A stretch of 64,000 bases of DNA, taken from contig NC_083570.1 in assembly GCF_027579695.1 (NCBI RefSeq), forward strand, positions 5,983,001 to 6,047,000. The letters are read 5' to 3'. A model generated the notes under the pieces. It made no database searches. It saw only the letters and a program-made list of their open reading frames with translations, and was not told the origin of the DNA. Source of the DNA: Neoarius graeffei (lineage: Eukaryota > Chordata > Actinopteri > Siluriformes > Ariidae). The translations under genes and the position numbers were made by a program. Shown here one piece after another: positions 1 to 64,000 of the stretch (its first letter is position 1; each line of letters opens with the position of its first letter).

Positions 1-1089
1 CTCCTCGCCCTCCTCTCATTCTTACTCCTCTACCTCTGGCTCTAACTCCAATGTTTCCATCCATGTTCACAAAGCAGAAAAACTCACCTGTTGCCCTTTC
101 TTATATAGTTCTGATTGCTAATTGTAAAGAGGCATGAAAGGAGTTTTCCCAGGTGACGAGGAAGTGCACATCGTATGTCAGTTGAGGTTAGAATTTTGAA
201 TGACAGAGTGTTACATGTGAAAACAGTGGTTTTCCTTGATGAAAATTGTGCCAAATGCAGAGAATTGTGTGTAGAGTTTAGAAAAAGGTGTGTTTCAGAA
301 TTATAATTGGAGTGTAAAGCAAGAATTGTGCTTGTAGTTCAGCTGAATTGGTTCAGGGTATTGGTGCATGAGTGACATGTTGTCAAAATTTTGTCACAAG
401 TACCAGAAATTGTGTGTTAACAATCGAGAAAAACTGTAAGAGAGTGCATAAGTGTTGTGTATGAGTGGTGTGTGAGAGAGAGATTTAGGGGGAGAGTGTG
501 TGTTGAGAGAATGCATGAGTGTTGTGTATGTATGAGTGTGACAATTATTAATCAATGTGTACTCCCACCAGTAACACACACCATCTCACACACATTAATA
601 TAAACATCACACAACATCTCTATATTTTCTCCATATCTATCTCGTATCTATCTCTGTGTGCACACAGCACAAATCCCACTGTAGCCGGATATCTATAAAG
701 ACGCATATTTATCTATACGGTTGCATGTAAACGAAGGTTTCAGTCACTGAAAACGGATACTTTCAAAAACCCCGGGCAGAGTGGAGATTTCTAGAAACTC
801 TGAATTGTCTGAGGACAGAATTGTAACTGTATGTCTACAAAGTGAGAAAACTTGAAGAGAGTATAAGAGATGAATAATTTACATCCCAAATTAATCGCAC
901 GTTCACGTAGTTTGTAGGTTGTTGTGTTGTCGGACTAGAGCATGACTATCTGATACCACCACCATCACGACAACCTGCTCATCCACCTGCTGCTTGAACG
1001 CGCAAAATGTTTATGTGCTACGGTAATATGCATCCCCGCAGAAACCAAATAGGCGGAACAAAAATCCAGCGGGCGGAACTAACATTTTG
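1..1089. other. non-coding sequence, nothing recognised
   Basis: AT-rich sequence with GT/GA-rich low-complexity patches around 420-600. No splice-consistent exon or recognisable domain was found on either strand. The short open frames here fall in low-complexity sequence. Confidence 0.5.
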
Positions 1090-1203
1090 TGGGACATATC
1101 GGTTTTGTAAATTTTATTGTCTGGCCCTGGGCTGGCCAGGGTGGGGCCAAGGCGTGCCCTGGGGTGGCCACGTCCCCCCGGCCACCCCTTAGCTCCGCCC
1201 CTG
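1090..1203. mobile_element. hAT-like transposon end (fragment)
   Basis: A GC-rich stretch ending in ccgcccctg, which read on the other strand begins caggggcgg. This start is shared by several hAT-like elements in the window (29847, 34030, 49940). No partner end or 8-bp target duplication was found, so only one terminus seems to survive. Confidence 0.35.
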
Positions 1204-2195
1204 ACTGCTGATTTCAACACGTATTTCAACGCTGGATTAGCATTTTTAACTAACGGGACTTGCTACTAAGTTTGAATGCATTTCCCAGCGGATGGATGAG
1301 TAAAAACTGTGTGACTGGACTGCTGCAGCAGCAGGAGGCAGAGACACAAAGCTGCAGTCCAGGATATCTCTCTGCACTCCACTGCACTTTTCAGCCAAGG
1401 GCAGTTTATCACCACTGAGTCTCATATGTTTGCAATTAAATACAGGTTAATTGATGCTCGCTGTAATGGAATGTCTAGTGACATTAGATCATAAGTTTGT
1501 CAACATAAATGTAACCATTAACTAGCCGATTTAAATCTCATGAGATTTAATTTAATTTAATTACAACTGCAGTAGGCTAGCTGTATTTGCGTTACTGGTT
1601 CAATCACTCGTTACTGACAAAAGTAGTGGAATTACAGTAACGCATTACTTTCAACACTGCTATTACTTTATCTTAAAATTACACCCTGAGCCTGTCATTG
1701 ACAAAAACAGACATGTTTAGTGGACGTGCTTGGATCAGGCACAGTTGACCTAAATAAATATTGCATTAAATTTGAGCTTGTGTAGCGACTTCCCACTGGA
1801 ATGGCGATGCTTGAGGCCTCCGCTTCAGCCGCAGGGCTAGCATTAGTTTGGCCGTTTGCGGCTGTCCTTTCACCTGCTCCAGGTAAACCGTGGCGAGTCG
1901 GTGCTTCCTCCTCCGCCGCTTCAGCTTGGAGATGATGATGCGCGAGTTTCCGCTTAACGGGACAGTAGGAGTTCTCCACCCTGCACTCACTCGGACAGCC
2001 ATCAATCCTGCACACGACGCGGAAGTCAGGGCTCTACGTTAACTCTGAGACATGGTTGCTCAAATATTACATATTATTATTATTTTTATTTATTATTCAA
2101 CCTTCTCAGACGCTGTCTGTATCAACAAACATTGACACTAGCGCCCCGTGCGAGTAATGCGGTAATTAGTCATGTAGTGAAGGACATACCTATAC
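1204..2195. other. non-coding sequence with one ambiguous ORF
   Basis: No assigned gene. A GC-richer stretch at about 1760-2010 holds overlapping minus-strand open frames of 106 and 79 codons, basic and alanine/glutamate-rich, resembling nothing I recognise. It could be the first exon of a decayed transposon or gene. Nothing shows that it is expressed. Confidence 0.3.
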
Positions 2196-3140
2196 CAGTC
2201 CCCCCAGGATTCCGTGGGCCTTTTCTGTGATTGTTGCGGGCCAAAATGTCTGATGTTGCGGGTTTTTTTTCCAAAAAAATTGCGATGAAAGTTGCGGTGT
2301 TTTTTAGGTTTTTGTTGCGATTACATTGCGGGAGGAAGTGAAAGTTGCTAGAAATTTTTGCGATTTTCTCTTTTTGTGATTAAAATTGAGTGATATGTTA
2401 AATATTAAGTTATTACTGAAAAACTATTGATTAAAAAAACAAAGACACTGAGAAATGGTCCTATAAACAACTTTACCAATATAAAAGATTACCAGGACTA
2501 CAAAAATGCAGAAAAATAGGCTTTACTTATCCAAATGCACCTGTTGGTTCAAAAGTTAAAGTGCAGAGAACCTCACAGCACAACATGAAGTTACCTTAAA
2601 ATATAATATTTTCATGTAAGAAAAAAAACTATTAATACTAGTACTGTGTGCAGGCAGTCTCTCCTGAAGACTACATTAAACAATAATTATAAACTAATAA
2701 AATAAACGGCTCAGGCTTCATAGAAGAAAAAAAAAACAATTTGAACAGAATCTCACAGTATGATGCTGAAGTTGCCTAAACAATGGAAAATAAAACACCA
2801 TTTTGGCAAAAATGTTGGCATCCATTAATTTCTTGTATTAAGTAGAAAATAATGTAAAGTGCACACAGTCCTTCACTGTAAACATAACACACTTTCAGTA
2901 ACAGAATTTAAGCCTATATAAACACTGACTCGGACATGCTGCTTCTCTTGAACATATACACGGAAGTAAGGCGGAAGGTAGTTTGTCGATGTCACCTCAA
3001 GACGATGCCAACGATTGGTCAAATTTGTGGGAAAGTTGCGGTGATTGGATATAATTGCAACACCGCCCTGAATTCGCGGGGATTGGTTGAATTTGCGTTG
3101 AAGTTACAAATCGCAACATCGCAAAATCCTGGAGGGTCTG
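2196..3140. mobile_element. hAT-like non-autonomous element with short TIRs
   Basis: The left end cagtccccccaggatt and the right end, read on the opposite strand as cagaccctccaggatt, form imperfect terminal inverted repeats enclosing about 945 bp of AT-rich sequence with repeated 'ttgcg' words near both ends. No transposase frame is present. The expected 8-bp target duplication is not visible, so the family assignment rests on the end sequence only. The right end abuts the first recognisable exon of the next gene. Confidence 0.45.
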
Positions 3141-3154
3141 AATAAACACTGAAT

Positions 3155-6100
3155 ATGCACTACGCGATAATTATTAGCAATGGGAAACTGCATTGCGAGC
3201 CCGCGATGTGCAAATGTGAATTGACATCCACTCCTGTGAACACAAGTCCTGCAAAGTACACAACCCCTGAAAAGGTTTTGAAGTTATCCTTTGCAGAATA
3301 TGTATTGCACACCGACACAGAACTCGAGCAAGTCCGACAACAGCGCTTTGAGTTGTCGAAGAGAGGCGAACAGCGCAACTGCCAGATGTCAAAGGAGCTC
3401 AGATGCCGGCTCATTCAAAACACCATGACCAGTATGATTGCAATCCTGAGGGCAAAGAGGGATGGAGAATCACACAGAGACCCATCAAAGCCAGAAATTA
3501 CAGCAATGGCAAAGAGAATAGTACTGTACTACCCCATGCTGCAGGACCAAGGCCTCCATGCATGGGTAAGTGAAATGCATCCAGTTGATGACTGTGTTTC
3601 ATGTTGGACATTTTTAGTAGCGATTTGAAAAATTGATTAAATGTCTTGTGCAGGTCGCTGTGTACACACAGCTATACAAAAGATTGCAAAATGTGAGATC
3701 CCCCAAAAAAGAACTACAGATGGGAGACATTCAAAGAGGTGAGCTGTAACTAATGATTATTTTCATCAAAGATTCATCTGTTAATCATTTTCAAGATTAC
3801 TTGATCAGTTGTCTGGTCAATATAAAGTCCAAGGTGATGTCCTCAAAAGTCTTGTTTGGTCCACAACCTAAAGATATTAATTTCACTGTCAAAGAGGACT
3901 AAAGAAGCTAGAAAATATTCACATTTGAGAAGCTGAAATCATATTTGGACATTCCAAAGAAAAAAAAAGGAAAAATGACTCAAAATGATCAATCATGTCA
4001 ATGTCCTGGGTGATCTGTCTTTAGTGTTTCCTCACTTCCCGTTTTTAATGAGCGCTCTTATTTTAGTGTTTGACAACAAAGTAAATGTGTGTGGGGGATA
4101 TCGCTTTTTATTACGAAGCACTTTGTGTTACATTTTGTTTGTATGAAAAATGCTATACAAATAAAGTCAGATGGATTTATTGATTTAGTAGTTGACAACT
4201 AATTGATTAACTTTGCAGCTCTACAAAGAGGCGCTGTCTTGAGCAGCCAACAGACACCGATGAAATCAATTCAAGTGACTCAACGATCATTCTGGATCGG
4301 TCCACAGAAGGAAGTGGCAGCCCAGGCTCAGACAGTAAAGAAAGAGAGTTTCAACTTTGCATTTACATATTTGCCCTTGTGAGGTATTTATATTTTAGAT
4401 AAACTAATAAACCCACTTTGTTGGTCAATATGACATTCCTGACATGACAGAAGTAAAAGGCTTTAAAATGGACATCAGAGGATAGGTATTTACACTACAT
4501 TTGTACTGTTTTATCATCAATTTATTAACATTATTGTAGAAATTAAGTTTTAACAGAAATCTGGTATTAATAAAAAGCTGGTATTGTATCATTTTGAACA
4601 GCTGGGTACAGCAGGACCTTTTAGTATCAGTCTACTGTGCAACATTACTTTCTATAACCTCTCCAGCATATCAAATAATGTTCTGTATTTAAAACCCATG
4701 TGTCTCATTCGCGGCATTTTTGCTCTTTTTAATTGAATGTAATTTTTGGCTTGGGTTCCAAAATACTGAAATGATCATTAGAGTACATTATCCTATCAGA
4801 AATATGTCTGTGTTATGTGTTGAAGGAAAAAGAAGATCCCAAAGCCTACCTGAAGAAGCCCCCTCTGCTCTGCCCTGTCCAGTCCTGATGGTGAGTTTGT
4901 CCAACTGCCTCATGACTGTGTGTAGTGGGGGGGTGCGCATCTTTGTAGGGGTGGACTTGTGTGCCTGCATGCAATTGTATGTGATTGCATGACCATATGA
5001 GTTTCGAGCAAATAGTTCTCATGCATTTATTATACAAAAAATGATTTGATTTGTTAAAATGGCGTTTAAATGGTTAAAATTCCAAAAATGAATAGGTATT
5101 TGGTAGTTAGGATCAGGGCTGATATTTGTTAAAAGATTTAATTCCATGAAAGTTTAATCTAATATTAATGTATGATTTTTACGGCAGTTTTGTGACATAT
5201 TTTTTGTCATGCAACAACATGAGATGAACTTTTTTTAAACTGAGGCATATTAATTATGTATTTTTGTGTCTTACAGCGAACAAGTCTGCAGATGTTGACA
5301 GTCCAGCAACCTTGGCCAAGCCCTACAAGACCCTACAAACTTTGTATAAAAGAAAAAATCCAAACCACCAGGATGTCTCTCATCTCTTGGATTTAGAATT
5401 TGTAGCCAGAAGAGCATTCATTGATTCAAATACCATTTGCGAGAAGGTTCTAGAAGCATATCCTTGTTTCAAGGACGTTGGACATGTAAGTCATCATTGA
5501 CTGTGCATGATTAAAACCATGGTATCACACACAATGTTTAAAATACCAATTTCCTCTTAAATGATGTATTTGAATGTCTGTATTGGTATATTTGATATTT
5601 CATAGGTGATGGAGGAGCTTCAATGCATTTTGGATAAGGATAATACCAACTTCATCGATGAACTGAAGGGAAGATGGCATGACTTCTGCCAGAAGGTTCA
5701 GTTTTTTGGTGTATGGAAAAAGGCGCTGAAACCCCCAATGGGAATGGACAAAGATAGGGAATGATGTTTTGGTGTTATTAGTGATTAGGGTGGACCTTCA
5801 GGCATGTTAATTGTCAAGTACATGAGCTAGTGTTTTGTCGTCCTTCTTTTTCATCTATGATGGCTATCCCATTATTTGCTGAATGTTTGTTTTTTTTAAG
5901 AATTGTGTCTGTTGTATACCTTTTGATCAGATTTGACCTTGTGCACTTTGTCCAAGCGTTTAAGTAATGAATCTTTTCCTGTACAGCTGAACAGGCTCTT
6001 GAGATCCCACGTGTGCTGCCGTCACTGTTCCCCTCCACGTCTGCTCCTCCAAAGAGGGTACGAGATGCGAGTGAGGCTCTGGTGCATGTCCTCGAGGTGA

Positions 6101-6885
6101 GCTGTGTAAAATGTTGCAGGATCATTTTGACTGCGGTATCGGAAAAAATTATAACTGAAGGTGCTGCCTCTGACGACTCCCAATGTAGTTCCTATTCACA
6201 TACTGTATGTTCTAAGCCTTCAAAGAAGCATAAAACATTTGTTTTTAGAAAGAGGATTTTCACTGGGTAGATGTCTTGGCTGTGTCACAGTATGGGTGCA
6301 TTACATGGTAGCAGGTTTTATCACCCTAATGATAACCAAGAAAGACTAGCCTAGCCTTGTTTTTTAGTTCTTTTGGAAGGCTAGATGTATGTAAACAGTA
6401 AATGCATTGGGGATAGTTAAAAACAGCACTTTCAGATGGAGCTTTCTCAGTACTGTAACTTTTGTCAGAATTTTGCTTTGTAAAGTTATGTTTGTAAACA
6501 ACCCTCTACCCTAGGTTCCAAATGACCAAAATGCATTATCCTGACAGAAGGATGTCTGTGTTATGTGTTGCAGGAAAAAGAAGACCCCAATTCCTACTTG
6601 AAGAAACACCCTCTCTCCTGCCCAGTCCTGATTGTCAGTCCGTCCAACTGCCTCCTAGCGGTAGGACATGTGGCAATAACCACCTTTCCAAAAGACAAGC
6701 TTACCGAGAGTGCTTTATACCTTATGGCCTACTATTATACCCTACACCTGACTTATCCAAAGTGTGTAGCCACTCTGCTTTCAGTCATACAGACGGAGGT
6801 CCTCTTCGACAAAATCCATGAGAGAGATCGCACATTGTCTTACAAGAAGAGCATGGCTGAGTGGAAAGCTTTTATTGGCCAATAA
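3155..6885 (+). CDS. uncharacterised teleost multi-exon gene (SAMD3-like family), probably decaying
   Basis: Seven exon-like blocks on the plus strand with mostly GT-AG borders: 3155-3565, 3654-3738, about 4226-4334, 5277-5485, 5606-5753, 5987-6096 and 6574-6885 (stop). Reading phase agrees across most joins. Residue runs such as AVYTQLYKRLQNVRSP, KTLQTLYKR, LLDLEFVARRAFIDS, FCQKVQFFGVWKKALKPP and LMAYYYTLHLTYPKC match, from memory, a large unnamed fish family often labelled sterile alpha motif domain-containing 3-like. Its function is unknown. Two oddities suggest loss of function. The exon ending at 5753 is followed by ATAGGG where a GT donor is expected. The phase between the second and third blocks does not agree with any clear acceptor. 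The first ATG (3155) lies 15 bp after a transposon end, so upstream exons may be missing. The family may itself derive from a mobile element. Confidence 0.6.
4740..4915 (+). pseudogene. partial duplicate of the gene's last exon lying in its intron
   Basis: This stretch repeats 6500-6660, including the intron end, the AG acceptor (4824-4825) and the first roughly 90 bp of the terminal exon, in the same orientation. Similarity stops after the words reading CPVQS/CPVLI, so the copy is truncated. It lies between the third and fourth exons of the same gene. It looks like a local tandem duplication of the gene's 3' end whose intervening part was later lost. Confidence 0.6.
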
Positions 6886-8069
6886 AGCCAGTGGTCAGAT
6901 ATGGTGTAGGACAGCACTTCCTCTCTCCCTCCAAGGGTACTACAGTCCATGTTCATTGCTACTGATTCTTGGTCGGAATTTGGCCAAGTTAGCCCAGTGT
7001 TAATTTGGGGTGCACAACAATATTAGCCAACATGCCGATATCCTGTGACGTGATGTTATTTTTTGTGTGTTGTTTGCACAATTCGGTGCAGATTCTGCTT
7101 AGTGTTAAGTTTATTTTAACTTTTCAGTTAATATTGAGTTTAAACAACTAAATGTCTGTTCAGCAGATGCAGGCACTAATTTAGGCACATCTACTGTGAA
7201 AGAGTAAAGTGACAAAGCAGTTAGGTTGGGATAAAAGTGAACATAGCGGTATCGGTTATTGTCCAGGTGAGTTGTAAAATATTAACATATTGGATATCGG
7301 CAAAAAGTCCAGTATGGTGCATCCTTGATGATGATGTTACAATGGTTAATGGTGTATTGAGGGACTAGTTGTTCATGTAAGCCCAGAACTTTTTGCTGTT
7401 TAAATTAAAAAAAAAAAGATGGTTAAATGCAAGACTAGTTTTCATTTTTTCTTTCTTATAAGAAGTAGTTAATGTCTTGAATCTAGTAGGTGAATGTCTT
7501 GAATCTAGAACAGTATTACTTTTGTAGAGCTTACAATAAGGTAAATACACTTGAGATGATGACAGGATGGTAAATTACGGCTTATTATGGCAAAAGAGCA
7601 GTGCCTAATACAAGTCAGGAATGCTAACTTCAAGACATTTTGTCTCAAAATGCCAGTTTCTAATCTTATTTCAAGTAGGCGGTGGACTTAAATCTAGAAC
7701 AGTGTCACAATTATAGAACTAAAACTTAGTTACATACGTTTGAAACAAACAGGATGACAAAAAAAAGATGCTACTTTTGAGGGGAAAATACTATTTTTGA
7801 GCATCTCAAGCTTATTATGAGACACAAAACATCACAATACTAGTATAGCTATAGCTTTATATATCGCTAAAAATGAGTTTTCCTAGCTAATTTCAAGATC
7901 ACTCTTATCTTGTAAGGCTTAAATATGATGTCTTATTTCAAGAAATCTTACCAAGAGAATTTTCACTTGTTCCACTGGCAGAGTTTTTTGCTTATTACAA
8001 GCAAAAAATATCTTGTATTAATTTATTTTTTTTGCTTATTTTTGGAGTGGCCTTTTTTCCAGTGCAGTA
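6886..8069. other. intergenic AT-rich sequence
   Basis: About 1.2 kb with no recognisable gene or family-assigned repeat. A roughly 25-bp phrase is imperfectly repeated at 7480-7510 (aatgtcttgaatctag appears twice). Otherwise nothing was seen. Confidence 0.5.
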
Positions 8070-8833
8070 ATATATTTATGTCTGAGAACTACAGTTGACT
8101 TGCTAACTTTAGGACTGCAGTTGTCTTGAACAGTTTTGCACTCAAGTTTCCATCAATGAACAGTTTATAACTTCAACAAAACAGACGTCGTGTGAAAACT
8201 ATAATGAAGTTCCTGGTTACACAGTTATAATTTGTGGCTCTGTAGGACAGTTATGGAAGAGATTTATTTATCGTCATGCTATCAGTTATCACCCAAATGA
8301 GGATGGGTTCCCTTTTGAGTCTGGTTCCTCGAAAGGTTTCTTCCTCGTGTCACCTGAGGGAGTTTTTCCTTGCAAACGTCGCCACAGGCTTGCTCATTGG
8401 GGATAAATTTGGGATAAAATTAGCTCATGTGGTGGCACGGTGGTACAGCACTGTCGCCTCACAGTAAGAAGGTTCTGGGTTCAAGCCCAGTGGCCGACAG
8501 GGGCCTTTATGTGTGGAGCTTGCATGTCCTCTTGGTGCTCCATGCAGGTTAGGCTAATTGGTGGCTCTAAATTGACCATAGGTGTGAGTGTGAATGGTTG
8601 TTTGTCTCGATGTGTCAGCCCTGCAATGATCTGGCGAATTGTCCAAGGTGTACCCAACCTTTCACCCATAGTCAGCTAGGATAGGCTCCAGCTTGCCCAC
8701 GACCCTGCACAGGATAAGCGGCTACAGATAATGGATGGATGGATTAGCTCATGGTCAAAGTCTTTAATTTTTTGTAAAGCTGCTTTGTGACAATGTCTGT
8801 TGTTAAAAGTGCGATACAAATAAACTTGACTCG
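8070..8833 (-). repeat. interspersed fish repeat X, first copy, split by a SINE
   Basis: The sequence matches, in reverse complement, the element at 61597-62228, including the end near caaataaacttg. It is interrupted by the SINE at 8430-8742. No coding capacity is seen. The family could not be named; it behaves like a dispersed non-coding element of roughly 0.63 kb. Confidence 0.6.
8430..8742 (+). mobile_element. tRNA-derived SINE, 313 bp
   Basis: The 5' part carries Pol III promoter-like boxes (tggtacagcac as A box, ggttcaagccc as B box). It is followed by a body shared with the SINE at 55098-55477 and a short (atgg)n tail. An 11-bp target duplication, attagctcatg, flanks it at 8419-8429 and 8743-8753. 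It inserted into repeat X. The type resembles the Mermaid/Merlin SINEs described in catfish and zebrafish; that name is from memory. Confidence 0.85.
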
Positions 8834-9034
8834 ACTCAATTCTTGTATAAACTTCAGGAAAGAAAATGACTAGAATGTTATTAACCTTCATATACATTCA
8901 TGGATCAAACATATTGAACTTCACCAGCGCTGTGCTGTCAGCGACACTCAACATGACACCTCCATTCTTCACTTCTCTTAATTGTGGAAGGAAACGTCTC
9001 CAAAAACAACATATGTTCTTAATGCTCTGGCAGC

Positions 9035-9039
<5 letters not shown>

Positions 9040-9100
<61 letters not shown>
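9040..9100. repeat. (TG)n(AG)n microsatellite
   Basis: About 30 bp of alternating TG runs directly into about 28 bp of alternating GA. It lies just beyond the last visible exon of TRIM gene B. Open frames reading as VCVCV or SLSLS are artefacts of this repeat. Confidence 0.95.
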
Positions 9101-9104
<4 letters not shown>

Positions 9105-9114
9105 GCATACATAC

Positions 9115-9844
9115 ATTTTAGAAAATCTTCTCGAGTCTTCAGCTCTGAAGGTAAATTCATCCAAACTGCTGTGACGGAGAGAAAATGGAGGTGGAATAAT
9201 ATACAATGATCAGAGTGTGATTTTAGGAAACAAGATGTTTGAATTTATGAATATTGGCAAAATAAATTATCTTAATATGACTGATGAATTGTATAAGTGC
9301 AATATCTTTCAGGTGGTAGCTGCGACAATGTTAAGTTCAGATAAGTACAATAAATCTTTTATGTATATGCGTGGATTTATAACATTTTACTTCCTCTCAC
9401 CATATGAAGGGATTTTGTTGAATTGATTTTTCATCTCTGAGAGATAATTCCTCACTCCATCAAATGAAACATGTTGATGGACAGTAATGATGGATGAGTC
9501 ACCACATCCAGAAGAGACACCGAGAGACTGGAAACGGAGTGGTGTACCAGATGGACGAATAGTCTCAGACCACAGTGCAAGTGATATCAGACAGTGAGTG
9601 TTACCTGGAGGAAATGGATGTGATCGTGTGTGTGTGAAAGCTGCTCCAGCTCAGTGACTCTCCTCTGAAGATCAGCAATCTCCTGCTCCAGTTGCTCCAG
9701 GAGTCGTTCAGCTCGACTCAGTTCAGCCTTCTCCTGATCTCTGATCAGCTCCGTCACCTCCCAGCGCTTTTTCTCCATGGAGCTGATCAGCTCAGTAAAG
9801 ATCCTCTCACTGTCCTCCACTGCTGTCTGTGCACTGAGCTGTTA

Positions 9845-9888
<44 letters not shown>

Positions 9889-10733
9889 GATTTAAAGCTC
9901 ATCTATCATTCCCTCTCTTACTGGGACTGTAAATGACTCGTTGTCCATGTTGTGTGTGTTTCTAGGAGCAGCTCTGTCTCTGCTCACTGCTCACCTTTAT
10001 AGTGTTCACAGCCTGTTTCAGCTCCTGCACCTTCTTCTGCTTCTCCTGGATTCTCTGCTGGGATTTCATCTGCTCCTCCTTCAACTTTAACTCACTCTGA
10101 CAAGAATGAACGAAATGATGTTACATCCTGAGTTAAATACTAACTTTACTAACTGTAAAGTGTTCACTCAAAGACAGGTCGAAGGTGGCAGATTATTAAC
10201 TGCAATTCAAGTTAAAGATCATCCATATCCTGGCTCTCTCTGAGTGAGGTCAAAGGTACTCAGGATGTGCTTGTAAAGCTGCTCACATCTACAGGATACA
10301 TGGAACATATTTATTATTTATAATCAATTGAAGTCATGACATTTTTACACCATATGACCTGAGTAAAGCAGGATTAGAAACAAAATGTCGAAGGATTCAG
10401 TCTGAAACCATTTCTCCTTCTCACCTGTTCTTTGTCTGATGCACCTGACTCGTTGTTGTGTTCACAAAAACAGGATGAGACTTCAGTCTTCTTCAGTTTC
10501 TCCACCACTTCATCCAGCATGTTGTTTCTGCGTAGAACAGGCCTTGTAGTGAAAGTGTCTCTGCACTGAGGACAGCTGTAGACGCCATTCTGATCCTCCT
10601 GATCCCAGCAGTCATTAATACACACCTTACAGAAACTGTGACCACAGGGGATAGCCACCGGATCCTTCAGGAGATCCAGACACACTGGACACATGAACTG
10701 GTCCTGAGCTACTGACATACTGGCCTCGGCCAT
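9115..10733 (-). CDS. TRIM gene B: RING and coiled-coil, no B-boxes, no B30.2 exon found
   Basis: Likely RING-type E3 ubiquitin ligase of the fish TRIM (finTRIM-like) group. Minus-strand exons: 10733-10425 (RING), 10096-9995, 9838-9605 (234 bp), 9527-9401 and 9168-9115. All have GT-AG borders and consistent phase. The start at 10733 gives MAEAS as in genes A and C; an in-frame ATG at 10751 is also possible. RING residues follow CPVC...CGHSFC..C...CPQC. Compared with gene A, both B-boxes are gone and the RING is followed by about 24 unrelated residues. Exon 2 carries two extra residues (LK). The last exon reads up to the REDFLK-type motif that in gene A splices to PRY-SPRY, but no such exon lies in the remaining 9 kb, so the gene is 3'-truncated or ends outside the window. 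Confidence 0.75.
9849..9888. repeat. (AC)n microsatellite in TRIM gene B intron
   Basis: Pure alternating AC of about 40 bp lying in the intron between the two main coiled-coil exons. The equivalent position in gene A (21718-21758) also carries the repeat, so it predates their separation. Confidence 0.95.
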
Positions 10734-10759
10734 TTTTCCAGACAGTGACACATACAGTA

Positions 10760-11157
10760 GAGATCGGAATTGTGTGCTTTGAAATGAGCATCCTGCTGCA
10801 CTGCGAGATACGATATCACAGAGCCAGAGTGGGTGAAGCTTTAAAAAGAGTAGGAGTGCATACTGTCAAAGGGGTGTGGCTGTGTGACAGTGTGTGCGCG
10901 CAGAAGCTTCAATCTCATTTTATACACCTGCTACTTTTTAATAAATCAAAGATGGTAAAGTGGTAAATTCATGATGGCGTGGATTATTTTTGTGTAACCT
11001 CACAGTCTGCTGTGTTATTCCTCAGGATAATTAAATAATATTGCCTGGCGTTGAGTGGTATATCAGATATATTCCATTCAGCTAGCATGATAATGAATGA
11101 GTGAAAGACGAGTAGCAGAATGGAATATATCTGATAGACCACAAAAAAGCCAGTCAA

Positions 11158-11188
<31 letters not shown>

Positions 11189-12134
11189 CATTCCTTCCGG
11201 GTGTTCAACGCGTCTTTTTCAAAATTCTCTCAAAATCTTCTGTATTTAACAACGCAATCGTCGAAGCTATGTTTGTTCACAAATTGTCACAGTTGCTCGC
11301 TCGCTAGCATGGAAGTTTTACGTCTCCGACTTGTGACATCATGTTGCCTTGACAACCATGCAATATCTTAAAGCATATTCAACGCTCATTCTCCATTTGG
11401 TAGAGTGACGTAATACACGTAGGATAAGCGATACGCTAACAATATTGCATGCTACCAAACCGAATGAATGAAACCCGCTAGAAGGGAATAGAACACGTTT
11501 TTATTCCATCGAAAAAGTCTCCTGTATGTATAATAATATTTAATATTATTAGAGCCAATAAGATCATTTTCATAATTGTGTGCGCGCTGCTCTGACTGAC
11601 ATTCGGTACCAAAGTATCATCTCCCACAATTCCTCTTTTACCACAGCAATTTGCCAACAATTACAAATTTCGCATCATGGTTTTTTATCCATTTATAGTT
11701 ACATTAACAGTCGTTCCCTCACCAGCCTGCCTATTATCCTTCTCTTAAAGTTAATAAGACAAAAAAAAAATCATGTTGTAACCAAGAAACTGCGAAGCAT
11801 AAACTCCTCTGTCCTGAAGGTGTCACAAAACTTCACCTCTGACTGTTACACTGGAGACTCCTTCCAGAAATGCTAAATGAACATCTCCCTTCAGTTACGA
11901 AAACATCACCGTATAAAAGATTTTTAAAATCGGTTTACGTCTCGCGTCCGTCGTAGAAATCCCTGTGAACAAGCTGGTACTATGAAAACCATAAATTCGA
12001 ACGAGTGCATTAATATACGCCTGCAAAACTTTCAGAGAAAATTAATCAGTATTTTCTGGCCAATCAGAAACCAGAATGCAACAATTCAATACAAACATTC
12101 AATACTAGGTCTAACTAACAAACAAACAAATTAA
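10760..12134. other. intergenic sequence with an (ATT)n tract
   Basis: Probable 5' flank of TRIM gene B, then AT-rich sequence. An (ATT)n tract occupies 11159-11187. The phrases around 11045-11110 and 11120-11155 (ggaatatatctgat and its complement) form an imperfect inverted repeat and may be the end of a small DNA element. No gene was recognised. Confidence 0.4.
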
Positions 12135-13123
12135 CTATTCATGCACATCTGGAGTTAAATCGAGTTTGGTCATGGGAGTGGTTGGTCCTCCTCTCAGCCC
12201 AGCCAGGTAGACTTGAAGTCTCGGTTTCGTTACTCTGTCCGTCTCTCTTCATCTGGCAGGCGGCTTCTTTTGGAAGGAACGTCTGCGTGGTGTTGTGTCT
12301 CCTCATGTGGCTCAGGTCAGTCTGCGTCGAGTGGGTTACCTTATGGCGCAGGTTCGCCTTGGAGTGCATTCAACAAAATATCATGTTAAACTTATTTCGG
12401 GGCTTTTCGGACAGCTTGAGCGTAATCTAATCATGCCAGTGTATTTCAGGTGGAGCTGCTTACCAGTTTGATGGCTTTCCGTCTCAGCTCCCACTCGTTC
12501 CACTCGTAAGATCTGACGATGTTGCTCTCCAGCAGGTGTGTGTCCGTCTGTGTGCTGCTCTCACTTTTGCTGATGGGTTTCACCAACAATTTCTCACCTG
12601 ACTGCATCTGTGAAGACAAACTTTCTAAGAAACGCTGCTTTGCACTGGCTCACCGCATTGTTGTTGATTATTTTTTTGTCACTCTCAGGCTCACAGATGA
12701 GATGGACAAGGATGCGATTGCAGTTGAGTGGTTTTAATGTGCAGAGTGTGTGTGGAGTCTTCTTATGCAGCAACTGATTGGATCAGTATGTTGGATCAGT
12801 ATGTTGGTGCTGGATCAGCCATATTTGTAGGCTAAGAGCGTTCATGGGGAATGGAGTTTGTGGTGGAGATCAGCGAGTAGATCAAGGATGGGAAGGAGAA
12901 GACGCAAGTAAGTCACACGTCCATGATACCTGAGAGTACGGAGTGACGCTGGCAAACTGCTGATGAAGCTCGAGCAGCTGGATCAGCTCCGGGGATCTCT
13001 TCGCTCTTTCCGCGATCAGTTCGATATACTCGTCTGCATTTGAGGCGAACTGATATGCGGCCTGCTTGGAGCTGAAGCTGTAATATTTCTCCCTGTGCTT
13101 CAGGATGCTGATATTCGGATTGC
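12135..13123 (-). pseudogene. cfap206: 3' end of cfap206 (cilia and flagella associated protein 206), partial and frameshifted
   Basis: Three minus-strand blocks with splice borders: 13123-12930, 12607-12464 and 12357 to about 12135. They read in order as the C-terminal part of CFAP206, a radial-spoke-associated axonemal protein. Recognisable runs are YYSFSSKQAAYQFASN, ELIQLLELHQQFASVTPYSQ, SYEWNEWELRRKAIKL and KVTHSTQTDLSHMRR. The family match is from memory. In the last exon the reading frame shifts by one base near 12220-12240. The family-like ending (LAGLRGG...DVHE, stop at 12135-12137) continues in the other frame, while the open frame ends with TGA at 12139-12141. No upstream exons were found. 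An L1 fragment begins about 130 bp before the first block. I read it as a duplicated, broken 3' end. Confidence 0.65.
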
Positions 13124-13249
13124 CTTTGGAAAGGAACAACAGCAGACTGAGCTTCAGAAATATGGACATCTGCCTTAAAGCGTGTCCTTTATTAATTATA
13201 TTTAAAAGTCAGTACACTCACATCATTCGAAGTCTTCAAATATTTTCAA

Positions 13250-14450
13250 ATGATCAAATGCATTCAAGAGTGATGTTGCTTTTTTGCATTTCATCCACTT
13301 TAAGGCAGTGAGAATTTTCTACAAGATGTTTTTTGAACACAGTGAAAATAGGCCTTACTTTTTTCCATTTTGAGCAGTGAATGAAATATTTCAAGAGCAA
13401 TAGTAAATTATTCATAACATAGTCCGCTTGTGAATCCTTCAGACTCGTCCCAAATGTTATGTTGTCCAGGGTAAGTGTGTCCTGTAGCTGGATTTTAGAA
13501 GAAAGCCAGTCCAAAAAGTCCTCCCAAAATGTTTTTGTGTAAATACATTGAAAGAAAAGATGGTCCGTAGTTTCAATATCTGATTCACAGAAAATACAGT
13601 TGTTATCAATACTGTCAATATTGAACCTCATTCTTAGCGTTCCACTGGATGGATAAATCTCATTCAAAATCTTAACATGCGCTTCCTTCACCTTTGGACT
13701 GACAGGAAATTTTAGATATTGGGTCCTCCATTTTTTAACCTCTACTTCAGAGAACTTCTGAAAGATGGAATTTCTATTTGAACGTATTGGGTACAGATTA
13801 TTATTCAAATGATTATGTAGGATTTTGTTTGGTATCTCTTTGTTAAGAAAGTCTTGTTCCATGATGTAGAGTATTGGAAGGTTAGGAGGAGGCAAACTCT
13901 CAGGATCAATGTTTTGTACAAGTTGTTTGACTGGTTGAGGAATTGCTTTGCATATTTTCTTAAATTCAGCTTTTTTGCAGGTAATATTATGAATGGAGCA
14001 GAAGTTTTCATATAACAGCCAGTTGCCCTGATTATCCATAAGGTGAGATATTAACCAAATACCTTTATCCATCCAGTGTTGCAAAAAGAGAGATTTTCCA
14101 TGACACAGAACATATCTATTATTCCAAATCGGTGTTTGGTGTGGTGTAAAGTTGTGGTTGTACATAAGTTTACAGCATAACAGAACCTGCTTGTGAAAGG
14201 ACGCCAACTTGACTGGTAGTTTTTCTATATTAAAATCACATTTAAGGACAAACTCAATACCTCACATTTTTTTCAAATAAACCTCTGGAAAGACAAAATG
14301 AAATATTATTTCTACCTAGCAGAAAAGATTTTAACCATTTTATTTTTAAGACAGCATTTAGACATTCAAAGTCAATTGCTTGTACGCCACCTTCTTTATA
14401 TTCTTTTATAATTTCCGATTTTTTGATATCTTGAGCTCATCTTGTGTTAA
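13250..14450 (-). mobile_element. L1/Tx1-like LINE fragment, C-terminal part of ORF2
   Basis: A minus-strand frame of 317 codons (14207-13254) is preceded by about 240 bp of decayed frame reading GGVQAIDFECLNAVLKIKW-like residues. The region matches the part of fish L1/Tx1 ORF2 downstream of the reverse transcriptase: PIWNNR, then a C-x2-C...H-x4-C zinc-knuckle-like CIFCESDIETTDHLFFQC. No reverse transcriptase core or endonuclease is present, so it is heavily 5'-truncated. It is a different subfamily from the copies at 27.6 and 54.3 kb. Confidence 0.75.
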
Positions 14451-15160
14451 CACTACTAGCAGATTTCTTTCTTCTGCCTTTCAGCACATTCAGTTCAGTC
14501 TGTTAACAATGTCAAAATGACTCGTGTCAGTGTGGGTTTCCTCCTGGTTCTCCAGTGTTCTCCAACTTCTCAAAGACACATCTAATGACTGATTGAGGCA
14601 ACTCAGGATCTCTGATCTCAGACATATTCATCTACTGACTTCATTTCCATCTCAACAATCTGTTCATGAAAAAGAATTCTTCATCGACCCAGTATAATGT
14701 TCTTGATAAATCATGATGTAAGGAATAAAAGAGGATGAGGCATGCTGCTCCAGGAAACTAATCTGCGATGAGGTGGTGGGATGTGGCCCAACACAAAGTG
14801 GATTAGTTTCCACAAACAGCACGTCATGAAGAGTTCAGGCTCTTGTTAAGCCTGGAGCGCTCATACTGAGTGAAATGGAGATTATGTAGAAAAAAAGATC
14901 CACTTTTGTGATTTCTATTTGCAATAAACAATGCAAAATCAATAAAATATGGTTTTCCTTCCTGACAGCTGCGTCCTCCTCACTTTTAAAATGGCTCCAA
15001 CATTCTTTAGGGATGAAGATCACTTTAAAGATGTCACGAGGAAAAAGCTGTTCAAGTGAAACAATTGTAATTTATCAACAAGGCTGAAAGTTGTGCTTGA
15101 GGTGTCAGTAGGCGGAAAAGTCCTGAAAATTAAGATCCATTCTGTGAGTCTCATCTCATC
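14451..15160. other. intergenic sequence, nothing recognised
   Basis: No gene or named repeat was identified. A 62-codon minus-strand frame (15023-14835) starts with MIFIPKECWSHFKSEEDAAVRK but has no supporting splice context or family match. Confidence 0.45.
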
Positions 15161-15339
15161 TCATTATTAATCCTAATCAGTGCAGTTACATGGGTTATAT
15201 TTCTGCACTGAAGGGAGATGAAATGGTTAATAGATGAGTGTTCATGATCTCTCTGTGTTTGTGCTCCTCCTCTTCCTCTATTGCTCTTTCACACACAGAA
15301 CCAGGAAGTAACTCCTCATTTCAGAGAAAACAAAACTGA

Positions 15340-15370
<31 letters not shown>

Positions 15371-15382
15371 GATTTCAGGAAA
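15161..15382 (+). promoter_or_regulatory. 5' flank and probable 5' UTR of TRIM gene A
   Basis: This stretch is paralogous to 51478-51680 upstream of gene C (shared words around cctaatcagtgc and aggaagt). Conservation up to the ATG suggests that it holds the promoter and 5' UTR of both genes. No TATA box is obvious. A (CT)n tract occupies 15341-15366 just before the start codon context ggaaaATGG. Confidence 0.45.
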
Positions 15383-18300
15383 ATGGCCGAGGCCAGTATT
15401 TCAGTAGATCAGCTTTCTGTGGACCAGTTCATGTGTCCAGTGTGTCTGGATCTCCTGAAGGATCCGGTGGCTATCCCCTGTGGTCACAGTTTCTGTAAGG
15501 TGTGTATTAATGGCTGCTGGGATCAGGAGGATCAGAAGGGCGTCTACAGCTGTCCTCAGTGCAGAGACACTTTCACGACAAGGCCTGTTCTACGCAGAAA
15601 CAACATGCTGGATGAAGTGGTGGAGAAACTGAAGAAGACTAAAGTCCAAGCTGCTTCTCCTGCTCACTGTTACGCTGGACCTGGAGATGTGGAGTGTGAT
15701 TTCTGCACCGGGAGAAAACACAAAGCCGTCAAGTCCTGTCTGATTTGTTTGACTTCATTTTGTGAAATTCATCTGAAACCTCATCTTGAAGTTCCTGCTT
15801 TGAAAATACACACATTAATTGAAGCCTCAGCAAAACTCCAAGAGAAGATCTGCTCTGAACATAACAAGCTGATTGAGATCTACTGTCGTACTGATCAAAC
15901 CTGCATCTGTTATTTGTGTACGATGGATCATCACAAAGGTCACGACACCATCACAGTTGCAGCAGAAAGAGCTGAGAAACAGGTGAGAACTAGAAATCTT
16001 TCCAGAATTAAATCATCTTAATTATACAACCCCGATTCCAAAAAAGTTGGGACAAAGTACAAATTGTAAATAAAAACGGAATGCAATGATGTGGAAGTTT
16101 CAAAATTCCATATTTTATTCAGAATAGAACATAGATGACATATCAAATGCTTAAACTGAGAAAATGTATCATTTAAAGAGAAAAATTAGGTGATTTTAAA
16201 TTTCATGACAACAACACATCTCAAAAAAGTTGGGACAAGGCCATGTTTCCCACTGTGAGACATCCCCTTTTCTCTTTACAACAGTCTGTAAATGTCTGGG
16301 GACTGAGGAGACAAGTTGCTCAAGTTTAGGGATAGGAATGTTAACCCATTCTTGTCTAATGTAGAATTCTAGTTGCTCAACTGTCTTAGGTCTTTTTTGT
16401 CGTATCTTCCGTTTTATGATGCGCCAAATGTTTTCTATGGGTGAAAGATCTGGACTGCAGGCTGGCCGGTTCAGTACCCGGACCCTTCTTCTACGCAGCC
16501 ATGATGCTGTAATTGATGCAGTATGTGGTTTGGCATTGTCATGTTGGAAAATGCAAGGTCTTCCCTGAAAGAGACGTTGTCTGGATGGGAGCATATGTTG
16601 CTCTAGAACCTGGATATACCTTTCAGCATTGATGGTGTCTTTCCAGATGTGTAAGCTGCCCATGATACACGCACTAATGCAACCCCATACCATCAGAGAT
16701 GCAGGCTTCTGAACTTAGCGCTCATAACAACTTGGGTCGTCCTTCTCCTCTTTAGTCCAAATGACACGGCGTCCCTGATTTCCATAAAGAACTTCAAACT
16801 TTGATTCATCTGACCACAGAACAGTTTTCCACTTTGCCACAGTCCATTTTAAATGAGCCTTGGCCCAGAGAAGACGTTTGCGCTTCTGGATCATGTTTAG
16901 ATATGGCTTCTTCTTTGAACTATAGAGTTTTAGCTGGCAACGGCGGATGGCATGGTGAATTGTGTTCACAGATAATGTTCTTTGGAAATATTCCTGAGCC
17001 CATTTTGTGATTTCCAATACAGAAGCATGCCTGTATGTGATGCAGTGCCGTCTAAGGGCCCGAAGATCACGGGCACCCAGTATGGTTTTCCGGCCTTGAC
17101 CCTTACGCACAGAGATTCTTCCAGATTCTCTGAATCTTTTGATGATATTATGCACTGTAAATGATGATATGTTCAAACTCTTTGCAATTTTACACTGTCA
17201 AACTCCTTTCTGATATTGCTCCACTATTTGTCGGCACAGAATTAGGGGGATTGGTGATCCTCTTCCCATCTTTACTTCTGAGAGCCGCTGCCACTCCATG
17301 ATGCTCTTTTTTTCCCAGTCATGTTAATGACCTATTGCCAATTGACCTAATGATTTGCAATTTGGTCCTCCAGCTGTTCCTTTTTTGTACCTTTAACTTT
17401 TCCAGCCTCTTATTGCCCCTGTCCCAACTTTTTTGAGATGTGTTGCTGTCATAAAATTTCAAATGAGCCAATATTTGGCATGAAATTTCAAAATGTCTCA
17501 CTTTCAACATTTGATATGTTGTCTATGTTCTATTGTGAATGCAATATCAGTTTTTGAGATTTGTAAATTATTGCATTCCGTTTTTATTTATTATTTATTT
17601 TATTTTTATTTTTTTATTCCTTTTCACTAGCCACAATTTTGTTGCCAGGAAATCGCAGTTTTTTCTTCACCATGATGCATTAAAGTTCGGAAGATCTAGA
17701 TTTAATTATGAATGGCAGCATATAATGTATCTCTACAGTAGCACTCAATACTCAGTGCTGTTAAGGTCGCTCCCTCTATGAAAACATGCAACCAGTTGAG
17801 ACAAAAATATAAACAGAGTATTCTGTTTATTGAACTCCAATTCAAGCCCCTTACAATATGAAATATCGTATAATATGAAAAATAGCATTCAGGACAACTG
17901 AAATGATTCTAATATTAAAAGTCCAATTCAAAACATTCATCACTGAAAAACATTTGATGTTTTGATATGCAAGTATTATGTGTATTATCAAGTATTATTA
18001 TGTATATTATGTATTATCTATTAGTGTGTGTGTGTGAACATGTGTAGAGAGAGACATTAAATGTCCTCATTACATTCATCATCAGATGAGTCTGAATGGT
18101 CTGTGAAAAATGGTCTTCATGACCTGAGGCTTCCAGCAGGCCATAAGTTGATAGCTGGGGTGAGATCAACTTCTTTCCAAACGCGTGAACGTTTCTAAAC
18201 AGCAGCTCCATCCTCTCCAGCTCAGCCGACTTCATGACAGCCAGGGACTGAAAGCAATGCTGTCCTGTAGTGAACCAGCCGTCTTTGCCTGTTTTGATGT

Positions 18301-21300
18301 TATAGTACCGATGTGTGCATTTGACTTTTTGTGGTCCTTTATAGTTTCGGGTTTAAAATTACTGGTGCCTGTCTTTGCCAGACTTTCTACAGTCTTCGCA
18401 GTACAGGGTATTTTCGGTTTTGCGATAAACTAGCCAATCTCACCCGAACTTCCATTTGTCATTGAACTGTCTTATCTTCCTATTAGCGTCTTGTTCATCT
18501 CCATGGCCGGAGCCAGCTATGAGGCCCCCGCGGTCTGGACCTTGGTCATTTTTGAGAGCTGAAAATACATTTGTACATTAAATATTCAATTGAATAAAAA
18601 ATAAAGAATAACATGAAAACTTCTTCGTAAAAAGTGCATTGATAATTATGTTAAATGTTGATTCTGTCTTCTGTGTGTATTTGGTGTGCACGGCTCTGAG
18701 ACCAAGAACACAAACGCGAATGAGCGCGCGACTCGGCGGAGGAACGCAGTGCAGGAGACACGGGGTTTTCATGGGAACCATCAGCGCACTTTCATCAAGC
18801 TGTTCAATTTACATTTTCGAAGCAGCGCAGTTGTAGCCAGACACGCAGCTTGTGAACAGGCAAGGCAGGCAACTGTTTGGGGCCCCCTGGCCCAGGGGCC
18901 TCCAAAGAGTCGGGGCCAGAGGGCTAATTTATTTTGTTTTTTATTGTTTTTATTGTTCTTTACCATTGTATTTTCATATTTGGAATTTAAAAAACTTTGC
19001 TTTCATACATTTTTCGTTGGTGTCAGATTATTTATAACATATTGGTGATGAACACTGGTCAGAAGGGCCCCCTGGAAATTTTTGCTTGGGGCCACAACAG
19101 ACTCTAGAATCGCCTCTGGTTGTAGCCTGCCTTGTTTGTGATTTTAAAAATAAATCATTGGATCAGCCAAAGCAATAGAGTGGAAAGTTTCAACTTATGT
19201 TTGCCTTGGGTAACTTTGCCTAAAACATGGTGGTGTATACTGTTTTTTTTTTTTTTTCCCAGAATTTTTTTTTTTTTTGTGTGTGTGTGTAGGTGTAACG
19301 GATGCCAGATTGTTAATGGATCTCAGTTCAATAGGCTACATGGTTAGGGGATCTTTTGTCCTCATTGCTTGGGCCAGATCAAACCATTAAACAAGCTTAA
19401 ATTATTCTTACTTTTGCCACATACATGATTTTTTTTTTTTCATAACTGATGATATTCAGTTCAAACACCATTAAGAGTAATTTCAGGAATAGATCTCTTG
19501 TGTGGCGTGTAATTCACCCCTCTCATTTAAATATGGTGAACATTTTTCGGCGTGCACTTTGCACATCACGGACCTCGGTGATTTTAAAAAGCTGCTCCGG
19601 CCCTGCGCATCTCTGCCCCTTTTTCCCTGAGCAGCAGGGTTTGAAACTCCAGCTATATGCCGCCACATAGTGCGCTTGTCAGTCGTCAGCAACTTTGTTG
19701 CTTCGTTCATTAACCACAGGTTACCGTATCATTGATTTTATCTGAGACGTTCTAAACAATTCTAACATGTTGTGTCAGAATGTTTATGCAGGTGCTCATG
19801 GGAGTTGTAGGCGCGTAATATTACATTGCAATGCGTTTATTATATCAGATGCCTTCAGAGAAAACTACAATTAAAATATATTGTCATCCCACAGAATAAA
19901 CCACCCACCAAAGAGGCTAGTGAGATGAAAGTTATTACCCGCCAAAGCCCAATTTTACCCGCATTTGGCAGGTGGGCGGGTGCTAATGTAAAGCCCTGGT
20001 GTGTATCAATCAGAAGGATTCTGTAAAAGCTGATTAAAATTGTCTGTGTTCTGGTGAACAGAGTGTTAAATTTATCTTCAGTGATGGTCGTAATCTGGTT
20101 CGGGGTGGGTTTCCTGATAACGTTGCCCTTTAGACCTAAAGACAGAGTTGAGAGACTCTCTTAAGGAACGAACGTTGTCTCTGTATGTGGTTTTCCCAAA
20201 CTCACTCGTAAGAAGGAGTCTAAAGAGCAACAGGACGAAGAGCGTCTTTGCAGTTCGCGTCCCTGAAGGCAATCATATTGGACATGACTAACAGTGTCCA
20301 AGTTAACTAGCTATGTGTAAACATTAGCCGTGGACAAGACTATGGCAACTTGGCGGGCAAATCCACAGAAAGTCATTTGACTAATCAGACTGTGTAGCGA
20401 TTGCAACGTTATCGCGAGCTCTAAAGCACAGACAACTTCACTGCAAGCTTTCTCTTGGAATAAAACGTTTATATCCCTCAATATGCTTCCGCAGGTCGGA
20501 TGGTGAGTTTTTGTAGGCTGTGATGTGCTCCGTTTTAGGCAAACAAAGCAAACATTTCAAATGAAACGACTCTTTATTCCTTCAGAAAACTGAACCATGG
20601 GTTCTAGCTATAGAACCGTGGGTGTGTGCATTCCCCAGAAGAACCGCCTCCTTCCATTCTGCCATCAACTGATCGTGTTAAATAATGCTGCGGAGAAATC
20701 ATTGATCTTGATTTTATCCAGTCTATGGACGTGATGTGACCCTAGTGATTACTGATAGACTGTCTCAGTGTCACCTGCGGAAAAAACAATCACGTTTTAG
20801 AAAAGAAAAACATCCACTTTCAAAGCAGCTTCATAGTAACGAGTAACGAGGACCTTGATAGAAATGTAGTGGAGTAAAAAGTACGATATTTATCTTTCAA
20901 ATGTAGTGAAGTTCAAGTCATAAGTTTCCAAAAAAAAATACTCAAGTAAAGTACAGATACTCAAAAAATGTATTTAAGTACAGAACTCAAGTAAATGTAC
21001 TTCGTTACTGTCCACCTCTGATAATTAACTCGATGTATTTGCAATGTACAAGAAAACTAATTGAACACCACCAGCAGATTCAACACCAGTTTCCCCCGCT
21101 GACTGTGAGAGTCCCTCAGAGCCGCATGCGCATTCTGTGGATTCGGCAGCGAGCGAGTCGCTCTTTGTTTTGAACGAGTGCTCCGGGTCTCTCGTAAATT
21201 CCGAGCAAACTAAAGGACGACTTGTGCTACGATGTTGTTCGGGAAAACCACGTTAGCTTGATGATGGATCTTAAGAGGTCATTTAAAACTCTCTTGGCCT

Positions 21301-21362
21301 TAAGAGGCTTTCGGGAAACCCAGCCCAGATCAGTTAGTGAACATTTCTCTCTCTCTCTCTCA

Positions 21363-21413
<51 letters not shown>

Positions 21414-21715
21414 ACCTTCAGAGCGAAACATGAATGTACTTTGAACTGACATTAATATGGAACCAGTTCGCTCGTACTGTATAAAAAGCTGAATGTATTT
21501 TATTTGTCCTCAGAGTGAGTTAAAGGAGGAGCAGATGAAATCCCAGCAGAGAATCCAGGAGAAGCAGAAGAAGGTGCAGGAGCTGAAACAGGCTGTGAAC
21601 ACTATAAAGGTGAGCAGTGAGCAGAGACAGAGCTGCTCCTAGAAACACACACAACATGGACAACGAGTCATTTACAGTCCCAGTAAGAGAGGGAATGATA
21701 GATGAGCTTTACATC

Positions 21716-21761
<46 letters not shown>

Positions 21762-24700
21762 TAACAGCTCAGTGCACAGACAGCAGTGGAGGACAGTGAG
21801 AGGATCTTTACTGAGCTGATCAGCTCCATGGAGAAAAAGCGCTGGGAGGTGACAGAGCTGATCAGAGATCAGGAGAAGGCTGAACTGAGTCGAGCTGAAC
21901 GACTCCTGGAGCAACTGGAGCAGGAGATTGCTGATCTTCAGAGGAGAGTCACTGAGCTGGAGCAGCTTTCACACACACACGATCACATCCATTTCCTCCA
22001 GGTAACACTCACTGTCTGATCTACAGAGCCAGCTGTTCCTCACACACTCTCTAAAACACCTCTCATTAAGGGAACAATAAATGTCCCTGTCTGACATCAC
22101 AAGTGGGTTTTACATTTCATTTGCTTTCTGTAGGTTTTAGCTTCTGGACGTCGCTCTCCTACATTACCCAGACCAGAGTTTCACACATCCAGCGTCACTG
22201 TCCATCAACATCTCTCATTTGATGGAGTGAGGAATTCTCTCTCAGATCTGAAAAAGAGACTCGAGGAATTCTGTGAGGAGGAATTCAACAAAATGCCTCC
22301 ACATGGTAAGAGGAGCTGTTCCTGCTGGAGAAACACAGTGATGTGTTATTTCTTAGCGATGCTCCTGCTTTCTTTTCTGCAGACACTTTATTCACCCGAC
22401 ACTTTGAACTAAAACACTGATTTAAAATGAATAAACTGACTGGATCACTTTCAACTCTTTCCATCTTTTACACAAACTCATGTTTCTATTTTTCTCTCCA
22501 CAGCTGCAGCAGTTCAGATCATTTCAGAACCAGAACCACAGAGCAGAGAAGAGTTTCTGAAATGTACATCTAACACACACACACACACACACACTCTTCT
22601 GGGCCTGTCACGATGATAAATTTTGTTGGATGATATATTGTCTCAAATTATTGCGATAAATATTATTGTTGACGTCTTTTCAAGACAATTTTATGCCACT
22701 AGTAAAATAATAATGATCATGCAAATACACCCTTTCATAGAACAGTAAACTTTTTAATTAAGTCAACTTATTCAATACAACAGTGGAACGTAAAAAATAA
22801 ATATAAATAAATAAGCTAAAGAAATAAAAAAAAACAATCAAACAAAACCACTCACAACAAAAACAATAAATAAAATACAATTTATGGCTCTTAAAAATTG
22901 CACTGAAGTGAATATTAACTTGGCACAGGGTAATAAAAAGACATTCTTTTCTTCACAGGCAACATTCTGCCAATCCAGTTTCTCAAAGATTAGTACCCAG
23001 ATCAACAAAAAGTGCAAAGTAACAACGTATTGCCAGCTGTCATTTGGATAAAAGTCACAACAATTAGAACGAGATAACATGTAGGCAAGGGCGTAGGTTT
23101 GGTATTAACATTGGTGGGGACAAAAACCCAATGCCAACCCCCAGTGGTGCCAACTTCAGGTCAACATTAGAGGGTCACAATATTTTGCTCTGTTGTGTTC
23201 CACCAAAAGAGTCTCCATCATCTCTCCAAAGGCCAGACTTTTAACATTTGAAGTTCAGAACTGTAGTAATTCATGAATAATAATAATAATAATAATAATA
23301 TGAAATCCATTTGATTAACTGCAAATCTTGCATGTGATGATGAACTCATTCTACCAATTTGCAAATGTGTTTTCCAAGCGAATACCGCACTGACTGTCGG
23401 GAGGGTGTATGTTCCTTTCCCTCATAAATGGAAATAAAACCCATCCGGAGCCTTAAACACTGCGTTCCATGAGGCTGGCAGGGGGAGTCGCTCTCTTCAG
23501 TGGGATCTTTAACTAGTTTTAGAATGCTAGTTTAAGCTGATATGTGATTGATCTAACGGTAAAACAGCACGAGGGCTCGAGAACTTGGACAGGTTACAAT
23601 TTTACTTCAGGGTTGCCAGATACTGCTGACGTTTTCCAACCCAAAATATGTTCAAAACCGCCCAAAATGTAAAATGGACTTGATGCCTATCTTGTAAAGT
23701 AAAAATATGCAGCTAAAGTCCAGTATACTATTTGTAAATCGAACAAATAGCACCATGAGCCCGTCAGTGCTGGAGGTGAAGAATCTGCTGTCTGGTACTC
23801 GGCTCCGTGTGGTTCAATCAGATTATAACTCTGCAATCATCTGCTGTGTTCTGAATCCTACATGCACCAGTAGGTGGCGCACACGCAGAATTTTATGTAG
23901 GCTATGTTAGGCTGCTGGGCCATAGAAGGTTCACGCTGCACGCTGCATGCTGCACGCTACACGTTCACGTGAAGAACCGGACCCTGGGCCATTAAACTTC
24001 ATGCTTGGATGTTCACGTGTTGCGTCTGTTCTACTTTGACCGAGTAACCAACAATATGGACTCTTCGGATGACGACGATTGCCTCATTCTGCTTTTACTG
24101 AGACAGAGGAAGAGAAAAAGGAACAGAATTTGGAGCCGAGAACACTTCCTTCTGAGAGAAACCCGTGGTGAATTTCACCGAACATTCTATAATCTGCTTG
24201 ACAATCCCGATGAAGAACTATTTTTCAATTATACCATTCAATTATATTTTTTCTGAAGTTTTCCCCTGAAAGCATAGAGTTATCTCCCTAGACCCGTTCT
24301 GATTGGCTGGCGCGGCGGTGACCGCATGCATTGACTGGAATTTCCGTCTTCACGCCTAGAAAAAAGTGTGCATGTTCATTTCATGCTTCACGCGTGAAGT
24401 GTGCAGCGTGCAGCGTGCAACGTGAACGCCGTTCTATGGCCCAGAGCAAGTCATGCTACGTTTGTCCACTTTTCTTTACACGCGTGTAGCGTGCAGCATG
24501 CAGCGTGCAGCGTGAACCTTCTATGGCCCAGCAGCCTTAGGCTACGATGCATATCTAACATCTGCATTGTTGAGGTTATTATTTATTTATTTATCTTTTT
24601 ATCCTGTTTGTTTTATTAATTTTATAGGCCTAGTTATTCTGCTTAATTTATTTTTGTCTACATCCATGTATTTTCTTCATCTGTTATCCTGATTTTTGTG

Positions 24701-27366
24701 GATTTGTTAGATTGTACCTGTTTTATATACTTCAATTAAAAAAAAAAGTTAGGCTGCGATGCATGGCTGAATGTAACATTAGAAGAGAAAATGGAGAATG
24801 GATTGCGTCATTCTTATTTACTAGTTTATGAGTTCAGTTTCTGCACTACATTACACACATTCATATTAGTCTTACAGTTACATCGACATTGTTTTGTTTA
24901 AATAATACTTAATGAGAAATGTTTGTTAATGATCAATTTAAGCCAATGCTCGATTTTGGTTGTGTAAAATACCTAAGGGGTGCTGGGTAAACTAGGTCTT
25001 TGTGTCGTGTGATGCCCGCGATCTCTGATTGGGTCACAGAAGTGTTTAATATGGATTGGATTGGATCGGGGCGATTTCTCAGAGACAACAAGGGAAGCCG
25101 AGCTTCCCCTAAAATTCTCTCCCCAAACTGCGGCGTCTACGATGTTGAATTCTCATTAAAACAATAACTTGCATAACATAATATATGCCCAAGATTGTAT
25201 TTATGTTCATAACTATCCCTTTGTCATCCTGTAACTTATTTGAGTGATGTCTGACGAACTTGCAGTTCGCTACGAGAATCACCTTTGCTGCCAGGCTGTA
25301 ACCTTTCTTATTTCAATGGGCTCTATGGACTGGCAGCCGGGTATCCGTTGCAGTCTACGAGACGGCTCTGAACAGCCAATTTCGGCTAGTTGTTATTGGT
25401 TAAAATCGACAAAATCATCACTTCCAGGGAAGCCGGGTATCTCTGGGGGTAAACGGGACATGGGCGGGCCAATAAGCCGGGCTGATAAAGGATTATTGGA
25501 GGTGGTGTTTGAAAGACATGAGGAGGGCACTCGCTGTACTTCGGCGAGGAACACGGAAGCATGATCAGTCAGTCCCTAGCGGATGTCGAGAAAGTGTAGT
25601 CGTGTGCCAAAGTGCTGTCCGAATTTCTTTTCATATAAACGTTTCTTCTCATTGATGTCTCTGTGCATTACTCTGTAAATAAATGTAAATATTACTCATT
25701 GTGCTCCGTTAACTTTCATCCATTCTATCAGTTTGATCATTTGTGAATTCACTCGTTTATTTCATTTGTAGTTCAATCAACATGGTTGTAGGCTAGCTTG
25801 AGCCTTATTGGGATCTGCAGTGCTAGCTGCTAACAGCTGGTATCTATCTGCTATAATGGCAAAGTACGGCCAGTCATTTTGCCCCGCCCCCGCCTCGCGC
25901 TCCGTCCAGTGCGGTAGTGATGTCCCGTTGCTCGCGCGCCACAGCAGAGACCCGCGCGACCTTCAGCCGGTACAGTCGCTGTTCTTTTACCACCTCCGTT
26001 ATTCTCATCTTTCCGGTGCGTTATTGATTTTTCCATTGTGTCCTATTTTGCCATATCAAATACCCAAAATGGTATCGTATTATTCATATTTAAGTGAATA
26101 ATCAATTGTCATCATAACTTGGCATTTTTAACCCAATCAATCAAAAAGAGGAAATTTTTTTTCAATATTTTCAAAAAGTTTTACAAAAATATTTGAATTG
26201 TAATAAAAAAAATTCCACAGCAGAGGCCAGATAAGGCAAGACGCTATCTTTATTCTTATTAAACATGATAAAAGAAACATTGAGTGTTAGGTAAATGCAA
26301 AAAAAAAAAAAAGTAAAATTAGAAAATTTATTTTTTGACTATAATGTCCCAAATGAGAGAGCGGTTTCTGAGACAGACCCACATAACAAATTGACTCATG
26401 ACAAATAACTGAAAAATTGTATTACGTAGACCTAAAACTGAGCTTCGCCTATTTCAAAGCCCACCAGCCGCCACTGGATTGGATGTAGACTAGTGGACGG
26501 AGATAGTACATAGAATGCGCTGCATCAAAGTCCTTCTAAGGCTGTAGAAGTGTCTCTGGCTGCATTCTCACACAGAACATTCGTGCGAAATGTTTATAAA
26601 CATCTGATAAAAACCCGCCGAAATAACGTCAAAACCGCCCAATCTGGCAACACGGTTTTACTTGGCAACAGGATGTATCTGAATTCTGATTGGTTGTTGT
26701 ATCTGAATTCTGATTGGTTGTTGTACAGAGAAACGTTTTCACTGCAACCGAACGGCTGTTTTCGTGACCACGCCCCCAGCGCGGATATTCATGTTCACAT
26801 TGTTCAGTTTGTTTTTCTCTTTTATTTTAGATTTCTGTTATCTGACTCTGGATCCCAACACGGCACATCGTCGCCTCATTCTGTCTGAGAAGAACAGAGC
26901 GGTGAGATGCAGTGAGAGAGAGCAGCGTTACTCTGATCATCCAGAGAGATTTGATTCCTGCTGGCAGGTGTTGTGTAAGGAGAGTGTGTGTGGACGCTGT
27001 TACTGGGAGGTGGAGTGGAGCCGTGCTGATGGTGTGGGCATATCAGTCTCATATAAAGACATCAGCAGGAAAGGACGGGGTAATGAGTGTCTGTTTGGAT
27101 TCAACAATCAGTCCTGGAGTCTGTGGTGTTCTTCTTCTTCTCTCTGTTTCTATCACAACAGCATTGAGACTGATCTCAGAGTTCCATCACCCTCCAGAAT
27201 AGGAGTGTATGTGGATCACAGTGCAGGAACTCTGTCCTTCTACAGCGTCTCTGACACGATGAAGCTCCTCCACAGAGTCCACACCACATTCACTCAGACT
27301 CTATACGCAGGGTTCTGGCTCCCCTGGGTTTCTGGTTCTACAGTGAGATTGTGTGATCCAGAATAA
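15383..27366 (+). CDS. TRIM gene A: complete RING/B-box/coiled-coil/PRY-SPRY E3 ligase (finTRIM-like)
   Basis: Six exons: 15383-15982, 21514-21609, 21768-22001, 22134-22305, 22504-22563 and 26831-27366. All have GT-AG borders and agreeing phases, totalling 1698 bp (565 residues plus stop). RING: C18, C21, C33, H35, C38, C41, C57, C60. First B-box about 105-134 (CDFC...C..C...C..H). Second B-box about 157-187 (C157, H160, C168, C176, C179, H184, H187). Coiled coil about 201-310. PRY-SPRY about 388-565 ([37 protein letters not shown]). Such fish TRIMs are ubiquitin ligases, many of them induced by virus; the B30.2 loops set target choice. An antiviral role here is inference. Introns 1 and 5 are expanded by transposons, yet the coding frame is clean, so the gene is probably functional. 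Confidence 0.88.
16025..17590 (-). mobile_element. Tc1-like transposon with one nonsense codon, right end lost
   Basis: It lies in intron 1 of TRIM gene A. The left TIR begins caaccccgattcc after a TA. Internal inverted repeats around 16211 and 17416 share caaaaaagttgggaca. The transposase is on the minus strand (17176-16196): a helix-turn-helix N-terminal part, VLWSDESKFEV (first D), FQHDNAKPHTA (second D) and SPDLSPIENIW (E), a DDE Tc1 catalytic core. A single in-frame TAA at 16717-16715 interrupts it, and the frame continues unchanged on the other side. The right outer TIR has been replaced by AT-rich sequence, so it cannot move by itself. Confidence 0.9.
17591..18837. other. intron sequence of TRIM gene A, nothing recognised
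   Basis: AT-rich at first, then GC-richer from about 18050. A 73-codon minus-strand frame (18235-18014, MKSAELERMELLFRNVHAFGKK...) has no splice support or family match. No repeat could be named. Confidence 0.4.
18838..19118. mobile_element. short non-autonomous hAT element, 281 bp
   Basis: The ends are cagacacgc and, from the other strand, cagaggcga. They are flanked by a perfect 8-bp target duplication gttgtagc at 18830-18837 and 19119-19126, as expected for hAT transposition. The interior is rich in ggggccccc words and has no transposase. It lies in intron 1 of TRIM gene A. Confidence 0.8.
19119..20834. other. intron sequence of TRIM gene A, nothing recognised
   Basis: Poly-T runs near 19240-19280 and 19430. 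Several open frames of 60-75 codons lack splice or domain support. No named repeat was seen. Confidence 0.4.
20835..21021. mobile_element. hAT-like end with 'acttaagtac' internal words (fragment)
   Basis: On the minus strand it begins cagaggtggacagtaacgaa and continues with repeated acttgagta/tacttaagta words, a pattern common to a very abundant fish hAT-derived repeat (from memory). A related patch of 'gttactgg...gtaacgcattac' lies at 1590-1660. No target duplication was found. Confidence 0.45.
21346..21402. repeat. (CT)n(CA)n microsatellite
   Basis: Alternating CT of about 35 bp runs into alternating CA of about 20 bp. It sits about 110 bp before exon 2 of TRIM gene A. Confidence 0.95.
21718..21758. 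repeat. (GT)n microsatellite in TRIM gene A intron 2
   Basis: A pure GT run of about 41 bp, ten bases before the acceptor of the 234-bp coiled-coil exon. It can serve as the polypyrimidine-like stretch. The inverted counterpart is at 9849-9888 in gene B. Confidence 0.95.
22593..23080. repeat. AT-rich repeat in intron 5, shared with gene C
   Basis: Sequence from cctgtcacgatgataaat onward is shared with 52285-52720 in the equivalent intron of gene C. It therefore predates the duplication that made the two genes. The start looks like the end of a dispersed DNA element, but the family is not identified. Confidence 0.5.
23279..23300. repeat. (AAT)n microsatellite
   Basis: A short run of AAT units within a stretch (about 23040-23460) that is absent from the paralogous intron of gene C. 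Confidence 0.9.
23910..24536 (+). mobile_element. PIF/Harbinger internal-deletion derivative, 627 bp
   Basis: Long terminal inverted repeats of about 50 bp begin ggctgctgggccatag and contain 'cgtgcagc' words. They are flanked by the 3-bp duplication TTA (23907-23909 and 24537-24539), typical of Harbinger. From 24056 a 66-codon frame reads like the N-terminal start of a Harbinger transposase (REHFLLRETRGEFHRTF, DEELFFNY) and then stops, so the catalytic part has been deleted. The empty site is present in the second copy of element K near 41520. This element therefore moved after the K copies separated. Confidence 0.85.
25067..26476. mobile_element. non-autonomous hAT element E2, 1.4 kb
   Basis: The left end cggggcgatttctcag and the right end, from the other strand, cagtggcggctggtgg are flanked by a perfect 8-bp duplication gattggat (25059-25066 and 26477-26484). 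It is homologous to element E1 at 49940-51375, which has a different target duplication, so the two are independent insertions of one family. The 106-codon frame at 25244 has no transposase features. Confidence 0.85.
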
Positions 27367-27611
27367 AAGTGTGTAGTGTTTTCTGTAAAATTCCTGCACG
27401 TTGCCACGTTGTTGCTCAGTCGTCTGTTTCACTAGAACACAATCCAGCTGCACAAAAACACTCATTTTAATATTTAAATTAAAACAGATGAATAATTTAA
27501 AATAATTAAAAAGGAAATGTTAAAAATTAACTGTCAGACAAGAAACTCGTCAAATTTAAAAAGAAAATGATCTCATGACCTTCGCATTATAAAGTTCTGT
27601 TTGTTTCATAT

Positions 27612-29281
27612 TATTCCACAAGGTTAAGTACGCTCGCATTTGTGGACATAAAATAATTTTGGTGAAATTGGGCAGCCTTGTCTGATTCCACGTAAAATCT
27701 TAAATTTTGGTGTCATTAAAGGGTTAAGGGAGATATAACTATAAAAATCATTGTGAAATATTTTAATAACCTTGCAGAACCCTTTTCCAAATCCAAGACT
27801 TTTGAGTTTTATAAACACAAAATCGTGCTCCACAGTGTTAAATGCTTTGAAAAAGTCTAGAAATAAAACAAGACTATCTGATTGAATAATTGATTGGTAA
27901 TCAATCATATCCAGAATCAGTTGGACGTGGTTTTGAATATATCTTCCCTTCATGAAGGCTGATTGATATTCGTCTACAAGTTTTACAAGTCCACGCTTTA
28001 GACGATTAGCAGATACTAAGGCAAGTAATTTATAATCATTGCATAGTAAGGTTATAGGTCTCCAATTGTCTAGCAACAAGAAGTCTTTTTTGGGTTTTGG
28101 TAGCAAGGTTATTAAGCCTGTCTTCATAGTCGAGGATAAATATCCTTTGTGAATGCATTCTAAAAATGCTCTCTATAATATATTATTTTAATATCCACCC
28201 AAAAGTATTTTAAAAATTCAGATGTTAAGCCATCGATTCCTGGTGATTTACCATTTTTCTTTTTTTTTAATGCAATTTCAATTATAGTTCATTCCTCATC
28301 AAGTGTATGTTTGTCTTCATCCAGTTTTTTGAGGTCATCATTGATGGGATAAAATAAGACGTCATGTTCTGATTTATTAAATTTAAGTTACAATAAAAGA
28401 GCCAAATTTCATCCTGTACTCATTTCTGATCTTCTATTATATTATCATTGGTCATAAGCTTACTCATTTTTTCTTAGTTTGTCTTTGTTTTTCAAGTCTG
28501 AAGAAATACGATGAACTTTTTTCACCCTGTTCGATCCATCCAGCTCTTGTTCGAGTGGAAGCTCCATTTGCCTTTATTGTGTACATTTCGTCTAGTTGAG
28601 ACTGCAGTGACTGTAATTCTGAAATGTTTTCGAAGGATAGTTGTGTGTTATTTACTAATGTATTAATTTTATCAATCAGATCCTTTTGTTCTTGTCTCCT
28701 TATACGTGAAAGTTTTTTACCCATGCCAATTGCTATTTGTTTGACCTTAAACTTAAACCATTCCCATTTACTCCTATCAGACATGTCTAACTCTTCAACC
28801 TCCAAAATAAGAGACTTCACCTGATCACAAAATTCACCGTTCTGTAATAAGTCATTATTAAATTTCCAGATATTAGGAAGGATCTTATGTTACTTAGATG
28901 TGAATAGGTTTAGACTAATCGTACAATGGTCTGTGAGCGGAGAGGCTGAAATTTCACAATCTAAAATATCATTATACAGCTCACAAGAGATAAGCCAGTA
29001 ATCTAGTCTCGAACGCTGACCGTTTCCTGCAGCATTAAACCATGTATATTGAATACAAGTTGGGTTTGACGACCTCCAAAAATCAGTTACATTCGTTGTT
29101 CATAAATTCAGTATAATGTGGCTGTAAACAGGTTGTGGATTCCTGTGAGGTATTCAATCTAACCATGAATCAGGGGCTATGTTAAAGTCTCCGCCCATTA
29201 CCACTTTTTCTGAAGTATGTGATGTTTTCCATTCATTAACAAGTTTACTTCATTCCTCTGTTATGATTTTGGGTACAAATA
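27612..29281 (-). mobile_element. L1/Tx1-like LINE, copy 1 (fragment with RT and linker)
   Basis: Minus-strand frames at 28127-27624 (reverse transcriptase: NWRPITLLCNDYKL, LFLDFFKAFNTVEHDF, GIRQGCPISPKL) and 28820-28464 (region between endonuclease and RT: RTRAGWIEQGEKSSSYFFRLE). It is interrupted by several stops and is truncated at its 3' side. Sequence equivalent to 53857-54802 of copy 2 is missing, so TRIM gene A's 3' flank joins directly to the RT region. Copy 2 at 54.3-62.9 kb sits at the equivalent place after TRIM gene C, which shows that the L1 was there before the block duplicated. Confidence 0.8.
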
Positions 29282-29757
29282 AGGTTCATTTGGTTGTGCT
29301 TAGAACTGTGATATTGGTGAATTGCTCCTAGAGGGAACAAAAGAGTTAACCTGTTGTAATAATAGGATTAAATAGGTGCAGTTCAATAACCATTTAACCT
29401 TAAAGATAATCGTTTACAGACCGGTCTAAAACATAGAAATCAGATTAAAATTCAAAAGGAGAGAGAGAACTTTATAAATTTATCCATTTTAGGTAGATTA
29501 TCTAACTGAATTATACTTCATTTCAGTGAAACAACGTTGTGTGAGAAGAGTGAGTTGGTACTCTCTATTGCCTGCAGGAATTTGAGACGGTATGTTTTCA
29601 TTTCTGTATGTTCTGTTTTATATTCAGTAAAGTGCCGGCATTTCCATTTGCAATCCCTGGTTTCTGGTCAAACTCTCACTTGTCTACCCCACTCTAATAG
29701 AACCTAGAACTGGTCCAGTAGCTTCTCGAGTATCGGGGAATTGATAGCGGTGCTACA
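29282..29757. other. non-coding sequence, nothing recognised
   Basis: It begins where L1 copies 1 and 2 stop matching. There is no gene, splice-supported exon or named repeat. Confidence 0.4.
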
Positions 29758-29846
29758 CAGGCACTTACGGATGTATGTGCAGGGGAGAGTGGGAGAAGCA
29801 AACAGGGAACAAAGCCAAATCACAGGATGAGAATTGTAGTGAAAAT

Positions 29847-31818
29847 CAGGGGCGTGTTTAGCCTATTTTTGGGGGTGCTCAAGCACCCCCAAAAATGAGC
29901 TCAGCACCCCCTAGCTCAGCACCCTCAAAAACACTGCTTTTGGATGTAATTTCCAGAAATAAGTGCCCTTGCGCACTGCGCAATGAATGTGTGCGCAGTA
30001 AGGTATTATGCAGAGACCCGTCCACCCGTAAATTTGACGGGCAATTGCCGATTTCAACGGGCAAGTATACACACAGACGGATACTGAAACGGACAATAAT
30101 GCCGAAAATTTTCGCACATGAATACTCCCACATGTCATCCGATAAATCCAGTTATGTTCCACACACGGACTGGCCATCGGGAGTAGCGGGAGTTTTCCCG
30201 GTGGGCCGGTGGTTCAGTGTGGGCCGGCGGAGAAAAAAAAAAAAAACAGTTGCGTGCTGGCCTTTAATATGATAAGCAATGTTAACAGTTTCTGTTAACA
30301 TTGCTTATCATATTAAAGGCCAGCGCGCAACTGTTTTTTTTTTTTCTCCGCCGGCCCACGCTTGAAATGAAAAATCAGAATATTTCATCGCTTCCGCCAT
30401 TTTGGCCCGCACTGAATCTTGTAACATGCAGACTGAATAAATCGCGAATTCTGATTGGTCGAAAATTGCCAAACACCCTGCGTTGTAGTTTCCTCTTTCT
30501 TGGCGGGAGAACTGCATTTTTTTTGCTGACTCACTCTTCTGGATCAAGATGAATCCCAACAAACGCCCCAAATTGAATGTTACAAAAATTGATTCGTTTT
30601 TCCACAAAAAGACAGAAAAGGTATGTGTGATACATTGATTAACAAGGGGGTTTCATGGGGGTATGTGGCTGTATTCCTGAGAATACAATAACATAGGACT
30701 CAAAGTATTCACCTGGAAAATGAGGTGCAGTTTTCAAATATCTGTAGGCCCTAACAGTACAACATTTGATATTTCAGAAAACTGCAGAACCATCAGTCCC
30801 AAATAGTAATGCAGGCGTTACAGCACATTTGAGTAGTTTGGTCAAAATATTATGGATGACAGTCAGTGACAGACATTCTGCGATTTAATTTGTGCCACGT
30901 AAAATAGAATACTGTTGTTTTTTTTTTTTTTTTATTAAATACTGTAACTAGATCAAAAGATTATATACAATTCATTGTTGTTTATTTTCTTTTCACTTTT
31001 GTTACCAAATCAAACACCATACATACATCTGATACATTCAGGAGTGAAACTGAAAAAAATACAAAGTAAAAATATGCAATATTTCTGATAAAAAAATTAC
31101 ACGCCATTTCACCCTGAAAATGTCCTAGAATGCAGGAAATGAAGTCTAAATTTCAAAAATTTTCTGGGGGGGCATGCCCCCAGACCCCCCTAGAGGAACT
31201 TCGCGCCTGCGGTGCTCATCAGGATTATATAAAATATTATTTTTGACTGGTAATTTTCTTTTTCTGCCTAATACCCTAGTGCGCAGGCGTGTGTGTGTTC
31301 TTGAATTCACCTGTTAGGTGATAGTTCTATGACCAGTAAAATCCCTCTCCTCCTTGCGTCCCCTCTGATTGGGTTGCCTGTCCGCGCGAGTGCTTGCTAC
31401 GACATGGTGGTTTTTTTAACTGGATTCCACACCGATGAGGAACTCGAAGTAGCACCTGAGTATTACTGGCATAGCGAGATGTGAAGCTACGGACTGGAGT
31501 TACAATTGTTAAACACAACACAATAATATGCATAATGCAATATTGATGTTCCCTGGTCTATGAACAGAATGATAAAAACAACATTTATCATCCATATCAA
31601 GATACTTTGTGGTTGTAAATGTGTAGATATCATAGTTTATTGGGTCAGCTTCTGTTAAAACATTGCATAAGTCTAGTCTTGTCTAGTCTAGTCTTCTTGT
31701 CTAGTTAAGTCTAGTCTAAATGCGGAATAAACATGGAAACACTGTCGTTCAAGCCAGGTGCCTCTGTCAGCTCTGGGGGCTAAGCACCCCCAAAGATCAG
31801 ATGCTAGAATCGCCCCTG
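29847..31818 (+). mobile_element. hAT element with a transposase-like first exon, 1.97 kb
   Basis: The ends caggggcgtgt and, from the other strand, caggggcgattc are flanked by a perfect 8-bp duplication gtgaaaat (29839-29846 and 31819-31826). From the ATG at 30550 a short frame reads MNPNKRPKLNVTKIDSFFHK and meets a GT donor after KKTEK. This is the basic 'KR...I.SFF.K' start typical of some hAT transposases. The remainder of the transposase was not found, so the element is a deletion derivative. It lies within the first unit of the tandem repeat. Confidence 0.8.
30219..30359. repeat. near-perfect 141-bp hairpin
   Basis: Two arms of about 69 bp, from gtgggccggcggag to gcaatgttaacag and back, are separated by only three bases. 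The arms differ by one C/T change and by the length of their A/T run (14 versus 12). It is nested inside the hAT element at 29847-31818, and an adjacent phrase (ggactggccatcgggag, 30167-30183) looks like another transposon end. It could be a foldback element or the collapsed ends of one. Confidence 0.9.
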
Positions 31819-32600
31819 GTGAAAATACAGGCAAGGGTCGGTCGATCAGCAAACAGAGCAATGTAGGCAGGACGAGAGAATGAGGTAGAGAAAACGAGAA
31901 TGGGGTGGAAATAACTAGAAAGCAGGCAGAAGGTAAACGGCTCGGTACAACAGGAGTGAACACTGAACAATACTTTGCAACTTGGGAGAATGTGAGAGAG
32001 GCTTAAGTAACTGGGCTGATGACTCAAACGAGAGACAGGTGTAATTAATAAGCAGGTGATAGAGGGCGCTGTGGTTCTTGGGAGTTGTAGTTTTGAGAAG
32101 CCATGTTTGTAGTTTGTTTCAAGCTGTCACTCCCAACGCCATTACTGACAGCAGGCACTTACGGATACAAGCACAGGAGAGAACAGGGGTGTCACAAACT
32201 GCAGGCTGAGGCAAATACGAAGAGCGAGAATCATAGTCAGGAACAGGCAGAGGTCAGTCGAATGGCAAACTGAGCAACATAGGGAAAACAGTAAGACAAA
32301 GTCGAGACTAAACGCAAACACTGGTCAATACAGGAAATCAGGCAGAAATCAAACGACTCGGTAAAGCTGGGCACAGAACACTAAACAATACTTCGCACTG
32401 GCAGTCTGTGAGAGCTGAGTGTATATAGGCGAGGTGATTACTGATGCATGGGAGACAGGTGATGTAATTATAAGTCAGGTGATAGAAGGCACTGTGACTC
32501 TTGGGGACTGTAGTCCGGAGTGGCCATGTTTGGAGGCTGCTCTGAAATCATGTTTTCAGCACCGTTACTGACACTCCTCTGCGACCCATTCCCGACAGTC

Positions 32601-33056
32601 AGTTAATTTGCATAATCTTTTCATCAAATACTATTTTCATTATTATTAGCTTTATTTTGAAAGGATATTTGTATTTTATAGTTGCTTACCCCTAGCTGTC
32701 TGTCTCATACTGATGGGATAGTGGTTAAATACTGCCCTCTAGTGGTGACAGGTGGAACTGCTTGGCTCTCACAGTTTTGGAGATTGAAGCAGCGGTAAGT
32801 TGGATGTAAACAGTGCTTAGACGGAATTAATTATTCATGCTTCAGTGAACGTTCTAAATCAACACAGATTGATAGAGATTACATCTGCCTCCTTGTAAAT
32901 GTTATCAGTGTATTTTGTGTTGCTGTTTATGTTGATTTGAGTGCATTGTTGTCTAAGTTTTGGAAAGACACGTGAGAATAGCTAAAATTCCATCTCTCCC
33001 CACACTAGCATTACCTCAACCTATGCTGCCCTGCGGAGTCCCAACCTTTTGCTGTT
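32601..33056 (+). other. possible exon pair with intron, resembling a spliced copy at 34100
   Basis: The phrase cacagttttggaga...cagcg (32770-32794) is followed by a donor GTAAGT. After an acceptor ending CACACTAG (33008) comes cattacc...caacctatgct (from 33009). The same two phrases are joined without the intervening 214 bp at 34100-34165. This looks like an intron-bearing sequence next to its spliced form. The matched stretches are short and no gene was recognised. Confidence 0.4.
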
Positions 33057-33064
33057 TGTGCCAG

Positions 33065-34030
33065 CATGGGCGCTGCTGGGGGGGGGGGAGTTAGAACAAT
33101 TCTAGGGGCCCAGCACTGCCATGGGGCCCTTTAATAAGACTTTTGAAATAACAACAATGCAATATTCCATCTGGTAAAATGAGCTAATTGAACAAGGTTG
33201 TCTATTTCTTGAGTTCTTCAACATATTGTCATTTAACCCTCCCCCTTTTGCAAAAGGGTACGGTCCAGTTCTGGTAGAAGCGCGATGCGTTAAATCTGTG
33301 TGCTGATCAGTGCAACGCTACTTGCTGCTGTGTCGCGGTGCAGCAGCCAGCCAGCCAGCAGTGGAGTGTGTACAGTCTATGATCGCTAAATATGAAGAGT
33401 GGCTGTCAAAAACGTAAAGAAAGGCAGCTGAAAGCTGAGAGGGACCGGAGAGGCAGGCAACTGGTCACTCAGTTTTTCCCAAAGAAAGGTAGCTATCGCT
33501 CACATGTGTGTTCAAAATATTAGCGAATGGTAAATGAACAGTATGAACGTGCTTGGATTAGCCTATCAAGAGAACACTTTTACAGTTTGTACAGTGACAT
33601 TTTTTTCCATTTTAATAACTGAACTGACTTGTGTGATAAACAAGATGAAATATTACGTTATGCTGGTGCTAATAACTAGTGCTAATAACCAGTTTCATAA
33701 CTAATGGGGTGCCCTAAATATACAGATTCAGCCTCAGGGGGACCTCTGCCCTACCAAACCACTGAACCCCCCTTTGGAGAAGGAGGTAAGCAGCAATACA
33801 ACCCATACATGCTTTAGGATTGAAGTTTTTAAATTTTAAATTAGATTTAAGTTTTAGAATTAGTCACTGACCAGTTTTCATCTAGTCCCTGGTAGGTTAA
33901 TACATAAAATGTAATAACAAAGTCACAAACTCAAGGTCCATGGGCTATCAAAAGTCAAATAATGACAATAGTGCAATTGTGACGAGGGTGGGCAAAGTTG
34001 GGGGGCCCAAAATTTCTGGCGGCGCCCCTG
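33065..34030 (+). mobile_element. hAT element with a transposase-like first exon, 966 bp
   Basis: The ends catgggcgctgctgg and, from the other strand, caggggcgccgccag are flanked by a perfect 8-bp duplication tgtgccag (33057-33064 and 34031-34038). The exon 33392-33488 starts MKSGCQKRKERQLKAERDR, continues to QFFPKK and ends at a GT donor. It matches the basic leader of another hAT transposase subgroup. No catalytic region remains. Confidence 0.8.
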
Positions 34031-34038
34031 TGTGCCAG

Positions 34039-34240
34039 GTACATATCATGCAATTTCCTGTGACATTCCTTTTGTATTTTATTTTATTCATAAATATGGC
34101 ACAGTTTTGGAGACTGAGCCAGCGCATTACCGATATATTTCAACCTATGCTACCCTGCGATGTCGCAACCTCCGCGTTCTTTGAGTGAAAACCACAATGC
34201 AGACACACACGAGGGGTTACACACATACCTGAGTAGGTTA
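34039..34240 (+). other. candidate spliced-copy segment
   Basis: The open stretch 34095-34188 reads MAQFWRLSQRITDIFQPMLP and ends in TGA at 34186-34188. It corresponds to the two phrases at 32770-32794 and 33009-33056 without their intron. No family was recognised. Confidence 0.35.
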
Positions 34241-35779
34241 CATACATGTCAACCTTTGGTCAATCAAACCTGTATAACCAACCTCCAAAATCCGTATTTC
34301 CCTTATCAAATCCGTATAAGATGCAAATTAAAATAATTTACCTAAAATTTGAATGATAATTAGCAATGATATATCCCAGTTACTTTTTATTCAATATTAA
34401 TAACAATAAACCTTCAGAATGAATACAAAGTATTTTTCCAGTCTCACCTGTGAAAGGTAATCCCATGTGATCTCGTTTGGACGGTAAACCTGTTGGTACA
34501 GTTAAACGCAGCACATGAATGAGGCATCTTTATTCTCGGCTACTGTAGCTATACCAGAGACGGCTGAAGAATCTCCACTTTGCCCCATCCAATATGGCGG
34601 CGAGGATGACATATGATTCTACGCAGAAGGCGGCGTCTATGTTTATATGTTTATGACTTCACGGTTGGCGGGATTCTCACAATGCGGTGTGCGCATGATC
34701 AAAAGTGGAACAAAGTCTCGCTACCACAAGATAACGTGCGATTTCATGACTCTTTACTGGCTGTCTGTTGATTACAGTACGTTTATCATCGTGGGAATTG
34801 ATTATAGCTCTAAATAAATATTGAAGTTTTTTTAAAGAATCCGTATAACTTTATTTATACGCCCGTATACTACGTTTATTGAATCAAATCTGTATAAAAT
34901 ACGAACATTCCGTATGGAGCACTTGCATGTAACGTCACAGCCGATCCAGATTGGGACAGACGCCATCTTGTCGGTCAAACGCCATATTTCCGCCTTCTAC
35001 TTCTACTTCTGCTTTTACTTCTACCTTTTCTTCTGGAAAACCCTACTGAACCGGACTTCAATATCCACTACAACTGTATGGACTTACTGGACATGGGTTT
35101 CCAGCAGAAAATGATGGTTTGTAGCGATTTCCATTGCATGCACAACATTCCGGACGAGATAGCGAGACCAGCGGGGTCTCCGTGGATTGTTATCAGAAGC
35201 AAAGCGAAGGAGGCGGCGCCGGGAGCGGAAGCAAAAGCGAGGCTGCAGGCAGAGCCGGCCTCCATGGTAAACAACATGGACGATTTGGAATTACAGCTGG
35301 AATTACCTTATTCTATTCTATAATCGTCTGGTCAGTGCTATACTCAATACTTAATTGACTTTCCCATCCAATGAGGATTCTTGTTTACAAGATGCCACAT
35401 CTGAGTCGCTGACAAATCCTGAATTTCTGTAAAGATAACTGTCCAGAGATTTATAAGCACACAGTGCTTCACCACTGAACAGCAAGGGGAAGTTAATGAG
35501 GTAATTATACATGTCCGGGTATTCCGCTGGCAGTTCAAAGTCCGGTCGTGAAAACTCCGTCCGGTAAGCCATAAGGGTCACTAATCTGTAGATCGTTTAT
35601 TTTAGACATATATCTAGTTATCTGTTCATTAGAAAAATGAGCCGTGTAGTCCATCGGTTGAAATTGATCCATTCTGTACATGAGTGCAGCAGTATTCAGC
35701 GGTGTTTTTTACCGACAAGATGGCGGCTGTGTACTTTCCGGTCACGTGACTGCAAGATCTCTATAGGTTGACATGTATG
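34241..35779 (-). mobile_element. TIR element with a YqaJ/SWIM-type protein fragment, broken
   Basis: The 15-bp termini catacatgtcaacct and their inverse (35765-35779) enclose 1.54 kb. On the minus strand between about 35700 and 35344 the sequence reads MDQFQPMDYTAHFSNEQI...ISDPYGLPD and then LPAEYPDMYNYLI and ALCAYKSLDSYLY. From memory this resembles the start of the YqaJ-recombinase/SWIM-domain proteins common in fish and cnidarian repeats. The gene is broken and incomplete. A segment at about 34445-34640 is shared with 63560-63940 at the window's end. It inserted into the remnant TRIM copy D. Confidence 0.5.
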
Positions 35780-37191
35780 AGAGCGGGGGGGGGAGTGACA
35801 GGGTTCTACAGAGAAAAGTTTTTGGCCTCCAGCTTTCAAATGAACTGCCTCGAAAACCAATCAGCTTAGCGGATGTGTGGACTCGGTATGTGACATTTTC
35901 AAAAGAGAGGCGGAGTCACCAAACATTTCTGATCCAGAAGGCGGAAGCTGTTCTGCTTATTACGTGAAAATGTTTGATTTGATTAAAAGGTGTCTGGGCC
36001 TCGAACAATGTCCACATCACCATCGGGTTGTTGTTGTTTACATGTGTCATGTTACCCAAACTCGGTCAGGGCTCTGCAGGTCTTAACTGAAGCGCTTCAA
36101 ATTAAGGGTTAGCGGGCTGCTAAAGTTTGAAGGCGCTTCACAAGCAAGACTCAGTGCAATATTAACCAACATTAGCACAATCTGATATGATTTAATAATA
36201 TCTTTGTGACCTTAATGAACACCAGTTGTTGTATCAAGTCGGATTGTTATTTACATGCCACACAAACTTAGAAAACAGTCATATTCATATGTTGTCGTTT
36301 TTACACACTGAATCCGAACTGTTGTGAACTGATTAATTTTCTGAGCTAATCTAACGCTGCATACCTCAAGGACAGTTTGATAGCTAGCAGCCGCTCACTG
36401 CATTGCAACCGCACTTCCTAATTGACATGGTAGCCGAACAGGCATGTTGTTTCCGTGACCACGCCCCCAGAGTGAATATTCATGAGTGAATTTTGCATGG
36501 TTCCGCCCAGTGGAAACCTACAGGAACCCTTTGTGTACCGCGCACGGAGCGGATTTTTATTTTCTCTAATCAGAAATATTGGTAGGGACCCGTCCATCCC
36601 GTCCAGACCCAATTCTACACCTATGGTCTGTACAGCGGAGCACTGTGTTGTTGTCTTTTCCCCATTCAGTGGATCCCCTGGCTGGATAACTGTTGCATGC
36701 TGGGAAGCCCCGCCTCTGACAGAGAGCCGCGCGAGATGACAGAAAACAGTGCAGTGTTTTATTCAGTCATTGGGTCAAACTAATACTCTGGAGACTTCCC
36801 TATGGAGATGGACAGCACGGAAATGCCAAAACCACGGTGGAAAAATTACCGAGTTCATTTTCATTTACCGTACGATAAGTCGGTATATCAAATATCACGA
36901 CAGGCCTACACACTTCACATCAATATATTTTGTGAAATAAACCCAACACACATTGTTCAGTTTGTTTTTCTCTTTTATTTTAGATTTCTGTTATCTGACT
37001 CTGGATCCCAACACGGCACATCGTCTCCTCATTCTGTCTGAGAAGAACAGAGCGGTGAGAGTCAGTGAGAGAGAGCAGCGTTACTCTGATCATCCAGAGA
37101 GATTTGATTCCTGGTGGCAGGTGTTGTGTAAGGAGAGTGTGTGTGGACGCTGTTACTGGGAGGTGGAGTGGAGCCGTGCTGGTGTGTCCAT
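35780..37191 (+). pseudogene. TRIM gene D remnant: intron plus truncated PRY exon
   Basis: Sequence from 35785 (gagtgacagggttctacagag) matches the intron of gene C at about 52955. The stretch near 36430-36480 (gaccacgcccccag) also matches. After an AG acceptor at 36982-36983 the exon reads [33 protein letters not shown] and [16 protein letters not shown]. It breaks off inside SPRY at about 37191, where L1 sequence begins. No RING, coiled coil or rest of B30.2 was found. The segment 36490-36940 has no match in genes A and C and looks inserted. Confidence 0.75.
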
Positions 37192-37500
37192 CTACTAGGA
37201 AGTCTGTCTAGTCCTTCATCCTTCACCATATTCCAGTCCCCTCCCGATATTATATTTCCAGTTACATATTTAATTTTAAACTGCAAAATAACTTCTCTAA
37301 TCTCTGTAAGAAGGGTTCTGTTTTGTGCTATGTTAGCGTCCATAAACATTTCCTAAAATTAGTGTAGAATTGTCTATTTGGAGTACACATATTACCCAAT
37401 GGCCATTGTTACTACTTTTGGTGGCAATTATTTTCCCCAGTGAGAAATTGAGTAAAATTGCAACGCCTGCTGATCTTGATGTACCATGTGGGGGAAAAAA
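37192..37500 (-). mobile_element. L1/Tx1-like LINE fragment, endonuclease domain
   Basis: Minus-strand reading gives, in order, HGTSRSAGVAILLNFSLGK, NNGHWVICVLQIDNSTLI, NIAQNRTLLTEIREVI and ISGGDWNMVKDEGLDR. This is the apurinic-type endonuclease of L1 ORF2, with the GGDWN motif containing its catalytic Asp/Asn. Both ends are truncated. It replaces the 3' half of the PRY-SPRY exon of TRIM copy D. Confidence 0.75.
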
Positions 37501-37606
37501 AAAATTGCCTCCCCATTGAGTTGTCCAAAACTTTGTCTGATTCCTTTGAATGAGTTTCCTGAAGTAGTGAATGGGCTACTGAGCAACACAGAGCGATCAG
37601 GATGCT

Positions 37607-37630
37607 CGCTCTCTCTCTCTCTCTCTCTCA
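37607..37630. repeat. (CT)n microsatellite
   Basis: A pure CT run upstream of the BTG-family gene, about 170 bp before its TATA box. Confidence 0.9.
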
Positions 37631-37657
37631 GGGAGCTGATGTCACCTGGTCACATGA

Positions 37658-37700
37658 CCTGGGTTTTCCCCTAAAGTTTAGGGGAAAACCCAGGTCACAT
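37658..37700. repeat. perfect 43-bp palindrome upstream of the BTG-family gene
   Basis: The arm tgacctgggttttcccctaaa and its exact inverse are separated by a single g. The position is about 100 bp upstream of the TATA box. It can form a cruciform or hairpin, and each arm is also a potential protein-binding half-site. The role is unknown. Confidence 0.9.
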
Positions 37701-37714
37701 GACTCAGACAATTT

Positions 37715-37830
37715 CATTAGTTCAATTAGTTTAAAAGAAGACAGTTTAATTAGTTTAAATGAAAACAGTTTAATTAGTTATGTTTCAAAATCTGCAGCTA
37801 TATAAGAGCCACACATCCACACAGAGCTTC
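37715..37830 (+). promoter_or_regulatory. core promoter of the BTG-family gene
   Basis: Three imperfect copies of agtttaattagttt (about 37725-37780) contain TAATTA-like homeodomain-type sites. They are followed by the TATA box tatataag at 37799-37806. Transcription would be expected to start near 37830, in the agcttcagagcgac region. The placement fits the gene downstream. Confidence 0.6.
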
Positions 37831-38048
37831 AGAGCGACACAAACCTTCACAGCGAGTAACAGCGAGTTTCCAGCGATCATCAGCAACTTATCAGCAATTC
37901 ATCAGCGGCTATCAGCGGTTTAATCTTCTCCTTCCGAGTAAGTCACCTTGCACTAACTGAGTGATTTGTATTTTTTTTAAGTTTTAATAATCTACTAACA
38001 CGACACACACTAATCGCATGACTGTCTGTATCGTATGATATTTTGCAG
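37830..38048 (+). other. 5' UTR exon and first intron of the BTG-family gene
   Basis: The probable leader (about 37830-37937) contains repeated atcagc words. It ends at a strong donor gtaagt (37938). The intron closes at the acceptor ttttgcag (38048). This gives an upstream untranslated exon. Human BTG1 and BTG2 have no such exon to my knowledge. Confidence 0.5.
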
Positions 38049-38067
38049 TTTACGAAAATATTTCAGC

Positions 38068-38788
38068 ATGAAAGTCGAGGTGACCACAGCGGTGACCTTC
38101 ATCACCGGATTACTGAGAGGAAGAGGACCTCTGTCCGAAAAACAGCTCCAACACTTCAGCCGTTCTCTGGAAGAGGCGTTAGGAGGTGAGATTAAACACC
38201 ACATTACACACCTGTGACTTCTGACAAAAGGATCCACATCATATTTAGTCTTTATTCGATCTACTTATTTTTCATTTTCACTGAAATGCCTTTACAATTA
38301 TACCGACTCCTTGCTGTGGTCTGAGAAAAAGGGAAAGCTTATTAGTGTGGCATTCAGTTAAAGTCAGTGATGTATAAAGACCTAGATTTAATGGCGGACA
38401 GATGTTTATCTCGGGAGCATTAACACTGCCCAGAAATGCTGCCTTTCTCGAGAGCCTCATCCCAAGTGAATGATAGTCATGATATTCTAATAACAAATCT
38501 ATTCTTAAAACAATCTGCGAGTTGAACAGAGTTTTTAAAAGTCTGTTTTCTTTGATTCCAGAGCATTATGAGCACCACTGGTTCCCTGACGCACCGTTCA
38601 GAGGTTCGGGATATCGATGCCTCAGAATCAATCGCAGGATGGAGCCGCTAGTAGGGAAGGCTGCTTACACCAGTGGTCTCAGCATGGAGCAGGTTCGCGC
38701 CCTCTTACCGTGTGAGCTGACAGTGTGGGTCGACCCCTACGAAGTGTCCTACCGGATCGGGGAGAACGGCTCCATAGGTGTGCTGTAG
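38068..38788 (+). CDS. BTG/TOB-family antiproliferative protein, short C-terminus
   Basis: Two coding exons, 38068-38185 and 38562-38788, with GT-AG borders and phase 1, give 114 residues plus stop. The BTG domain is nearly complete: [33 protein letters not shown], then Box [19 protein letters not shown] and Box [21 protein letters not shown]. The family recruits the CCR4-NOT deadenylase through these boxes and slows the cell cycle. The exon junction ([11 protein letters not shown]) is where BTG1 and BTG2 split. The stop TAG follows GVL where relatives continue with tyrosine-glutamate. The same frame after the TAG continues for 19 codons and ends NSVMTVSS, much like the C-terminus of BTG1/BTG2, so a Tyr codon has become a stop. 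The ATG at 38068 fits the family length. Which BTG paralogue it is could not be decided. Confidence 0.85.
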
Positions 38789-39489
38789 GAGTCCACACCA
38801 CTGCCGCTGGAGACTCATCTCAACTCTGTGATGACCGTCTCCAGCTAATCTCTCAGCACATCTGGCCCACATCTGTTTGACATTTTAAACGATGATTTTA
38901 ATGACTGGTCTCGCTGCACGTATATATCCAATTTATTGGATATATTTTGGTTAAGTTCCTTATTTTAACGCCTGTAAATAAATTTTTATTTCATTTGTAA
39001 ATATTTTGATTTATTATTTTATTACTTGTAAATATTTTGATAATTTTATTTGTAAATATTAAGATTTTTATTATTCGTAAATATTTAGATGATATTGTTT
39101 TTAGTAAATATTTTTATTAAAGATGATTAAATATATTTTGATTAAAGATGATGCTTCAGTTTTTTTCATAGTGTTTGTTTTACATTTGCATGATGCGTAA
39201 TACAGTTTATAAATACAGTAAGTGCACATTTTCGGTGTAACTGTAGCCCATTTGTTGTATAATTTCTGACCCCTCTCTACCGCATCCATCAGTGGAAAGG
39301 GTCCATCAGAGGGCCACACTGATCCACTCCTACCAGTGACAGATCCACTGCCTTATCAGTGTTGCTGCTATGAGAATGGTCACCCAGCCAAACAAGTTAA
39401 CAAGCAGATTTAAAAGGGCAACATTTAATTCGAGGCAAAAAGGGCAGGGGCTCAAGCACCCCTAAAGCCCTATGTGTGCACGTGCCTGG
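38789..39489. other. 3' UTR and AT-rich flank of the BTG-family gene
   Basis: Contains aataaa signals near 38978, then repeated (t)gtaaatatttt units between 38970 and 39130. No further gene was seen. Confidence 0.5.
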
Positions 39490-39600
39490 TTGTGTATTAA
39501 TTTTATCAATCAGATCCTTTTGTTCTTGTTTCCTTATCCGTGAAAGTGTTTGACCCATGACAACTGCTATTTGTTTGACCTTAAACCATTCCCACACGTT
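39490..39600 (-). mobile_element. small L1/Tx1-like LINE fragment
   Basis: About 110 bp matching 28660-28775 of L1 copy 1. On the minus strand it reads WFKVKQIAVVMGQTLSRIRK and then QEQKDLIDKINT. It is truncated at both ends. Confidence 0.75.
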
Positions 39601-40847
39601 AGGATCTATATGATTGTAGTCAGCAGTGAATTTCAGTTATTTCAACAGGTAAAAAAGGACTAAGCGGCTACAATCTATCAAATATCTATTAAAGTTATGA
39701 CTGTTTGATGCAGATAAAAGCTGCTCTAGACTTTGACTATAAACTGCGATATACAGCTTTAAGACGCTGTTTATCTACTTTAGAAGTTTGTGCCTTTTTG
39801 AAATGGACACTATTTGTGCTGGAATTTATGGACAGCAACGTTTGTCTGGTTGATTTTTATTCGACTAATTTAACATGAATTCGTTGTTCACAGTGTAGAA
39901 TTATCAGGGGAAAAATAGGGTGCGATACTGAGTTCAATCTTTTCAAATTTTACCCATCAACAATACTGGAAATGCCTAATGGATGTGAATTATCACAATA
40001 CTGATGGCTGGCTTGTTTAAATTGCTCGCAAACTCGCTTTATAAGCAGCTTCAATAAACATTTATATTCTAATATGCGGAGTAGTTAGAAAAGTTCCCGG
40101 CGGCGGCGAGTTGACACAGTGCTGTCATATACACTTGGCTTTGTTTCTTCCCTTCTGAGCGTCGGTCAGGCTCTCTCTGGAGGGCGGAGCCACATCTGGC
40201 GCGTCTTCCGGTTGGCTGTCGGCGCTGTCTGGCAGCGTCACGTGCGGGGGAAGGGGCGGTCAGAAACAGGGCAGTGGCGCGCTCACGTGCAATCGGTAAA
40301 CTTGTGGATGGGTAAAGCTTGAATTCAGATGATGAAATAAAAAGTTATGAGTGGGTTAGCATTTATAAATTCCAATGTAGATTAAAATAATGTCTATCTA
40401 TTGTGTTGCATTGAACTGGAATAGCCCTTTATGTGCTGTTCAGCACAGTGAAAATGACAGCGCCATGAAAACCTAAATGATGTCCAGATTCTGGAATGCG
40501 AGTAAAATATTGATGCGTTTGATATTTTGCTTAAATTAAGTGACGTCAACTCACCTTTGTTTATATAGTGCTTTACACATAATGCAGTATATAGTGTGTG
40601 ACAGAGAGAGAGATGATTATGGAACTGATCAGCCTACAAATAAAAATTTATTTTCTTTATCACCTTTTCTCGATAAAGAAAAAGATTCCACGTTGCTTTG
40701 AATGTGATTGGTTGAAGTGGCTCTCATCAAGAAAACTGGCCAATGACAACTGTGCGCGCGCCTTCTTTTTTGAAAATCCGTCAGTTGGATCCGGCAGAGC
40801 GATCGGTAGATCTCTATGGCTCTGGATACGGCGCGAGCGTCAGTCGG
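39601..40847. other. intergenic sequence with a GC-rich patch
   Basis: No gene was recognised. A CpG-rich stretch at about 40090-40310 could be a promoter or an old transposon end, but no exon follows it. Confidence 0.35.
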
Positions 40848-41760
40848 CAGTGTTGCCAGATTGGGCGGTTTTGAATTCTACTTTGCGGGCGTAAAATGGC
40901 TTGGGCTGGTTGACAAAAATTGGGCGGGTTTGACGTTACTTCGGCGGGTTTTTATCAGATGTTTATATAGTTTCACTCCCACTAGAAAGCAGAGATGGGA
41001 GAGAATGTAAACACCTAAGCCGAATGATGTTCTTGAATATGCGAAGGAAATCAGGAAAAACAGCTCTCTTTGGTCAACTTTGGCAAGTCAGAGACCTAGT
41101 TTACCCAGCACCCCTTAGGTATTTTAAACAACCAAAATCGAGCATTGGCCTAAATTAATCATTAACAATAAACATTAATCTCATTCAGTATTATTTAAAC
41201 AAAAAAATGTCGATGTAACTGTAAGACTAATATGAATGTGTGTAATGTAGTGCAGAAACTGAACTCATAAACTAGTAAATAAGAATGATGCAATCCATTC
41301 TCCATTTTGTCTTCTCATGTTACATTCAGCCATGCATCGGAGCCTAACTTTTTTTTTTTTAATTGAAGTATATAAAACAGATACAATCTAACAAATCCAC
41401 AAAAATCAGGATAACAGATGAAGAAAATACATGGATGTAGACAAAAATAAATTAAGCAGAATAACTAGGCCTATAAAATTAATAAAACAAACAGGATAAA
41501 TATGATATGCATCGTAGCCTAACATAGCCAACATAATATTATGCGTGTGCGCCACCTACTGGTGCATGTAGGATTCAGAACGCAGCAGATGATTGCAGAG
41601 TTATAATCTGATTGAACCACACGGAGCCGAGTACCAGACAGCAGATTCTTCACCTCCAGCACTGACGGGCTCATGGTGCTATTTGTTCGATTTACAAATA
41701 GTATACTGGACTTTAGCTGCATATTTTTACTTTACAAGATAGGCATCAAGTCCATTTTAC
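40848..41760. mobile_element. element K, second copy, inverted and truncated by the DIRS element
   Basis: It begins cagtgttgccagattgggcgg, the inverse of K's right end. It then matches the reverse complement of 24960-23700, including the stretch around the Harbinger target, here empty (near 41520). It stops at exactly the first base of the DIRS terminal repeat. The expected other end was not found beyond the DIRS element. Confidence 0.75.
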
Positions 41761-44700
41761 ATTCTACCAAATCGCAGTGACGTACTTCCGGTTAATATGA
41801 GACGCACACGCGCGCGCCGTGAGTCAGTACAACGTTGGACGCCGTGGAGTTCAGAGCTGCCTTGTGCTCTTCCTTCCAGAGCTGCGCTTTTTTTTTTTGG
41901 ATTAAATTCGGTTTTATACAGGTAATTGATATTTATGGATATATTATATTCCTTTTCTTATAGTTTCTATGATTTTTTTTCTGTTAGAAATTTCCGACTT
42001 CTTTATGTTTTGGGAGTTGTTTTATTAATGTTAGTCACATGGACTCGTATAACTTCACGAGAGCTTTCATACCTCAGTTGGTGTAAAGCCTAACGAGGAA
42101 CTTTAGGGAAGTAAGTGATATTTCCCTTAAAAGATTCACTAAGAAGGGAAAGTAAGTGATAGTTTCCCTACAGTCTAAATTCGTAATACTGTTATTCTAC
42201 TTAAAAGTCGACAATGTCATTAAAATTGGGAATAAAAAAGGGAAGTAAGTGTTAGTTCCCTAGCAAAAAAAAAAGGGGGGGAAAGTAAGTGATAGTTTCC
42301 CTACAAATGATCCACAGTCGTATGAATTTTGGGAAACACTACGTTCATAATCTTCGATCTAGCTTTGCTTCGAAGAATATTCAATGAGTGGCGTACAACT
42401 CTGCTGTACGGATGCTCCAAACGGAATTTCATTGTTCTTTTTTGAGACAATGACAATAAATATTCAGAATCTGAATAAGACTTGTGAATTCCTATTCACA
42501 CTACATATTACTTGTTCAGATTCAGAATCTGAATAAGACTTGTGAATTCCTATTCACACTACATATATTTATTACTTGTTCACGGCAATTAATATGTATG
42601 ACCCAGGAACCTCAACTGAAACCACATCCTCAGAAGATTTGAAAACTTCTATATCTGCCATGTTTTCAGAGATGAAAACTGATCTGAAACAACATGTAGA
42701 ACAGTTTGTTGCGACTGCCATCGAAAACTACGCTTATAATGAAGATTTCTGGAGTGATGAAGAGGAGGAATCTGACGGGAATATCTCTAACGCAGATCTT
42801 GCTGGTGACTTAGAAAAATTTCTTTCTCAAGATAAAGATCAACAGAAAGAGAAAAATGCTGCCGCAAGCGAGTTCCAGGACCTCGCCCAGGAGTGTGCCA
42901 CAAGTGAGAAAACAAGCCCACCAATCGATGACGATCTGGTGAAGATCATAGATGGTCTCATCAATGACAAACTACCCAAAGCAAAACTCGATGAGCTTAC
43001 TGACAAATATGCCAGACTGGAAAATTGTAAGCTCTTACTGGCTCCTAAGACGAACAGGACTGTGTGGACTCAGCTTAAAGACAACACCAAGAAAGCAGAT
43101 ACTGGAATGCAGAGATGTCAACGGATGTTTTTAATTGCAGCTTATGCTATCCTTGATGCCTCGAAAACAGCATCCGGAGAAATGAAAACCAAACTAGTCC
43201 ATGCTTTGGTGCTTATCCTGTCTGGCAATGGAGAAATCAATCTGAAGAGGAGAGAGCTGCTAAAGCCAGATCTCAATGCCCAATACAATGCTTTATGCAA
43301 TGCCTCAACTCCTATTACAACAAAGTTGTTTGGTGATGATGTGGAGAAAGAAATTGATGCAGTGACCAAAGCAAACAAGTTGGGGAAAAAAGCTTATACC
43401 CCCTAGGAAGAGTCATGGTTCATGCTTTCAGCCCTATGGCCAGGGAAGGTCTTCAGATCGCTTTGGCTCAGCGAGGGGTCGTTATGGCGGCCGAGGATTC
43501 AACAGGCCTTTTTCAGGAGGACGTCGGCGAAGTCCGCATCCTACAACAAGAGCACTCAGAATTAACTCCTCCATAACAGGTCGGCTATGATAACTTGATA
43601 AATATACTACTCAGGTCACGACAGCCTTTTATAGCTGTGCAAATAAGCCGTTATTTGAAGGAATGGAGAAAGATCACTATGGATCCTTACATTTTGCAAT
43701 GTGTAAGCAACTGTCCCATTGAATTTGACTATGATCCCTCCTGTATCCAAAATGTCACTAACTATGAACATAAATTCTCCCCAGCTCAACAAGAGGCCAT
43801 TGGCAATGAAATGGAGACATTTTTGAACAAGCATGTTATTGAGCCTGCAGTCCCAGAACCAGAAGAAGTTATTTCACCCATTTTTGTTACCCCCAAAAAA
43901 GAACCAGGAACGTTCAGGGTTATATTCAACCTTCAATCTCTGAATGACGTGGTTACCTACCACAAGTTTAAAATGGATACTGTTGAATCAGCTATCAAAT
44001 TAATGAAACAAGGATGCTACATGTCATCTATAGATTTACGCGATGCTTACTATTCAGTCCCCATCAAGCCCCAGTTTAGGAAGTACCTCAAGTTTGTCTG
44101 GAGGGGTAGATCGTTCCAATATACGGCACTGCCCATGGGTTTATCCAGCAGCCCTCGAATATTTACCAAGATTTTGAAACTGGTATTTGCCACCTTGCGA
44201 TCCCAGTTTGGACACTCGTGTCTGGGATATATTGATGATTCATTTTATACTGCAGATACACTTGCTCTATGTCAAGAAGCCACCTTGCATGCGGCCCAGT
44301 TATTCACTAAGCTTGGTTTTGTTGGACATCCCACCAAGTCTGTTTTTTATCCCTGTCAGTCTTTGGAGTTTCTGGGATTCGTTTTAGATTCTGCCCATAT
44401 GAGAGTCACTCTTCCAGAGAGAAAAGCATCCAAAATTGTGAGTTTGTGCCAGAATTTTCTACGGGACAAACTTTTCACCATTCGCGAGGTAGCTTTGCTT
44501 ATTGGAACTCTTGTCTCCACATTCCCTGGGGTTGAGATGGGACCACTACATTATAGATCCTTAGAGCAAGATAAAGACATTGCCCTACGTAGAGCTTTGG
44601 GCAGTTTTGATGACTGCATGTCCTTATTGAAAGAAAGCCGAGTAGAATTGAACTGGTGGATATGCTCCATCCCTCACAGTTCTCGAATCATTGACCATGG

Positions 44701-46543
44701 GGTGCCGGAGGTTGTCCTTAACACAGATGCTTCTGGAAGGGGATGGGGTGCTACTTCGGGCAGTTGTTCTACTCAGGGTTTGTGGTTGCCTGAGGAGGCT
44801 TTTTACCATATCAATGTTTTAGAATTATTGGCTGTCAAATTGGGCTTAAGAGCTCTTCTTGATCAAACTCGAAATCAACACATCCGTATCACTTCAAACA
44901 ATACCACCACAGTGATCTACATTAATGCCATGGGAGGTTGTAGGGTTCCAGCTTGTGACACCATTGCAAAAGATATTTGGTCATGGGCGGTAGAATGTGA
45001 GAACTGGCTGTCCGCAGCACATGTAGCTGGAATTCGAAATACCATTGCAGATCATTTATCACGCCAGTTGAACCCTGAGGTGGAATTGGAACTGAGTCCT
45101 AATATATTCAGGAAGCTTACGCACTGTTTTGGTGTTCCTGATATTGACTTGTTTGCAAGTAGACTGAACCACAAGGTTAAGTCCTATGTGTCATGGAAGC
45201 CTGACCCGCACTCAACATATATAGATGCTTTCTCGTTAAATTGGGGAGAATTTGCTAATGCCTATGCATTTCCCCCGTTTTGTCTAATTGGCAGGTGCCT
45301 TCACAAGGTCACCCTAGAGCAAGCCACCTTGATTATTGTTGTCCCAATGTGGAATACACAAGCATGGTTCACCAATTTACTAAGGCTGTTGATCGATCAT
45401 CCTCGAGTTGTCCGAGTGACCAAGGGAATCCTCTCAAACCCACTGCACGGCAAGGTCCATCCACTGAGTCCCAAACTCCATCTTCTGGTATGCAGAATAT
45501 CAGGAAGGAGTTCTCTAAGCACAACATACCTTCAGAAATTATCGAGGTCCTCCTATGTGCCTGGCGAGACGGAACACAGAAGCAATATAACGTCTACCTG
45601 CACAAATGGACACAGTTTTGTTTACAAAGGAAAGTGGATTCCATGCAGCCCACTGTGAATGATGTGCTCAAGTTTCTCCACGATTGGTACAAGAAGGGCT
45701 TAGCCTATTCCACTATGAACACAGCGCGTTCAGCTTTATCTAATTATTTAATGGGCACACCCTTATCTGGAACTCATTATACTGTGGCCAATCATCCATT
45801 TATTGTTCGTTATTTCAGGGGTGTTTTCAATTGTCGAAAACCTGAAACATGGGACGTTGATGTTGTGTTAGATTATATGAAGTTATTATACCCTTTGGAC
45901 AAGCTTTCATTAAAAGAACTTGCGTTAAAGTTAGTGGGCGTTCTTGCCCTTACCTCAGGACGGAGATGTCAAACTTTAGTTCATTTGGATATTGAATGCA
46001 TGAAGAAAACACAGAATTATCATTTATTCCAACTAACGGAGCACATGAAGCAGAGTAGACCAGGAAATACGTTTGATTCCTTCTATGTAATAAAATACCA
46101 GGAACAGGAATTGTGTGTTTATATGACACTAGAACATTATCTTCAGCGAACTTTGTTACATTGTCAGCCTGGACACACAAAAATGTTGCTTTCGTATGTT
46201 AAGCCTTTTTCACCAGTTGGAACCAGCACAGTAGGTCGATGGATTAAAACACTTCTTGACTTAAGTGGCATAAACACTGCTAACTTTAAGGCACACAGCA
46301 CTCGTTCCACTAGCGTAAGTAAAGCTAGTCAGATGGTTCCAGTAGATACTATTTTGAAACATGTAGGCTGGTCTGCAGAGTCAGCTTTCTGCAAATTCTA
46401 TGACAAACCTGTTGTAACAAATGGTGCGTTCCAAAATGCTGTCCTGGAATAAAAAATTGTTTACTTGCAAGGATGGTTGTGTCCATAATTGTGCTTTAAA
46501 ATCTCATGTTAACCCGAAGTACGTCACTGCGATTTGGTAGAAT
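41761..46543 (+). mobile_element. DIRS-type (tyrosine recombinase) retroelement, looks whole
   Basis: Inverted terminal repeats of 28 exact bases (41761-41788 and 46516-46543), extending imperfectly to about 42 bp, enclose three long open frames. These are a gag-like frame (42576-43406), a reverse transcriptase/RNase H/methylase-like frame (43595-45658, with RT core YIDDS) and an overlapping tyrosine recombinase frame (45280-46452, with the HSTRSTSVSKAS and HVGWS blocks of that family). Overlapping frames and inverted ends with no target duplication are normal for DIRS. No obvious breaks were seen, so the copy looks young. The leader carries four short repeated motifs (42108-42303) and a 66-bp tandem duplication (about 42459-42570). 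It is treated here as a fossil or resident element. Confidence 0.9.
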
Positions 46544-46800
46544 TGAAAATTAAACGAGACTTACCTGTAAGTTGAAGTTCGATGATAATTCTACTTAATC
46601 CCCAGTGGTACTGATGGTTAACATGCCCTCCCTTAATTCACCCAACCCTATTTATTCCTAACTATTATGTCCACAACCTTTGAAGTCTGACTCTCAGCGG
46701 CGCGCATGTGCATCTCATGTTAACCCTCAGTACCACTGCGGATTTGGTAGAATTATCATCGAACTTCAACTTGTAGGTAAGTCTAATTTAATTTTCAATT
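46539..46800. repeat. imperfect palindrome beside the DIRS right end
   Basis: Arms of about 60 bp (46539-46600 and 46741-46800) around gaagttcgatgataattctac are inverted copies. Inside them, 46598-46756 has ends resembling the DIRS terminal sequence (attctac...catgttaac). It may be a miniature or leftover of a related DIRS element, or part of this family's terminal structure. Confidence 0.6.
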
Positions 46801-47070
46801 CTATCTCGAGTTCTGATTTTAAAATGTGATTTAACCGCATACACTTCATGGACAGAAAGAAAGGACAAAATGGGAAAAGAAAATAAATGACCTGAAACCC
46901 TTCGAATCTCACTTTGGGACAGGGCCAGTTTAGGGCTAATAATGAGGTAAAACAATTCAATAATGATGTGATTTGAAACAGGGGATGTCAACAGGTGATT
47001 GTAGTCATGATTCGGTAAAAATCAGGATCCAGGGAAGGCCCAGTTTGTCCTCGAATGGCAACATTATAAA
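46801..47070. other. non-coding sequence, nothing recognised
   Basis: AT-rich flank between the DIRS-associated palindrome and the next hAT-like element. No feature was identified. Confidence 0.4.
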
Positions 47071-48719
47071 CAGGGATGAGAATTTTCCGCCGATCGGCGG
47101 ATTTCCGACTTTTTCAGACCAAAATGATCGTTTTTGAGATCGATGGGTTGAGAAATTTTCCCCGGAACTTCCGGTAGTCTCCTGCATATTGATAGAAGTG
47201 AGCAAGAGCGTGCGCGCGCAACATTAAGGTCTGCATCACGCATCTTAGAATGTGTGCGTGCGAGGGAGACTGTGTGCAGTGTTGTCAGATACTGCTGACG
47301 TTTTCCATCCCAAAATATGTTCAAAACCTGCCAAAATGCACTTAAAACCACCCAATGTGGCAACAGTGCCTGTGTGCCTGTTCATGTAGCGCATGCCAGA
47401 CAAAGAGCATCCTGATTGGCTTATTTTGCTGAGTAACCCAAACAGCTTTCAGTGTGGGTGGGCTTTTATCCCTTTTCTCGAGGACCGAAGTTTTCAGTTG
47501 AGTCAGTGCAGCCTACAGGATCGTCATGGCAGAGAGCGAGCGTGCGCCCCAAAAAACTAAAGCACAAAACCCACTTCACCGCAGATTACACACAATAATC
47601 TCCCTGTCTAATAATCTCCCTGTCTAATAAGGGTCAACAATAATGACAGTTTCGCGCGATGTACTGTTTGCAGCAGTGATTTCAGCATTGCCCATGGTGG
47701 CTTAAATGATTGTAAAGGACATGTTGAGGTGAGGAGTGTCATTTCGTGTGCATTATATTTAGGTCTACAACAGGCTGTCATGAAAAGACCAAACTTATTG
47801 AAGCTTTCCGTAAAGTAACAATGTATGAATATACATCATATATATCAAATACATGTCATATATGTGTGTATCTTTTCATAAATGAGGTTAGCTTGTCTAA
47901 TGTAGCATGTTGGGGAGAATCATAGTATCATATCTATATTTCTGATAAAATTTTAGGTATGATACCGTGTATAACTCTCCTACTTGTTGCTCATTTCATA
48001 GGGGGACGGAATTGCTGGCATGTGCCATGCGGGAGCGTCTGCCCAAATTTTTTAGGCCGAGATGAACTTGTAGTTTTTGATTTAAAAAAATTTCCAATAT
48101 GTAATGCCCATTGTACATGCCTGTTCTTGAATTCAAAATCACCATCTTGATCTTCAAATTGACCATATGGTATCTGTATTACATTACGCAACATCCTGTC
48201 CAGATAAAACCTAGTAGTTATTACACACAGTAGTTGAAAGGGAAGTGATAAGTGATGTTGAATGTTGCCTGCTTAATATGCAAGACCTCCTGCTACCATG
48301 ATAACATCAGAAGAAAGCTTAAGAGAATTATATGATTGATAGAACTTTTTTCTGGTTTGCACTTCATTTTAAAGGATTAGAGTATTCAAAGACATGAATA
48401 GCAAAAATGCAGAAATATAATACTGTAGAGCTCGTTTATATTAAAAGGTGCATTGATTTTTTTGAAATCATCAAATGTGAATTGATTAAAAACAAGTCTC
48501 TTGTACCATATTAATCATTTTCACCTGGTAGTCCACCAAGAAGGGGAATTTTATTTCCAAACAAATTGCAACTTTTTGCTGATAAAATTAATGGTTTTGG
48601 GGTAAAAAAAAAAAAGTCAAAAATCATTAACCCCTGGAACCCCTAGGCCCCGCCCCCTGGGCCATGGGCCCCGCCCCGTTTTTTTCAGACTTTTTAAATA
48701 TTTTTCATTCTCATCCCTG
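47071..48719 (+). mobile_element. hAT-like element with a BED-type zinc-finger exon, 1.65 kb
   Basis: The ends cagggatgagaat and, from the other strand, cagggatgagaat form exact short TIRs. A tataaa duplication lies on both sides (only about 6 bp matches). From the ATG at 47526 the plus strand reads MAESERAPQKTKAQNP. Farther on, in the same region, it reads SFARCTVCSSDFSIAHGG and then a C/H pair, followed by a GT donor near 47740. The C-x2-C...H pattern is a BED-type finger typical of hAT transposases. There are stops between the two parts and no catalytic domain, so it is defunct. Confidence 0.65.
47277..47368. mobile_element. 92-bp hAT MITE of the element K family
   Basis: It begins cagtgttgtcagatactg and ends gtggcaacagtg. 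It is flanked by actgtgtg and cctgtgtg (7 of 8 matching) at 47269-47276 and 47369-47376. Its whole length resembles the two ends of element K joined together. It is nested in the hAT element at 47071-48719. Confidence 0.8.
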
Positions 48720-49179
48720 TATAAAGTGGTAAAGGCTTTACTGTCCCAACGGTTTCTGATTTGGGGTTGTGGATACACTGGTCATGGTTACATCTTTTTT
48801 TAAAAGTATTTGGTCTCTTAATATTATTCTGGTCGTTCTAGTGACTCCATAGTTAATGTGATGCTCCACCATGTGGGTACTCTGCTCGAGACACCTGTAT
48901 GAACCTGAAGGGAATCGACTACATACACATCCGCTTTAAATGAATAAAGAAGGCCACTCTTTAGTCATAACATGGCTGCAGAAAGAAGCCGCTCCAGTCA
49001 CCTGATCAGCAAAACTTGATAAAAGAAGAAGGATTTGTGAATGAAAACGGACAACGTACAGGCAGCCCCAGAAATACCACCAGCTGATTTGGGCAGCAAA
49101 ATTGTGATTAAAATCAAGAAAAGCAGCCGAGAAACAGCAGCAAGTCTTGATCTCAATGAGGATTAGCAGATACAACTAG
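48720..49179. other. non-coding sequence, nothing recognised
   Basis: No gene or repeat end could be identified with confidence. Part may belong to the decayed Tc1-like element that follows. Confidence 0.35.
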
Positions 49180-49620
49180 ATGAGATACGATTAAAATCAG
49201 GACCATGGAGCATGGGGACAGAGGAAGACTAACGCAGCAGAAACCATTCAGCAGCCTCAAGAAGAAGAAAATAAAGGTGACATCTGCAAAAGAAACACAG
49301 CAGCTTCTGGAGAAACATCTTATTTTCAGATGAATCCAAACTGAACTTGGATGGATGTAGTGGTCGAGTGTTTGTGTGGAGAAAGCCAGGAGAAGAATTC
49401 CAATCAAACTGCACTAAGGTACTATAAAGCACGGAGGAGGCTGGGGCTGTTTCTCCTACAGCGCTGTTGGTGAGCTTGTGTTCAATAACGGCGTCATGAA
49501 CTTTCAGAAATCTGCAGAGAAATGATTCAACCAACAGAAGTGGATTTTTCAGAAGGATAATGAACCAAAGCAGATGGCTGACAGCGATAAACATGTCTCT
49601 GCCAACTGTACTGAACACAG
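49180..49620 (+). mobile_element. decayed Tc1-like transposase remnant
   Basis: The plus strand reads NILFSDESKLNLDGCSGRVF and then VWRKPGEEFQSNCTK (first catalytic Asp region). After a frame disturbance it continues as a weak GGGWGCFSYSAVGELVF-like stretch and WIFQKDNEPK (second Asp region). This is the core of a Tc1/mariner DDE transposase of a different lineage from the one at 16 kb. It carries several stops and frameshifts, and its TIRs were not found. Confidence 0.7.
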
Positions 49621-49939
49621 TTGTATACAATTATACACAAAATATACAGATAAAAAAGGAAAACAAGTTTCCTGTAACTTGTTTAAATGATCAATAAAAC
49701 ATCATCTTTTTATCATGTAAACCTTTATCTTTCTGGCTGCTGAGTCATTAATATTGCGATGTTCTCTTCTGCATTTCCTGGACAGAAAGTTTCTTCCTGA
49801 ATTCGACAAGAAAGAGGAGGGAATGTGTGAATTAGTGAAGGTCGGAAGTGTGTTGTGATGGAGAAAACAAATGAGATGGATTGTGTTTGTGTTCAAACCC
49901 TTTAGATGAAGAGAGTTGGACTTCCAGATTTTTCTGAAT
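49621..49939. other. non-coding sequence, nothing recognised
   Basis: AT-rich flank between the Tc1 remnant and hAT element E1, ending with the target duplication of E1. Confidence 0.4.
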
Positions 49940-51375
49940 CAGGGGCGATTTCTCAGAGATAACAAGGGAAGCCAAGCTTCCCCTAAAATTCTCTCCACAA
50001 ACTGCGGCATCTATGACGTTGAATTCTCATTAAAACAATAACTTGCATAACATAATGTATGCCCAAGATTGTATTTACGTTCATAACTATCCTGTAACTT
50101 ATTTGAGTGATGTCTGACGAACTTGCAGTTCGCTACGAGAATCACCTTTACTGCCAGGCTGTAACCAGGGTTGCCAGATACTGCTGATGTTTTCCAGCCA
50201 AAATATGTTCAAAACCCTCCAAAATGCACTTAAAACCGCCCAATCTGGCAACACTGTCTGTAACCTTTCTTATTTCAATGGGCTCTATGGCTGGCAGCCG
50301 GGTATCCGTTGCAGTCTATGAGACGGCTCTGAACAGCCAATTTCGGTTAGTTGTTATTGGTTAAAATCGACAAAATCGTCACTTCCAGGGAAGCCGGGCT
50401 TCTCTGGGACTAACGAGACAGTGGGAGGGGCAAGAAGCCAGGCTGATGAAGGATTATTGGAGGTAGTGTTTGAAAGACATGAGGAGGGTGGGCTCTGTAC
50501 TTCGGCATCGGCGAGGAACACGGAAGCATGATCAGTCCCTAGCGGATGTCGAGAAAGTGTAGTCGTGTGCCAAAGTGCTGTCCGAATTTCTTTTCATATA
50601 AACGTTTCTTCTCATTGATGTCTCTGTACATTACTCTGTAAATAAATGTAAATAGTACTCATTGTGCTCCGTTAACTTTCATCCATTCTATCAGTTTGAT
50701 CATTCGTGAATTCACTCGTTTATTTCATTTGTAGTTCAATCTGGTTGTAGGCTCGCTTGAGCCTTATTGGGATCTGCAGTGCTAGCTGCTAACAGAAATT
50801 GAAGTCTCTGGAAAGCACAACCAGCCGGTATGACAGGGTCACAGACCATTTTCTGGAAAAGGAGCGGAGGGCAGAATTTGTGTATCAATAGTGTGCATCA
50901 TATAATGTTCATGAATCTGAAGTGTGTTTATTCAGTAATGTTAAGAGAATGGTGGGCTCTGTGTTATAGGTTATACCTGGGTATAATATTCAAGGTTCTG
51001 TGTGTTGCATAGCCTACCTGGTTATGAACTTCCAGACTGTGTTGCAGAAGATGTTCAAGGATGTGTTGCACAGCTGGGTGTTGTGTTAAAGACTCTGTGT
51101 TGCATATCAGGGTATGATGTTCAAGGCTCTTTGTTGAATAGCCAGTGATTTTTGGATGTTTGATATTTTTGATTAAGGATATGAGGCACTAGCCTGGCAA
51201 GCCAGACTATAACATGAAATGTACAAGCAAAAATACTTTCTGCCACTGGGTAGGGTTGTCTAGTTCACTGTGCTAATGAGGCACACGTTTCTAGGCTTTG
51301 ACATCCAGCCTACAGGTTTTACGATGAATGCGTAAAATGGGCTTCCCCTGTTTTAAAAACCAGCAGCCGCCACTG
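49940..51375. mobile_element. non-autonomous hAT element E1, 1.44 kb
   Basis: The ends caggggcgatttctcag and, from the other strand, cagtggcggctgctgg are flanked by a perfect 8-bp duplication ttctgaat (49932-49939 and 51376-51383). It is homologous to E2 at 25067-26476 over most of its length. It carries the 91-bp MITE at 50166-50256, which E2 lacks. No transposase frame was seen. Confidence 0.88.
50166..50256. mobile_element. 91-bp hAT MITE of the element K family
   Basis: It begins cagggttgccagatactg and ends atctggcaacactg, with the near-perfect duplication gctgtaac/tctgtaac on its sides. The undisturbed site (ccaggctgtaacctttc) is visible in the related element E2 at about 25290, which proves the insertion. 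Confidence 0.9.
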
Positions 51376-51387
51376 TTCTGAATGTGT

Positions 51388-51416
<29 letters not shown>
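51388..51416. repeat. long T homopolymer
   Basis: About 29 consecutive T bases directly after the hAT E1 target duplication, upstream of TRIM gene C. The length makes it a likely site of assembly or replication slippage. Confidence 0.9.
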
Positions 51417-51420
<4 letters not shown>

Positions 51421-51680
51421 GGTTTTTTTTGGACATTTTAGTGGAGTCCACTGAATCAACTTTCATAAAATGTCATGAAATTAATCCTAATCAGTGCGGC
51501 TACATGGGTTATATTTCTGCACTGAAAGGAGATGAAATGGTTAATAGAGGAGCGTTCATGACCTCTCTGTGCTCCCCCTCTTCCGAGCTCTCTCTCTTTC
51601 TCACACAGGACCAGGAAGTGACTCGTCATTTCAGAGAAAACAAAACTGATCTCTCTCTCTTTTGGTGTGAGTTCAGGAAA

Positions 51681-53605
51681 ATGGCCGAGGCCAGTATTTC
51701 AGTAGATCAGCTTTCTGTGGACCAGTTCATGTGTCCAGTGTGTCTGGATCTCCTGAAGGATCCGGTGGCTATCTCCTGTGGTCACAGTTTCTGTAAGGCG
51801 TGTATTAATGGCTGCTGGGATCAGGAGGATCAGAAGGGCGTCTACAGCTGTCCTCAGTGCAGAGACACTTTCACTACAAGGCCTGTTCTACGCAGAAACA
51901 ACATGCTGGCTGAAGTGGTGGAGAAACTGAAGAAGACTGAAGATCTGAAAAAGAGACTCGAGGAATTCTGTGAGGAGGAATTCAACAAAATCCCTCCACA
52001 TGGTAAGAGGAGCTGTTCCTGCTGGAGAAACACAGTGATGTGTTATTTCTTAGCGATGCTCCTGCTTTCTTTTCTGCAGACACTTTATTCACCCGACACT
52101 TTGAACTAAAACACTGATTTAAAATGAATAAACTGACTGGATCACTTTAAACTCTTTCCATCTTTTACACAAACTCATGTTTCTGTTTTTCTCTCCACAG
52201 CTGCAGCAGTTCAGATCATTTCAGAACCAGAACCACAGAGCAGAGAAGAGTTTCTGAAATGTACAGCTAACACACACACACTTCTAGTCCTGTTACGATG
52301 ATAAATTTTATTGGATGATATATTGTCTCAGAAATTATTGTGATAAACGATATTATTGTTGATTGTCTTTTCAAGACCATTTTATGCCACTAGTAAAATA
52401 ATAATGATCATGCAAATACACCCTTTCATAGAACAGTAAACTTTTTAATTAAGTCAACTTATTCAATTCAACAATGGAACGTAAACAATAAATATAAATA
52501 AATAAGCTAAAGAAATAAAACAATCAAACAAAACCACTCACAACAAAAACAATAAATAAAATACAATTTATGGCTCTTAAAAATTGCACTGAAGTGAATA
52601 TTAACTTGGCACAGGGTAATAAAAAGACATTCTTTTCTTCACAGGCAACATTCTGCCAATCCAGTTTCTCAAAGATTAGTACCCAGATCAACAAAACGTG
52701 CAAAGTAACAACGTATTGCCACTGCGTTCCATGAGGCTGGCAGGGGGAGTCGCTCTCTTTTGTGGAATATTTAACTAGTTTTAGAATGCTAGTTTAAGCT
52801 GATATGTGATTGATCTAATGGTAAAACAGCACGAGGGCTCGAGAACTTTGACAGGTTACAATTTTACTTGGAAACAGGATGTATCTGAATTCTGATTGGT
52901 TGTTATATTATTGCCCTTTTGTTGTGTTCTTGAGCCCAGAGTGGGGGGAGGGGGGAGTGACAGGGTTCTACAGAGAAAAGTTTTCACTGCAACCGAACTG
53001 CTGTTTTCGTGACCACGCCCCCAGCGCGGATATTCATGTTCACATTGTTCAGTTTGTTTTTCTCTTTTATTTTAGATTTCTGTTATCTGACTCTGGATCC
53101 CAACACGGCACATCGTCTCCTCATTCTGTCTAAGAAGAACAGAGCGGTGAGATACAGTGAGAGAGAGCAGCGTTACTCTGATCATCCAGAGAGATTTGAT
53201 TCCTGGTGGCAGATGTTGTGTAAGGAGAGTGTGTGTGGACGCTGTTACTGGGAGGTGGAGTGGAGCGGTAATGGTGGTGTGTCCATATCAGTCTCATATA
53301 AAGACATCAGCAGGAAAGGACGGGGTAATGAGTGTCGTTTTGGATTCAACAATCAGTCCTGGAGACTGGGTTGTTTTTCTTCTTCTCTCTCTTTCTGTCA
53401 CAACAGCATTGAGACTGATCTCAGAGTTCCATCAGCCTCCAGAATAGGAGTGTATGTGGATTACAGTGCAGGAACTCTGTCCTTCTACAGCGTCTCTGAC
53501 ACGATGAAGCTCCTCCACAGAGTCCACACCACATTCACTCAGCCTCTATACGCTGGGTTTGGGGTCTACTGGAGTTCTACAGTGAGATTGTGTGATCCAG
53601 AATAA
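51681..53605 (+). CDS. TRIM gene C: in-frame RING-PRY/SPRY protein lacking B-boxes and most of the coiled coil
   Basis: Three exons, 51681-52002, 52201-52260 and 53076-53605, with GT-AG borders and agreeing phases give 912 bp (303 residues plus stop). RING (CPVC...CGHSFC..C...CPQC) occupies about 18-60. At residue 86-87 the sequence jumps from KLKKTE to [16 protein letters not shown], which in gene A belongs to exon 4. The first exon is therefore a fusion of the RING exon with the end of exon 4. PRY-SPRY follows from about residue 128 and is complete ([44 protein letters not shown]). Known TRIMs dimerise through the coiled coil, so this product would probably be monomeric or form a different assembly. 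RING-SPRY proteins without B-boxes exist (RNF135-like, from memory). The clean frame suggests it may be expressed. Confidence 0.82.
52285..52720. repeat. AT-rich repeat in the gene C intron, shared with gene A
   Basis: Counterpart of 22593-23080. It starts similarly (cctgttacgatgataaat) and runs to gtattgcca, where gene A has about 420 extra bp. It predates the A/C duplication. Confidence 0.5.
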
Positions 53606-54269
53606 AAGTGTGTGTAGTGTTTTCTGTAAAATTCCTGCACGTTGCCACGCTGTTGCTCAGTCGTCTGTTTCACTAGAACACAATCCAGCTGCACAAAAAC
53701 ACTCATTTTAATATTTAAATTAAAACAGATGAATAATTTAAAATAATTAAAAAGGAAATGTTAAAAATTAACTGGCAGACAAGAAACTTGTCAAATTTAA
53801 AAAGAAAATGATCTCATGACCTTCGCATTATAAAGTTCTGTTTGTTTCATATTAAGCAGTGTCTCATTAAATAACTAATAAACAGTAATAATGCCAGAAC
53901 AGAACAACATTTTAAACCTGTTCAGGTCACACTGTATAAAAATAAAACATCACTTTTGGAATGAATTTGATTTTTCTGCTTGTGTTCTAAGATGTAAAAT
54001 CCACATTCACTTTTTCCAAGTCTGAAGTTGTTTCTAAACCCTGAGATTTGATTGTAAAACATTGAACAATATTTAAACTCCATTAGAACATACAGTACAT
54101 GATCGGTTCACGCTGCCGATGTCGTGTTCATCCCATATTCAGCCTGGATGATGATTGGCCCGCAGATAGAACCTTATAAATCCAGGTTTATCTGTGAGTT
54201 TGGGATTTTTATTCAAATATTACAATCAAAGCTTTGCAGAATAAAAGATAAGAGCACAAGAGAATAATG
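53606..54269. other. 3' flank of TRIM gene C
   Basis: The first 250 bp match the 3' flank of gene A (27367-27611). From 53857 onward the sequence has no counterpart there, because gene A's flank has lost the equivalent of 53857-54802. No gene was recognised. Confidence 0.5.
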
Positions 54270-55097
54270 TTTCCCCCAGTGATGGAGTTTCTGTGCTGAA
54301 CTCATTTTCAGACAGAAGCAAATTCAACCTTTTCCTGAGAGTTTCAGCAGCTGGATAAATATTGTTCAGTATTTTAAACTGAATTTCTTTCACTGTCGGT
54401 GAAATTGGCCATCTAAGATAACTAGTGTGTATTTGTTAGCGTTCCTCCATTCAATTATTCTTTTATTTTTTTAAATCAAGGAATAGCTTCCATTTTAAAA
54501 CATTTGTAATTCCTTTGTTATGAGATTTTTCACCAATTTCCACTTCACCTATTTTCAGTTCAGGTAGTTTGACCGACACCTTTGAATATTCAAGGGTATT
54601 TTTTATCATGAATCTTAAGGGAGCTGGAATAGCTCTACAAATTTGATTAAATTCTCTATAGACACATTTTAAATGAAACTCTTCTACAAATGAATTAAAT
54701 TGCATTAAATGTCCATTTTCATCCATTAGATCAGTAATATCTAAAACTTTATCATTCCATTCTTGTTTAAATAAAGTCTTCCTATTAATAGTAATGGTTC
54801 TGTTATTCCACAAGGTTAAGTATGCTCGAATTTGTGTACATTAAATAAAGAATTTTGGTGAAATTGGGCAGCCTTGTCTGATTCCATGTAAAATCTTAAA
54901 TTGAATAATTGATTGGTAATCAATCATATCTAGAATCAGTCGGACGTGGTTTTGAATATATCTTCCCTTCATGAAGGCTGATTGATATTCGTCTACAAGT
55001 TTTACAAGTCCATGCTTTAGACGATTAGCAGATACTAAGACAATTAATTTATAATCATTGCACAGTAAGGTTATAGGTCTCCAATTGTCTAGCAACA

Positions 55098-55477
55098 TGT
55101 CATCTCATCTCATTATCTCTAGCTGCTTTATCCTGTTCTACAGGGTCGCAGGCAAGCTGGAGCCTATCCCAGCTGACTATGGGCGAAAGGCGGGGTACAC
55201 CCTGGACAAGTCGCCAGGTCATCACAGGGCTGACACATAGACACAGACAACCATTCACACTCACATTCACACCTACGGTCAATTTAGAGTCACCAGTTAA
55301 CCTAACCTGCATGTCTTTGGACTGTGGGGGAAACCGGAGCACCCAGAGGAAACCCACGCGGACACGGGGAGAACATGCAAACTCCACACAGAAAGGCCCC
55401 CACCGGCCACGGGGCTTGAACCCGGACCTTCTTGCTGTGAGGTGACAGCGCTAACCACTACACCACCATGGTGCCCT
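55098..55477 (-). mobile_element. tRNA-derived SINE, 380 bp, inside L1
   Basis: Reading the minus strand, the head carries tagtggttagcg (A-box side) and gggttcaagcccc (B box). It is followed by the shared body and a (gatga)n tail. The flanks gtctagcaaca (55087-55097) and gtctcgcaaca (55478-55488) form the target duplication. Same family as the SINE at 8430-8742 but less diverged. Confidence 0.88.
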
Positions 55478-55653
55478 GTCTCGCAACAAGAAGTCTTTTT
55501 TGGGTTTTGGTAGCAAGGTTATTAAGCCTGTCTTCATCGTCAGGGATAAACATCCTTTGTGAATGCATTCTAAAAATGCTGCATATAATAATTTTTTTAA
55601 TATCCACCCAAAAGTATTTTAAAAATTCAGATGTTAAGCCATCGATTCCTGGT

Positions 55654-57989
55654 CTCGTCTCGTCTCGTCTTCTTCCGCTTATCCAGGACCGGGTCGCGGA
55701 GGCAGCAGTCTAAGCATGGAAGCCCCAACTTCCCTTTCCCCAGACACCTCGGCCAGCTCCTCGGGAAGAACACCGAGGCGTTCCCAGGCCAGCCGAGAGA
55801 CATAGTCCCTCCAGCATGTCCTGGGTCTTCCCCGGGGCCTCCTCCCGGGGGGACATGCCTGGAACACCTCCCCAGGGAGGCGTCCAGGAGGCATCCGAAA
55901 AAGATGCCCGAGCCACCTCAGCTGGTTCCTCTTGATGTGGAGGAGCAGCGGCTCTACTCCGAGCTCCTCCCGAGTGACTGTGCTTCTCACCCTATCTCTA
56001 AGGGAGCGCCCAGCCACCCTGCGAAGGAAACTCATTTCAGCCGCTTGTATCCGCGATCTTGTTCTTTCTGTCATTACCCAAAGCTCATGACCCTAGGTGA
56101 GAGTCGGAACGTAGATCGACCGGTAAATTGAGAGCTTCGCCTTTTGGCTCAGCTCCTTCTTCACCACGACGGACCGGTAAAGCGACCGCATCACTGCGGA
56201 GGCTGCACCGATCCGCCTGTCGATCTCACACTCCATCCTTCCCTCACTCGTGAACAATATCCCGAGATACTTAAACTCCTCCACTTGAGGCAGGACTTCT
56301 CCACCAACCTGGAGAGGGCAAGCCACCCTTTTCCGGTCGAGAACCATGGCCTCGGACTTGGAGGTGCTGATTCTCATCCCAGCCGCTTCACACTCGACTG
56401 CAAACCGCCCCAGTGCATGCTGAAGGTCCTGGTTTGAAGAAGCCAACAGGACAACATCATCCGCAAAAAGCAGAGATGAAATCCTGTGGTTCCCAAACAG
56501 GATTCCTTCCGGCCCCTGGCTGCGCCTAGAAATTCTGTCCATAAAAATTATGAACAGAACCGGTGACAAAGGGCAGCCCTGCCGGAGTCCAACATGCACT
56601 GGGAACAGGTCTGACTTACTGCCGGCAATGCGAACCAGACTCCTGCTCCGTTTGTACAGGGACCGGACAGCCCTTAACAAAGAGCCCCGAACCCCATACT
56701 CCCGAAGCACCCCCCACAGAATACCACAGGGGACACGGTCGAATGCCTTCTCCAGATCCACAAAGCACATGTGGACTGGTTGGGCAAACTCCCATGAACC
56801 CTCGAGCACCCTATGAAGGGTATAGAGCTGGTCCAGTGTTCCGCGACCAGGACAAAAACCGCATTGTTCCTCCTGGATCCGAGGTTCGACTATTGGTCGA
56901 ATTCTCCTCTCCAGTACCCTGGAGTAAACTTTCCCTGGGAGGCTGAGAAGTGTGATTCCCCTATAATTGGAGCACACTCTCCGGTCCCCTTTCTTAAAAA
57001 GAGGGACCACCACCCCAGTCTGCCACTCCAGAGGCACTGTCCCCGACCGCCACGCGATGTTGCAGAGGCGTGTCAACCAAGACAGCCCCACAACATCCAG
57101 AGACTTGAGATACTCATGGCGGATCTCATCCACCCCCGGTGCCTTGCCACCGAGGAGCTTGCAAACCACCTCAGTGACTTCAGCTTGGGTAATGGACGAG
57201 TCCACCTCTGAGTCATCAGCCTCAGTCTCCTCAGTGGAAGACATGACGGTGGGATTGAGGAGATCCTCAAAGTATTCCTTCCACCACCCGACAATGTCCC
57301 CAGTCGAGGTCAACAGCTCCCCACCCACACTGTAAACAGTGTTGGCAGAGTACTGCTTCCCCCTCCTGAGGCGCCGGACGGTTTGCCAGAATTTCTTCGA
57401 GGCCGACCGATAGTCCTTCTCCATGGCCTCCCCGAACTCCTCCCAGTTCCGAGTTTTTGCCTCTGCAACTGCCCGAGCTGCAGCACGCCTGGCCTGCCGA
57501 TACCCGTCGGCTGCCTCAGGAGTCCCGGAGGTCCCTCCTAGAACTGCCACCTTATTGTGGTGGAGGGGTTTGTGTGCTTGAATGATCCTAGGAGCTATGT
57601 TGTCGGGGGCATTATGCCCCTGTTAGGGTTTCCCAAGGCAGACAGGTCCTAGGTGACAGTCCAGACCAAGAGCAGTTCACCAAAAAAACCCCTATGGAGA
57701 AAAAATCCAGGACCGTGACGTCGCCTGGTAGGATGCAGCCGGGGCCCCACCCTGGAGCCAGGCCCAGGGTTGGGGCTCGTATGCGAGCACTTGGTGGCCG
57801 GGCCTTTGCCCATGGGGCCCGGTCGGGCTCAACCCGAAGAGGTGACGTGGGGCCGACCTCCTGTGGGTTCACCACCCACAGAGGTAGCGGTAGGGGTTTG
57901 GTGCAGTGTGGATTGCGTGGCAGTCGAAGGCAGGGGCCTCGACGACCTGATCCCCGGACACAGTGGCTAGCTGTTGGGACATGGAATGT
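55654..57989 (-). mobile_element. Rex3 LINE (RTE clade), copy A, with 5' inversion
   Basis: Minus-strand frame 57532-55679 holds the reverse transcriptase (NYRGITLLSLPGKVYSRVLE, CFVDLEKAFDRVP, GLRQGCPLSPVLF, LLFADDVVLLA) and the C-terminal region (LGHLFRMPPGRLP, RDYVSRLAWERLG). Sites near 56560 and 57011 match, from memory, the standard Rex3 primer pair, which supports the name. From 57533 to 57989 the sequence is the element's own 5' end in the opposite orientation. About 1 kb of the endonuclease region between the two parts is missing. The target duplication cgattcctggt flanks the whole (55643-55653, 57990-58000). The tail consists of (gacga)n units. The short frames on the other strand are shadows. 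Confidence 0.92.
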
Positions 57990-58193
57990 CGATTCCTGGT
58001 GATTTACCATTTTTCGTTTGGTTTAATGCAATTTCAATTTCTGTTATAGTTCATTCCTCATCAAGTGTATGTTTGTCTTCATCCATTTCTTTGATGTCAT
58101 CATTGATGGGATAAAATAAGACCTCACATTCTGATTTATTAAATTCAAGTTACAATAAAAGAGCCAAATTTCATCCTGTACTCATTTCTGATC

Positions 58194-61100
58194 CCCTCCT
58201 AGAACTGCCACCTTATTGTGGTGGAGGGGTTTGTGTGCTTGAATGATCCTTTGAGCTATGTTGTCGGGGGCATTATGCCCCTGTCAGGGTTTCCCAAGGC
58301 AGACAGGTCCTAGGTGACAGGCCAGACCAAGAGCAGTTCACCAAAACCCCTAATGGAGCAACAACCAAGGACCAAGACGTCGCCCGGTATGGCGCAGCCA
58401 GGGCCCCACCCTGGAGCCAAGCCCGGGGTTGGGGCTCGCATGCGAGTGCTTGGTGGCCGGGCCTTTGCCCATGGGGCCCGGCCGGGCTCAGCCTGAAGAG
58501 TTGATGTGGGCCCGACCTCCTGTGGGTTCACCACCCACAGAGGTAGCGGTAAGGGGCTGGTGCAGTGTGGATTGGGTGGCAGTCGAAGGCAGGGGCCTCG
58601 ACGACCTGATCCCTGGACACAGCGGCTAGCTGTTGGGACATGGAATGTCACTTCGCTGGGGGGGAAAGAGCCTGAGCTTGTGCGCGAGGTTGAGAGGTAC
58701 TGGCTAGAGATAGTCAGGCTCACCTCCACGCACAGCTTGGGCTCTGGAACCCAGCTCCTTGAGAGGGGCTGGACTCTCCACTTCTCTGGAGTCACCCATG
58801 CTGAGCAGCGGAGGGCTGGTGTGGGCTTGCTTATAGCTCCCCTGCTCAGCCGCCATGTGTTGGAGTTTACCCCAGTGAACGAGAGGGTCGCCTCTCTGCG
58901 CCTTCGGATTGGGGAGAGGGCTCTTGCTGTTGTTTGTGCCTACGGGCCGAATAGCAGTGTAGAGTATCTGGCCTTCTTGGAGTCCCTGGGAGAGGTACTG
59001 AGGGGTGCTCAGACTGGGGACTCCATTGTGCTACTGGGGGACTTCAATGCTCACGTGGGTGACGACAGTGACACCTGGAAGGGCATGGTTGGGAGGAACG
59101 GCCTCCCCGATCTGAACCCGAGTGGTGTTTTGTTATTGGACTTCTGTGCTAGTCACAGTTTGTCCGTAACAAACACCATGTTCAAGCATAGGGGTGTCCA
59201 TAAGTGCACGTGGCACCAGGACACCTTAGGTTGGAGGTCGATGATAGACTTCGTTGTCGTTTCATCTGATCTCCGGCCCTATGTCTTGGACACTCGGGTG
59301 AAGAGAGGGGCTGAGGTGTCAACTGATCACCACCTGGTGGTGAGTTGGATCCGCTGGCGGTGGAGGAAGCTGGACAGACCTGGCAGGCCCAAATGTATGG
59401 TGAGGGTCTGCTGGGAACGTCTGGCCGAGCACTCTTTTGGGGAGGTCTTTAACTCCCACCTCCGGGAGAGCTTTTCCCAGCTTCCGGGGGAGAGGGGGGG
59501 ACATTGAGTCTGAGTGGACCATGTTCTTTACCTCCATTGTGGACGTGGCTGTTCAGAGCTGTGGCCGCAAGGTCTCCGGTGCCTGTCGTGGCGGCAATCC
59601 CCGAACCCGGTGGTGGACACCGGAAGTAAGGGATGCCGTCAAGCTGAAGAAGGAGTCCTATCAGGCCATGTTGACCTCCAGGACTCCTGAGGCAGCTGAT
59701 GGGTATCGGCAGGCCAGGCGTGCTGCAGCTCGGGCAGTTGCGGAGGCAAAAACTCGGAACTGGGAGGAGTTCGGGGAGGCCATGGAGAAGGACTATCGGT
59801 CGGCCTCGAAGAATTTCTGGCAAACCGTCTGGCACCTCAGGAGGGGGAAGCAGTACTCTACCAACACTGTTTACAGTGCGGGAGGGGGAGCTGTTGACCT
59901 CGACTGGGGACATTGTCGGGTGGTGGAAGGAATACTTTGAGGATCTCCTCAATCCCACCGTCATGTCTTCCACTGAGGAGACTGAGGCTGATGACTCAGA
60001 GGTGGACTCATCCATTACCCAAGCCGAAGTCACTGAGGTGGTTTGCAAGCTCCTCGGTGGCAAGGCACCGGGGGTGGATGAGATCCGCCCTGAGTATCTC
60101 AAGTTTCTGGATGTTGTGGGGCTGTCTTGGTTGACACGCCTCTGCAACATCGCGTGGCGGTCAGGGACAGTGCCTATGGAGTGGCAGACTGGGGTGGTGG
60201 TCCCTCTTTTTAAGAAAGGGGACCGGAGAGTGTGCTCCAATTACAGGGGAATCACACTTCTCAGCCTCCCAGGGAAGGTTTACTCCAGGATACTGGAGAG
60301 GAGAATTCGACTCATAGTTGAACCTCGGATCCAGGAGGAACAATGCGGTTTTTGTCCTGGTCGCCGAACACTGGACCAGCTCTATACCCTTCATAGGGTG
60401 CTCAAGGGTTCATGGGAGTTTGCCCAACCAGTCCACATGTGCTTTGTGGATCTGGAGAAGGCATTCGACAGTGTCCCCCATGGTATTCTGTGGGGGGTGC
60501 TTCGGGAGTATGGGGTTCGGGGCCCTTTGCTAAGGGCTGTCCGGTCCCTGTACGAACGGAGCAAGAGTCTGGTTTGCATTGCCGGCAGTAAGTCAGACCT
60601 CCAACATGCACTGGGGCGGTTTTCAGTCGAGTGTGAAGCGGCTGGGATGAGAATCAGCACCTCCAAGTCCGAGGCCATTGTTCTTGACCGGAAAAGGGTG
60701 GCTTGCCCTCTCCAGGTTGGTGGAGAAGTTCTGCCTCAAGTGGAGGAGTTTAAGTATCTCGGGATCTTGTTTACGAGTGAGGGAAGGATGGAGCGTGAGA
60801 TCGACAGGCAGATTGGTGCAGCCTCCGCAGTGATGCGGTCGCTTTACCGGTCCGTCATGGTGAAGAAGGAGCTGAGCCAAAAGGCGAAGCTCTCAATTTA
60901 CCGGTCGATCTACGTTCCGACTCTCACCTATGGTCATGAGCTTTGGGTAACGACCGAAAGAACAAGATCGCGGATACAAGCGGCCAAAATGACTTTTCTT
61001 CGCAGGGTGGCTGGGCGCTCCTTTAGAGATAGGGTGAGATGCACAGTCACTCAGGAGGAGCTCGGAGTAGAGCTGCTGCTCCTCCACATCAAGAGGAATC

Positions 61101-61371
61101 AGCTGAGGTGGCTCGGGCATCTTTTTTGGATGCCTCCTGGACGCCTCCCTGGGGAGGTGTTCCAGGCATGTCCCCCTGGGAGGAGGCCCCAGGGAAGACC
61201 CAGGACACGCTGGAGGGACTATGTCTCTCGGCTGGTCTGGGAACGCCTTGGTGTTCTTCCCGAGGAGCTGGCCGAGGTGTCTGGGGAAAGGGAAGTTTGG
61301 GCTTCCACGCTTAGAGTGCTGCCTCCGCGACCCGGTCCCAGATAAAGTGGAAGAAGACGAGACAAGAAGAG
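58194..61371 (+). mobile_element. Rex3 LINE, copy B, near full length with RT core deleted
   Basis: Plus-strand element of about 3.18 kb from the 5' end ccctcctagaactgcc to a (gacga)-type tail, flanked by the 14-bp duplication actcatttctgatc (58180-58193, 61372-61385). The endonuclease frame 58506-59507 shows [28 protein letters not shown] and [13 protein letters not shown]. The RT frame 59699-61345 shows NYRGITLLSLPGKVYSRILE and CFVDLEKAFDSVPHGIL. Between SKSD and LQHALGRF, 61 residues present in copy A are absent, including the FADD catalytic motif; a shared gacct at the edges suggests a microhomology deletion. Frame changes near 59500 and 59880 also interrupt it. It cannot be active. Confidence 0.92.
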
Positions 61372-61596
61372 ACTCATTTCTGATCTTCTATGATATTATC
61401 ATTGGTCATAAGCTTACTCATTTTTTTCTTAGTTTGTCTTTGTTTTTCAAGTCCGAAGAAATACGATTAATTTTTTTCACCCTGTTCGTTCCATCCAGCT
61501 CTTGATTGAGTGGAAACTCCATTTGCCTTTATTGTGTACCTTTCGTCTAGTTGAGACTGCAGCGACTGTAATTCTGAAATGTTTTCGAAGGATAGT

Positions 61597-62228
61597 CAAG
61601 TTTATTTGTATAGCGTTTTTAACAATAAACATTGTCGCAAAGCAGCTTTACAGAATTTGAACGACTTAAAACATGAGCTAATTTGATCCCTAATCTATCC
61701 CCAGTGAGCAAGCCTGTGGCGACGGTGGCAAGGAAAAACTCCCTCAGACGACATGAGGAAGAAACCTCGAGAGGAACCAGACTCAAAAGGGAACCCATCC
61801 TCATTTGGGCAACAACAGACAGCCTGACTATAATATTAACAGTTTTAACATGAGGACAGTTTCGTTGATGTTATAACTCTTCATTGATGGAAACTTCAGT
61901 GAAAAACTGTTCATGATAACTGCAGTCCTAAAGTTAGCAAGACAACTGTAGTCCTCAGCCATAAAAGCATTACTGTAAGAGTCCAGAGCATCCTCCAGGT
62001 ATAACCCTCAATTATCCTCATGGGGCCATCCTTCACAGGAGGATAAAACTCCGACCAGACACAGGGCACCAGGATGGATCAAGCAGGTCCGAGGGGCAGA
62101 AGAGGTCAGCATCTCAATCCCAGGACCAACATGTAACTCAGAGGGACAGATGGGGGGGGAGAGAAAGAAAACACATGTTGTTAGGTATGCCCTAAAAATG
62201 ACAAGTATTAAATCTGTGTGGTAGGCTC
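61597..62228 (+). repeat. interspersed fish repeat X, second copy, 632 bp
   Basis: It begins caagtttatttgtatagcg and is flanked by ggatagt on both sides (61590-61596, 62229-62235). The empty site is intact in L1 copy 1 near 28635. It matches the repeat at 8070-8833 in opposite orientation. Non-coding; family unassigned. Confidence 0.75.
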
Positions 62229-62879
62229 GGATAGTTGTGTGTTATTTACTAATGTATTAATTTTATCAATCAGATCCTTTTGTTCTTGTCTCCTTATACG
62301 TGAAAGTTTTTTACCCATGCCAATTGCTATTTGTTTGACATTAAACTTAAATCATTCCCATTTACTCCTATCAGACATGTCTAACTCTTCAACCTCCAAA
62401 GTAAGAGACTTCACCTGATCACAAAATTCACCGTTCTAATAAGTCGTGATTAAATGTCCAGATATTAGGAAGGATCTTATGTTGCTTAGACGTGAATAGG
62501 TTTAGACTAATCGTACAATGGTCTGTGAGCGGAGAGGCTGAAATTTCACAATCTAAAATATCATTATACAGCTCACAAGAGATAAGCCAGTAATCTAGTC
62601 TCGAACACTGACCGTTTCCTGCAGCATTAAACCTTGTATATTGAATACAAGTTGGGTTTGATGACCTCCAAAAATCAATTACATTCGTTGTTGTTCATAA
62701 ATTCAGTATAATGTGGCTGTAAATAGGTTGTGGATTCTTGTGAGGTATTCGATCTCACCATGAATCAGGGGCTATGTTAAAGTCTCTGCCCATTATCACT
62801 TTTTCTGAAGTACATGATGTTTTCCATTCGTTAACAAGTTTACTTCATTCCTCTGTTATGATTTTGGGTACAAATAAGG

Positions 62880-63180
62880 CCCTGTCCACACGGCAACGGA
62901 TTCAGGTGACTCCGATACAATTGCTTATCGTTTAGGCCTGGCGTCCACACGGCACCGGCGTTTTGGGTGCCCAAAACGCAATCTTTTTGAGAACGGGTTC
63001 CAGAGTGGAAACATCTGGCAACGTTGCCGTTGTGAAGTCGTCTGGATGAGTAGAACGGATTTGTTTACGATGATGTCACAACCACATGACTGTGAGTGCT
63101 TCACGCCGGGTAGAAGTGTAACGAATATCACCAGGAAAAAGCCTTACAGAGCACTAGTGAGAGTGAAACACGAGCTTGGA
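62880..63180. mobile_element. DNA-transposon end with repeated 'gtccacacggca' (fragment)
   Basis: At the exact point where L1 copies 1 and 2 stop matching, ggccctgtccacacggcaac begins, and a related phrase (gcgtccacacggcac) recurs 60 bp later. The design looks like terminal plus subterminal repeats of a cut-and-paste element. The opposite end was not found, and the superfamily is not assigned. A (TTA)n run follows at 63182-63204. Confidence 0.4.
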
Positions 63181-63535
63181 TATTATTATTATTATTATTA
63201 TTATGTTCAGTGTTAGTTCACAGTAGTAATGCAAGAAGCAGAATAGTGACAGTAATAGTGAAGCAAAAACATGTAATTGTACAAACACTGCAGCTCTACA
63301 GCAAAATATTCATTTATGAAATGGTCTGATTCTTAACACCAGTAGTGCAAATGGTCTTCTCATTGCGATGCGATGCGAGTTGTCAACAAATCCTATAACT
63401 TGGTTCATGAAACGCGCTTACAAAATATTTTCACTGTGAATATTTATTGTGTAATGGTGCAATCCCACCAGCAAAAATAGGGAAAAAAAAGGAGCGATCT
63501 CACCTCTTCAGATGTTGATTTAAGTCCGACAATAC

Positions 63536-63945
63536 ATTCCTCAAAAAGGGCGTAGAGGAGCAAATTAATCCAATTTATTCCGGACCATTAAAGACGCCGC
63601 CTTCCACGTAGAATCATACGTCATCCTTGCCGCCATATTGGATAGGTCAAAGCGGAGAATAAAGATTCATGTGCTGCCTTTAACTGTACCAACAGGTTTA
63701 CCGTCCAAACGCGATCACATGGGATTACCTTTCACAGGTGAGAAACAAATTAATCCATCAACGTGTAGTATTCAATTTATTCCGGACCATTAAAGACGCC
63801 GCCTTCCGCGTAGAATCATACGTCATCCTCGCCGCCATATTGGATAGGTCAAAGCGGAGAATAAAGATTAGCTGAGTTTAACTGTACCAACAGGTTTGCC
63901 GTCCAAACGAGATCACATGGGATTACCTTTCACAGGTGAGACTGG
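63536..63945. repeat. two tandem copies of a 202-bp unit
   Basis: The phrase ccggaccattaaagacgccg occurs at 63580 and again 202 bp later. The units share a caaattaatcca start, a gccgccatattggat core and the run up to cacaggtgag. The same sequence lies inverted and single within the TIR element at 34440-34640. It is probably part of a mobile element extending beyond the window. Confidence 0.8.
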
Positions 63946-64000
63946 AAAAATACTTTTCATTGTATCTGATCATTATAATGTAATTTTACAAACAGATTTT

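Follow-up and report, generated by a model that had tools for sequence, protein, structure and literature searches.

A putative RING-SPRY ligase gene formed by in-frame deletion in a finTRIM-type array and present in four copies

The window, the 64-kb stretch of DNA that was analyzed, comprises bases 5983001-6047000 of contig C2 in a 2.34-Gb genome; this contig is distinct from the gene copy C2 described below. Three TRIM gene layouts were found in the window, namely a full-length gene (gene A), a gene without B-boxes (gene B), and a gene with the RING-SPRY layout (gene C) (Table 1). The exons of gene A were 600, 96, 234, 172, 60, and 536 nt in length, and a Pfam search of its product identified RING, B-box (one model), TRIM_CC (E 1.4e-47), PRY, and SPRY. 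The exon order described for finTRIM genes is 555-594, 96, 234, 154, 60, and about 545 nt (PMC2657112). Gene A matches this published order and, by exon order alone, set beside the published sizes, has the finTRIM architecture, whereas gene C keeps only the ends of this layout.

Gene B lies on the minus strand (window 10733-9400). Its RING exon departs from that of gene A within a few bases of the position of the joint in gene C, and by our own reading it is without both B-boxes, with both coiled-coil exons kept; a SPRY exon for gene B was not found within the 64-kb window. An isolated fragment from the 5′ part of a SPRY exon, 201 nt in length and 97.5% identical to gene A, was located at 36984-37184. 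At 42546-46452, ORFs of retroelement type were observed (reverse transcriptase and recombinase-like), which by eye alone look DIRS/Ngaro-like, and LINE-like reverse-transcriptase ORFs (named by eye only) running in opposite directions were observed in a GC-rich block at 56093-61345.

Table 1. Positions of genes A and C, the associated features, and the copies of gene C (window coordinates unless the contig is given)
Feature	Position	Strand	Description
Gene A	15383..27366	+	Full length, 565 codons; exons 15383-15982, 21514-21609, 21768-22001, 22134-22305, 22504-22563, 26831-27366
ISRE-like string	51634..51647	+	GAGAAAACAAAACT; 47 bases before gene C ATG
Gene C exon 1	51681..52002	+	322 nt; RING part (codons 1-87, finTRIM-type exon 1) and final 61 nt of exon 4
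Deletion joint	51941..51942	+	2-base AG common to both parent breakpoints (aligned parent strings)
Gene C exon 2	52201..52260	+	60 nt; equals exon 5 of the full-length type; 100% identity with A
Gene C exon 3	53076..53605	+	530 nt; PRY-SPRY (B30.2; Pfam) and stop codon; 93.5% nt identity to A exon 6
Copy C1	contig C2:6034481	+	Window copy; intact
Copy C2	contig C2:7813943 (7.81 Mb)		Intact
Copy C3	contig C2:7433737	-	2 bases lost near SPRY end (frameshift)
Copy C4	contig C2:4776606	-	1 base lost in RING (frameshift), then stops

Exon 1 of gene C showed 98% matches to nucleotides 1-262 of exon 1 and nucleotides 111-172 of exon 4 of gene A. The splice sites were gt/ag, and the open frame consisted of 303 codons and a stop codon. 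In the predicted protein, Pfam identified a C3HC4 RING at residues 18-60 (zf-C3HC4_4, E 5.4e-14), PRY at residues 132-179, and SPRY at residues 183-300, and neither the B-box nor the TRIM_CC model gave a match at an E value of 0.001. Among the elements of the TRIM (RBCC) arrangement, the N-terminal RING is present, and the B-box and coiled coil are absent, the DNA encoding them having been deleted. The C3HC4 zinc ligands were complete in both C1 and C2.

In the alignment with the parent strings, codon 87 of exon 1 passed into codon 38 of exon 4 at the joint, and the final 20 codons of exon 4 were retained. The DNA of gene C aligned with gene A at 15166-15644 and then from 22244 on, the second stretch running from the exon-4 tail through intron 4 and exon 5 to exon 6, with parts of intron 5 aligned. 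Because both downstream introns are kept, the joint arose by a genomic deletion, and an origin as a retrocopy is ruled out. As read from the parent strings, none of the three breakpoint placements permitted by the AG overlap yields a GT-AG intron. An earlier sequence-only reading of this DNA had proposed that an in-frame deletion, joining exon 1 to the exon-4 tail at a shared "ag", gave a RING-SPRY gene; the alignment confirmed this fusion and its frame, and the retained introns support the deletion as a genomic event. The exon coordinates, splice phases, and 303-codon frame given in that reading were verified by the exon map and splice sites, and the Pfam results bore out the loss of both B-boxes and the main coiled coil. 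Its figure of over 6 kb for the lost sequence proved true of the distance in gene A, but not of two other six-exon paralogs. The interval between the exon-1 and exon-4 breakpoints is 6.6 kb in gene A, because the intron that separates exon 1 from exon 2 is approximately 4 kb longer there, and approximately 2.4 and 2.6 kb in L034, which has one stop within its SPRY, and L037, respectively. These shorter intervals suggest that the original loss was nearer to 2.4 kb than to 6 kb, and the piece lost from the parent was probably about 2.4 kb.

A 38-base pattern spanning the joint (three or fewer mismatches) was found at four sites genome-wide, and the backward control gave none. The search with the joint-region DNA returned 43 matches from the best 40 of 805 candidates, and four of the matches listed extended past the joint for more than a few bases. 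The duplicates are located 1.3-1.8 Mb from the window copy. C2 and C3 were 99.6% and 99.3% identical to C1 over 7.6 and 9.8 kb, respectively, and C4 was 94-97% identical in the aligned pieces, with an insertion in its 5′ region. The 303-codon frame and the splice sites were intact in C1 and C2. The same joint at four sites shows that the fused gene itself was duplicated, and gene C is best placed in a small finTRIM-type subfamily that was copied recently.

Upstream of gene C, an ISRE-like string agrees at 13 of 14 positions, with one mismatch, with an ISRE consensus. A lax ISRE-like pattern, whose chance rate was uncontrolled, matched 19 of the 21 aligned upstream regions, the exceptions being those of gene B and C4. 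In C4, the insertion separates the ATG from the upstream piece that matches.

Very large finTRIM-type arrays extend over approximately 3.7-14.6 Mb of contig C2. The search with the protein of gene C placed 127 of the best 130 matches on this contig (1782 candidates), and all of the best 40 matches to L032 were located at 12.5-14.6 Mb. L032 itself contains a second, independent in-frame fusion (L032:4074-4943; contig C2:14607074-14607943), in which the RING, the B-box-1 region, and part of B-box 2 are joined to SPRY with no intron and the coiled coil and PRY are lost. It comprises 289 codons from the ATG, yields only RING and SPRY in Pfam, and was the sole full-length match among the best 40 places. 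Eleven paralogs, gene A and L060-L069, differed by 0.09-0.87% in introns 2-4 and by 0.08% in exon 3, the ten fetched loci being the top matches to the exon-4-tail region and hence selected for similarity in that part. Codons 1-37 of exon 4 (window 22134-22244 in gene A) nevertheless contained a hypervariable patch among them (pN 0.075, pS 0.045). The likeness of these 11 paralogs did not extend to the intron that precedes exon 2, with a mean identity of 74%, or to intron 5, which was alignable in 10 of 55 pairs (region edges one base out in both comparisons). The SPRY exons of another paralog set differed by 4.4% on average.

The RING of gene C and its C-terminal helix (residues 14-85) gave their best matches to TRIM25 RING structures (5eya and 5fer), and the RING also matched TRIM5 RING structures. 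TRIM RINGs pair through the helices that flank the RING on both sides (PMC4864278; PMC7752041), and the isolated TRIM25 RING carrying V72R showed no significant activity (PMC4864278). The helix following the RING is kept whole in gene C, and the valine of the dimer core, V72 of TRIM25, aligns with V79; not every contact is retained, E10, T67, and N71 of TRIM25 corresponding to Q15, N74, and E78, respectively (numbering offset counted by hand). Some self-association through this retained helix may therefore occur. In an AlphaFold2 model of exon 1, whose input alignment covered exon 1 without an exon-4 row, a single helix spanned the joint from residue 68 to residue 102 with low confidence (block means 61-82). 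The model had a mean pLDDT of 58 and a pTM of 0.32, with values below 50 for residues 1-21 and 23-36, part of the RING included. This model hints that the helix may be continuous across the joint. The heptad or helix register across the joint was non-significant (shuffle p 0.06), three of the seven offsets giving a moment of 0.28 or more.

Several other explanations of the fused gene were considered. That the joint is an assembly artefact is extremely improbable: the array is highly repetitive and a single assembly was examined, but the identical joint occurs at four sites, among them C4, which is several percent diverged and has its own insertion and frameshift. The sequence-only reading had raised the same doubt, and on checking it was not borne out, the joint being present in all four copies. 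The joint may also be a chimaera of two paralogs instead of a deletion within one gene. The closest unfused match to the 5′ side had 96% identity among the matches listed, and the 3′ side had 99-100% identity in all of the best 40 places out of 421 candidates (three of them copies of gene C), so that the 3′ parent cannot be named. A serious rival is decay, according to which gene C would be a young, non-functional by-product that came out in frame by chance, was carried along in segmental duplications, and is decaying in all copies; we regard this as a tangible possibility that falls short of being probable. An in-frame result has a one-in-three prior, and two of the four copies are broken, so that gene C is dispensable or young. 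Per region, the differences among C1, C2, and C3 amount to 0-0.9%, with one further change within the 60-nt exon 2, so their open frames may simply be young, and they are too alike for purifying selection to be detected. Among the first and last exons, two of eight were broken in the copies of gene C versus 1 of 45 in the non-fused paralogs (Fisher p 0.056, with the test picked after the data were seen). The 45 exons consisted of 18 RING parts, all open over 84-87 codons, and 27 SPRY exons, one with a stop, from paralogs that were best matches and no random draw; the exon-1 locus L016 was missed by the start pattern. On the other side, two copies are wholly intact and still have their splice sites and the ISRE-like string, and gene C shows no excess over other paralogs in private changes at conserved SPRY sites: at otherwise invariant columns, C1 had three private residues, and the other 22 distinct sequences had 0 to 3, which gives no clear sign of relaxed constraint. 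SPRY exons diversify in this family, with a mean dN of 0.054 and a mean dS of 0.023 (55 pairs of 11 sequences, including the broken genes C4 and L005 and C3 trimmed at its frameshift). C1 and C2 differed in SPRY by three replacement and no silent changes, and C1 and C4 by 27.5 replacement and 1.5 silent changes. Because the SPRY distances were star-like and the flanks mosaic in the comparison of C1 and C4, selection after the fusion is inseparable from gene conversion as the source of the latter changes.

The gene C product could also act as a decoy or dominant-negative protein that damps the signalling of full-length paralogs, competing with them for ligands or for E2, and both the RING and the SPRY are kept while the coiled coil is lost. 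We consider this improbable. Without the coiled coil, gene C cannot join gene A in the usual way, and pairing of this kind with A is impossible. The sequence-only reading had described the SPRY of gene C as close to identical to that of gene A; most of the 175 aligned columns are indeed the same, but 22 amino-acid differences were found between C1 and A, and 18 of these fall in the 65 columns that are variable among 25 other paralogs (hypergeometric p 6e-6). These family-variable columns are likely ligand-contact sites, and the location of the differences suggests that gene C probably does not recognize what gene A recognizes. A shared ligand is accordingly unlikely for A and possible for another paralog, and the dominant-negative partnership with gene A proposed in the sequence-only reading appears weak.

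We favor, with a probability of roughly one half, the reading that gene C encodes a minimal, weakly self-associating RING-SPRY ligase, a putative protein whose expression is unproven. A single genomic deletion with a 2-base overlap took out both B-boxes, the exons of the coiled coil, and exon 4 up to its last third. The RING, together with the helix at its C-terminal end, thereby came to be joined in frame to PRY-SPRY by way of the exon-4 tail, and the upstream region with the ISRE-like string stayed in place. The protein would be a minimal E3 that locates its target through SPRY and makes weak RING-RING contacts via the retained helix, which is possibly unbroken over the joint, with activity mainly when targets or E2~ubiquitin gather several copies. 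This function and these helix-mediated contacts are inferred, whereas the deletion, the open frame in two of the four copies, the duplication of the fused gene, and the complete C3HC4 RING were demonstrated. Speaking against this reading, the coiled coil significantly raises TRIM25 activity, the RING-B-box-coiled-coil unit being significantly more active than the RING alone (PMC4864278; PMC7752041). The antiviral effect of FTR83 needs both RING and B30.2 (PMC5445110). The proposal of the sequence-only reading, a new short ligase that would still bind its target although the usual dimer scaffold is gone, is plausible. A further-reaching version holds that gene C founds a functional, interferon-responsive, coiled-coil-free finTRIM subfamily, i.e., a sensor of approximately 34 kDa in which the exon-4 tail lengthens the RING helix in line, recognition diversifies by SPRY alone, and target clustering triggers ubiquitin transfer. 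The two intact copies and the independent RING-to-SPRY deletion of L032 in the same genome are compatible with this version, which we nevertheless consider rather unlikely. Gene C can be viewed as a clean natural deletion experiment: if C1 or C2 is expressed and active, a finTRIM-type protein can work without its dimer scaffold. It also shows how quickly new domain arrangements are produced and multiplied as a TRIM array expands.

The domain set of gene C, RING and PRY-SPRY only, fits the TRIM-derived RING-B30.2 genes of the btr31 and RNF39 type. RNF39 is not known to have a B-box or a coiled coil, and RNF135/Riplet, which unlike gene C is not known to be the product of a recent deletion, retains its coiled coil. 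RNF135/Riplet is described as a TRIM-like RING protein without a B-box, a feature shared with gene C (PMC10445537). RNF39 resembles gene C as an E3 with a C-terminal PRY-SPRY that is not named as one of the TRIM genes in whose cluster it lies (PMC8222901); it is an MHC-region gene kept across tetrapods (PMC10445537) and differs from gene C in not deriving from a recent finTRIM deletion. Zebrafish btr31, an EST-supported, bloodthirsty-related TRIM, has an N-terminal RING and a C-terminal B30.2 with the B-boxes and coiled coil gone, and, like gene C, was recently duplicated, having arisen from a full-length neighbour (PMC3137616). It belongs to the btr family, and its middle was swapped for a transmembrane exon in at least two events (PMC3137616), whereas gene C is finTRIM-type, acquired no new exon, resulted from one deletion, and is present in four copies. 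The finTRIM (ftr) family is reported to be virus-induced, with its B30.2 under positive selection (PMC2657112); gene C differs from it in being without the exon-1 B-boxes, the two exons for the coiled coil, and the greater part of exon 4, and no finTRIM with RING placed straight onto B30.2 was found among the titles and abstract openings listed in literature searches. Zebrafish btr31 and mammalian RNF39 are thus the closest precedents among those found: the RING-SPRY layout was known before, and what appears new here is a finTRIM-type variant made by direct deletion.
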